A stretch of DNA of 40,629 nucleotides from Flavobacteriales bacterium (GTDB lineage Bacteria > Bacteroidota > Bacteroidia > Flavobacteriales_F > PHOS-HE28): positions 1 to 40,629 of the forward strand of contig JADZAC010000018.1 in NCBI GenBank assembly GCA_020852835.1, written 5' to 3'. The first letter of the stretch is position 1. Every line of letters starts with the position of its first letter. Position numbers and translations under genes: made by a program. Shown one piece after another: positions 1 to 40,629 of this stretch. A model generated the notes under the pieces. That model was not told the origin of the DNA. It did no database searches and saw nothing but the letters and a program-made list of their open reading frames with translations.

Positions 1-929
1 ACGTGATCACCCCCAGCGCCGCCCTCACCTACTTGCCCGGCAAGGACACCCGCATCTTCGGGCCATTCGGCACCGAAGGCAGCTACGGCAGCTATTCGCC
101 GTACGACATCGGCCTCTACGGACAGCCATCGCCCAACGCCAGCGGCCTGGTATCGCTGGGACTGGTACAAAGCCTGGAAGGCAAGATGGCGGCGCGCAAG
201 CCCGATGCCGCCGGGGAGGAGCGCTTCACCAAGATCAAGTTCATGGACTACCTCGGCATCAACGCCAACTACGACCTGCTGAAGGATTCCGTGCGCTGGT
301 CGCCCGTGGGCATCGCCGCCCGCACGCGCCTGCTGGACTTCCTGGACCTGAACCTGGGCAGCACCTGGAACCCCTACGCCACCGATAGCCTAGGCCTGAA
401 CGTGGACCGGCCCACCCGCACGGTGGACGGCTCCCTGGCCCACCTGCAAAGCGCCACCGCCGCGCTGGGCTTCGAGCTCCAGAGCAAGCGCTACGGCACG
501 GCCACCGGGGAGCAGGGCAGCAACGGCCCGGTAGTGGCCGAGGCCGACCCCGACAAGGGCGCCCGCATCAACTTCAGCCTGCCCTGGCACCTGCGGGTGA
601 ACTACAGCTGGAGTATGACCCGCAACTACCGCATGGCCGAATACACCGAACAGCAAACCCAGAGCGTGCTCTTCAGCGGCGACCTAAACATCCTCCAGCA
701 CTGGAAGCTCGGCTTCAGCAGCGGCTACGACATGGAGGCCGACGAGTGGACGCCCACCTCACTGAACCTCTACTGGGACCTGCACTGCTGGGAGTTCAAC
801 GCCAACGTGATCCCCCTGGGCGCCCGCAAGAGTTTCACCTTCCGCATCAACGTGAAGGCCAGCATCCTACATGACCTGAAGTACGAGCTGCGCAAGCCGT
901 TCGGGAACAACGAGGAGTTGTTGTATTAG
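1..929 (+). CDS. lptD: LPS-assembly protein LptD, C-terminal part (5' truncated by window)
   Basis: The frame is open from the first base, so only the last ~309 residues of an outer-membrane LptD (the barrel that inserts LPS into the outer leaflet) are present. Seen: alternating amphipathic beta-strand sequence without long hydrophobic helices, a block NYDLLKDSVRWSPVGI typical of Bacteroidota LptD barrels, and a closing strand pair containing LYWDLHCWEFNANVIPLG followed by the near-terminal KASILHDLKYEL. The WDLHCWE...PxG...F.I.VKAxILxDLK ending is the signature I rely on from knowledge of the family. The stop is TAG at 927-929, immediately followed by a G-rich repeat. The last 24 codons occur again at 4951-5026 (see findings). 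The main alternative would be another large barrel such as a SprA-like protein, but the C-terminal motif argues for LptD. Confidence 0.8.
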   Translation, partial: VITPSAALTYLPGKDTRIFGPFGTEGSYGSYSPYDIGLYGQPSPNASGLVSLGLVQSLEGKMAARKPDAAGEERFTKIKFMDYLGINANYDLLKDSVRWSPVGIAARTRLLDFLDLNLGSTWNPYATDSLGLNVDRPTRTVDGSLAHLQSATAALGFELQSKRYGTATGEQGSNGPVVAEADPDKGARINFSLPWHLRVNYSWSMTRNYRMAEYTEQQTQSVLFSGDLNILQHWKLGFSSGYDMEADEWTPTSLNLYWDLHCWEFNANVIPLGARKSFTFRINVKASILHDLKYELRKPFGNNEELLY

Positions 930-985
930 GGGAGTAGGGCGTGGTTCGTAGGGCGTAGGACGTGGTACGGAGGGTGTAGGGTGTG
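929..985 (+). repeat. G-rich GTAGGGYG intergenic repeat, copy 1
   Basis: Right after the lptD stop there is an imperfect short-period repeat built of units like GTAGGGCGTGGTTC and GTAGGGTGTAGGG. It contains six or more GGG/GGGG tracts on the plus strand. The same family occurs at 5026-5063, 7607-7667 and 28518-28543. It has no coding potential; it lies between convergent lptD and the S74-domain gene. Confidence 0.7.
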
Positions 986-1054
986 GGGATCACCACGGTG
1001 TGGTTCCAAGTTCCATCGAGGGGGGCTGGCTGGTGGTCTTCCTCTGAAAATCGG

Positions 1055-1082
1055 AAAAGCCGCCCTTTCCGGAGCGGCCTTC
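1055..1082. terminator. Intrinsic terminator between convergent genes
   Basis: Inverted repeat with GCCGC/GCGGC core arms (AAGCCGC against GCGGCCTT with one bulge) and a ~10-nt loop. Read on the minus strand the hairpin is followed by CTTTTCCG, so it best serves the 1108-3351 gene; it may also stop lptD transcripts. Confidence 0.6.
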
Positions 1083-1107
1083 CCGTGTGAAGAACAGCCA
1101 CACTCGT

Positions 1108-3351
1108 TTACCGCGCCACTTTCACGGCGCGCTGCACCACCACGGCGCCGTCCAGCAGGTAAGTGCACAAGTAGGTGCCCGCCGCCAACTTGGAGGTGTT
1201 CCACGTGTACTGGTAAGCGCCGGGCTCGGCCATCTCCTCGCGCAGCGTGGCCAAGGGCTTGCCATCCAGGGTGGCCACCTGCAGCACCACCTTGCCCGCC
1301 TGCGGCACGTAGTATGCCCACGTGGTAAGCTCGGCCACCGGGTTGGGGATGATCTGCAGGCGCTGTTCCTTTAGTTCTTCCGGTTGCATGCTCTGCTTGG
1401 GCGCCGTTCCATCCTGCGGGGCCATGCCGGGAGTGGCGGCGCAGCATTGCTCCACGCGGGTTTGGAGCTGGGCGATCTGCGCCTGCTGCGCCTGGAAACC
1501 CGCGATCAACAAGGGGATCAGCCCCTGATAGTTCATGGCCTTGAAATCGATCGCCGGGCTCAGCTCCGTACCGGCGCTGTCCGCCATGGCCGGCTGATGG
1601 ATGGTGGTGACCAGCTCGGGCACTACCGCTTCCACCTCTTGGGCGATCAGGCCGTACTGGTGCTCGGAGGGCAGGTTCATGTAGCTGAACGCTGCCTGGT
1701 TGAAGTCGTAGGTCTTCGGGCTCAACTGCATAAGCTTGTCCATGGCCGCATCCGCCGGCAGCTCCTCGATGTTCTGCTTGAATTGTTCATCGCTTGTGCT
1801 GAACACCGTGCCAGAAACGTACGTATTCCCATCGAAATAACCGGCCCACTTGGTGTGGCCGCCCGCCCCGCTGGTGTCCGGTCCCGTGGTGCGCCCATAC
1901 ACCCCGTAGCACACGGTAGTGTCGTCATCCGCCCGTGCAAGGCCGTACACCCCGGTGCGCTGGCCGGCAGGCACCGGTATGTTGCTTTGGTTCCCGGCAA
2001 CGCCGATCACGCCCACATTGCTTGTTGCCGTGCCCAAGCTGTTGCCCCGCACACCCCAACTATAGTTCACCCCATTGTAGCTTGCTCCTAGCACGCCGAA
2101 GGAAGTGCCAGCCACTTCATAGGCATGGAAATCCCCGGCGATGGCCACATTGCAGGTGCCGTGCGTAAGGGCTTGCACCCCGCGCGTGCTTTGGCCGCCG
2201 CCGCCGGTAACGTTGAAGCGGGCACCGAAGGCCCAGGTGCCGGCCCCGCTGGCCGTGGAGGCCGCCTCCATGCCGAAGGCCGATCCGCCCGTGCTGGTAG
2301 TGGTGACCACCAGCCCGTTGGCCAGGCCGGATTTGGTGACATCCACCCGCGCCCCGGCGGACATGTTGGCATTGCCATTGGTGTTGCGCACGTTCAGGCG
2401 GGCGGGTGCCACGCCGGAGCCGAGGTCCACGCCCATGCCCACGGCATCCACCACATCGGGGCAGTTGGCGCTGATCGGGCCAAAGGCCGTGGACACATTA
2501 TTGAACGGGCCGGGGTTCAGGGTCCACTCGCAATCCGCCGCGCTCGCGATCGCCGAGGCCGGCACCCATTTCACTACGCCGCGTTCGCCGCTGGGTTCCG
2601 CGGTCGTATCCACCACCATCACCACGTAGTCGCTGTCCGCCGGGGCATCATCGGGCAGTTGACGGATGCGCAGGCGGCCATCGAGCACGTCCAGACGTTC
2701 GGTGGGGTTGGCCCCTGCGGTGAACCAGTCGCCTACGCCCAGGTACCCTTCGTTACCACTGGTGTCAGGTACCAATCGCGCCACTTCCAGTCCATCAAGG
2801 GTATTGGCCACGCTGGTGTTGTTCGGTGTACTGGTGAACACAAAGCTCAGGGGATCCGGCCCGGCATTGTCGTCATCGGACCAGTTCACCACGCCCTGCG
2901 TCTGGGTACCACGTAAGCGCATACCGGTGTACAGCCCGTCGGTGCCTTGGGTGAAGAAGGCACCCACCCGCATCCAAGGCCGGTAGCCCACCGTGATGCC
3001 ATTCAGTGAAGCGCTGTTCACATGCAGGTAGGTGAGCGGCGGGTTCGGCACAGGATTGCCTATGCCCAGGTGCCCGCTGAAATCCAGATTGTTCTGCTGG
3101 TACCACGCCCAGTTCTGGTTGACCAACGTGGGGGACAACTGCATCCGCTGGATGCTGTCCGTGTACCACTGGATCGGGTAGTTGCCGTTGTGGCGCACTT
3201 CCAAGGGTACCGTGGTGGCCCCATTCCAGCCCACAAAGTTGTTGGTGCCGAATGGGAAATTGTTGGGGGTTGTCACTTGTGCCTGAATGTGCCCAACCGC
3301 ACACACAGCAATAATCAGGGTACACGCCCTGAAGAAACTTCCTGTTCTCAT
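1108..3351 (-). CDS. Secreted protein with peptidase S74 chaperone domain and T9SS type A sorting domain
   Basis: A 747-residue protein. Residues 1-25 are a signal peptide ending ...VGHIQAQ. Residues ~26-510 are a Gly/Asn/Thr-rich, beta-structured passenger with repeated VGV/GVYG-type short motifs, as in phage tail-fibre or adhesin-like stalks. Residues ~520-615 match the S74 intramolecular chaperone auto-processing domain: SDEQFKQNIEEL carries the Ser520-Asp and Lys525 of the known Ser/Lys auto-cleavage site, followed by YGLIAQEVEAVVPELV. A short coiled coil (QAQQAQIAQLQTRVEQ, ~620-636) follows. The last ~80 residues (IIPNPV... GTYLCTYLLDG...) are a T9SS type A CTD. It lies 42 bp after the co-directional 3394-4416 gene, and no promoter-like box is visible in that gap, so co-transcription is likely. 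Exact substrate or role unknown; a surface fibre or adhesin is the likely class. Confidence 0.85.
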   Translation of the reverse strand: MRTGSFFRACTLIIAVCAVGHIQAQVTTPNNFPFGTNNFVGWNGATTVPLEVRHNGNYPIQWYTDSIQRMQLSPTLVNQNWAWYQQNNLDFSGHLGIGNPVPNPPLTYLHVNSASLNGITVGYRPWMRVGAFFTQGTDGLYTGMRLRGTQTQGVVNWSDDDNAGPDPLSFVFTSTPNNTSVANTLDGLEVARLVPDTSGNEGYLGVGDWFTAGANPTERLDVLDGRLRIRQLPDDAPADSDYVVMVVDTTAEPSGERGVVKWVPASAIASAADCEWTLNPGPFNNVSTAFGPISANCPDVVDAVGMGVDLGSGVAPARLNVRNTNGNANMSAGARVDVTKSGLANGLVVTTTSTGGSAFGMEAASTASGAGTWAFGARFNVTGGGGQSTRGVQALTHGTCNVAIAGDFHAYEVAGTSFGVLGASYNGVNYSWGVRGNSLGTATSNVGVIGVAGNQSNIPVPAGQRTGVYGLARADDDTTVCYGVYGRTTGPDTSGAGGHTKWAGYFDGNTYVSGTVFSTSDEQFKQNIEELPADAAMDKLMQLSPKTYDFNQAAFSYMNLPSEHQYGLIAQEVEAVVPELVTTIHQPAMADSAGTELSPAIDFKAMNYQGLIPLLIAGFQAQQAQIAQLQTRVEQCCAATPGMAPQDGTAPKQSMQPEELKEQRLQIIPNPVAELTTWAYYVPQAGKVVLQVATLDGKPLATLREEMAEPGAYQYTWNTSKLAAGTYLCTYLLDGAVVVQRAVKVAR

Positions 3352-3384
3352 GGTCTTTCGTGCTTGTTGTTCAACCGAAAGACC
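3352..3384 (-). promoter_or_regulatory. Perfect 9-bp hairpin abutting the start codon
   Basis: GGTCTTTCG at 3352-3360 and CGAAAGACC at 3376-3384 are exact reverse complements with a 15-nt loop. On the minus strand the 3' arm ends at the base before the ATG of the S74-domain gene, and the hairpin sits between that gene and the upstream T9SS gene. It could attenuate or terminate the upstream transcript or control translation of the downstream gene; there is no U-tract. Confidence 0.5.
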
Positions 3385-3393
3385 GGACAGCAG

Positions 3394-4416
3394 CTACTCG
3401 ATCAATACGAACTTGTACGAACGACTCTCCCCGGAACGCACCAACTGCAATACGTACATCCCCCTTGACCAGTCCCCGACATATAGGTCCACGCGTCCAT
3501 CCGAGGATGTTCCTGTCCACACGCATCTGCCCACCGCATCCAGAACGGAAAGGTGGATCCCCGTGGCCACTCCGATCAAGCTGAGCCTGTCCCTGGCGGG
3601 GTTCGGATATAGGTGGGGTGCTTCAACTTCCCAATCTGGCATGGATGCTGAGAGCGGACAACCCGATGGATCCGTGCTCACACATACATTGTCGACCAGG
3701 GTATACGCCAGTGGGTTCCACGGGAAATCCGCGAAGTGCAGCGTGTCGGTACCGGCATTATTGAACTGGTTTCCGACCATCACGTATTGGTAGGCACTAT
3801 CTGCCACGAAACTGCCGCTCACCAGCATCCATTCCACTGTATCCGACAGGATCGCAGGGTAGTGGACCTGTGCATGCCCAACCCCCATCGGCACCGGATC
3901 ACCCACTTCCCATTGCCGCGCTTGCATGGTGAACAGCAGGCCAACCCCGCTGCTTGCCAACCATAGCTGGGGATAGGTTTCGCTACCGCCCCAGCCCGCG
4001 TTCGCATAGAAGCTGGCGTAATAGGTCTGCCCGGGTATCAACGGTTCCACCAGTTCAGTCATGAAATACTCCCGGGCACCGTACATCTGGTCGTAGGTGA
4101 TCACCCCTGCAAAGGCTTCCCCATCCTGGGGGGACTGATAGCAGCAATAGCTCAACGGGACGCCAAAGGAAGCTCCACTGCCTAAGCACATTTGGTAATA
4201 GTCGGGGGTCCAACCGGCAGAGAACCATCCCAATGGTCCCGTATCCGGATAGTGTACTTGGTTGAGCCCGGAGCACGTGTCACGGATCTCGAAGGAATGG
4301 TTCGGTACCAAATTGCCCTGCGCTTCGCAGCGGAGGGTTGCAACAAACCCCAAGCAGCCCAGTAGCCAGGCAAGCCCGTTACTGTGTCGCTTGAAGTTCG
4401 TTGCACGAGAGTTCAT
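3394..4416 (-). CDS. Secreted T9SS type A sorting-domain protein with N-terminal NLVPNHSFE domain
   Basis: 340 residues when begun at the ATG at 4416, which gives a proper signal peptide (hydrophobic LAWLLGCLGFVATL then CEAQG); an upstream in-frame ATG at 4467 would put 17 extra residues ahead of it. After the signal peptide comes NLVPNHSFEIRDTC, the start of the galactose-binding-like module common in Bacteroidota secreted proteins, with many aromatic residues and several Cys (CSGLNQ, CYCCYQ region). The C-terminal ~75 residues (LYPNPARDRLSL... GMYVLQLVRSG...) form a T9SS type A CTD, so the product should be exported and cell-surface attached or released. Codon use looks more relaxed and less GC-rich than that of neighbours. 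Substrate unknown; carbohydrate or glycan binding is inferred only from the fold type. Confidence 0.8.
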   Translation of the reverse strand: MNSRATNFKRHSNGLAWLLGCLGFVATLRCEAQGNLVPNHSFEIRDTCSGLNQVHYPDTGPLGWFSAGWTPDYYQMCLGSGASFGVPLSYCCYQSPQDGEAFAGVITYDQMYGAREYFMTELVEPLIPGQTYYASFYANAGWGGSETYPQLWLASSGVGLLFTMQARQWEVGDPVPMGVGHAQVHYPAILSDTVEWMLVSGSFVADSAYQYVMVGNQFNNAGTDTLHFADFPWNPLAYTLVDNVCVSTDPSGCPLSASMPDWEVEAPHLYPNPARDRLSLIGVATGIHLSVLDAVGRCVWTGTSSDGRVDLYVGDWSRGMYVLQLVRSGESRSYKFVLIE

Positions 4417-4463
4417 CGTTCGTTCGTGTTGACCGGGGTAGCATGGCCCGGTCCGTGAAAAAT

Positions 4464-4471
4464 ACAACGTA
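4464..4471 (-). promoter_or_regulatory. Candidate -7 element for the T9SS cargo gene pair
   Basis: TACGTTGT on the minus strand, 47 nt upstream of the ATG at 4416. It is a weaker match to TAnnTTTG than most others in this window. Confidence 0.3.
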
Positions 4472-4628
4472 ACACACGTTCAACGCGCGTGCGTGTCTTC
4501 CCTTGCGGCGGCCGGGAGGGGCCTGGGCAATCGAATGAACAGCAGATCAGACGATCAATGCCCCGCGCTCCGATGGAGCGCACCTATTTATGGAAGGGTG
4601 GTGCTTGCTCCATGGTGAAACGAATTGA

Positions 4629-4664
4629 AGCCCTCACCCCGGCCCTCTCCCGAGGAGAGGGGGG
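4629..4664. repeat. REP-like palindromic element (CCCTCACCCC / CCCTCTCC-GGAGAGGG type)
   Basis: CCCTCACCCCGG is followed by CCCTCTCC, a CGAG loop and GGAGAGGG. This is the dispersed palindrome found in intergenic DNA of many unrelated bacteria, which gives spurious translations like ALTPALSRGEG. It lies between gene ends and is not protein coding. Confidence 0.6.
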
Positions 4665-4894
4665 AATGCAAATGCGGGTGGGCGGTGGAGAGTTCTGTGG
4701 AAAACACAAAAGCCGCAACCCATAGGGCGCGGCGAAAAGTCGTATCTTGTTGCGATGGAAAACTACCTGTGGCCCTGTGGCCCTGCTGGCGCAACGCGCA
4801 AGGCAAGTAAGAAGCTCCTGATCAATTGCGCGTTCATGATGGAACGAATGTAATGGAAATTATAGGGCGTGCAAACGGTGGTGGAAAGGTTGAG

Positions 4895-4943
4895 CCGCAG
4901 GGTCCGCTTTTGGCCAGAGGTTTTGGTTGGCGAGACCCTGCGG
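4895..4943. repeat. 10-bp perfect inverted repeat beside the lptD tail copy
   Basis: CCGCAGGGTC at 4895-4904 and GACCCTGCGG at 4934-4943 are exact reverse complements, 29 nt apart. The right arm ends 7 nt before the duplicated lptD tail begins. Confidence 0.55.
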
Positions 4944-4950
4944 GAGTGGA

Positions 4951-5026
4951 GAAGGCCAGCATCCTGCACGACCTGAAGTACGAGCTGCGCAAGCCGTTCG
5001 GGAACAACGAGGAGTTGTTGTATTAG
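4951..5026 (+). pseudogene. Duplicated 3' end of lptD (fragment)
   Basis: Bases 4951-5050 match 854-953 at 96 of 100 positions. The translated part repeats the last 24 residues of LptD exactly, including the stop. The two differences inside the coding part (CTA/CTG and CAT/CAC) are both synonymous. Upstream of 4951 the similarity stops abruptly, so this is a tail fragment with no plausible gene of its own; a TTG-started frame from 4826 runs into it but looks accidental. Confidence 0.8.
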
Positions 5027-5063
5027 GGGCGGAGGGCGTGGTTCGTAGGGTGTAGGGTGTGGC
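5026..5063 (+). repeat. G-rich GTAGGGYG intergenic repeat, copy 2
   Basis: Follows the duplicated lptD stop codon in the same register as copy 1 (GGAGGGCGTGGTTCGTAGGG, then TGTAGGGTGTGG). Shorter than copy 1. Confidence 0.65.
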
Positions 5064-5245
5064 TCTCATCCCTCCACAGGGCAACCGCCGACCGCTGCCA
5101 TTTCCCAGCGGGCCATGGCATAGGATCCCGTTGCGATGGCGTGAACCTTGAACCCATGCCCTGCGAGCAGCGAACTCCCCGCCCCTCCGTTCCTTTCACT
5201 CAGGTACCGTTCCCCGGTTTGCGCCGGTAGGTGGCACCGCTCCCC

Positions 5246-5253
5246 TACCTTAG
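5246..5253 (+). promoter_or_regulatory. Candidate -7 element for the TonB-receptor gene
   Basis: TACCTTAG, 27 nt before the ATG at 5281, with a TTTG at 5218-5221 as a possible -33 box (24-nt spacing, slightly long). Confidence 0.45.
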
Positions 5254-5280
5254 CCGCCCCTGCAAGGAAGCCCTTCCTCC

Positions 5281-7608
5281 ATGACCCCTACCGTACTTCA
5301 ACGCCTGGTGCTGGTTTGTGCACTGGTGCTGCCCCTGTCCCTGCTCGCGCAAACCGGCACCGTACGCGGTTTCGTGTACGATGAATCCACCGGTGAGCCG
5401 TCCATCTTCACCCCGGTATCGTTGTGGGGCACCACCAACCACGGGGCGCAAACCGATGTAAACGGTTACTTCTCCATCAGCAAGGTGCCCCCGGGCCATT
5501 ACACCCTGCGCATCGTGTACCTGGGTTTCGACACCTTGCAAAAGGAACTGGATATCAAGGCGAACCAGATCATCACGGATCAGCTGTACCTCAAAAAAGG
5601 CAGCATCCAGATGGACGTGGTGGAGGTGACCGCCGAACAGCAGAAAGCCAAGGAGAACGTACGGGTGGGCATCACCAAGCTCACGCCCAAGCAGATCGAA
5701 CGCCTGCCCGCCGTGGGCGGCCAGGCCGACCTGGCGCAATACATGCAGGTGGTGCCCGGGGTGGTGTTCACCGGTGACCAGGGCGGCCAGCTGTACATCC
5801 GCGGGGGCTCGCCGGTACAGAACAAGGTGCTCATGGACGGCATGGTGCTGTACAACCCCTTCCACAGCATCGGCCTGTTCAGCGTGTTCGACAACGACAT
5901 CATCCGCAACGCGGACATCCTCACCGGCGCCTTCAACGCCGAATACGGCGGGCGCATCAGCAGTGTGATGGACATCACCACGCGCGACGGCAACAAGACC
6001 CGCCTGGGCGGCAAGGTGAGCGCCAGTACTTTCGCGGCGAAGGCCCTGCTGGAAGGCCCCCTGAAGAAGCAGACCGCCCCGGGCAAGGGCAGCAGCTCCT
6101 TCCTGCTGAACTTCAAGCACAGCTACCTGGACCAGAGCAGCAAGTCACTATACACCTACGCCGATTCCAACGGCATCCCCTTCGCCTTCACCGACCTCTA
6201 CGGCAAGGTGTCCCTCAATGCGGCCAACGGCAGCAAGGTGAACTTCTTCGGGTTCAACTTCAGCGATGCCGCCCGCTACCGCGGGGTAAGCGACCTGAGC
6301 TGGAACAACTGGGGGGCGGGCACCAACTTCGTGCTGGTGCCCTCGGGCAGCGCCGTGCTGATCGAAGGCGTATTCGCCCTGAGCAACTACGATGTGGAAC
6401 TGCTCGAAGGCAACCTGCCCCCGCGCAGCAGCGCCATCAGCAACTTCAACGCAGGCCTGAACTTCAAGTACTTCCTGGGCAAGAACGAGATCCGCTACGG
6501 CATCGACGTCACCGGCGTGAACACCGACCTGAGCTACTTCAACTCCCTGGGGTACGAACTGCAGCTCCAGAAAGTGAGCACCGAGCTGGCCGGATACCTC
6601 AACTACAAGCTGCGCGCCGGCGATTGGGTCTTCGATCCCGGCATCCGTTTCCAGTACTACGCCACCTTGGCCGTAATGAGCCCCGAACCGCGCTTCGGCT
6701 TCAAATGGAACATCACCGACCGCTTCCGCTTCAAGGGCGCTGCCGGCATGTACACCCAGAACCTCATCGCCACCAACAACGACCGCGACGTGGTGAACCT
6801 CTTCTACGGCTTTATCACCGCACCGGACGACCTGCCCAAGACCATGACCCTGGCCAACGGCGAAGTGCGCGACATACAAGACCCGCTGCAGCGCGCCAAC
6901 CATGTGGTGGGCGGCTTTGAGTTCGACCTCAACTCCAAGACCAGCATCAACTTGGAAGGTTACCTCAAGGACTTCGACCAAGTGACCAACCTGAACCGCG
7001 AAAAGCTCTACAACGACACCCCGGAATTCATCAACAAGCCCGACGAGCTGAAGAAGGATTTTATCGTGGAGAGCGGCAAAGCCTACGGCGCGGACATGCT
7101 GGTGAAGTACGAGGACAAGGGGCTCTACCTGTGGATGGTCTATTCGCTGAACTTCGTGGACCGCTTCGACGGCAAGCGGACCTACAACCCCATCTGGGAC
7201 CGGCGGCACAACATCAACCTGGTGGCCAGCTACAGCTTCGGCAAGCACGACAGCTGGAAGGTGAACGCCCGTTGGAACTACGGCTCCGGCTTCCCTTTCA
7301 CCCAGAACCAGGGCTTCTATGAGCGCCTGCCCTTCACCGGCGGCATCGGCAGCGACATCAACTCGGCCAACGGCGACCTGGCCGTGATCTACGGACCATT
7401 GAACGGCGGCCGCCTCACCGACTACCACCGCCTGGACCTGGGCGTGAACAAGACCTGGAAGCTGGATGAACACCAGGTGCTGGAAGCGGACCTGAGCGTG
7501 ACCAACGCTTACGACCGCCAGAACATCTTCTACCGCGACCGCATTACCGGCACCGAAGTGTACCAGCTGCCGGTGCTGCCCAGCCTGGGGGTGACGTATA
7601 CGTTTTAG
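5281..7608 (+). CDS. TonB-dependent outer-membrane receptor with carboxypeptidase-like N-terminal domain
   Basis: 775 residues. Residues 1-23 are a signal peptide (LVLVCALVLPLSLLAQ). Residues ~26-105 are a CarboxypepD_reg-like beta-sandwich (GTVRGFVYDESTGEP... GYFSISKVPPGHYTLRIVYLGF). The plug follows at ~130-235, with LPAVGGQADLAQYMQVVPGV, GGQLYIRGGSPVQNKVLMDG and FNAEYGGRISSVMDITTRDG. The rest is a 22-strand-type barrel ending in an aromatic residue (GVTYTF), as outer-membrane barrels do. It imports an unknown ligand using TonB energy, or acts in surface uptake. No SusD-like partner is adjacent, so it is not a classical SusCD pair. A G-rich repeat starts at its stop codon. Confidence 0.92.
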   Translation: MTPTVLQRLVLVCALVLPLSLLAQTGTVRGFVYDESTGEPSIFTPVSLWGTTNHGAQTDVNGYFSISKVPPGHYTLRIVYLGFDTLQKELDIKANQIITDQLYLKKGSIQMDVVEVTAEQQKAKENVRVGITKLTPKQIERLPAVGGQADLAQYMQVVPGVVFTGDQGGQLYIRGGSPVQNKVLMDGMVLYNPFHSIGLFSVFDNDIIRNADILTGAFNAEYGGRISSVMDITTRDGNKTRLGGKVSASTFAAKALLEGPLKKQTAPGKGSSSFLLNFKHSYLDQSSKSLYTYADSNGIPFAFTDLYGKVSLNAANGSKVNFFGFNFSDAARYRGVSDLSWNNWGAGTNFVLVPSGSAVLIEGVFALSNYDVELLEGNLPPRSSAISNFNAGLNFKYFLGKNEIRYGIDVTGVNTDLSYFNSLGYELQLQKVSTELAGYLNYKLRAGDWVFDPGIRFQYYATLAVMSPEPRFGFKWNITDRFRFKGAAGMYTQNLIATNNDRDVVNLFYGFITAPDDLPKTMTLANGEVRDIQDPLQRANHVVGGFEFDLNSKTSINLEGYLKDFDQVTNLNREKLYNDTPEFINKPDELKKDFIVESGKAYGADMLVKYEDKGLYLWMVYSLNFVDRFDGKRTYNPIWDRRHNINLVASYSFGKHDSWKVNARWNYGSGFPFTQNQGFYERLPFTGGIGSDINSANGDLAVIYGPLNGGRLTDYHRLDLGVNKTWKLDEHQVLEADLSVTNAYDRQNIFYRDRITGTEVYQLPVLPSLGVTYTF

Positions 7609-7667
7609 GGCGAAGTTCGTAGGGTATGGGGTGTAGGGCGTAGTTCGTAGGGTGTAGGGCGTAGGCC
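7607..7667 (+). repeat. G-rich GTAGGGYG intergenic repeat, copy 3
   Basis: Starts within the stop codon of the TonB-receptor gene and carries at least five G-tracts in units such as GTTCGTAGGGTATGGGG and GTGTAGGGCGTAG. Same family as at 929-985. Confidence 0.7.
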
Positions 7668-7768
7668 TCCCTGCCCACCTAGGCCTACGAACGATCATCG
7701 GCACACTTCGCTCCGAACCGCCGGTCCCGGCAGCATTCCATGCACCCAAGGGCTTTGGCCGAAAATGA

Positions 7769-9496
<1,728 letters not shown>

Positions 9497-9599
9497 GCCC
9501 TCCGGGCCCGTCTTGGTTGAGCCCACCGCCGGACTCCCGGCCGCCCTTCGCACATCCGGCAGCCCGCGAAAAACCCGGGCCCGGCAGCGGCGCTCGGGC

Positions 9600-9607
9600 T
9601 ATCTTCG
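9600..9607 (+). promoter_or_regulatory. Candidate -7 element for yidC
   Basis: TATCTTCG, 39 nt before the ATG at 9647. Confidence 0.4.
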
Positions 9608-9646
9608 CCCCCTTTCCCACCCCATCCTGCGCTTGTGCACAACAGC

Positions 9647-11530
9647 ATGGACCGTAATTCGATCATCGGCATCCTCCTCATCGTAGCCATCCTCTTCGGC
9701 TACCAGTACCTCACCATGCCCAGCGCCGAGGAGCGCGCGCGCATGCAGCAGGAACAGGACAGCATTGCCCAAGTAGCCATCCAGGAGCAGGCCCGCAAGG
9801 CCGACGCCGCACTGGCCGAACAGCAGCAACAGCTCGCCGCCGCCACACTCCCCGACGCGGCCGATACCACCGGCAAGGACAGCCTGAACACGGACAGCGT
9901 GCGCAACGCCCGCCTGCATGGCCGCATGGGCATCTTCGCCCAGGCGGCCCATGGCACCAACGAGGTGGTGGTGATCGAGAACGAACACCTCCAAGTGGCC
10001 ATCAACACCTTTGGCGCACGGCCCAACGTGATCCGCCTCAAGGACTACAAAACCTACCACGGAGGCAAACCCCTGCTGCTGGCCGTGCCCGACACGGGCG
10101 TGTACGAGTACAACTTCTTCTTGGGCAACCTGCGGTTGAGCACCCAGGACATGAACTTCACCGCTGAAAAGCTCGGCACCACCGGGGTACGGCTCAAGGC
10201 GGCCACCACCGACCCCGCGAAATACCTCCAGATCACCTACCAACTGGACAGCGCCAGCTGGTTGATGAACGTGAACACCGAACTGGTGGGCCTGCCCGAA
10301 GTGGACCCGCGCAACGTGATGTTCCACTGGAACCTCACCGGCTTCCACAATGAAAAGCACCGGCCCACCGAGCTCCAGTACAGCGGGGTGTACTACAAAT
10401 ACCTCAACGACGACCGCAACTACCTGAGCGAGACCAAGGACGACGCACTGAAGCTCGAGGCCCGCACCAACTGGGTGGCCTTCAAGCAGGACTTCTTCAC
10501 CGTGGCCATGGTGAACCCCGACGGCTTCTCCAGCAGCGGATCGGAGATCGCCATCACCACCCTGCCGGACGACACGCTGTTCTCCAAGCGCTACGAGGCC
10601 AAGCTCTTCTTCGCCCAACCGCCCAGCGAACGCGCCAACCTGGCCATGAAGCTCTACCTGGGGCCCAACCAGTACAACACGCTGCGCCAAACCGGCATCC
10701 CCGAGTTCAGCCGCATCATCGACCTGGGCTGGGGCATCTTCGGCTGGATGAACCGCTTTTTGGTGATCCCCATCTTCAACTTCCTCAGCCAGTTCAACCT
10801 CAGCTACGGCATCATCATCCTGGTACTCACCGTGGCCATCAAGCTGCTGCTGCTGCCCATCGCCTTCAAGAACCAGAAGAGCAGCCTGCGCATGCGCGCC
10901 CTCAAGCCCGAGATCGAAACGATCAATGCCAAGTACGGCAAGGACGACCTGATGAAGAAGCAGCAGGCCACCATGGACCTCTACCGCAAGGCCGGCGTGA
11001 GCCCCGTGGCGGGCTGCGTGCCCATGCTGCTGCAGCTGCCCGTGCTCTACGCCATGTTCCGCTTCTTCCCCAGCAGCATCGAACTGCGCCAGCAATCCTT
11101 CCTCTGGGCCGACGATCTGAGCAGCTACGACAGCATCCTGCAACTGCCCTTCAGCATTCCCGCCTACGGAAGCCACGTCAGCCTGTTCACCTTGCTCATG
11201 GCCGCCAGCACCATCATCTACACCTTGGTCAACAGCAAGCAGATGCCCCAGCAGCAGGGCATGCCGAACATGAAGCTGATGATGTACCTCTTCCCGGTGA
11301 TGATGCTGTTCTTCATGAACTCGCTGCCCTCGGGCCTGAGCTATTACTACCTGCTGGCCAACGTGATCAGCATCCTGCAGATGACCGTGATCAGCCGTTG
11401 GTTCATCGATGAGGAAAAGGTGCGGGCCCAACTGCTGGCCAACATGCAGAAGCCGCGCAAAAAGAGCAAATGGCAGCTGCGCATGGAAGAGATCCAACGC
11501 CAGCAGCAGCAAGCCCGCAAACGCCGCTAA
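9647..11530 (+). CDS. yidC: Membrane protein insertase YidC
   Basis: 627 residues from the ATG at 9647 (a GTG four codons earlier is less likely). YidC inserts and folds inner-membrane proteins alone or with Sec. Seen: an N-terminal membrane anchor (IIGILLIVAILFGYQYL), a Gln/Ala-rich linker, a ~280-residue periplasmic beta-domain of the Gram-negative type, then the conserved five-helix core starting near residue 355 with IPIFNFLSQFNLSYGIIILV, the cytoplasmic loop FKNQKSSLRMRALKPEI and LMMYLFPVMMLFFMNSLPSG. The C-terminus is rich in Lys/Arg/Gln, as expected for ribosome contact. The stop codon TAA doubles as the start of a promoter-like box for the next gene. Confidence 0.97.
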   Translation: MDRNSIIGILLIVAILFGYQYLTMPSAEERARMQQEQDSIAQVAIQEQARKADAALAEQQQQLAAATLPDAADTTGKDSLNTDSVRNARLHGRMGIFAQAAHGTNEVVVIENEHLQVAINTFGARPNVIRLKDYKTYHGGKPLLLAVPDTGVYEYNFFLGNLRLSTQDMNFTAEKLGTTGVRLKAATTDPAKYLQITYQLDSASWLMNVNTELVGLPEVDPRNVMFHWNLTGFHNEKHRPTELQYSGVYYKYLNDDRNYLSETKDDALKLEARTNWVAFKQDFFTVAMVNPDGFSSSGSEIAITTLPDDTLFSKRYEAKLFFAQPPSERANLAMKLYLGPNQYNTLRQTGIPEFSRIIDLGWGIFGWMNRFLVIPIFNFLSQFNLSYGIIILVLTVAIKLLLLPIAFKNQKSSLRMRALKPEIETINAKYGKDDLMKKQQATMDLYRKAGVSPVAGCVPMLLQLPVLYAMFRFFPSSIELRQQSFLWADDLSSYDSILQLPFSIPAYGSHVSLFTLLMAASTIIYTLVNSKQMPQQQGMPNMKLMMYLFPVMMLFFMNSLPSGLSYYYLLANVISILQMTVISRWFIDEEKVRAQLLANMQKPRKKSKWQLRMEEIQRQQQQARKRR

Positions 11531-11535
11531 CTTGC
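11528..11535 (+). promoter_or_regulatory. Candidate -7 element for the EI24-family gene, overlapping the yidC stop
   Basis: TAACTTGC; its first three bases are the TAA stop of yidC. 33 nt before the ATG at 11569. A perfect palindrome GCACCGG-C-CCGGTGC follows at 11534-11548. Confidence 0.35.
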
Positions 11536-11568
11536 ACCGGCCCGGTGCGGCCCCACCGGCGTTGGCAC

Positions 11569-12354
11569 ATGCAGGACCTCACGCGCGGCTTCCACGGCTT
11601 TTTCTCCGCCTTCGGGTTCATGCTGCGCCACCGCATGGCCTGGATGTTCGCCGCCCCCGTACTGCTGTGGGCACTGTTCGCCTTGGGCTTGTTCCAAGCG
11701 GGCACGGCCATCTCCGGCACCGTGGAGAACTGGGCCGCCCAGTACTTGGACCTGCCCGTGCCCGCCACGGAGCGCACCGGCTTGGCGGGCCTCTGGGACC
11801 AGGCCAAGGCCTTCCTGAACGGGGCCCGCGAGGTGGTGGTGTGGATCGCATTGAAACTGGCCATCATTGCCCTGGTGGCCCTGGTGGGCAAATACGTGGT
11901 GCTCATCCTGCTCTCGCCGCTGCTGGCCTATGCCAGCGAACGTGCCGAAGAGATCCTCACCGGCAGCGGCACCCCGTTCAATGTGGCCCGCTGGCTGAAG
12001 GAAGTGGGGCGCGGTATCCTGATGGCCCTGCGCAATGGCGCCCTGGAGACGACGATCAACGTGGCGGCCTGGGTCATCACCCTGTTCGTGCCGCTGCTGG
12101 CGCCCATCACAGCGATCTTCCTTTGGTTGGTTTCCTGCTGGTTCTACGGCTTCTCGATGTTCGACTACATCCACGAACGGCAACGTCTGGGCATCGGTGC
12201 CAGCGTGCGCTCCGCGCGCAGCAGGCAAAGCATGGTACTGGCCAATGGCTTGGCGTTCAACCTGCTGATGAAGGTGCCTGTGGCAGGCCTGATCATGGCA
12301 CCCCTGCTGGGCAGCGTCGGGGCCGTGCTGGCGGCCGCACCGCCACGCCGTTGA
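11569..12354 (+). CDS. EI24/CysZ-like integral membrane protein
   Basis: 261 residues, starting at ATG 11569 (MQDLTRGFHGFFSAFGFMLRH). The pattern is that of the EI24 domain family (bacterial CysZ, a sulfate permease, and its relatives): an amphipathic N-terminal segment, a first membrane span at ~25-45 (WMFAAPVLLWALFALGLF), a long span near 85-115 (IALKLAIIALVALVGKYVVLILLSPLLAYASE), two more around 155-195 (INVAAWVITLFVPLLAPITAIFLWLVSCW), then FYGFSMFDYIHERQRLG, a conserved feature of the family, and a final hydrophobic pair. No cysteine-biosynthesis gene lies nearby, so sulfate transport is not supported by context. It follows yidC closely and is followed by a small exported protein. Confidence 0.75.
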   Translation: MQDLTRGFHGFFSAFGFMLRHRMAWMFAAPVLLWALFALGLFQAGTAISGTVENWAAQYLDLPVPATERTGLAGLWDQAKAFLNGAREVVVWIALKLAIIALVALVGKYVVLILLSPLLAYASERAEEILTGSGTPFNVARWLKEVGRGILMALRNGALETTINVAAWVITLFVPLLAPITAIFLWLVSCWFYGFSMFDYIHERQRLGIGASVRSARSRQSMVLANGLAFNLLMKVPVAGLIMAPLLGSVGAVLAAAPPRR

Positions 12355-12385
12355 ACTTTGGGCCGGTCCGTTGCGTTGCAACGCC

Positions 12386-12751
12386 ATGCGCCCCTGGTTG
12401 CTGTTCACTCTGCTGCTCCCCGCCCTGCCGCTAACGGCCCAACAAAACGGGCCGTTGCCCGCAGGCAAAACCGCGGGCCAACGCATCCAGCTCATCGGCT
12501 CGGTTACGGACCAACTGACCGGCAAGCCCGTGTATGATTGCCTGGTGGGCTATTACAACGCGGACGGCAAACGCTTGATGGTGACCCCGGTGAACAGCGA
12601 TGGCCAATACGCCCTGTTCATCCCGGACCGGTTGCCGTTCGAGCTCCGGGTGGAACAGGAGAACGGCTACCTCGACCTGCACCGGCAGGTCATGGCGCTG
12701 CCTGAGGGAGATCCGCAACCCCGGATCGACTTGCACCTTCAACCCCGATAG
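12386..12751 (+). CDS. Small exported protein with carboxypeptidase-regulatory-like fold, function unknown
   Basis: 121 residues from ATG 12386; a signal peptide (WLLFTLLLPALPLTAQ) precedes a single beta-sandwich-like domain with IQLIGSVTDQLTGKPVYDCLVGYYNADGK and a GQYALFIPDRLPFELRVEQENGY segment, resembling the regulatory-like domains of carboxypeptidase D that are common in Bacteroidota exported proteins. Nothing catalytic is visible. It starts 31 bp after the EI24-like gene and probably shares its transcript; a strong hairpin terminator follows. I do not recognise a named family. Confidence 0.7.
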   Translation: MRPWLLFTLLLPALPLTAQQNGPLPAGKTAGQRIQLIGSVTDQLTGKPVYDCLVGYYNADGKRLMVTPVNSDGQYALFIPDRLPFELRVEQENGYLDLHRQVMALPEGDPQPRIDLHLQPR

Positions 12752-12767
12752 GCAGGCCCGGGAAAAC

Positions 12768-12798
12768 AGGCAGGCCGCCCTTGCGGGGCGGCCTGCCT
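12768..12798. terminator. Strong bidirectional terminator hairpin
   Basis: Perfect 13-bp stem (AGGCAGGCCGCCC / GGGCGGCCTGCCT) with a 5-nt loop between two convergent genes. The minus-strand transcript continues with GTTTTCC. Confidence 0.85.
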
Positions 12799-12818
12799 GA
12801 CGTTCCATGAGGGGCCGA

Positions 12819-15056
12819 TCAGGCCTTCTTCGCGGGCTTCTTCGGCGCAGGCACCTCGGCGGGTGCGGCCTCCACGGGAGCGGGTGCCATCACCTTGGGC
12901 GTGGTCACCAGGGTCATCTCGTCCACCAGGTGTTTGGCACCGGCAAACTTGTCGATCACCCACAGCACATAGCGGATGTCCACGCTGATGGTACGCTGCA
13001 GCTCGGGCTCGTACGAGATGTCGCCGCTCATGGCCTCCCAGTTGCCATCGAACGCAATACCGATCAGCTCCCCGTTGCCGTTGATCACCGGGCTGCCGCT
13101 GTTGCCGCCGGTAATGTCGTTCTCGCTGATGAAGCACACCGGCAAGCTGCCGTCCGCATTGGCATAGCGGCCGAAATCCCTGGCCAGCAGCAGCGCCTTC
13201 TCGCGGGCCGGCACGGTGAACTCGTCGCTGGTGGGGTCCTCTTTTTGCAGGATGCCCTGTTCGGTGGTGCGGAAGTCGTAGTGCACGGCATCCGCAGGGT
13301 AGTAGTCGTTCACCTTGCCGTAGGTCAGGCGCAGCGTGCTGTTGGCGTTGGGATACCACATTTTGCCGGGATCCATTTCACGCATGGCCGCCACCATCAG
13401 GCGGTAACCCCGGTTGATCTTCGTTTGTGCCTGATCAATGGCGGGCCCCAGCACGTTGCGGTACTGGTTCAGGCAGCTCTGCGTGGCCTGCATGGCCAAG
13501 TCTTTCTGCAGCACCTTCAGCGTGGGCTTCGCCAAGAAGGCCATCAGGCGCGTGCTGTCCGTGATCACGCTCGTCTTGAACATGGCTTCTGTCCAAGCAT
13601 GGAAATCCCCTTTGTACTTCTTGGTCACCGTAGCGATCACATCAGGTTGTTGGGCGGGGTCCACATCGCGGAAGATCATGCTGAACATGGCGGCGGTGAC
13701 CTCCTTGTCCGTGGCCGGGTCGTAGTCCTTCCAGAATTCGCGTGCGCTCTTGCGGGCCATGTCGGCCATGGCCGTCACGCGCGCGGTTTCCTTGGGGTCC
13801 TTTTCCAGCTGGCGCATCAGCCCGTACAGCCGGAAGCCGAACACCACGGCCTCGCTGCCGAAGGCGGCTTCCTGCAGGTAGGTGGAGGCCTTTTCATACT
13901 TGGCGCGCTCGGCATAGCCTTGGTCCAGGTCCTGTTCCAGTTCGCCATACTTCTTCTGGCGGGCGGGATCCGCGTTCACCCAGGCCATGAGGGTTTCTTC
14001 CTGCTGCTGTTTGCGCTCTTGCACGTGTTGGCGCTTGAGGCCCTTCTGCTGGCCGATGAAGTACTTCCAGTAGTTGGCCACCTGCGCGTCCTTGGCGGCG
14101 TATTTCAGGCGCACGGCATTGTCCGCGTCCATGTGTTTCTTGTAGATGTCGAGCTTCTCGCCGCGGATCTTCACGCGGGCGGGCTGCTCGATGTCCAGTG
14201 CCAGTTTCACCCCGTCGCTGTTGAGGAAGCGGTCGGTGCTGCCGGGGAAGCCCATGATCATGCTGAAGTCACCGTCCTTCACGCCATCGAGGCTTACGGG
14301 GAAATGCCACTTGGGCTTGAAGGGGACATTGGCCTCGGCGTATTCGGCAGGTTCGCCGTCCGGGCCGGTGTAGATGCGGAACATGCTGAAATCGCCGGTG
14401 TGGCGCGGCCACTGCCAGTTGTCCGTGTCACCGCCGAATTTGCCGATGGCATTGGGCGGGGTGCCCACCAGGCGCACATCGGGGTAGGTTTTGTACACGA
14501 AAAGGTAGAACTCGTTGCCTTCGAACATCACCTTGAAGTCGGCCTCGATGTACGGCTTGCCCTCGGTGGCCTTGCCTTCCAGGGCGGCCGCCATCACTTG
14601 GATCACCGAGTCGCGCTGGGCTTCGCTCATGCCGTCGTTCATGGCCGAGAGCACCGTGTCCGAAACGTCGGTGATGTATTGCAGGAAGCTCACGCCGAAT
14701 CCGGCAGGTTTCTCCTGGTCGCGGGTCATGGCCCAGAAACCGTTGGTGAGGATGTCATTCTCCACCGTGCTCAGGCTCTGGATGGCATCGTAGCCGCAGT
14801 GGTGGTTGGTAAGCATGAGGCCATCGGCGCTCACCACCTCACCGCTGCAGAAGCCGCCCCCGAGGCGGGCCACCGCATCCTTGATGCTGGCCTTGTTGAG
14901 GTTGTAGATATCATCGGCAGTGAGCTTGAAGCCCAACGCGCGCATCTGCGCCTCGTTCACCTGCTTCAATTTGTTCAGCAACCACATGCCTTCGCCGGCA
15001 AAGGCACTGCCTGCGGCAAAAACGGCCACCAGGGCCAATAAACGGACCTTCTTCAT
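12819..15056 (-). CDS. S46 family dipeptidyl-peptidase, DPP7-like
   Basis: 745 residues. A signal peptide (RLLALVAVFAAGSAFA) sends it to the periplasm, where S46 enzymes release dipeptides from peptide N-termini for amino-acid use. The catalytic triad is visible: His in TNHHCGYD (~85-86), Asp in WPRHTGDF (~222) and Ser653 in GGNSGSPVING. The N-terminus GEGMWLLNKL is the family start after signal cleavage. At +18 from the catalytic Ser, where DPP11 has the Arg that selects acidic P1 residues, this protein has Gly671 (AFDGNWE), as in DPP7, so hydrophobic P1 preference is inferred. The C-terminus carries an unusual Ala/Pro/Lys-rich tail (APVEAAPAEVPAPKKPAKKA) that replaces any T9SS domain. Confidence 0.93.
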   Translation of the reverse strand: MKKVRLLALVAVFAAGSAFAGEGMWLLNKLKQVNEAQMRALGFKLTADDIYNLNKASIKDAVARLGGGFCSGEVVSADGLMLTNHHCGYDAIQSLSTVENDILTNGFWAMTRDQEKPAGFGVSFLQYITDVSDTVLSAMNDGMSEAQRDSVIQVMAAALEGKATEGKPYIEADFKVMFEGNEFYLFVYKTYPDVRLVGTPPNAIGKFGGDTDNWQWPRHTGDFSMFRIYTGPDGEPAEYAEANVPFKPKWHFPVSLDGVKDGDFSMIMGFPGSTDRFLNSDGVKLALDIEQPARVKIRGEKLDIYKKHMDADNAVRLKYAAKDAQVANYWKYFIGQQKGLKRQHVQERKQQQEETLMAWVNADPARQKKYGELEQDLDQGYAERAKYEKASTYLQEAAFGSEAVVFGFRLYGLMRQLEKDPKETARVTAMADMARKSAREFWKDYDPATDKEVTAAMFSMIFRDVDPAQQPDVIATVTKKYKGDFHAWTEAMFKTSVITDSTRLMAFLAKPTLKVLQKDLAMQATQSCLNQYRNVLGPAIDQAQTKINRGYRLMVAAMREMDPGKMWYPNANSTLRLTYGKVNDYYPADAVHYDFRTTEQGILQKEDPTSDEFTVPAREKALLLARDFGRYANADGSLPVCFISENDITGGNSGSPVINGNGELIGIAFDGNWEAMSGDISYEPELQRTISVDIRYVLWVIDKFAGAKHLVDEMTLVTTPKVMAPAPVEAAPAEVPAPKKPAKKA

Positions 15057-15120
15057 TTCTCGATCGTTCAGGGGTGTAGGGGAATGGAGTTCAGTGGGCC
15101 GGATGGCCCCCGGGAGGCCG

Positions 15121-15128
15121 CGAATTTA
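15121..15128 (-). promoter_or_regulatory. Candidate -7 element for the S46 peptidase gene
   Basis: TAAATTCG on the minus strand, 64 nt upstream of the ATG at 15056. Confidence 0.4.
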
Positions 15129-15202
15129 ACCCAATACTGTACCGGGCACCTTCGGATGGTGCGCTGAATAGGGATGAACGGTTCAGCACATGGCCCGCCG
15201 GT

Positions 15203-15790
15203 TCAGCGGCCGTCGGCCACCGGTGTCCACGCTACCGGGGCCAGGAGTTCTTCCACGCGCACGGCCAGGTCCTTGAACGCTTTGGGTGCGCCCACCCGGC
15301 CGAGCACCTGCTTGTCATGCGCGCCGGTGCGCAGGCGGATGATCACGCTGGGCAAATCGGTCACGGGTTGGTCGTACACGTCCTGCAGGTCGTAGAAGCC
15401 CATGCCCTCCACCTCGTTCTTCAATGCATCCATGGTGGCCGCATCCACCTGGGCGGTGAATCGCCCTTCGCGCGGCGCGAAGCGGCGGCCCTCATACGTG
15501 GCCCTGCCCTGCTGATCGATCACCAGCCGGTAGGCCGGGCAGGTGCCGTAGCAGGCCGTGCGCTCCATGGCAAAGAACACGCTGTCGCCGCCCAGCTTGG
15601 GCATGGCTGCCGCAACCTGGTCCGGTTCCGGCTCCTGGGCAGCTGCTGGCGGAGCTGGGGCATTGGTGTGGCCGGCAGCCGATGGGGCCGTGGAGGCCGG
15701 GGCTTGGGCATCGGACAATTCCTGTTTCCCCTTGCATCCGGCTACGGTGGCCAGGAGCACGGTGGCGATCAATAGACTGGGCAGCTGCAT
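15203..15790 (-). CDS. DUF6438-domain lipoprotein
   Basis: 195 residues from the ATG at 15790, chosen because it gives a clean lipoprotein signal: MQLPSLLIATVLLATVAGC with Cys19 after a VAG lipobox. A Pro/Ala/Ser-rich spacer (~25-70) follows. Then comes a ~110-residue domain with MERTACYGTCPAYRLVIDQQG, the hallmark of the DUF6438 family, in which a CYGxCP motif precedes a beta-strand pair; function is unknown. The protein should sit on a periplasm-facing or surface membrane. A promoter-like box ends only 5 nt before the ATG. Its start and that of purB lie 138 bp apart on opposite strands. Confidence 0.8.
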   Translation of the reverse strand: MQLPSLLIATVLLATVAGCKGKQELSDAQAPASTAPSAAGHTNAPAPPAAAQEPEPDQVAAAMPKLGGDSVFFAMERTACYGTCPAYRLVIDQQGRATYEGRRFAPREGRFTAQVDAATMDALKNEVEGMGFYDLQDVYDQPVTDLPSVIIRLRTGAHDKQVLGRVGAPKAFKDLAVRVEELLAPVAWTPVADGR

Positions 15791-15795
15791 GGAGG

Positions 15796-15803
15796 CGAAG
15801 TTA
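15796..15803 (-). promoter_or_regulatory. Candidate -7 element, near-leaderless, for the DUF6438 lipoprotein
   Basis: TAACTTCG on the minus strand, ending 5 nt before the ATG at 15790. Confidence 0.5.
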
Positions 15804-15914
15804 GACCGGCGTTTCAAAAGGCGAAGATCATGCCGAACTGCTCCTGCATGCCCGTTGCAGGCCATGGCACCACTTTTGCCCGGCGTTCTTCATGGGGCGC
15901 CCTTGGGCATGGCC

Positions 15915-15922
15915 TACTTTTG
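15915..15922 (+). promoter_or_regulatory. -7 element, near-leaderless, for purB
   Basis: TACTTTTG, an exact match to TAnnTTTG, ending 6 nt before the ATG at 15929. No Shine-Dalgarno sequence fits in between. Confidence 0.6.
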
Positions 15923-15928
15923 CGGCCC

Positions 15929-17287
15929 ATGGAACTTCGCCCACTCACCGCCATTTCTCCCATCGACGGGCGCTACCGGGTGCGTACCGCCCCGTTGGCC
16001 GCTTGGTTTTGCGAACTGGCCCTGATCCGGTACCGCCTCACGGTGGAACTGCATTGGTTCCGCTTTTTGGCGGAGCTGCCCTTGCCCGAACTGAAAGGAA
16101 CCACCACCACGGCGCTCCACGCCCTGGCCGAACGCATTGGCACCTTCACCGAGGAGGACGCCCAGGCAGTGAAAGCCATTGAACGTACCACCAACCACGA
16201 CGTGAAGGCCGTGGAATACTGGCTGAAAGCGCGGCTGGATGAACTGGGCTTCGGCGCTGCCAAGGAATTCGTGCATTTCGGCCTCACCTCACAGGATGTC
16301 AACAACACTGCGTTGCCGCTGCTGCTGAAGGATTTCACTGCGGTGCACTACCTGCCTGCGGTCACCGCCCTGCGCAACCGCATCCATGGGCTGGCACTGG
16401 AGTGGGCCCACGTGCCCATGTTGGCCCGCACCCATGGCCAGCCCGCCTCGCCGACTCGTTTGGGCAAGGAGCTGGAAGTCTTCACCGAGCGGTTGGATGC
16501 ACAACTGGAATTGTTGCGCCAGGTGCCCTTCACCTGCAAGTTCGGCGGCGCCACCGGCAACTTCAATGCCCACTTGGCTGCTTACCCCGAACTGGACTGG
16601 GTGGCGATGGCAGACCGCTTCACTTCCGAAAAGCTGGGCCTGAAACGCCAGCGCTTCACCACGCAGATCGAACACTACGATTCGATGGCCGCGCTGTTTG
16701 ACGCCATGCGCCGCATCAACACCATCTTGATCGACCTGTGCCGCGACATATGGACCTACATCAGCATGGATTGGTTCCGCCAGCGCGTAAAGGCCGGCGA
16801 AGTGGGCTCCTCGGCCATGCCCCACAAGGTGAACCCCATCGACTTCGAAAATGCCGAAGGCAACCTGGGCTTGGCCAATGCGCTCTTCGGGCACCTGAGC
16901 GAGAAACTGCCGGTGAGCCGCTTGCAGCGCGACCTCACCGACAGCACCGTAACGCGCAACATCGGCGTGCCCATGGCGCACACGGCCATCGCCATCGGCG
17001 CCATCTTGCAGGGCTTGGACAAATTGCTGTTGAACGAGGCCGCCATTGCCCGCGACCTGGATGCCCAGTGGGCCGTGGTGGCGGAAGGGATCCAAACGAT
17101 CCTGCGGCGGGAAGGCTACCCGGAACCCTATGAGCTGTTGAAGTCGCTTACTCGCGGCAAGGAAAAGGTGGGTAAAGAGGACATTGCCGCATTCATCGAT
17201 GCGCTCCAAGTGGAAGAGCGGGTGAAGGCACGCTTGCGCACCCTTACCCCCGCCAACTACGTGGGCGTGGACCTGTTGGCCGGATAG
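15929..17287 (+). CDS. purB: Adenylosuccinate lyase
   Basis: 452 residues from ATG 15929 (MELRPLTAISPIDGRYR), which is the conserved family start; a longer frame upstream is not needed. PurB acts twice in purine synthesis, cleaving SAICAR to AICAR and adenylosuccinate to AMP, both with fumarate release. Seen: TNHDVKAVEYW and FGLTSQDVNNTA near the active site, ARTHGQPASPTRLGKE, and the fumarase/lyase signature GSSAMPHKVNPIDFENAEGN around residue 290-310 containing the catalytic Ser loop. Length fits the ~450-residue E. coli-like subgroup. It is monocistronic: the next gene runs the other way. Confidence 0.98.
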   Translation: MELRPLTAISPIDGRYRVRTAPLAAWFCELALIRYRLTVELHWFRFLAELPLPELKGTTTTALHALAERIGTFTEEDAQAVKAIERTTNHDVKAVEYWLKARLDELGFGAAKEFVHFGLTSQDVNNTALPLLLKDFTAVHYLPAVTALRNRIHGLALEWAHVPMLARTHGQPASPTRLGKELEVFTERLDAQLELLRQVPFTCKFGGATGNFNAHLAAYPELDWVAMADRFTSEKLGLKRQRFTTQIEHYDSMAALFDAMRRINTILIDLCRDIWTYISMDWFRQRVKAGEVGSSAMPHKVNPIDFENAEGNLGLANALFGHLSEKLPVSRLQRDLTDSTVTRNIGVPMAHTAIAIGAILQGLDKLLLNEAAIARDLDAQWAVVAEGIQTILRREGYPEPYELLKSLTRGKEKVGKEDIAAFIDALQVEERVKARLRTLTPANYVGVDLLAG

Positions 17288-17367
17288 CCCTTGCTGCCGC
17301 CGGTCACCAGCTCCGCAGCGGGCGGCCTCCCTCTGGTGCAACTCGGCAAGCCGGCAATGGCGCGGGC

Positions 17368-17844
17368 CTACATGGCGGCCAACAGCATACGCTGATAGGC
17401 GACCAGGTCGGTATTGGGCACCTCGCCCAGGTCCAACTGGTGCATCATGGTGATCACTTGGCCGCGGTGGTAACTGGCGTGGTTGTAACAATGCAGCAGC
17501 AATTGCCATCGCGGTTGCGTGAACGGCCGGCCCTTCATGTCGGTATAGGCCACGGCTTCCTGCAGCCGGCCCTCATCGAGCAACAGCACCTTGTCGCGCA
17601 ACGCCGCGCTCAGGTGCATCAAGCTGCCGATGCGCGGCTCCAGCACCATGGGCGCCAGTTCAAAGATCCGCGAATACCAAACATTGCCCGAATCACGGAT
17701 GTGCAGGAGCGACTTGCGCAAGGAAGGAAAGCTGCTCTTTACATGGCGGTCAAGCGTGGCCTCCGGTTCGCGCTGAAGCCGTTCCACAACGCGCGTATTG
17801 GCCCATAAGTCGTATGCCGCAAACTGATGGATCAGGTGTTTCAT
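17368..17844 (-). CDS. DinB-family protein
   Basis: 158 residues from ATG 17844. A four-helix-bundle protein of the DinB/YfiT type with the family metal triad visible: His48 (LLHIRDSGNVWYSRIF), then His122 and His126 in NHASYHRGQ. Members include metal-dependent thiol transferases and many proteins without known function, often induced by damage or stress. Nothing in the context points to a substrate. It is convergent with purB (80-bp gap) and divergent from the 17946 gene. An upstream promoter-like box is weak (TATTTTCA about 25 nt from the ATG). Confidence 0.85.
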   Translation of the reverse strand: MKHLIHQFAAYDLWANTRVVERLQREPEATLDRHVKSSFPSLRKSLLHIRDSGNVWYSRIFELAPMVLEPRIGSLMHLSAALRDKVLLLDEGRLQEAVAYTDMKGRPFTQPRWQLLLHCYNHASYHRGQVITMMHQLDLGEVPNTDLVAYQRMLLAAM

Positions 17845-17915
17845 GGCTGTTGAGGGTGGATAACGGTGTTGAAAATAAGCATGAACTCCTTGGGAGCATG
17901 CCTTGCGGCATCGGG

Positions 17916-17923
17916 TACTTTTC
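17916..17923 (+). promoter_or_regulatory. Candidate -7 element for the 17946 gene
   Basis: TACTTTTC (followed by GCC), 22 nt before the ATG at 17946. Confidence 0.4.
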
Positions 17924-17945
17924 GCCTCCGAAAACGGATTCGGCC

Positions 17946-18491
17946 ATGATTGGATCAATTTTCGGAAAACGGAAGATCAGCGAGGACAAGTTCGCCAACG
18001 TGTTCGTGAACGCGGTGCTGCGTCTCACCGAACAAGGCTACCCTGCCATCGTGGCCGAGCTCCAGGAATCCAATGAGTTCGTGGTGCGCCCGGTGTTCGG
18101 CCCCGGCGACGACGACCTCTTTGCCCTGATCCTCTTTGCGGGCAATTTGATGGAGGCGCCCAAGCACCTGCCCGGCGGCATGGACCACCGCCTGGCGCAA
18201 CATGCCTACTCCAAGTTCGCCCCGCTGATGGACACCACCGCGGCGGAGTTCGAAACGGAGACCATCGCCATGCAGCATTTTATGGCGCGGATCAACCACC
18301 CCAGCAAGAACACGGTGTATGCGATGAGCAAGGCCATCTTCCACAAATACGACCTGTTCCGCAACCAGGATGCCTATTTCCGCGACCTGAAGGCCCCGAA
18401 CCCCATCGTATTGGGCCGCATCAACAAGCTCATGCACTATTGCCTTTGGGACTGGGCCGAGCTGCTGGAAGACTTGAAGGTAACGGCCTGA
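17946..18491 (+). CDS. Conserved protein of unknown function
   Basis: 181 residues from ATG 17946 (MIGSIFGKRKISEDKFANVFVNAVLR). No signal peptide and no membrane span, so cytoplasmic. The N-terminal FGKRKISEDKxANxFVNxV block looks like a conserved Bacteroidota family that I recall only as hypothetical; secondary structure appears mainly alpha-helical, with an aromatic-rich C-terminal half (YAMSKAIFHKYDLFRNQDAYFRDL and LMHYCLWDWAELLEDL). No catalytic motif or metal site stands out. It is monocistronic, with its own promoter-like box and a hairpin terminator after it. I cannot assign a function. Confidence 0.75.
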   Translation: MIGSIFGKRKISEDKFANVFVNAVLRLTEQGYPAIVAELQESNEFVVRPVFGPGDDDLFALILFAGNLMEAPKHLPGGMDHRLAQHAYSKFAPLMDTTAAEFETETIAMQHFMARINHPSKNTVYAMSKAIFHKYDLFRNQDAYFRDLKAPNPIVLGRINKLMHYCLWDWAELLEDLKVTA

Positions 18492-18501
18492 CACCGGCCA
18501 A

Positions 18502-18537
18502 GCCTGCGGGGATCGTGCAACCGCACCATCCGCAGGC
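18502..18537. terminator. Bidirectional hairpin between convergent genes
   Basis: Outer arms GCCTGCGG/CCGCAGGC are perfect; an inner GTGC-AACC-GCAC stem nests inside. It lies between the 17946 gene and lhgO. There is no clear U-tract. Confidence 0.55.
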
Positions 18538-18555
18538 GGTGAATTGTGTACCGCA

Positions 18556-19782
18556 CTATCCGGCCAGCACTCCTTCCGCAACGCACAGGTCCACAATGTG
18601 GTCGCCAATGGCCAGGCAAGCCGTGGCCGCCGGCGAGGGTGCGTTCAGCACGTGGATGTGGTTGCCGCTGCGTTCGATCCGGAAGTCATCGACCATCTCG
18701 CCGTCGGTGCCCAGCAACATGGCACGCACGCCGGCGCGGCCCGGTTCGATATCATCCATCTGCAGGCTGGGCACCAAGCGGCGCAGGGTTTTCAGGAACA
18801 GCTTCTTGCTGAAGGCCCGGCGGTACTCGTTGATCCCATAGGACATGTTCTTGAAGAAGAGCTTCCAAGTGCCTCCGTACGTGAGCGCGTCCCAGGTGTC
18901 CGCCAAGCTGAAGTCGGTTTTTCCATAGCCCTCCCGCTTGAAGGTGAACACGGCGTTGGGCCCGCATTCGGTGCTGCCGTCGGTCATGCGGGTGAAGTGC
19001 ACGCCCAGGAAAGGGAAGCGCGGATCGGGCACGGGGTAGATCAGGTTCTTCACCTTGTGCTTGCCCTTGGCGGAGAGTTCGTAGTAGTCCCCGCGGAAGC
19101 CCACGATCTGCTCCTGCACGTCCACGCCGTCGGCACGCGCCATGCGGTCGCTTTGCAGGCCCGCGCAAAAGATCAGGCACTTGGCGTGGTGGCTGGCCTT
19201 GTTGGTGCGCACCACCGTGAAGGCGCCTTGCGGCAAGGTATCGAGCACCTGCTCGCCGGTGCGTACTTGCGACGCGGGGTTGATGGCACAGGCCAGTTCG
19301 GCCATCTTGTTGGTGGCCCCGCGGAAATCGATGATGCCCGTGCAGCCCACCCATAGGCCGGCAATGCCGGTGCAGTACGGTTCGATCTGTTGGATCTCTT
19401 CGGCCGTGATGCGCCGCAGGTCCTCTATGCCGTTCTCGATGCCGCGCTGGTGGATCTTCTCCAGCTGGGGCAGTTCGCGTTCGTCCACGGCCACCACGAT
19501 CTTGCCGCACACATCGTGCTTCACGCCGTGTTCCTTGGCGAAGGCCACCAGTTCGCGCCGGCCCTTGGCGCAGGTCAAAGCCTTCTTGCTGCCGGGCTTG
19601 TAGTAGATGCCGCTGTGGATCACCCCGCTGTTGTGGCCGGTCTGGTGGTCGCTCAGCAAGGCCTCTTTTTCCAGCAGCAGGATGGACTTTGAAGGGAACC
19701 GCTGCTGCAATTTGTAGAGCGTCGCCGCACCCACGATCCCTCCACCCACGATCACTACATCCCAGATCTGCGCCATGGCCAT
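18556..19782 (-). CDS. lhgO: L-2-hydroxyglutarate oxidase
   Basis: 408 residues (the ATG at 19782 or the one two codons later). A flavoprotein of the DAO family that oxidises L-2-hydroxyglutarate to 2-oxoglutarate at the membrane. Seen: the FAD-binding GGGIVGAATLYKL at the N-terminus, then LLLEKEALLSDHQTGHNSGVIHSGIYYKPGS, which is the LhgO signature, the mid-protein AGLQSDRMA, and a C-terminal NHIHVLNAPSPAATACLAIGDHIV closing the flavin site. It starts 23 bp after the co-directional MFS gene, but a promoter-like box overlaps that gene's stop codon. It fits with aconitase and isocitrate dehydrogenase elsewhere in the window as 2-oxoglutarate metabolism. Confidence 0.95.
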   Translation of the reverse strand: MAMAQIWDVVIVGGGIVGAATLYKLQQRFPSKSILLLEKEALLSDHQTGHNSGVIHSGIYYKPGSKKALTCAKGRRELVAFAKEHGVKHDVCGKIVVAVDERELPQLEKIHQRGIENGIEDLRRITAEEIQQIEPYCTGIAGLWVGCTGIIDFRGATNKMAELACAINPASQVRTGEQVLDTLPQGAFTVVRTNKASHHAKCLIFCAGLQSDRMARADGVDVQEQIVGFRGDYYELSAKGKHKVKNLIYPVPDPRFPFLGVHFTRMTDGSTECGPNAVFTFKREGYGKTDFSLADTWDALTYGGTWKLFFKNMSYGINEYRRAFSKKLFLKTLRRLVPSLQMDDIEPGRAGVRAMLLGTDGEMVDDFRIERSGNHIHVLNAPSPAATACLAIGDHIVDLCVAEGVLAG

Positions 19783-19800
19783 GCCGTTTACAAGCGGCAG

Positions 19801-19808
19801 CGAATTTA
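19801..19808 (-). promoter_or_regulatory. Candidate -7 element for lhgO, overlapping the MFS stop codon
   Basis: TAAATTCG on the minus strand; its first three bases are the TAA stop of the MFS gene. 18 nt before the ATG at 19782. Confidence 0.45.
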
Positions 19809-21128
19809 CCGCTGCGCACCGCCCGCGCGCGCGATCCGTTCATCGCGGGGCACGCGCAGCAGCAGCACGGCGCCCAGCACGAAGAAGGTGCCGATGGCAA
19901 TGATGGTGTTGCGCAGGTCGCCCGTAAGCTGGTTTACCGCTCCGAAGGCCAGGGTGCCCAGCACGGTGGCCAGGTAGAAGCTCACGTCGTAGAAGGAGAA
20001 ATAGGAAGCATGGTCGGCCGTTGCGGGCAGCAGCTTGGCGTAGGTGCTGCGCGAGATCGCCTGGGTACCGCCCATCACCAGGCCCACGCAGGCCGCCAGC
20101 ACGTAAAAGGCTTGGGTGGAAACAATGCTCCAAGCGGCCAGGCAGATGCCCGTCCACACGGCCAGGCCGATGAGGAGCGCGGCGATGTTGCCCAAGCGCT
20201 TGCTGAGCCTGACAAACACCATCGCTCCCAATGCGGCCACCAGCTGGATCAGCAGGATGCTGATGATCAAGCCACTGTCGGCGATGGGAGTTCCGTCGGC
20301 CTCTTTGATCTCCTGCTTGGCATAGGTCACGGCCAGGTACATCACCGTTTGCACGCCCATGTTCAGCACGAAGAACGCCATCAGGAAGCGGCGCAGGCTC
20401 TGGAGCCCGAGCATCTCGCGCCACACCTTGCGCAGTTCCGAATATCCCGAGGAAAGCGTGTTCTTGCGGGCCTCGGGCGCCACCTGCGCGCGGGGCAGAT
20501 GGCGGAAGGTGATCTGCGCCCAGCCGGCCCACCACAAGCCCACGGTGACAAAGGCAATACGCGCCGGAAGTCCTGCCCGGTCCGGTATGCCGAACCACGC
20601 TGGTTGCATCACCATGGCCAGGTTGATCACCAGCAAGAGCACGCTGCCGATGTAGCCCATGGCATACCCGCGCGCGCTGACGCGGTCATGGTCCTTGGGC
20701 GCCGCGATCTCGGGCAGGTAGGCGTCGTAGAAGATCAGGCTTCCGCTGAAGCCCACGCAGGCCAGCATGAACAGCACCAGGCCGTACCACAGGGAAGCAA
20801 AGGTGAAGAAGTACAGGCCGGCACAGCAGAGGGCACCCAGGTAACAGAAGAACTTGAGGTAGTTCTTCTTGTTGCCGCGATGATCGGCAATGCCCGAGAG
20901 CAACGGCGCGATGGCCGCCACCAGGAGAAACCCGGCCGAGAGCGTATAGGACTGCAGCGAGGTGGCCGGAATGCCGTAGGTGGCCAACACCTGGTCCGTA
21001 CCATCCACGGTGGTGATGGCCAGGTAATAGATGGGAAAGATCGCCGAGGTGATGGTGAGCGAGTAGGCCGAGTTGGCCCAATCGTACATGGTCCATGCGC
21101 GGATGAGGCGCGGATCGCCCTGCTGCAT
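19806..21128 (-). CDS. MFS transporter, UMF1/Atg22-like
   Basis: 440 residues with about 12 predicted membrane spans. The N-terminus IRAWTMYDWANSAYSLTITSAIFPIYY is the conserved opening of the UMF1/Atg22-like branch of the major facilitator superfamily (MYDWANSA motif), followed by LSGIADHRGNKK in the cytoplasmic loop 2-3 and FYDAYLPEIA in helix 4-5. Atg22-like proteins are thought to export amino acids from vacuoles; bacterial members are poorly characterised and the substrate is unknown. The gene precedes lhgO by 23 bp. Its promoter-like box ends only 4 nt before the ATG. Confidence 0.88.
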   Translation of the reverse strand: MQQGDPRLIRAWTMYDWANSAYSLTITSAIFPIYYLAITTVDGTDQVLATYGIPATSLQSYTLSAGFLLVAAIAPLLSGIADHRGNKKNYLKFFCYLGALCCAGLYFFTFASLWYGLVLFMLACVGFSGSLIFYDAYLPEIAAPKDHDRVSARGYAMGYIGSVLLLVINLAMVMQPAWFGIPDRAGLPARIAFVTVGLWWAGWAQITFRHLPRAQVAPEARKNTLSSGYSELRKVWREMLGLQSLRRFLMAFFVLNMGVQTVMYLAVTYAKQEIKEADGTPIADSGLIISILLIQLVAALGAMVFVRLSKRLGNIAALLIGLAVWTGICLAAWSIVSTQAFYVLAACVGLVMGGTQAISRSTYAKLLPATADHASYFSFYDVSFYLATVLGTLAFGAVNQLTGDLRNTIIAIGTFFVLGAVLLLRVPRDERIARAGGAQR

Positions 21129-21132
21129 GCGG

Positions 21133-21140
21133 CCAAGGTA
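21133..21140 (-). promoter_or_regulatory. Candidate -7 element, near-leaderless, for the MFS gene
   Basis: TACCTTGG on the minus strand, ending 4 nt before the ATG at 21128. Confidence 0.45.
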
Positions 21141-21166
21141 GCGGTGGCTGGCGGTTGCCGGGGCTG

Positions 21167-22333
21167 CTACTTGAGCACGTCCACTTCCACGCGGCGGTTC
21201 TGGCTCAGCGACACTTGGTCATCGCCTTCGGAGGCCGGCTGTTCCGCCTTTCGGCCGGCCACGGAGATCCTGCTTCCCGCTATGCCGGCATTCACCAGGT
21301 AGTTCATCACCTGCTCGGCGCGTTCCTTGGCCAGTTCGGTGAGGTCGGGGCGCATGCGCACACGGTCTTCTTCCTGCAGGTCGGTGTGCCCGGTAAGCTG
21401 GATCCGTATGGCCGTGTTGGCCTTCAGCACACTGACCAAGGTATCCAGCTGGGCCTTCATCGAGGGGTCGATGTCCCTGTTGTACTGCTTGAAATAGACT
21501 GTCGCACGGTCCACGCGCTGGGCAGGGGTAAGCGAGGGATCGCTGGTCACCCTGCGGCCGTAGATGAATTCGCTCTTGTCCTTGCCGAGCTGTTCGCAGG
21601 CGCACTCGCTCATGTATTTCACGGCCTTCACGCTTACGTCGTCGATGTAGAAATAGGCAATGGGCGTTTGTGTGCGTGTTTCCCCTTTTTGGCGCTTGGC
21701 CTTGCCGGCGGTCACTTTGTCGGTGGCGGCGAAGTTGCCGATGATCAGGTACTGTTCATCGCCCTTGGCTTCATATACGCCGCACACCCCTTGCCAACCG
21801 TTCATGTCCTCGAACACCGTGGTCTTCAACGCAGGCACCTGTGCTTCATACGTCAGGCTGGCTTCATCCTTCTTGTTCACCACGATCCTGCTCACGTACG
21901 CCCCGACCTGGTCGCTGCTGAATTTGCTCAGGTCACCCAGGCTCACGTAGTAACTGATGCAGTACTTCTGCCCTTTCTTCAGCATCTTCTTGAACTTCAC
22001 CTGCAGGTAGCTGCGCGGCTCCTTGTCCATATAGCTGTACCATACCGCACCGGCATAGTTGGTGCCGCTGAGCGCACTTTGGAAGCCACGTGCGTTCTTG
22101 GGCGCAGAGGCGGGGGATTCGCTGTCCACCGCTTCGCTGAAGAGGTCGGCCTTGGCCAGTGTGGGGCTGCTCCAACCTTTGGCGATGTCAATGCCGCCCA
22201 GGCGGCGCAGTTTGCCGTCGATCTCCTCGAAGCTGCCGTTGGGCACCATGTTCAAGGAATCGGGTACTTGCTGGGCAGCAAGAAAAAAGGAGGCCAAAGC
22301 GGCGATGACAACGAGGAACGACCTTTTGTGCAT
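21167..22333 (-). CDS. OmpA-family outer-membrane protein with N-terminal NMVPNGSFE domain
   Basis: 388 residues. A signal peptide (SFLVVIAALASFFLAAQ) is followed by NMVPNGSFEEIDGK, the same type of opening as the T9SS protein at 3394-4416, forming a beta-sandwich-like domain over ~25-230. The C-terminal ~115 residues are an OmpA peptidoglycan-binding domain: IRIQLTGHTDLQEED, LAKERAEQVMNYLVNAGI and SQNRRVEVDVL. The product probably links the outer membrane or a periplasmic complex to peptidoglycan. The two-domain layout is common in Bacteroidota but has no assigned role. It has its own promoter-like box 40 nt upstream. Confidence 0.88.
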   Translation of the reverse strand: MHKRSFLVVIAALASFFLAAQQVPDSLNMVPNGSFEEIDGKLRRLGGIDIAKGWSSPTLAKADLFSEAVDSESPASAPKNARGFQSALSGTNYAGAVWYSYMDKEPRSYLQVKFKKMLKKGQKYCISYYVSLGDLSKFSSDQVGAYVSRIVVNKKDEASLTYEAQVPALKTTVFEDMNGWQGVCGVYEAKGDEQYLIIGNFAATDKVTAGKAKRQKGETRTQTPIAYFYIDDVSVKAVKYMSECACEQLGKDKSEFIYGRRVTSDPSLTPAQRVDRATVYFKQYNRDIDPSMKAQLDTLVSVLKANTAIRIQLTGHTDLQEEDRVRMRPDLTELAKERAEQVMNYLVNAGIAGSRISVAGRKAEQPASEGDDQVSLSQNRRVEVDVLK

Positions 22334-22373
22334 GGGATCGGGATAGGAACTGTTAAAGACCTTGGATCGGCGG

Positions 22374-22381
22374 GCAAGTTA
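22374..22381 (-). promoter_or_regulatory. Candidate -7 element for the OmpA-family gene
   Basis: TAACTTGC on the minus strand, 40 nt before the ATG at 22333. Confidence 0.35.
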
Positions 22382-22507
22382 AGCATGCGCAACTTGCCTC
22401 TTTCGGGGCCGTATTGCGAGTACCGTGCCAAACCGGGCCGGGGCAAGCCATCATCTGTGGTTCCTTCCGTAACACCCCCACTGCACTGCCATCGGCCGCA
22501 TAAGGCA

Positions 22508-22534
22508 AAGAGGCGGGAACCACTCCCGCCTCTT
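22508..22534 (-). terminator. Terminator hairpin of the beta-barrel gene
   Basis: Perfect 11-bp stem AAGAGGCGGGA / TCCCGCCTCTT with a 5-nt loop, 29 bp after the stop of the 22564-23331 gene; the minus-strand transcript continues with TGCC. Confidence 0.75.
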
Positions 22535-22563
22535 GCATGCCGATACACAGGGCGCGCCGCCCG

Positions 22564-23331
22564 TTACTCGCCCCCGAAGGTCCAGCCCACGGAAAATTCC
22601 ACCAGGTTGGTCCAGATCCGGTAGCGGGTGGTGCCCGAAGTCTCGTCGTAGGTGGTGGAAAGGCCACGGTAATAGCGCAGGTCCAGGTCGAAGCCCACGG
22701 GCAAGGTGTAACCCAGGCCGGCCATCACGGCCACGTCTGCCTTTTTGAAGTTCCGGATGGCGGCGCTGCCCTTTTTCTTGGTGGCCTCCAAGGTCTGGCT
22801 GTCCACACTTTGGTTCTGGCCCTGGTTGTTCACCGTGCCTTTCACGTCGTAGGTGATATCGGTGTTCTGCTTGCCGCCCATGAGGAAATTGAAGCTCGGG
22901 CCGAACATCACGCGCAGGCCGTCGGCGGGCTTGAGCATCAGGGGGGCATTCAACTGGAAATAGCTCAGGCGTTGGTCTGTTTCAGTGAGAATGGTTTGTT
23001 CGCCCGTAAAGGGCATTCCGTTGAAGGTGACATTGTCGGCTTGCGTGTATTTGGTATTCACGGAAGTTTCCGAGGTCATCCGGCGGAAGGAGAAGCCAAG
23101 CTCGGGGCGCAAGCCCACCAGGTCCGAAAAGGGAACTTCCACGTAGGCGCCGAACTGCATGCCCAGCCCATTGGGGTTTGTCGGCGGGTTCTTGGGGTCG
23201 GGCTGGATCTTTTGCGAGCCGGCCAAATAATTGGCGCCCACTTTGCCTCCCACCCTGATCTGGGCGTGTGCTGCGGTGGACAATAGAACACAACATCCTG
23301 CGGTGATCGCAATGGTGGTCAACAGTTTCAT
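22564..23331 (-). CDS. Outer-membrane beta-barrel protein (PorT-family-like)
   Basis: 255 residues from the ATG at 23331, chosen because it begins a signal peptide (MKLLTTIAITAGCCVLLSTAAHAQ); the frame extends further upstream without need. The mature part starts IRVGGKVGANYLAG and continues with alternating strands such as FGAYVEVPFSDLVGLRPELGFSF, DVAVMAGLGYTLPVGFDLDLRYYRGLS and a last strand WTNLVEFSVGWTFGGE. This layout fits the 8-strand outer-membrane-barrel (PorT-type) group in Bacteroidota. It is followed by its own terminator and preceded by a TAGGTTTG box. Specific role unknown; it need not be PorT of the T9SS itself. Confidence 0.82.
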   Translation of the reverse strand: MKLLTTIAITAGCCVLLSTAAHAQIRVGGKVGANYLAGSQKIQPDPKNPPTNPNGLGMQFGAYVEVPFSDLVGLRPELGFSFRRMTSETSVNTKYTQADNVTFNGMPFTGEQTILTETDQRLSYFQLNAPLMLKPADGLRVMFGPSFNFLMGGKQNTDITYDVKGTVNNQGQNQSVDSQTLEATKKKGSAAIRNFKKADVAVMAGLGYTLPVGFDLDLRYYRGLSTTYDETSGTTRYRIWTNLVEFSVGWTFGGE

Positions 23332-23349
23332 GCGTATGTTGATTTTGAC

Positions 23350-23357
23350 CAAACCTA
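23350..23357 (-). promoter_or_regulatory. -7 element for the beta-barrel gene
   Basis: TAGGTTTG on the minus strand, exact match to TAnnTTTG, 18 nt before the ATG at 23331. Confidence 0.5.
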
Positions 23358-23419
23358 CTGCAAACCGGGCATACAGCAATACCAAAATGTGGGGATGCGG
23401 CGCGGTCGTTCCTCAAAAT

Positions 23420-23453
23420 GGACCAGCCCCGCCGGTGATGGCGGGGCTGGTCC
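23420..23453 (-). terminator. Aconitase terminator
   Basis: Perfect 14-bp stem GGACCAGCCCCGCC / GGCGGGGCTGGTCC with a 6-nt loop; on the minus strand it is followed by ATTTTGAGG. It lies 26 bp after the acn stop. Confidence 0.85.
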
Positions 23454-23479
23454 GGAAATGCTTCCGCGGCAGGGCGCGG

Positions 23480-25750
23480 CTATCCTTGCTGCTTGCGGAT
23501 CAGGTTCAATGCGCTTCCCGCCCTGAACCACTCGATCTGATGGTGGTTGTAGGTGTGGTTGCACTTGATCGTGTCTGAGGTGCCATCCCTGTGCCGGAGC
23601 ACCACGGTGATCTGCTTGCCCGGGGCGAAATCGGCCAGGTCGGTGAAATCGAAACGATCGTCTTCCTGTACCTTGTCGTAATCGCTCTCCTTGTCGAAGG
23701 TGAGGCCGAGCATGCCCTGCTTTTTCAGGTTGGTCTCATGGATGCGGGCGAAGCTCTTTACCAGCACGGCCAACACACCGAGGTGGCGGGGCTGCATGGC
23801 GGCATGCTCGCGGCTGCTGCCTTCGCCGTAGTTGTGGTCGGCCACTACCACGCTGGGCAGGCCTGCGGCCTTGTAGGTACGCTGGGTGGCGGGCACTTCA
23901 CCGTATTCACCGGTCTGTTGGTCCTTCACCTTGTTCGCCTCGCCGTTGAAGGCGTTGATGGCACCGATCAGCGTGTTGTTGCTGATGTTGTCCAAGTGGC
24001 CGCGGTACCGCAGCCACGGCCCGGCCATGCTGATGTGGTCGGTGGTGCACTTGCCTTTGGCCTTGATCAACAGCACGGCACCGGTAATGTTCTTGCCGTT
24101 CCATGCCGGGAACGGCTCGAGCAATTGCAGGCGGTCACTGCCGGGCTTCACCACCACGTCCACCTTGCTGCCGTCGGCCGCAGGTTCCTGGTAGCCGGGA
24201 TCCTTCACATCAAATCCCTTGGGCGGCATCTCCAGGCCCGTAGGTTCATCGAGCTTCACCTGCTCGCCCTTGGCGTTGGTGAGCGTGTCGGTGAGCGGGT
24301 TGAAGGACAGGTGGCCGGATATGGCCATGGCCGTTACCAGCTCCGGGCTGGCCACGAAGGCATGGGTGTTGGAGTTGCCGTCGTTGCGCTTGGCGAAGTT
24401 GCGGTTGTAGGAGGTGAGGATGGAGTTCTTGCGGTCGGGGTCGTCGGTATGGCGCGCCCATTGGCCGATGCAGGGCCCGCAGGCGTTGGCCAGCACCACC
24501 CCTCCCATTTCCTCGAAGGTGGCAAGCAGGCCGTCGCGCTCGGCGGTGTAGCGCACCAGTTCGCTTCCGGGGGTGACGGTGAACTCGCTGGTGGCCTTCA
24601 GGCCTTTGCTCAGGGCCTGGCGCGCCACGGAAGCACTGCGGGTAAGGTCTTCGTAGCTGCTGTTGGTGCAGCTGCCGATCAGGCCCACCTCCAATTTTTC
24701 GGGCCAACCGTTCTCCTTCACGGCGGCGGCGAACTTGCTGATGGGCCACGCCAGGTCCGGGGTATATGGCCCGTTGATGTAGGGTTCCAGCGTGTTCAGG
24801 TCGATCTCCACCACCTGATCGAAATATTTTTTGGGATCGGCGTATACCTCGGGGTCGCCGGTGAGGTGCTCGGCCACGGCGTCGGCGAGCTTCACCACTT
24901 CTTCACGTCCGGTGCCACGCAGGTAGCGGCGCATGCTGTCATCATAGCCGAAGGTGCTGGTGGTGGCGCCGATCTCTGCGCCCATGTTGCAGATCGTGCC
25001 CTTGCCGGTGCAGCTCAGGCTCTCCGCTCCCGGGCCGAAGTATTCCAGGATGGCGCCGGTGCCGCCCTTTACCGTAAGGATGCCGGCCACCACCAGGATC
25101 ACATCCTTGGCGCTGGCCCAACCGCTGAGCTTGCCGGTGAGGTGCACGCCGATGATCTTGGGCTGTTTGAGCTCCCAGGGCAGTCCGCTCATCACGTCGC
25201 AGGCATCGGCGCCGCCCACGCCGATGGCCAGCATGCCCAGGCCGCCGCCGTTGGGCGTATGGCTGTCGGTGCCGATCATCATGCCGCCAGGAAAGGCATA
25301 GTTCTCCAGCATGACCTGGTGTATGATGCCCGCACCGGGCCGCCAGAAGCCGATGCCGTATTTGTTGCTGATGCTCTCCAGGAACTGGTACACCTCATTG
25401 CCTTTGAGCAGGGCCTCCTGCAGGTCTTGTTTGGCGCCCACGCGCGCCTGTATCAGGTGGTCGCAGTGCACGGTGCTGGGCACGGCGACCTTTTTGCGGC
25501 CGGTGGTGCTGAACTGGAGCAGGGCCATCTGTGCGGTGGCATCCTGCATGGTCACCCGGTCGGGGGCGAAATCCACATAATCCGCGCCCCGCTTGTGTTC
25601 CTTGGTGGCCGGGCCTTCGGTAAGGTGCGCATAGAGGATCTTCTCGGTGAGGGTGAGCGGCCGGCCCAACGCTTTGCGGGCGGCGGCAACACGGGCGGGG
25701 TAGCGGTCATATACCGCTTGGATCATATCGAGATCGAAAATGTGGGCCAT
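23480..25750 (-). CDS. acn: Aconitate hydratase
   Basis: 756 residues, the size of the mitochondrial-type aconitase that Bacteroidota use. It interconverts citrate and isocitrate in the TCA cycle using a [4Fe-4S] cluster. The cluster Cys ligands are visible in [11 protein letters not shown] (about residue 359) and [11 protein letters not shown] (about 421 and 424). The N-terminus [21 protein letters not shown], the mid-region [22 protein letters not shown] and the C-terminal swivel domain with [24 protein letters not shown] are all conserved. A single gene with its own promoter box (25779-25786) and a strong terminator. It forms a metabolic set with icd and lhgO in this window. Confidence 0.97.
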
Positions 25751-25778
25751 GTTCAGAGGAATAGCTTGAATGAGGCGG

Positions 25779-25786
25779 CAAAGGTA
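25779..25786 (-). promoter_or_regulatory. -7 element for acn
   Basis: TACCTTTG on the minus strand, exact match to TAnnTTTG, 28 nt before the ATG at 25750. Confidence 0.55.
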
Positions 25787-25827
25787 AGAGGTTCGTGATG
25801 GGGAGCGGCTTGTACGGCGGAACAGGG

Positions 25828-27129
25828 CTACAACGTTCCTTGCTGCGGTTCATCCCCGGCGGAGCCGGCACGTGCGAACAGCTCCCCGCGCCACCAGCGG
25901 GCACGGCGCACATGGAGCATGCCGCTGTACACAAAGGCCCCGATGAGGCAGCCGGTGGCAATGGCGGTGAGCAGAAAGAGCAGCTCCAGCAGGCTGCCCG
26001 TGGCATCCAGTCCGCCGGTGGCCAAGGTGGCCACACTGGCCAGCCCGAACGAGCCGGGGGCGAGCAGCCAGAACGCCGGGATGATGGAGACCAGGGCGGG
26101 CGGGCCTTTCAGGCGGTACTCGATCAACAGGGCGGTGATGGTCATCACCACGGCACCGAAGAAGGCGGTGGCGGGGCCGTCGAGGAATTTTCCGGCTACG
26201 ACCTGGCCGCAAAAGGCCATGCCCATGGTGGCGATCATCCAGGGGAGCGAGCGCCTGCGGCTGCTCTTGAACAGGTGCAGGCCGGAGGCGAAGATCACAA
26301 CCCCGGCCCACGCCAACCATGGGGCCAAGCGCTGGGGTTCGGCCATAGGCGCGGCAAATGGCCCGCCGAAAGCCTTGAAGCCGCCCACCAGGCCGAAGGC
26401 CAGCAGTACCAGTTGCATGCTGCCGGCAACAAAGCGCGCGGCCCCTGACACGATATTGGCAAAAGCCAGCTCCACCACGGACACCGCGAGGGTGCTGCCG
26501 GGCAGGAAGATGATCAGCGGCGGAATGAGCAGTTGCAAGGCCGGCTCCTTTACGCCGAGCCGGTGGAACAAGGCCACGGCGGAAGCCAGCAGGAAGGCGG
26601 CCACCACGGGCATCACCGCGTTCCATACCGGTTGGCGGCGCACGGCCACCAGCAACAGCGCACAGGCCAAGCCCAAGGCGGCCACGTAGCCGAGCCCCGC
26701 CCAGGTGGGCCGCAGAATGAGGGCAATGCCGATGGTGGCCAGCAGGTAGCCCAGCACAAAGCCGGCATCGCCATAACGGTGCTTCATGCGCCACATGGCC
26801 TCCAAGCGGCGCAAGCCATCCTCGGGGGCCAACTTGCCATTGCGGGCTTCGCGGGCGATCTCCAGCACCCCCTCCATCTGATCGAACCGCAATTCGCCCA
26901 CGCGATATGGCCCCGGTATGATCTGCACACGGTGCTCTTGCCCATCATCGCTCTGCACCATCAGCACGGTGGGCAATGCAAATACCAGGATGTCTTCCCG
27001 GCCATAGCGCCTGGCGATCAGGCCCAGATCTCGCTCTACCAGGGCCACCGCGTTGCCGGCGGCCAGTTCGGCCTGCCCCAAACGGGCCAGGAAGCGCAAC
27101 AGGATGCGTGGATCGGTATCGGCGGCCAT
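25828..27129 (-). CDS. Threonine/serine exporter (ThrE) family membrane protein
   Basis: 433 residues from the ATG at 27129, which sits 5 nt after a promoter-like box; the frame continues upstream through the rplI terminator, so an earlier start is unlikely. Residues ~1-130 are a soluble ThrE N-terminal region ([42 protein letters not shown]). The remainder holds about ten membrane spans in two halves, one with [23 protein letters not shown] and one with [18 protein letters not shown], the paired PGS/PGSF motifs of ThrE N- and C-domain families here fused in one chain. Export of threonine, serine or another small metabolite is inferred from the family. Confidence 0.85.
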
Positions 27130-27134
27130 GCGGG

Positions 27135-27142
27135 CGAAGCTA
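27135..27142 (-). promoter_or_regulatory. Candidate -7 element, near-leaderless, for the ThrE-like gene
   Basis: TAGCTTCG on the minus strand, ending 5 nt before the ATG at 27129. Confidence 0.45.
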
Positions 27143-27214
27143 GCCGCCGGCACGGTACGGAAAGGCGCGGTGCGTGGCGCTCCGGCCCGCAGTGCATCGG
27201 CAGGCCCCAATGAA

Positions 27215-27234
27215 AAGGGGCCCGAAGGCCCCTG
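27215..27234 (-). terminator. rplI operon terminator with UUCG tetraloop
   Basis: On the minus strand the transcript reads GGGGCC-UUCG-GGCCCC-UUUU-CAUU: a 6-bp GC stem (extended by CA/UG outside), a UUCG loop and a U-tract. It lies 24 bp after the rplI stop and before the ThrE-like gene. Confidence 0.88.
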
Positions 27235-27257
27235 GACATTTGCGGTTGCGGCAAGGC

Positions 27258-27704
27258 TCACTCCTCCACCACCTCGAAGGAGATGGTCTTCACCACATCG
27301 CGGTGGAAGGTGACATCAGCCTGGTAGGTGCCGATGGTCTTGATGGCTTCGCCCTTGATCTTGATGTGCTTGCGGTCCACCTCCACGCCCAGTTGCTTGA
27401 AGGCATCGCTGAGCATGATGGTGTTGACACTGCCGAAGATGCGGCCCTTCTCGCCCACTTTGGCACCGATCTTCACGGCCTGCACCACGAGCTTGGCGGC
27501 GTTCTTCTCGGCTGATTCGCGCAGTTGGGCCTCTTTGTGGGCGCGCTGCTTGAGGGTTTCGGCCAGTTGCTTGCGCTCGCTGGGAGTGGCGGCCACGGCC
27601 AGCTTGCGGGGGAGCAGGAAGTTGCGGGCGTAGCCCTCCTTCACCTTCACCAGGTCATTGGCAAAACCCAGGTGCTCCACGTCTTGTTTGAGGATCACTT
27701 CCAT
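27258..27704 (-). CDS. rplI: 50S ribosomal protein bL9
   Basis: 148 residues, the normal length. The N-terminal RNA-binding domain MEVILKQDVEHLGFANDLVKVKEGYARNFLLPRKLA matches the bL9 signature; a long connecting helix (~40-75, with ERKQLAETLKQRAHKEAQLRES) leads to the C-terminal domain with GRIFGSVNTIMLSDAF. It binds 23S rRNA at the L1-stalk base and influences frame maintenance. Last gene of rpsF-rpsR-rplI, 12 bp after rpsR, followed by a clear terminator. Confidence 0.98.
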   Translation of the reverse strand: MEVILKQDVEHLGFANDLVKVKEGYARNFLLPRKLAVAATPSERKQLAETLKQRAHKEAQLRESAEKNAAKLVVQAVKIGAKVGEKGRIFGSVNTIMLSDAFKQLGVEVDRKHIKIKGEAIKTIGTYQADVTFHRDVVKTISFEVVEE

Positions 27705-27716
27705 GGTGGTGCTTTC

Positions 27717-28037
27717 TTACTTGAGCATGTCGGCCACGTACGGCATCAGCGCCAAGTGGCGCGCCCGCTTGACGGCTTGGGCCACGCGCTTCTGGTATTT
27801 CTGGCTGGTGCCGGTGATGCGGCGCGGCAGGATCTTGCCTTGTTCGTTCACCAGGCGCAGCAAAAAGTCGGCATCCTTGTAGTCGATGTACTGGATCCCG
27901 AGCTTCTTGAAGCGGCAGTATTTGTCCTTCTTGGTCTCAATGGCGATCGGGGTGAGGTAGCGGATCTCGTTGTTGGCCCCTCCTCCCTGCTTGGCGGAGG
28001 TGCTCTCCGCGGCGGTGGTCGTCGTTTCTTCGCTCAT
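27717..28037 (-). CDS. rpsR: 30S ribosomal protein bS18
   Basis: 106 residues; the core from ~28 on ([74 protein letters not shown]) is typical bS18, which pairs with bS6 on the 30S platform. The first ~27 residues (Ser/Thr/Glu/Ala then Gly-rich) are a low-complexity extension not present in E. coli S18; such extensions vary within Bacteroidota. It starts 11 bp after rpsF. Confidence 0.98.
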
Positions 28038-28048
28038 GTTGTCGGCGA

Positions 28049-28432
28049 TCAGGCGTTGACTTTCTTGGTACGCGGGGCACGGCCGCTTTCACCTGCCTCC
28101 TTGCCTCCCCGTGCAGGGCGGCTCTCGGCAAATGCCACATGGTGCTTGTCCATGGCCACGGTAAGGAAACGGATCACCCGTTCATCACGGCGGTATTCGG
28201 TCTCGAGCTTGGCGATCAACGCGGGGTCGCTCTCAAACTCGATCAGGTGGTAGAAGCCCGAGGACTTCTTCTGGATGGGATAGGCGAGCTTGCGCATCCC
28301 CCAGTTCTCTTCATGGCGGATCTTTCCATGGCCTTCCTTCAGAAGGTCTTTGAATTTGCCGACCGCCTCCTTTGCCTGATCCTCAGACAAAACGGGAGTT
28401 AGAATGAAGACGGTCTCGTACCGGTTGGTCAT
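28049..28432 (-). CDS. rpsF: 30S ribosomal protein bS6
   Basis: 127 residues from the ATG at 28432 ([19 protein letters not shown]); the 19-residue longer frame upstream runs through the promoter and is rejected. The ferredoxin-like fold of bS6 is recognisable: [28 protein letters not shown] and the [18 protein letters not shown] block, followed by a basic Arg/Gly/Lys tail. First gene of the ribosomal operon; no ssb or priB gene is inserted between rpsF and rpsR. The promoter is an exact TAnnTTTG 23 nt upstream. Confidence 0.97.
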
Positions 28433-28455
28433 GTGCCTCTTGGTAAATTGGGGTG

Positions 28456-28463
28456 CAAATGTA
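28456..28463 (-). promoter_or_regulatory. -7 element of the rpsF-rpsR-rplI operon
   Basis: TACATTTG on the minus strand, exact TAnnTTTG, 23 nt before the rpsF ATG, preceded by an AT-rich stretch unusual for this GC-rich DNA. Confidence 0.65.
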
Positions 28464-28517
28464 GGGAAATAAATAAGTGGAACATTCATTTACGGGACAA
28501 TTCCTTGGGTTATCGTT

Positions 28518-28543
28518 CAGTAGGGCATGGTTCGTAGGGCATC
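28518..28543 (+). repeat. G-rich GTAGGGYG intergenic repeat, short copy 4
   Basis: AGTAGGGCATGGTTCGTAGG then GCATCG; a short copy of the family at 929-985, between divergent rpsF and dnaX. Confidence 0.55.
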
Positions 28544-28606
28544 GATGCGGGGGAAGGCGGTGGAAGGCGGGGACGCTGTTCATGTTTCGGAACACCGGGA
28601 GGCGGC

Positions 28607-28614
28607 TAACTTCG
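28607..28614 (+). promoter_or_regulatory. Candidate -7 element, near-leaderless, for dnaX
   Basis: TAACTTCG, ending 5 nt before the ATG at 28620; a TTTCGG about 20 nt upstream could serve as a poor -33 box. Confidence 0.5.
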
Positions 28615-28619
28615 CCCCC

Positions 28620-30371
28620 ATGGAGCGATTCGTGGTCAGTGCCCGGAAATACCGCCCCGCCACCTTTGCCACGGTGGTAGGCCAGGAACACGTCACCGGC
28701 ACGCTGATGAACGCCATCCGCACCGGGCATGTGGCACAGGCCTTCTTGTTCACCGGCCCGCGGGGCGTGGGCAAAACCACCTGCGCACGCATTTTGGCGC
28801 GCACGCTCAATTGCGAAAACCGCAATGAGGACCTGACCACCTGCGGCCAGTGCCCCTCGTGCAAAACCTTCGAGGAAGGCCACTCGCTGAACATCTTTGA
28901 GCTGGATGCCGCCAGCAACAACAGCGTGGACGATATACGCAACCTGATCCAGCAGGTGCAGATCGCCCCCCAGATCGGCACCAAGAAGGTGTACATCATC
29001 GACGAGGTGCACATGCTGAGCCCGGCGGCCTTCAATGCCTTCCTGAAGACCTTGGAGGAACCTCCCGCCTATGCCATCTTCATCTTGGCCACCACCGAGA
29101 AGCACAAGATCCTGCCCACCATCCTCAGCCGCTGCCAAGTGTTCGATTTCCGGCGCATCACGGTAAAGGACATCGCCGGCCACCTGGCCGACATCGCCGC
29201 CAAGGAAGGCATCACCGCCGAGGCCAAGGCCCTGCACGTGATCGCCCGCAAGGCCGATGGCGGGTTGCGCGACGCCCTGAGCATTTTTGACCAGCTGGCC
29301 AGCTATGGCGGCGACCGGCTCACTTATGCGGATGTACTGAAGAACCTGAATGTGCTCGACCAGGAGCGCTATTTCACCGTCACCGACCACCTGTTGGCGG
29401 GCGATGCCCCGGGAGCACTGGTGGTGTTCAACGACATCCTGTTCGAAGGCTTTGATGCGCACCTGTTCGTGGCCGGCTTGGCCCGGCACTTCCGCGACCT
29501 GCTGGTGAGCCAAGACGCCCGAACCATCCCCTTGCTGGAAGTAAGCGAGGAAATGGGCCAGCGCTATGCCGAACAGGCCAAGGCCGTACCACGCGGGCTG
29601 TTGGTGGAGGGCCTGGCGCAATTGGGCACTGTGGATGCCCGCTACAAGAGCAGCAGGGAACCACGCCTGCTGGTGGAACTGGCACTGGTGCAACTGGCCA
29701 TGGGCTCGGATGCCGGAGCGGCCGCACCCGCCACCGCAGCAGTGGAAAAAAAAAGCCCTGATCCTGCCGTAGGCTCACCCGCTGCCGTGTCTTCGCATGC
29801 CCAGGCCGGGGTAGCCGAACCCGCCGGACCCATAACGGCCGCGCCGTCCGCCACCGCCCCCGCTGCACCCGCCCGCCCTGCCAAGCGCATGGCCGGGTCG
29901 GTTTCCATACTTCAACACCTGGCTCCTGCCAAGCCGCCCGGCACCGACCTTGCGGACCAGCCCGGCGAGCAACCGGCCGGGCAGGCAACGGGCCTTCCCG
30001 GCCGCGACCTCAACCTGGCCCTGCTGCTCAAAGCATGGAACGACCATGCCCAAAGCTTGCTGCAACAGGGAAAAAGCAGTATGCACGCCACCCTGGTGGC
30101 CAACAAGCCGGAGATCACCGGCCCCGCTTCGGTAGCCTTCACCATTGTGAACAGCGTGCAGGAAAACTACATGCGCGAGGAGAAACCCATGCTGCTGGGG
30201 CACCTGCGCCGGGCTTTGGGGATCCCCGGCCTGGAACTCGACGTGATCAAGCAGGAAGCCACCAACATCCGGCCCCGCTACACGGCCAAGGACCGATTTC
30301 TGATCATGGCCGAAAAGAACCCTGCGTTGTTCAAGCTGCGCGAAGACCTGGACCTGGATCTGGGGCAATAG
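28620..30371 (+). CDS. dnaX: DNA polymerase III subunit tau (gamma by slippage?)
   Basis: 583 residues from ATG 28620. The clamp-loader ATPase: residues 1-~370 are the AAA+ core with MERFVVSARKYRPATFATVVGQ, Walker A GPRGVGKTT, the zinc-binding Cys set in NCENRNEDLTTCGQCPSC, Walker B VYIIDEVHML, the sensor LATTEKHKILPTILSRCQ and the arginine-finger region. Then comes a Pro/Ala-rich linker (~375-480) and a C-terminal tau domain (NLALLLKAWNDHAQSLLQQG...). Exactly at the end of the ATPase region codons 376-379 (GAA AAA AAA AGC) form a nine-A run at 29746-29754. Frame -1 meets TGA two codons later and frame +1 meets TAG six codons later, so a gamma-like ~380-residue product is predicted by frameshift or transcript slippage. 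Confidence 0.96.
   Translation: MERFVVSARKYRPATFATVVGQEHVTGTLMNAIRTGHVAQAFLFTGPRGVGKTTCARILARTLNCENRNEDLTTCGQCPSCKTFEEGHSLNIFELDAASNNSVDDIRNLIQQVQIAPQIGTKKVYIIDEVHMLSPAAFNAFLKTLEEPPAYAIFILATTEKHKILPTILSRCQVFDFRRITVKDIAGHLADIAAKEGITAEAKALHVIARKADGGLRDALSIFDQLASYGGDRLTYADVLKNLNVLDQERYFTVTDHLLAGDAPGALVVFNDILFEGFDAHLFVAGLARHFRDLLVSQDARTIPLLEVSEEMGQRYAEQAKAVPRGLLVEGLAQLGTVDARYKSSREPRLLVELALVQLAMGSDAGAAAPATAAVEKKSPDPAVGSPAAVSSHAQAGVAEPAGPITAAPSATAPAAPARPAKRMAGSVSILQHLAPAKPPGTDLADQPGEQPAGQATGLPGRDLNLALLLKAWNDHAQSLLQQGKSSMHATLVANKPEITGPASVAFTIVNSVQENYMREEKPMLLGHLRRALGIPGLELDVIKQEATNIRPRYTAKDRFLIMAEKNPALFKLREDLDLDLGQ
29746..29754 (+). promoter_or_regulatory. Nine-A slippage tract in dnaX
   Basis: A9 flanked by GTGG and GCCCTGA. 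Reading -1 gives Lys-Pro-stop (TGA at 29759-29761); losing one A gives KALILP then TAG. The position, just after the AAA+ module, matches where gamma ends in other bacteria. Confidence 0.65.
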
Positions 30372-30404
30372 GTGGAGGGCCTGGGGATGCCTCCTGTTGC
30401 CCCA
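30361..30404 (+). terminator. Extended hairpin overlapping the dnaX stop codon
   Basis: TGGGGCAA at 30361-30368 pairs perfectly with TTGCCCCA at 30397-30404, with further pairing of AGG/CCT inside. The dnaX TAG (30369-30371) lies in the left side of the stem. No U-tract follows, so it may be an RNA-stability or weak termination element. Confidence 0.4.
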
Positions 30405-30554
30405 CCGGCCAAAGGCAACTGCGCCCGGCGAGCCATGCTCCGCCCACCCCTTTGCCCTTGGTGCGCCGGTACGGCCAGGGAGCGATCCTGTTGTTGAAAA
30501 GCCACCGGGAGCACGGGCAGTTGCCGCAGTTACCTCCGGAACACGGCTTCGGGA

Positions 30555-30562
30555 TACCTTCG
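30555..30562 (+). promoter_or_regulatory. Candidate -7 element for icd
   Basis: TACCTTCG, 28 nt before the ATG at 30591. The rest of the 219-bp gap after dnaX shows no gene. Confidence 0.45.
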
Positions 30563-30590
30563 CGGCCCGCAAACAAGCTATTGTTCCAAC

Positions 30591-31817
30591 ATGCAAAAGA
30601 TCAAGGTGGCCAATCCCGTGGTGGAGATCGATGGGGACGAAATGACCCGCATCATTTGGAAATGGATCAAGGACGAACTGATCCTGCCGTATGTTGATGT
30701 ATCCCTGGATTACTACGACCTGGGCGTGGAGCACCGGGATGCCACCGCCGACCAGGTCACCGTGGACGCGGCGCATGCCATCCAAAAACACCACGTGGGC
30801 ATCAAATGCGCCACCATCACGCCGGACGAGGCCCGCGTGAAGGAATTCGGGCTGAAGCAAATGTGGAAGAGCCCCAACGGCACCATCCGCAACATCCTCG
30901 GGGGCACGGTGTTCCGCGAGCCCATCGTCATCAACAACATCCCGCGCCTGGTGCCCGGCTGGACCAAGCCCATCGTCATCGGCCGCCATGCCTTCGGCGA
31001 CCAGTACCGCGCCACCGACGCCGTGATCCAAGGCAAGGGCAAGCTCACCATGACCTTCACCCCCGAGGGCGGCGGCGAGGCCACCACCTGGGAGGTGTAC
31101 GACTTCAAGGGCAACGGCGTGGCCATGAGCATGTACAACACCGAGGAAAGCATCGAGGGCTTCGCGCACAGCTGCTTCAACCTCGCGCTGGAAAAAGGCT
31201 GGCCGCTATACTTCAGCAGTAAAAACACCATCCTGAAGAAATACGACGGCCGCTTCAAGGACATCTTCGAGGAACTTTACCAGAAACACTACAAGGCCGA
31301 CTTCCAGAAAGCGGGCATCACCTACGAGCACCGCCTGATCGACGACATGGTGGCCAGCGCACTGAAGTGGAACGGCGGATTCATTTGGGCCTGCAAGAAC
31401 TACGACGGCGACGTGCAGAGCGACATCGTGGCACAGGGTTTCGGCTCACTGGGCCTGATGACCAGCGTGCTGCTGACGCCCGACGGCAAGACCATGGAAG
31501 CCGAGGCCGCACACGGCACCGTGACGCGCCACTTCCGCCAGCACCAGCAGGGCAAGCCCACCAGCACCAACCCCATCGCCAGCATCTTCGCCTGGACGCG
31601 CGGCCTCGCCTTCCGCGGCAAATTGGACGGCAACCAGGCCCTGGTGGACTTTGCCCACAAGCTGGAGGCCGTGTGCATCAGTACCGTGGAGGCCGGCAAA
31701 ATGACCAAGGACCTGGCCGTGTGCATCCACGGAGACAAAGTGGCTGCCGAGCACTACCTGACCACCGAGGCCTTCATGGCCGCACTGCGTGAGGGGTTGG
31801 AGCGCCGGATGAAGTAG
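30591..31817 (+). CDS. icd: NADP-dependent isocitrate dehydrogenase, eukaryote-like (IDH1/2) type
   Basis: 408 residues. It oxidises isocitrate to 2-oxoglutarate and CO2 with NADP. It belongs to the dimeric eukaryote-like subfamily and not the E. coli Icd type: [20 protein letters not shown] at the start, [53 protein letters not shown] and the C-terminal [27 protein letters not shown] nucleotide-binding segment. Substrate-binding Arg residues lie in RNILGG and FREP. Length equals the usual ~400-415. It has its own promoter box; the next gene begins 31 bp after its stop. Confidence 0.97.
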
Positions 31818-31825
31818 TTGACGTA

Positions 31826-31851
31826 CATGGCTGCATCTTCGCGCAGCCATG
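31826..31851 (+). promoter_or_regulatory. Perfect 9-bp hairpin that includes the start codon of the GT22-like gene
   Basis: CATGGCTGC (31826-31834), loop ATCTTCGC, then GCAGCCATG (31843-31851); the final ATG is the start codon. The loop contains a CATCTTCG box resembling a -7 element (one mismatch at the first T), which would place the transcript start at the ATG and remove the 5' arm. Confidence 0.5.
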
Positions 31852-33327
31852 CTCCTCCACCGGTTTCGTTGGATCCTGCTTGCGGCACTGGCCGTGCACA
31901 TAGTGGCCGCCTGGTTCAGCAACGGCTACCACGCCGTGGATGAGCATTTCCAAGTGATCGCCTTTGCCGAAGCCAAAGCCGGACATGAGCCAGTGGCCGG
32001 ACTGCCCTGGGAATACGCGGCGCAAGTGCGTTCCGCGCTGCTGCCTGCCGTGTGCATGGCCGTGTTCGGCACGGCGCGTTCCTTCGGCATCCACGACCCG
32101 TTGGTGCTGGCCTTTCTGCTGCGCTTGCTCACGGCCTTCCTGGCCCTGGTTGCCGTTACCGTGTTCGTACGCAGCACTCGCCACCTTGTAGAGCAGCGGT
32201 TCCTTGCCGCCTACGTGCTCCTCTCCTATTTGCTGTGGTTCCTGCCGTTCCTGCACGTGCGCTTCACCGGCGAAACATGGTCCGGATCGTTTTTGCTCTT
32301 GGCAGTGGCTAGCCTGCTTGCACCGAAGGGTGCGGGCCGGAATTTCGCCGGCACCGGCTGCTTGCTCGGTTTGGCCTTCCTGTGCCGCCCTCCGGTACTT
32401 GCCGCCGCTGCGGGCATGTGTTTGTGGCTGGCCGTTGTGGAACGTGAACGGATCGCGAACATGATGCGCCTGTTGGCCGGCTTTTCCGTGGTGGGAGCTG
32501 CCGGCCTGGCACTGGACAGTTGGTTCTACGGCACCTTCACCGTTACAGCGGCCAACTACCTCCGCCTGGGCATGCTTGGAACAGACCATGGTGTATTCCT
32601 GGAATATCCTTGGTGGTATTACTACGCCTGGGTGTTCAAGTACGCCATTCCCCTGTTCGGCGCGGCCATCCTGCTGGCCTTCGGTGCACTGTGCGCATTG
32701 AGGCCAAAGCATCTGCTCACGTGGGTCCTTGTTCCGTTCTTGGTGTTCCACATGCTGGTGCCGCACAAGGAACTGCGCTTCCTGTACCCGCTGGCAGACC
32801 TGGTAATCCTGATGGTGGTGTTGGCCCTGCAGGCCAGCGAACAACAATGGCCCGCGATCTTCCGTAACCTGCGGCAAGGCCCGGCCCTCGCTGGAGCAGT
32901 TGTGGTGGCTGCTGTGGTCAACCTGGGGGCCCTGGCCGTGGTCATCTTTTCCCCGGCGGGAAGTGGAAGCACCAACCTGTGCAACACCATCAACCAACGC
33001 TTTCCCTCAGGCGCGGTGCGCTTGAGCTACCTGGAGGGCAAGGAGGCGGCGTGGCGCATCCGGGTACCCGGCTTCTATTTGCGTGAAGGCATCAGCGACA
33101 CGGTGATCACCTCGGCATGCGCCCCCCTTCCAGCAACCTATGGCCGTGTTGAACTCCTGGTGGCGCATGGGCCGGTAAAAAGCTGCGGCGTGCCTGGTGC
33201 AGTCCGGTGGACCCCGCTACTTTCCGCTCTGCCGCCGTGGAAACAAATGGCGCTGAAGGCCTACGAATGGGAGGATGCCAAGGAAGCATGGATCCTCTAC
33301 CAGGCAACCCCTGTGAACCACAAGTAG
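31849..33327 (+). CDS. GT-C glycosyltransferase, family 22 (Alg9/PIG-B mannosyltransferase-like)
   Basis: 492 residues with about 10 membrane spans. The N-terminus after the first span reads GYHAVDEHFQVI, matching the H-x-DE(H/D)xFQ catalytic loop of the GT22 family that uses dolichol- or polyprenyl-phosphate sugars. WEYAAQVRSALLPAV resembles the WEW..RS motif, DSWFYG and the YYYAWVFKYAIPL stretch follow the family order, and HKELRFLYPL is the conserved HKExRFxxP motif. In eukaryotes the family adds mannoses to GPI anchors and N-glycan precursors. In Bacteroidota its acceptor is unknown; a lipid or surface glycan is inferred. It is placed 31 bp after icd. Confidence 0.8.
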   Translation: MLLHRFRWILLAALAVHIVAAWFSNGYHAVDEHFQVIAFAEAKAGHEPVAGLPWEYAAQVRSALLPAVCMAVFGTARSFGIHDPLVLAFLLRLLTAFLALVAVTVFVRSTRHLVEQRFLAAYVLLSYLLWFLPFLHVRFTGETWSGSFLLLAVASLLAPKGAGRNFAGTGCLLGLAFLCRPPVLAAAAGMCLWLAVVERERIANMMRLLAGFSVVGAAGLALDSWFYGTFTVTAANYLRLGMLGTDHGVFLEYPWWYYYAWVFKYAIPLFGAAILLAFGALCALRPKHLLTWVLVPFLVFHMLVPHKELRFLYPLADLVILMVVLALQASEQQWPAIFRNLRQGPALAGAVVVAAVVNLGALAVVIFSPAGSGSTNLCNTINQRFPSGAVRLSYLEGKEAAWRIRVPGFYLREGISDTVITSACAPLPATYGRVELLVAHGPVKSCGVPGAVRWTPLLSALPPWKQMALKAYEWEDAKEAWILYQATPVNHK

Positions 33328-33342
33328 AGCAGTCGGTCCACC

Positions 33343-33350
33343 TACCTTTG
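33343..33350 (+). promoter_or_regulatory. -7 element, near-leaderless, for the 33357 gene
   Basis: TACCTTTG, exact TAnnTTTG, ending 6 nt before the ATG at 33357. Confidence 0.55.
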
Positions 33351-33356
33351 GGCACC

Positions 33357-33923
33357 ATGTTGCGCAATCTAGCTGCCCTGCCCCTGCTGGTTCTCTTGGC
33401 TTTGCAGGCATCCGCCCAAGACAGTACGGCATATGTGCCATCGGAGAAGAAACCGGCCATCCCGTTCAAGGACCGCATCTGGTTCGGCGGGGGCATCGGC
33501 CTGAGCTTCGGCACGGTGACCGCCGTGCAACTCGACCCAATGGTGGGCTATATGCTGGACCGCAACCGCAAGCTCTCGGCAGGATTTGGGCCCAGCTACA
33601 CCTACTTGCGCGACAACCGCTATGTGCCTGCCTTTGAAATGAGCACTTACGGCTACAGGATCTTCAGCCGGTACCGGGTGATCGAACAAGCCTACTTGCA
33701 TGCCGAATTCCTGCACATGAACCTGGAGCCGTATTTCAACTACGGCTTTGACCGAGGGCGCATTTGGGTGCCGCACCTGTTGATGGGCGCGGGATATGTG
33801 GCGCCGATAAGCGGACGCAGTTCCTTTTACCTGCAAGTACTGTTCGAAGTACTGCAGGACCCCAACAGCTACTACGTGGGGCAGGGCCCGATCCTGAGCG
33901 GGGGCATCGGGGTGGGGTTCTAG
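33357..33923 (+). CDS. Small outer-membrane beta-barrel-like protein
   Basis: 188 residues from ATG 33357; the longer frame upstream overlaps the end of the GT22-like gene and is rejected. A signal peptide (AALPLLVLLALQASAQ) is followed by regularly alternating strands rich in Gly and Tyr: IWFGGGIGLSFGTVTAVQLDP, MVGYMLDRNRKLSAGFGPSYTY, YRIFSRYRVIEQAYLHAEFLHM, and a last strand ILSGGIGVGF ending in Phe, as barrels do. About eight strands fit the length. No motif gives a function. tmRNA lies convergent downstream. Confidence 0.75.
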   Translation: MLRNLAALPLLVLLALQASAQDSTAYVPSEKKPAIPFKDRIWFGGGIGLSFGTVTAVQLDPMVGYMLDRNRKLSAGFGPSYTYLRDNRYVPAFEMSTYGYRIFSRYRVIEQAYLHAEFLHMNLEPYFNYGFDRGRIWVPHLLMGAGYVAPISGRSSFYLQVLFEVLQDPNSYYVGQGPILSGGIGVGF

Positions 33924-33969
33924 GCATGGGCGCAAAGCCCGAGCCTACCGGGCGACAGGCTTGTGCAAG

Positions 33970-33986
33970 TGTGGAGCCGGAGGGAT
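33970..33986. repeat. 17-bp copy of the tmRNA 3' end region
   Basis: TGTGGAGCCGGAGGGAT occurs here and again at 34067-34083, where it is the CCA end, acceptor stem and part of the T stem of tmRNA (read on the minus strand). Confidence 0.6.
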
Positions 33987-34019
33987 CCACCTTCGCTGCG
34001 CTCGGTGTAAACCTCGAAT

Positions 34020-34036
34020 GTGCCGCTGCGCGGCAC
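34020..34036 (-). terminator. Candidate tmRNA terminator
   Basis: On the minus strand GTGCCGC-GCA-GCGGCAC followed by ATTCGAGGTTT, 32 bp beyond the tmRNA 3' end. Confidence 0.4.
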
Positions 34037-34068
34037 GGCATCGCTTGCGCGCTGCCGCTCCGTCTCTG

Positions 34069-34462
34069 TGGAGCCGGAGGGATTCGAACCCTCGTCCAAA
34101 CGACCGTACCACGCGCTTTCTACATGCTTATCCTGTCGTTGGTTTTCGACCGTGGCCCGGGGAAAGGCACCCTAGCCATGGCTTAGGTCCTGTTGTCTTA
34201 CCAGCGCTCCGGACCACCGCGCAGGCCAGCATCCCATGGTCGATACCCCTGGACCGGGAAGGAGGGTTGCGGGCCTCCCCGAGGAGTACTTGCCCCCGTT
34301 ACTGTGCTTCACGGGATAAGCTTCATAGCCTTGGGCTATTAGGCAGCAAGTGCGTAATCAGTGTTGCCGGTTAAGGCTTGGAGAAGGGATTAAAGAGCCG
34401 TTCCCCGATGCTCTGCATGCTTACACGCACCACGAAGCCGCTGTCGATACCATGTCGGCCCC
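34069..34462 (-). ncRNA. ssrA: Transfer-messenger RNA (tmRNA)
   Basis: About 394 nt on the minus strand. The 5' end GGGGCCGACATGG pairs with the 3' end CCGGCTCCA through a 7-bp acceptor stem with one G-U pair. The 3' side contains GAGGGTTCGAATCCCTC, a perfect T arm. The tag reading frame at 34339-34368 encodes GNTDYALAA followed by TAA and TAG; the YALAA ending is the known degradation signal. It rescues stalled ribosomes together with SmpB. No smpB gene is adjacent. Boundaries are set from the acceptor pairing; the CCA is encoded. Confidence 0.93.
34339..34368 (-). other. tmRNA proteolysis tag GNTDYALAA
   Basis: Nine sense codons (resume codon taken as GGC) then TAA, followed at once by TAG. 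The exact resume codon is inferred by analogy with other tags. Confidence 0.75.
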
Positions 34463-34482
34463 AATGCTTTCAATGAACACCG

Positions 34483-34490
34483 CAAAGATA
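34483..34490 (-). promoter_or_regulatory. -7 element of ssrA
   Basis: TATCTTTG on the minus strand, exact TAnnTTTG, 20 nt before the mature 5' end, leaving room for a short leader removed by RNase P. Confidence 0.6.
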
Positions 34491-34525
34491 CGGCTGCCGC
34501 CTGGATCGGCCTGCAGACCCCGGAC

Positions 34526-34564
34526 CCAAGACTTCAGGCTCAAGGCTCAAGACTACAACCTTGG
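34526..34564. repeat. Short-period direct repeat with inverted ends
   Basis: Three degenerate copies of a ~9-nt unit (GACTTCAG, GCTCAAG, GCTCAAGAC) lie between CCAAG and CTTGG, between ssrA and the oxidoreductase gene. Non-coding. Confidence 0.35.
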
Positions 34565-34625
34565 AACTGCTCGCCCGCCCTTCCCCGGCAATGACAACCT
34601 TCAGGAAGGCTTTTGCGGCAAGTTC

Positions 34626-34633
34626 TACTTTCG
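34626..34633 (+). promoter_or_regulatory. Candidate -7 element for the oxidoreductase gene
   Basis: TACTTTCG, 14 nt before the ATG at 34648. Confidence 0.45.
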
Positions 34634-34647
34634 CCCCCTTATTGCCC

Positions 34648-35865
34648 ATGATGTTCAAAAAGATCGGCCTCATCCGCGAAGGGAAGACCCCGCCCGACCG
34701 CCGCGTACCCCTCACTCCCAAACAATGCCGCGAAGCCATGCTGCAAGGTATTGATGTGGCCGTGCAGCGCAGTCCCGTGCGCGCTTATTCCGATGCCGAG
34801 TACACCGCCATGGATGTGCGCGTCACCGAAGACCTCACCGACCGCGACCTCCTCATCGGCGTAAAGGAGGTTCCCATGGAAATGCTCATGGCGGACAAGG
34901 CCTACCTCTTCTTTTCGCACACCATAAAAAAGCAGCCCGCCAACGCCAAGTTGCTGCATGCCGTGCTGCAGCGGCGGATCACCCTGTTGGACCACGAACT
35001 GCTCACCGACAATACCGGCATGCGGGTGCTGGCCTTCGGCAAATGGGCCGGTGTAGTGGGGGCCTACAATGCCTTCCGCGCATGGGAGGCACACGCCGGG
35101 GAGCAACCTGCCCTGAAGCCCGCCCATGCTTGCCATGATCGCGCGGAGATGGACGGCCATCTTGCCCGCTTTCCCATTCCCAAGGACCTGCGGATCGTGC
35201 TCACCGGCGCGGGGCGCGTGGGCCATGGCGCCATGGAGACCTTGGACCGCGTGGGCATTCAGCGCGTGACTCCGGAAACTTTTCTGCAAGCCGACCACAA
35301 CGGCCCGGTATATACCGTGCTGGACAGCGAGCACATTTACGCCCGCACCGATGGCAAACCCTTCGACCGCGATGCGTTCCATGCCGATCCGCGCGGCCAC
35401 AAGTCCATCTTTCCGCCTTACGCCAACCGTGCCCACATCTACCTGGCATGCCACTACTGGGATGCCCGCGGACCAAAGATCCTCACCGCCGCAGACCTGC
35501 GCGACCCCGGGCTGGGCCTGCGTGTGGTGGCCGACATCAGCTGCGATATCGGCGGGCCTATCGACAGCACGTTGCGCAGCACCACCATTGCCGATCCATT
35601 CCTGGGCTACCAACTTGCTTCCGGCAAGGAATGCCCGGTGGGCGCACCAGGCAGCATCACGGTGATGGCCGTGGACAACCTGCCCTGTGAATTGCCGCGC
35701 GACTCTTCAAAATCCTTCGGCCGCGACCTGCTCACCAACGTGATGCCGCACCTCACGGGGCCCGATGCGCAAGGCATGATCGCCCGGGCCACGATCGCCA
35801 AGGAAGGCAAGCTCACCGAGGCCTATGCGTACTTGGCGGACTATGCCGCCGGAGGCAACAGCTGA
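34648..35865 (+). CDS. NAD(P)-dependent oxidoreductase of the alanine dehydrogenase / LKR-SDH type
   Basis: 405 residues (ATG at 34648 or the next codon, 34651). The start KKIGLIREGKTPPDRRVPLTP is the AlaDH/PNT N-terminal domain pattern (IREGKxPxDRRVxLTP) and LLIGVKEVPMEML is its conserved VKEVP motif. A Rossmann segment RIVLTGAGRVGHGAMETL lies near residue 190, and RVVADISCDIGGPIDSTLRSTTIADP, with VMAVDNLPCELPRDSS, matches the lysine-forming saccharopine-dehydrogenase-like branch that is widespread in Bacteroidota. The reaction is probably reduction or oxidation of an amino-acid-derived imine; saccharopine or alanine are both possible substrates and I cannot choose. Monocistronic and convergent with the SiaB-like gene. 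Confidence 0.85.
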   Translation: MMFKKIGLIREGKTPPDRRVPLTPKQCREAMLQGIDVAVQRSPVRAYSDAEYTAMDVRVTEDLTDRDLLIGVKEVPMEMLMADKAYLFFSHTIKKQPANAKLLHAVLQRRITLLDHELLTDNTGMRVLAFGKWAGVVGAYNAFRAWEAHAGEQPALKPAHACHDRAEMDGHLARFPIPKDLRIVLTGAGRVGHGAMETLDRVGIQRVTPETFLQADHNGPVYTVLDSEHIYARTDGKPFDRDAFHADPRGHKSIFPPYANRAHIYLACHYWDARGPKILTAADLRDPGLGLRVVADISCDIGGPIDSTLRSTTIADPFLGYQLASGKECPVGAPGSITVMAVDNLPCELPRDSSKSFGRDLLTNVMPHLTGPDAQGMIARATIAKEGKLTEAYAYLADYAAGGNS

Positions 35866-35882
35866 CTTGCCGGCACGCCGGG

Positions 35883-36482
35883 TCAGGCTGCGCTTGACGG
35901 CAGCGTTTCCTTGCCGCTGATCCGCAGTTCCAAGGTGAAGTAGGAGGTGAAGGGCCCCATGGGATCGAAGGAGGCCACCATGGGCAAATTACCCTTGCGG
36001 GCCAAGGTGAACAGGCCGAGACCTGCACCGCCGTTCGCCGAATGGCCGCTGTGGGTAAGCAATTTCATGTACTGCTCCTTGATGTCTTCCCGTGCCATGA
36101 GGTTCAAGATCTCCACCCGCTTTGACAGCACCATGGCCGTTGCGCACGGCACCGCATTGCCGGTGGCAAGGCGGTATCCGTGGCGATCATGCACGAGCAA
36201 GGCAAAGGTGGCTTCGCCCAACAAGCCCAGGCCATGGCGGTTCAAGTTGTCCACGGCTTCCACCAACACTTGCAGCATCCGCTTGCGCAGGGGCATGGGA
36301 TCGGCCCTGCTGCGGCTGTGGTCTTCCGCCTGGGCCATCAGTGCGGGCACATGGTCACCGGTTACCAACCCCGAATGCTCAAACACCAGCACGGCGCCCG
36401 GATCGGTCAAAAACCGCATCCTTGTCCACTCCAACCAGCGGTGGCCCAGATCGGGGAGCGGGATCACGGGTTCCATGAGCAT
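35883..36482 (-). CDS. SiaB-family (DUF6272) histidine-kinase-like protein
   Basis: 199 residues (ATG 36482; a second ATG two codons on is equally possible). It has a stand-alone GHKL ATPase domain: the N-box RKRMLQVLVEAVDNLNRHG supplies the Glu/Asn that bind Mg-ATP, and GGAGLGLFTLARKG is the G2 box. There is no sensor domain or phospho-accepting H-box. In Pseudomonas SiaB phosphorylates SiaC in the SiaABCD pathway that controls diguanylate cyclase SiaD; here no SiaA, SiaC or SiaD gene is next to it. A cytoplasmic serine kinase of an anti-sigma-like partner switch is inferred from the family. No convincing promoter box is seen upstream. Confidence 0.8.
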   Translation of the reverse strand: MLMEPVIPLPDLGHRWLEWTRMRFLTDPGAVLVFEHSGLVTGDHVPALMAQAEDHSRSRADPMPLRKRMLQVLVEAVDNLNRHGLGLLGEATFALLVHDRHGYRLATGNAVPCATAMVLSKRVEILNLMAREDIKEQYMKLLTHSGHSANGGAGLGLFTLARKGNLPMVASFDPMGPFTSYFTLELRISGKETLPSSAA

Positions 36483-36613
36483 TGGCTTTTCACAAGTGCT
36501 CTTCAGCAGTTCGCCATCGCAGTGTATTTCAATACGGAACCAAGCCCGGAATTGTTACCCATCCCTGGCCTGGGAACAGCATTCGTGCAGGACCAGGTAA
36601 GCCGATGAATGCC

Positions 36614-36621
36614 TACTTTGC
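36614..36621 (+). promoter_or_regulatory. Candidate -7 element for the DUF2807 lipoprotein gene
   Basis: TACTTTGC, 54 nt before the ATG at 36676, in the 193-bp gap between divergent genes. Confidence 0.35.
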
Positions 36622-36675
36622 GGATCAACCCATTGCATATAGGGTGCCTTACAGCTGCATAAACCGTTCAAGCCC

Positions 36676-37383
36676 ATGAAGATCATTGCCACCGGCCTGC
36701 TCCTTGCCCTGCTCGTTGCAGGGTGCCGGTACACTTGCGTGGAAGCCACCGGGCCGGTGGAAGATCGCCGGATGGAAATTGCACCATTCCAAGCCGTAGC
36801 GGTGAGCGGTGCATCCACGGTGACCTTGGAAAAAGGAGACGTACAGCAAGTGGTGGTCTCCGCGCAGGCCGATGTGATCGACCTGCTGAAGACGGAAGTG
36901 TCCGGCGGGGTGTGGGACATCAGCACCAAGCAGTGCTGGAATTCCGACCACGGCATCCGTGTACGGATCATTACCCCAACCCCGATCACCTCCATCCAAG
37001 TCACCGGCAGCGCGGAAGTGGACGCCGGCAATGTGTTCAGCGTGGAGCGCGCCAAGCTCACCACCTCGGGCAGCGGGTCCATCCGAGTGGCCGAGGTCAA
37101 TGCCAAGGAGCTGGACCTGGGCATTTCCGGCAGCGGGTCCATCACCGTTCGGGGCACCTGCACTGAAATGGACGGACAACTCTCGGGCAGTGGCAACTTG
37201 CAGGCAGCAGACCTCGCCGCCAATGCGGTGCGCCTGGCGGTATCGGGCAGCGGCAACGCCACGGTGAAGGCCATCAGCAGCTTGGATGCCGACGTATCCG
37301 GCAGCGGTGAAGTGCGCTACAGCGGCAAGCCCCAGGTGAAGTCCACCATCTCCGGAAGCGGGTCTGTAACTCCGTTGCCATGA
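36676..37383 (+). CDS. DUF2807 (head GIN domain) lipoprotein
   Basis: 235 residues. The signal MKIIATGLLLALLVAGC gives a lipobox with Cys17, so the protein is membrane anchored. The family pattern is clear: APFQAVAVSGASTVTLEKGD, then a beta-solenoid of ~20-residue rungs each starting with SGSG (LTTSGSGSIRV, LGISGSGSITV, LSGSGNLQA, AVSGSGNATV, DVSGSGEVRY, TISGSGSVTP). The DNA of two rungs repeats GGCAGCGGGTCCATC 60 bp apart, showing recent or selected duplication. Role unknown; DUF2807 proteins are thought to be adhesin-like or bactofilin-like. Its stop overlaps the next gene's ATG (ATGA), implying coupled translation. Confidence 0.88.
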   Translation: MKIIATGLLLALLVAGCRYTCVEATGPVEDRRMEIAPFQAVAVSGASTVTLEKGDVQQVVVSAQADVIDLLKTEVSGGVWDISTKQCWNSDHGIRVRIITPTPITSIQVTGSAEVDAGNVFSVERAKLTTSGSGSIRVAEVNAKELDLGISGSGSITVRGTCTEMDGQLSGSGNLQAADLAANAVRLAVSGSGNATVKAISSLDADVSGSGEVRYSGKPQVKSTISGSGSVTPLP

Positions 37384-38120
37384 ACCATCCGCTCACCCTG
37401 TTGGCCCTGGCCCTCTTGGCCGCCTGTTCCACACCCGAAAGCTCTTCTGCACCTGCGGTACCGGTGGCAGGTGCCAACTCCCTCCCCACCTTTGCCGGTG
37501 CCCGTGCGTTCCATCGGTTGGACCTGCCCAATTTGGCCGACAATGTGCGCGATGATACCCTGCTGATCCACACCACGTACGCCTTGGGAAACGGAGAGTT
37601 CGTAATGGCGGCGATGAACCAGGCCGGCTCACGCGAAGGCTTGCGCCTGATCTTGTACCGCCCACGGCCGGATAGTTCCGCAGAAGTGCTGGCCACCTCC
37701 AAGCCCGCGTATGACAGCGAAGTGATGCTGCCTACCTGTTTCAGCTCCGGAGACACGGCGGACGGCCTTGTCCTGCTGGCCAACTATGGCGCCCGTGACA
37801 GTTGGGGCCAAAACGTCTTCTTGCTGAAGAACCACCGCTTCACCGACCTGGGATGGCTGGACGTGGCCGGGCGCACCTGGGAACACGGCCCCGACGGGCT
37901 GCAGCAGCGCCGGCTCAACCTGGCTCCCATGACCGGGGTGAGCGGCGGCGGCGGCCAGTTCGAATTCACCTTCAACACGGACAGTGTGCTACTGTATGAT
38001 GACCTGGCAGGCAGTACTGAGGTGATGTTTCCTGCCAGCCGGATCCGCTACCGTTACAACGGCAGTAAAATGCAGTTGCTGGTGGACGGCCAGGTCCGCC
38101 AACGACAAGAGCCGCTGTAA
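37380..38120 (+). CDS. Lipoprotein of unknown function, coupled to the DUF2807 gene
   Basis: 246 residues. Signal MNHPLTLLALALLAAC with lipobox LLAAC (Cys16), followed by a Ser/Pro/Ala-rich linker and a single globular domain rich in beta strands (FVMAAMNQAGSREGLRLILYRPRP, VLLANYGARDSWGQNVFLLKNHRFTDLGWLDV, GGGGQFEFTFNTDSVLLYDD, IRYRYNGSKMQLLVDGQ). No family I recognise and no catalytic motif. The ATG overlaps the stop of the DUF2807 gene by 4 nt, so the two lipoproteins are almost certainly made together and may act together. Confidence 0.8.
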   Translation: MNHPLTLLALALLAACSTPESSSAPAVPVAGANSLPTFAGARAFHRLDLPNLADNVRDDTLLIHTTYALGNGEFVMAAMNQAGSREGLRLILYRPRPDSSAEVLATSKPAYDSEVMLPTCFSSGDTADGLVLLANYGARDSWGQNVFLLKNHRFTDLGWLDVAGRTWEHGPDGLQQRRLNLAPMTGVSGGGGQFEFTFNTDSVLLYDDLAGSTEVMFPASRIRYRYNGSKMQLLVDGQVRQRQEPL

Positions 38121-38185
38121 GGGCGCGGTAGCTGGCAAAGCGACCGACCGGGGTTGTGCCGTTCGGCCATCCCTGCGGGAAAAGT

Positions 38186-38197
38186 TATGCGTGCATA
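38186..38197. promoter_or_regulatory. Palindromic operator for the MarR regulator
   Basis: TATGC-GT-GCATA, perfect 5-bp arms with a 2-bp centre, starting 23 bp upstream of the -7 box and so covering the expected -33 region. It resembles the TATGCATGCATA-type sites I recall upstream of MarR/beta-oxidation genes in Flavobacteriia. Confidence 0.55.
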
Positions 38198-38208
38198 GCA
38201 ATTTACTC

Positions 38209-38216
38209 TACCTTCG
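38209..38216 (+). promoter_or_regulatory. Candidate -7 element, near-leaderless, for the marR-fadB unit
   Basis: TACCTTCG, ending 7 nt before the ATG at 38224. Confidence 0.55.
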
Positions 38217-38223
38217 GGCATCC

Positions 38224-38658
38224 ATGAAGCCGGAAGAAACCATCGACCATCCCATCCGTTGGGCATGGCACCGCATCGCACGGCGCTACAATACCGAAGC
38301 CACCAAGCATGGCGGTTCCATGAGCATCGGCTATGCGCTGCTGAACATCGATCCCGAAGGGACGCCCAGCACCAAGCTGGGGCCCAAAATGGGCATGGAG
38401 CCGCACAGCCTCACGCGCACCCTGCGCAACATGGAGGAAAAAGGCCTGGTGCAACGCTTGCCCGACGGAACCGATGGCCGCATGATGCGCATTGTGCTCA
38501 CAGCGGAAGGCAAACGCATGCGGGATGTCAGCAAAGTGGCCGTGATCCGTTTCAACGAGCTGGTGCAGTCCAGCATTCCGGCCCGGGACCTGCACACCTT
38601 CCACGCGGTGATGAACAAGATCAATGAGTTGTTGGACAACGACGAACACTTCAAATGA
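38224..38658 (+). CDS. MarR-family transcriptional regulator
   Basis: 144 residues from ATG 38224 (chosen because the promoter box ends 7 nt before it; the frame begins 11 codons earlier). A winged-helix protein: the recognition region is STKLGPKMGMEPHSLTRTLRNMEEKGLVQRLPDGTDGRMMRIVLTAEGKRM, with the DGRMMRIVLT wing, which is diagnostic of MarR. N- and C-terminal helices form the dimer interface. It probably represses itself and the overlapping beta-oxidation gene until an acyl-CoA or related ligand binds; the ligand is inferred from context only. The stop TGA overlaps the next ATG. Confidence 0.92.
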   Translation: MKPEETIDHPIRWAWHRIARRYNTEATKHGGSMSIGYALLNIDPEGTPSTKLGPKMGMEPHSLTRTLRNMEEKGLVQRLPDGTDGRMMRIVLTAEGKRMRDVSKVAVIRFNELVQSSIPARDLHTFHAVMNKINELLDNDEHFK

Positions 38659-40629
38659 ACAAGAACACGCAACAGCGGCACATCCGCAGGGTCGCCATTC
38701 TGGGCAGCGGGGTGATGGGTTCACGCATCGCCTGCCACTTTGCCAATGCTGGCGCCGAGGTGCTGCTTTTGGACATCGTACCCAAGGAGGGCCCGGACCG
38801 GAACAAGATCGTCAACGACGCCTTGGCCGCCACCCTCAAGAGCAACCCCTCCCCCATCTACGACAAGCGCTTCGCCAAACGGATCACCACGGGCAACTTC
38901 GAGGACGACCTGCAGCGGATCAAGGACTGCGACTGGGTGATCGAAGTGGTGGTTGAACGGCTGGACATCAAACAGCAGGTGCTGGCGAACGTGGAGAAGT
39001 ACCGCACGCCGGGCACCTTGATCACCACGAACACGAGCGGCATCCCCATCCACGCCATCGCCCAAGGGCGCAGTGAAGACTTCCGCAAGCACTTCTGCGG
39101 CACGCACTTCTTCAACCCGCCGCGCTACCTGCCGCTGTTGGAGCTGATCCCGGGCCCGGACACCGATCCCGCAGTGATGGCCTTCCTGGAAGTTTACGGA
39201 CAGCGCGTGCTCGGCAAGGTTGCCGTTCAGGCCAACGACACCCCGGCATTCATCGCCAACCGGATCGGCGTTTACTGCATGCTGGACGCCTTCCACACAG
39301 CGGTGGACATGGGCATGACCGTGGAAGAAGTGGATCGCCTTACCGGCCCGGTGCTCGGGCACCCCAAGAGCGCCACCTTCCGTACGGCCGACGTGATCGG
39401 ATTGGACACCCTGGCCAAGGTGGCCGCCGACCTGAGGACCTACTGCCCCAACGACGAACGCAACGACCTGTTCACACCGCCCACCTTCTTAACGAGCATG
39501 TTGGAGCAAGGCCTGCTGGGCAGCAAAACCGGCAAAGGCTTCTACTTCAAGGACCGCAGCAATCCCAAAGCCGAGATCCTCTCGCTGGACCTGAACACCT
39601 TGGCCTACACCCCGCAGGCCAAGCCCAAGTACGCCACGCTGGAAGCCGCGAAAAAAGAGGACAACCTGCGCAAGCGCATCCCGCTGCTCTATGCGGGCAA
39701 CGACAAGGCCGGTGAATTCTACCGCAAAACCTTTCACGGCCTCTTCGCCTACGTGAGCCATCGCATCCCCGAGATCACCGACGCGCTGTACAAGTTGGAC
39801 GCCGCACTCCGTGCCGGTTTCGGGTGGGAAATGGGCCCCTTTGAAACATGGGATGCGCTCGGCGTGAAGAAGGTATTGGAGCCGGGGGGGGCCAAGGTGG
39901 CACCGTGGGTTGATGAAATGATCGCTGCAGGCCATACTTCCTTCTATAAGATCGAAGGCGGCAACCGCCTCTACTATGATCCCGCGAGCAAGGGCTACAA
40001 ACCCGTGCCGCGCGCGGAAGGCACCATCGTGCTGGCCGACCTGCCCGAGAGCGCGGTGGTGTGGAAGAACAAGGACGTCACCGTGCGCGACCTGGGCGAC
40101 AGCATCCTGTGCGTGAGCTGGAGCAGCAAGATGAACACCTTCGGAGCGGAGGTGATCCAAGGCCTCAACAAGGCCATCGACCTCGCCGAACAGGGCTACA
40201 AGGGCCTGGTGGTGTACAACGACGGCGCGCTCTTCAGCGCGGGCGCCAACGTGGGCATGATCTTCATGATGGCCGTGGAGCAGGAATACGACGACCTGGA
40301 CATGGCCATCCGCACCTTCCAGAACACCATGATGCGGATGCGCCACAGCAGCATCCCCGTGGTTGCCGCGCCGCACCAGCTCTGCCTCGGCGGCGGCACC
40401 GAGCTCTGCCTGCACGCGGACAAGGTGGTGGCGCATGCCGAGACCTACATGGGCCTGGTGGAATTCGGCGTGGGCGTGATCCCCGGCGGCGGTGGTACCA
40501 AGGAATTCGCCCTGCGCCTCAGCGACGAGCTGAATGAAGGCGACATCCGCATCAACGCGCTGCGCGAGCGCTTCCTCACCATCGGCCAGGCCAAAGTGAG
40601 CACCAGCGGCGAAGAGGCGTTCGGCCTCG
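38655..40629 (+). CDS. 3-hydroxyacyl-CoA dehydrogenase / enoyl-CoA hydratase fusion (truncated by window end)
   Basis: At least 658 residues; the frame is open to the window edge and probably lacks ~140 C-terminal residues compared with ~800-residue relatives (FadN/FadB-like). The N-terminal half is a 3-hydroxyacyl-CoA dehydrogenase: RRVAILGSGVMGSRIACHFANAG (NAD Rossmann), THFFNPPRYLPLLELIPG and the GKGFYFK motif of the C-terminal subdomain. The second half starts near residue 440 and is a crotonase-fold hydratase with GLVVYNDGALFSAGANVG, AAPHQLCLGGGTELCLHAD and VEFGVGVIPGGGGTKEF. It carries out two steps of fatty-acid beta-oxidation. ATG overlaps the marR stop (ATGA), so it is translationally coupled to its presumed regulator. 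Confidence 0.93.
   Translation, partial: MNKNTQQRHIRRVAILGSGVMGSRIACHFANAGAEVLLLDIVPKEGPDRNKIVNDALAATLKSNPSPIYDKRFAKRITTGNFEDDLQRIKDCDWVIEVVVERLDIKQQVLANVEKYRTPGTLITTNTSGIPIHAIAQGRSEDFRKHFCGTHFFNPPRYLPLLELIPGPDTDPAVMAFLEVYGQRVLGKVAVQANDTPAFIANRIGVYCMLDAFHTAVDMGMTVEEVDRLTGPVLGHPKSATFRTADVIGLDTLAKVAADLRTYCPNDERNDLFTPPTFLTSMLEQGLLGSKTGKGFYFKDRSNPKAEILSLDLNTLAYTPQAKPKYATLEAAKKEDNLRKRIPLLYAGNDKAGEFYRKTFHGLFAYVSHRIPEITDALYKLDAALRAGFGWEMGPFETWDALGVKKVLEPGGAKVAPWVDEMIAAGHTSFYKIEGGNRLYYDPASKGYKPVPRAEGTIVLADLPESAVVWKNKDVTVRDLGDSILCVSWSSKMNTFGAEVIQGLNKAIDLAEQGYKGLVVYNDGALFSAGANVGMIFMMAVEQEYDDLDMAIRTFQNTMMRMRHSSIPVVAAPHQLCLGGGTELCLHADKVVAHAETYMGLVEFGVGVIPGGGGTKEFALRLSDELNEGDIRINALRERFLTIGQAKVSTSGEEAFGL

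What the first reader, a model, noticed from the sequence alone, without database searches (positions are those of the whole stretch)
854..5050. T9SS cargo cassette bracketed by two copies of the lptD 3' end
Seen: bases 854-953 and 4951-5050 match at 96 of 100 positions, covering the last 24 codons of lptD, its stop and the start of the G-rich repeat. Both differences inside the coding part are synonymous third-position changes, which suggests that each copy diverged while it was a working lptD tail, not as neutral junk. Between them sit two minus-strand T9SS cargo genes and ~0.5 kb of non-coding DNA with a different codon feel. A gene-end target that is restored on the other side is the geometry of site-specific integration or of recombination between related strains. 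No integrase or transposase lies inside, so this would be a cargo-only or decayed unit, or a recombination-driven hot spot for surface-protein exchange. A 10-bp inverted repeat ends 7 bp before the distal copy.
Basis: partly seen in the sequence, partly recalled or inferred. Interest (0 to 1): 0.72.

Follow-up and report, generated by a model that had tools for sequence, protein, structure and literature searches.

The report
Cargo inserted behind copied gene ends
In these uncultured sludge bacteria, small gene packages (surface proteins, toxin-antitoxin pairs) repeatedly land just behind essential genes by recombination that leaves a second copy of the gene's last 20-45 codons on the far side, showing how genes without any mobility enzyme of their own can still move between genomes.

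Summary
In detail: the last 24 codons of lptD, its stop codon and about 36 bases beyond recur 4.1 kb downstream (96/100 identity; both coding differences synonymous), bracketing a Peptidase_S74 surface-protein gene and a T9SS-sorted gene. No integrase lies inside. Four relatives have the empty site (lptD directly before the TonB-receptor gene, one tail); six carry S74/T9 genes behind lptD, in most cases too diverged to be strict orthologues.

The case is one of many. Two other genus members carry second lptD tails with other boundaries, one around a PIN toxin-antitoxin operon. A scan of 1.07 Mb of this genome found the same geometry at sucD, glyS and ffh, each around a toxin-antitoxin pair, and relatives repeat it at these genes. 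Copies differ mostly synonymously (pN/pS 0.26, P=7e-13; lptD 0.06), and similarity ends at the stop codon in 15 of 16 pairs. Donor-like and empty-site genomes exist for glyS: the product matches one up to the distal tail and the other after it.

Best explanation: imported DNA recombined in the conserved gene end as its only anchor, supplying a working end plus cargo and displacing the resident end. This is a new, recurrent variant of a known kind, not site-specific integration. Sub-mechanism unproven.

The parts
3..929 (+). 3' part of lptD (the gene starts on contig C32, which overlaps the window start by an exact 125 bp)
   Evidence: Pfam LptD_2; contig overlap
854..965 (+). proximal copy of the lptD tail (functional end of lptD, stop 927-929, plus start of the G-rich repeat)
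930..987 (+). G-rich repeat (GTAGGGYGTRG type), dispersed in this genome; probably explains why similarity of the two tails runs past the stop only here
1108..3351 (-). secreted protein with Peptidase_S74 (intramolecular chaperone) domain and T9SS-type C-terminus; cargo
   Evidence: Pfam PF13884; weak NCBIfam T9SS C-terminus hit; multi-copy in genus
3394..4467 (-). T9SS type A sorting-domain protein (likely ATG start near 4416); cargo
   Evidence: NCBIfam TIGR04183, Pfam PF18962 just under cut-off; multi-copy in genus
4468..4950 (.). non-coding spacer between cargo and distal tail; GC 58% versus 64% in lptD
4895..4943 (.). hairpin with 10-bp arms (4895-4904 / 4934-4943) at the end of the insert; role unknown, not seen at the other insert ends
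4951..5062 (+). distal, displaced copy of the lptD tail (24 codons, stop at 5024-5026, part of the G-rich repeat)
5281..7608 (+). TonB-dependent receptor-like gene, the conserved right-hand neighbour; 254 bp after the distal stop, as lptD-TonB spacing is 245 bp in the empty site of G031

Best explanation
The bracketed segment is DNA imported from a related bacterium by recombination that used the conserved 3' end of lptD as its only anchor. Incoming DNA carrying a donor lptD end followed by the S74/T9 genes paired with the resident lptD end. The product keeps one full-length working lptD, then the cargo, and then the leftover second lptD end on the far side, followed by the old neighbour (TonB receptor). 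The far junction was made without long homology: either homology-facilitated illegitimate recombination of a linear fragment, or single crossover of an end-joined circle. No element-borne recombinase is needed. The same process works genus-wide at 3' ends of core genes (lptD, sucD, ffh, glyS) and mostly moves toxin-antitoxin modules. Shown: the geometry, its recurrence, selection on both tails, empty sites and donor-like arrangements. Inferred: the uptake route (transformation), the exact crossover type, and which lptD tail is resident.
For: Empty sites with one tail in G031, G018, G020, G007 and S74/T9 behind lptD in G028, G004, G002, G032, G006. Independent second lptD tails in G002 (-134..+3, 94.2%) and G021 (-108..+10, 95.0%, around one antitoxin-PIN operon). 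Same geometry in the own genome at sucD, ffh and glyS, each around a toxin-antitoxin pair, and at the same genes in relatives. Coding differences between copies are mainly synonymous relative to sites: pooled pN/pS 0.26, P=7e-13; lptD 0.06, P=1e-5; the four own-genome cases, found by DNA similarity, 0.21, P=4e-4; similarity stops at the stop codon in 15 of 16. In G004 and G025 glyS, G066 ffh and G006 sucD one or both copies are closer to other species' genes than to each other; in G004 the glyS body is about 91% like the panel, its functional 3' end only 54-78% for nearly all, the distal tail up to 88%. Three-way case at glyS: G000 is colinear with G027 over 1,411 bp (89%, gene end plus toxin-antitoxin pair, up to the distal tail), while its flank after the distal tail is colinear with G028, which has glyS without insert. 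The ComEC-type competence channel gene is present. E. coli precedent: recombination of fragments with one homologous lacZ end gave 109-950 bp gene-end duplications (PMC3240628).
Against: For lptD itself the two tails are closer to each other (97%) than to any relative, so donor and resident cannot be told apart, and no donor of this particular S74/T9 pair was found. In glyS of G000 the distal tail is nearer to G027 (0.89) than to the sister G028, so it is not simply a sister-like resident end. Some pairs (G027 ffh with 123 identical bp) would also fit duplication at the moment of insertion or later gene conversion. Cases found by protein search favour conserved tails, which lowers pN/pS somewhat.
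Confidence: 0.72

Rival explanations
1. Insertion with long target duplication: the cargo inserts by a transposition-like process that copies about 70-140 bp of the resident target in place, as proposed for restriction-modification systems in Helicobacter.
For: Variable duplication length of the order of 100 bp, selfish cargo (toxin-antitoxin), no transposase; matches published descriptions (PMC3031569, PMC3874152).
Against: Fresh duplicates would be identical and the distal one would then drift without constraint; instead differences are mostly synonymous relative to sites and similarity ends at the stop codon. In four pairs the copies are closer to other species' genes than to each other.
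Confidence: 0.14
2. Decayed or cargo-only site-specific integrative element with attachment site in the lptD 3' end, carrying a replacement gene end as phage 21 does at icd.
For: Gene end restored, direct repeat on the far side, synonymous differences between the copies.
Against: No integrase in any insert examined; the inserts in lptD alone carry unrelated cargo; the repeat start varies (-72, -108, -134) and the same pattern occurs at unrelated genes without a common core.
Confidence: 0.05
3. In-genome tandem duplication of the gene region followed by loss of most of the second copy, with gene conversion keeping the tails similar.
For: G004 has a second, broken glyS copy downstream; part of the ffh pair in G027 is 100% identical over 123 bp.
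Against: Inserts carry cargo that is foreign to the gene, empty sites are common in relatives, and a decaying copy should show amino-acid changes, frameshifts and similarity past the stop.
Confidence: 0.06
4. Assembly or binning artefact of a metagenome-assembled genome.
For: The window begins at a contig break inside lptD, and other contigs of this genome end inside S74/T9 paralogues.
Against: Same geometry in other assemblies, including G066 (9 contigs, case inside a 628-kb contig) and G004 (4 contigs); cargo and boundaries differ. The distal lptD junction is inside a 40-kb contig.
Confidence: 0.03

Closest known systems
Homology-facilitated illegitimate recombination (HFIR) and single-crossover gene-end duplications (Streptococcus, Acinetobacter, Pseudomonas stutzeri; lacZ tests in E. 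coli, PMC3240628)
   Same: One homologous anchor in a gene end, foreign DNA joined without homology on the other side; the E. coli tests mostly gave gene-end duplications of 109-950 bp.
   Different: There it is a rare laboratory event; here it is recurrent in nature at the same few core-gene ends, with toxin-antitoxin and surface-protein cargo.
Insertion with long target duplication (Nobusato et al. 2000, cited in PMC3031569 and PMC3874152)
   Same: Selfish modules without transposase flanked by direct repeats of the order of 100 bp.
   Different: Here the two repeats look like different alleles of a gene end (synonymous divergence, similarity ending at the stop), not fresh copies of one target.
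Displaced gene ends in V. cholerae T6SS effector-immunity arrays (PMC5361080)
   Same: Incoming module uses the conserved upstream part as anchor and shifts the old 3' part downstream; repeated rounds make arrays (compare the extra glyS tails in G018 and G025).
   Different: Here the anchor is a housekeeping gene unrelated to the cargo, and the displaced piece is a useless tail, not an immunity gene.
Recombination hot spots at flanking core genes without mobile elements (PMC5635113)
   Same: Gene turnover driven by homologous recombination in core genes, linked to natural transformation.
   Different: That model uses double crossovers in both flanks and leaves no scar; here only one flank has homology and a tail scar remains.
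Phage 21 / e14 integration at icd (replacement gene end; from own knowledge)
   Same: Incoming DNA restores the gene end with synonymous changes and leaves the old end at the far side.
   Different: No integrase, no fixed core, unrelated cargo, several target genes.

Membership tests
Homology-facilitated illegitimate recombination / one-anchor recombination product | Homology to the resident chromosome on one side of the insert only | tested here: met
   Tail copies at one gene end; inserts unrelated to the resident right flank; right flank colinear with empty sites in relatives
Homology-facilitated illegitimate recombination / one-anchor recombination product | Anchor sequence comes from a donor allele | tested here: inconclusive
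   Supported for G004 and G025 glyS, G066 ffh, G006 sucD; not decidable for lptD
Homology-facilitated illegitimate recombination / one-anchor recombination product | RecA-dependent event during uptake of DNA | not testable with these tools
   A ComEC-family gene is present, nothing more
Insertion with long target duplication | Direct repeats of the order of 100 bp flanking a module without transposase | tested here: met
   70-141 bp repeats around toxin-antitoxin or S74/T9 cargo
Insertion with long target duplication | Repeats are copies of one resident target | tested here: not met
   pN/pS 0.26; similarity ends at the stop codon in 15 of 16; some copies closer to other species
Site-specific integrative element at a gene 3' end | Integrase or recombinase inside, or a common crossover core | tested here: not met
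   No such family in the two window cargo genes or in the inserts examined; boundaries vary
T9SS cargo protein | C-terminal T9SS sorting domain | tested here: met
   3394-4467: TIGR04183 29.6 bits over cut-off 23; for the S74 protein only a weak hit
Type II toxin-antitoxin module (cargo at the other gene ends) | Adjacent small antitoxin and toxin genes of known families | tested here: met
   PIN and PIN_3, DUF433+DUF5615, DUF6364+PIN_3, ParE; activity not tested

The most novel reading that the evidence does not exclude
Cargo modules in this genus are 'addressed' to particular core genes: a given toxin-antitoxin family travels with the end of one gene (DUF433/DUF5615 with glyS, DUF6364/PIN_3 with ffh), so that a module without any mobility gene spreads between species by using the core gene behind which it sits as a homing anchor and by restoring that gene's end, with each round leaving a displaced tail as a scar.
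Probability: 0.4. Interest if true: 0.8.

Novelty: new variant of a known kind. Interest (0 to 1): 0.6.

Why it matters
How chromosomal toxin-antitoxin modules and surface-protein cassettes without transposase or integrase move is an open question. The tail scars are a readable record of such moves: they mark the insert exactly, give its two ends, and tell the anchor gene. Because the scars recur at the same core genes in many species, the process can be counted across genomes and tested in a transformable laboratory strain. It also explains partial 'gene tail' repeats that annotation pipelines ignore.

Tried and rejected
Phage collection search with the locus: no match. The 10-bp hairpin as an element end: a core motif search found related GGGACCCTGC stretches in a few loci but not at the other insert ends. 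The G-rich repeat as recombination site: it is a dispersed intergenic repeat (22 TTCGTAGGG hits in 1.07 Mb) and is absent from the G002 and G021 junctions. Sliding identity along lptD, glyS, ffh and sucD of the own genome to find the crossover point: mosaic everywhere, no clean switch. The prediction that the distal glyS tail of G000 would be sister-like (G028) failed. Direct repeats on contigs C1 and C4 are REP-like repeats near IS200-like transposases, not tail scars.

Full report
OBSERVATION. The repeat is real. Bases 854-953 and 4951-5050 match at 96%, and they are the only two matches in the 3.44-Mb, 96-contig assembly. The block is 112 bp at 93.8%. It contains 24 lptD codons with two synonymous differences (CTA/CTG, CAT/CAC), the stop TAG and part of a G-rich repeat. 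Between the copies lie two minus-strand genes, one with a Peptidase_S74 domain, one with a T9SS type A sorting domain, and about 0.5 kb of non-coding DNA ending in a 10-bp-arm hairpin. The window starts at a contig break inside lptD; contig C32 overlaps it by an exact 125 bp. The relatives with named records are uncultured Flavobacteriales, several from activated sludge by their titles.

COMPARISON AT lptD. Of 45 genomes held for the genus (which is also the whole family here), 41 have a detectable lptD end and only three have a second tail: this one, G002 and G021. The three repeats start at -72, -134 and -108 from the last codon and are 93.8, 94.2 and 95.0% identical within each genome, so they are best read as separate events. 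G031, G018, G020 and G007 have lptD directly followed by the TonB-receptor gene, CTP synthase and yidC: the empty site. The spacing from the distal tail to the TonB gene in the window (254 bp) is like the lptD-TonB spacing in G031 (245 bp). G028, G004, G002 and, as far as their contigs reach, G032 and G006 have S74 (and T9) genes behind lptD; G005 has them a little further away; G013 has about 10.8 kb of other genes there. The lptD-linked cargo is not orthologous in the simple sense: the sister genome G028 is 93% identical in lptD but its lptD-linked S74 and T9 proteins are only 39% and 37% identical to those of the window, while T9 proteins at other loci of other species reach 58%. Both families have many copies per genome. 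In G021 the insert is exactly one antitoxin plus PIN-domain toxin operon.

THE PATTERN IS GENOME-WIDE. I scanned 1.07 Mb of the own genome (825 ORFs of at least 120 aa) for direct repeats of at least 55 bp, at least 85% identity and 150-20,000 bp apart. Besides lptD it finds copied 3' ends of sucD (70 bp, 98.6%, insert 797 bp), glyS (94 bp, 91.5%, insert 612 bp) and ffh (141 bp, 93.6%, insert 815 bp). Each of these inserts is a toxin-antitoxin pair: small gene plus PIN_3 at sucD, DUF433 plus DUF5615 at glyS, DUF6364 plus PIN_3 at ffh. A fifth candidate, a short copied end of a GH35 beta-galactosidase-like gene (named from its sequence only), brackets about 3 kb with a secreted-protein gene. 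None of the repeats marks a clear 5' gene end. Searching the genus with these genes gave more tails at the same genes: sucD in G002, G006, G062; ffh in G027 and G066; glyS in G004, G018 (two extra tails), G025 and G029. Cargo there includes a ParE-type toxin module, DUF433/DUF5615, the same PIN_3 family at sucD of G006 as in the own genome, a DUF4160/DUF2442 pair and a Sel1-repeat protein.

WHAT THE TAILS SAY. For 16 proximal-distal pairs the differences are 58 synonymous and 54 amino-acid changing over 330 and 1,170 sites: pN/pS 0.26, P=7e-13. For lptD it is 10 to 2 (0.06, P=1e-5). For the four own-genome pairs, which were found by DNA similarity and not by protein search, it is 0.21, P=4e-4. 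In 15 of 16 pairs similarity drops to 10-40% in the 30 bases after the stop; only the window's lptD pair stays at 90%, where both copies run into the dispersed G-rich repeat. In ffh of G027 the two copies are identical for 123 bp and then encode the same last residues (Arg-Arg-stop) with different codons. Copies that diverged as coding sequences and stay alike only as far as the code does are best read as alleles from two lineages, not fresh duplicates. In G004 glyS, G025 glyS, G066 ffh and G006 sucD the copies in one genome are closer to genes of other species than to each other. In G004 the glyS body is about 91% like the other species, its functional 3' end only 54-78% for all but one of the 15 (the last at 21%), and the displaced tail up to 88%: a foreign end appears to have replaced the resident one.

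DONOR, RECIPIENT, PRODUCT. At glyS, G027 and G023 carry the same DUF433/DUF5615 pair directly behind glyS with no second tail seen. The own genome is colinear with G027 over 1,411 bp (89%) from inside glyS through the toxin-antitoxin pair up to the distal tail, although the two species share only about 59% identity in LptD. After the distal tail it is colinear with G028, whose glyS has no insert. At ffh, the DUF6364 and/or PIN_3 genes sit near ffh in a dozen other genomes; by my count from the listed positions, 18 of 28 genomes with a toxin at least 60% identical have it on the contig of ffh within about 3 kb. G028, G032 and G024 look like empty sites at ffh, and sucD is followed closely by the next gene in G028, G031, G032 and G001. 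At lptD the donor-like arrangement is the single-tail lptD-S74-T9 order of G028, G004, G032 and G006.

MECHANISM. The best-supported reading is one-anchor recombination: imported DNA pairs with the conserved gene end, which is the only homology; the product keeps a working gene, gains the cargo and pushes the leftover gene end downstream. Selection explains why the scars sit at 3' ends: only products that leave the gene whole survive. Whether the second junction forms by homology-facilitated illegitimate recombination or by single crossover of an end-joined circle is open. The E. coli test of HFIR gave mostly gene-end duplications of 109-950 bp, which the authors explain by single crossover (PMC3240628). 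A ComEC-family gene is present, so uptake of free DNA is possible but unproven.

COMPARISON WITH WHAT IS KNOWN. It works like HFIR and like the module displacement proposed for V. cholerae T6SS arrays (PMC5361080). It resembles insertion with long target duplication (Nobusato et al. 2000, via PMC3031569 and PMC3874152), but the defining idea of a duplicated resident target is contradicted by the tails. It fits the finding that many hot spots lack mobile elements and recombine at flanking core genes (PMC5635113), with the difference that here one flank suffices and a scar is left. Site-specific integration is not supported. I therefore rate it a new variant of a known kind; the recurrent use of the same core-gene ends, and the link between cargo family and gene, are the new part. 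I found no paper in the held library that describes toxin-antitoxin modules behind duplicated core-gene ends, but the library is partial.

LIMITS. Nearly all genomes are MAGs, and no reads were available. For lptD in the window, donor and resident tail cannot be told apart, and the particular donor of its S74/T9 pair was not found. One prediction (sister-like distal glyS tail) failed. About 31% of the own genome was scanned. Toxin-antitoxin assignments rest on domain matches.

Noticed in passing
G000 contigs C57, C34 and C2 (L063, L064, L065), last bases: Three contigs of the own genome end inside S74/T9 paralogues; two of them carry the last 70 residues of the S74 protein at 96-97% identity. 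The S74 family has near-identical C-termini with diverged bodies, which broke the assembly and may allow exchange between paralogues.
   Followed up: partly
window 930-987, 5027-5063, 7608-7665: Dispersed G-rich intergenic repeat (TTCGTAGGGYGTAGGG type), often right after stop codons; 22 core hits in 1.07 Mb of this genome.
   Followed up: partly
L086 (G000:C13) 220-277 and 3307-3364: Copied end of a GH35 beta-galactosidase-like gene bracketing about 3 kb with a secreted-protein gene; likely a fifth scar of the same kind.
   Followed up: partly
L067 (G010:C1:2230-2240 kb) and L066 (G004:C1:1442-1451 kb): Tandem arrays of four or five T9 cargo genes, in G004 next to an S74 gene, in complete or near-complete genomes; possible source of exchangeable cassettes.
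   Followed up: no
L074 (G000:C1) 19037-19958; L077 (G000:C4) 8209-14485: IS200-like (REP-associated type) transposases with REP-like repeats at both sides.
   Followed up: no
L110 (CAMCAZ010000042.1): Public record titled Chryseobacterium gleum encodes an lptD of this uncultured genus (56% aa to the window); the record is probably misnamed.
   Followed up: no
G000 C32/C18 (lptD) and C12/C37 (glyS) contig joins: Both scar-bearing genes are split by exact 117-125 bp contig overlaps about 0.8 kb before the stop, as expected if strains in the sample differ there.
   Followed up: partly
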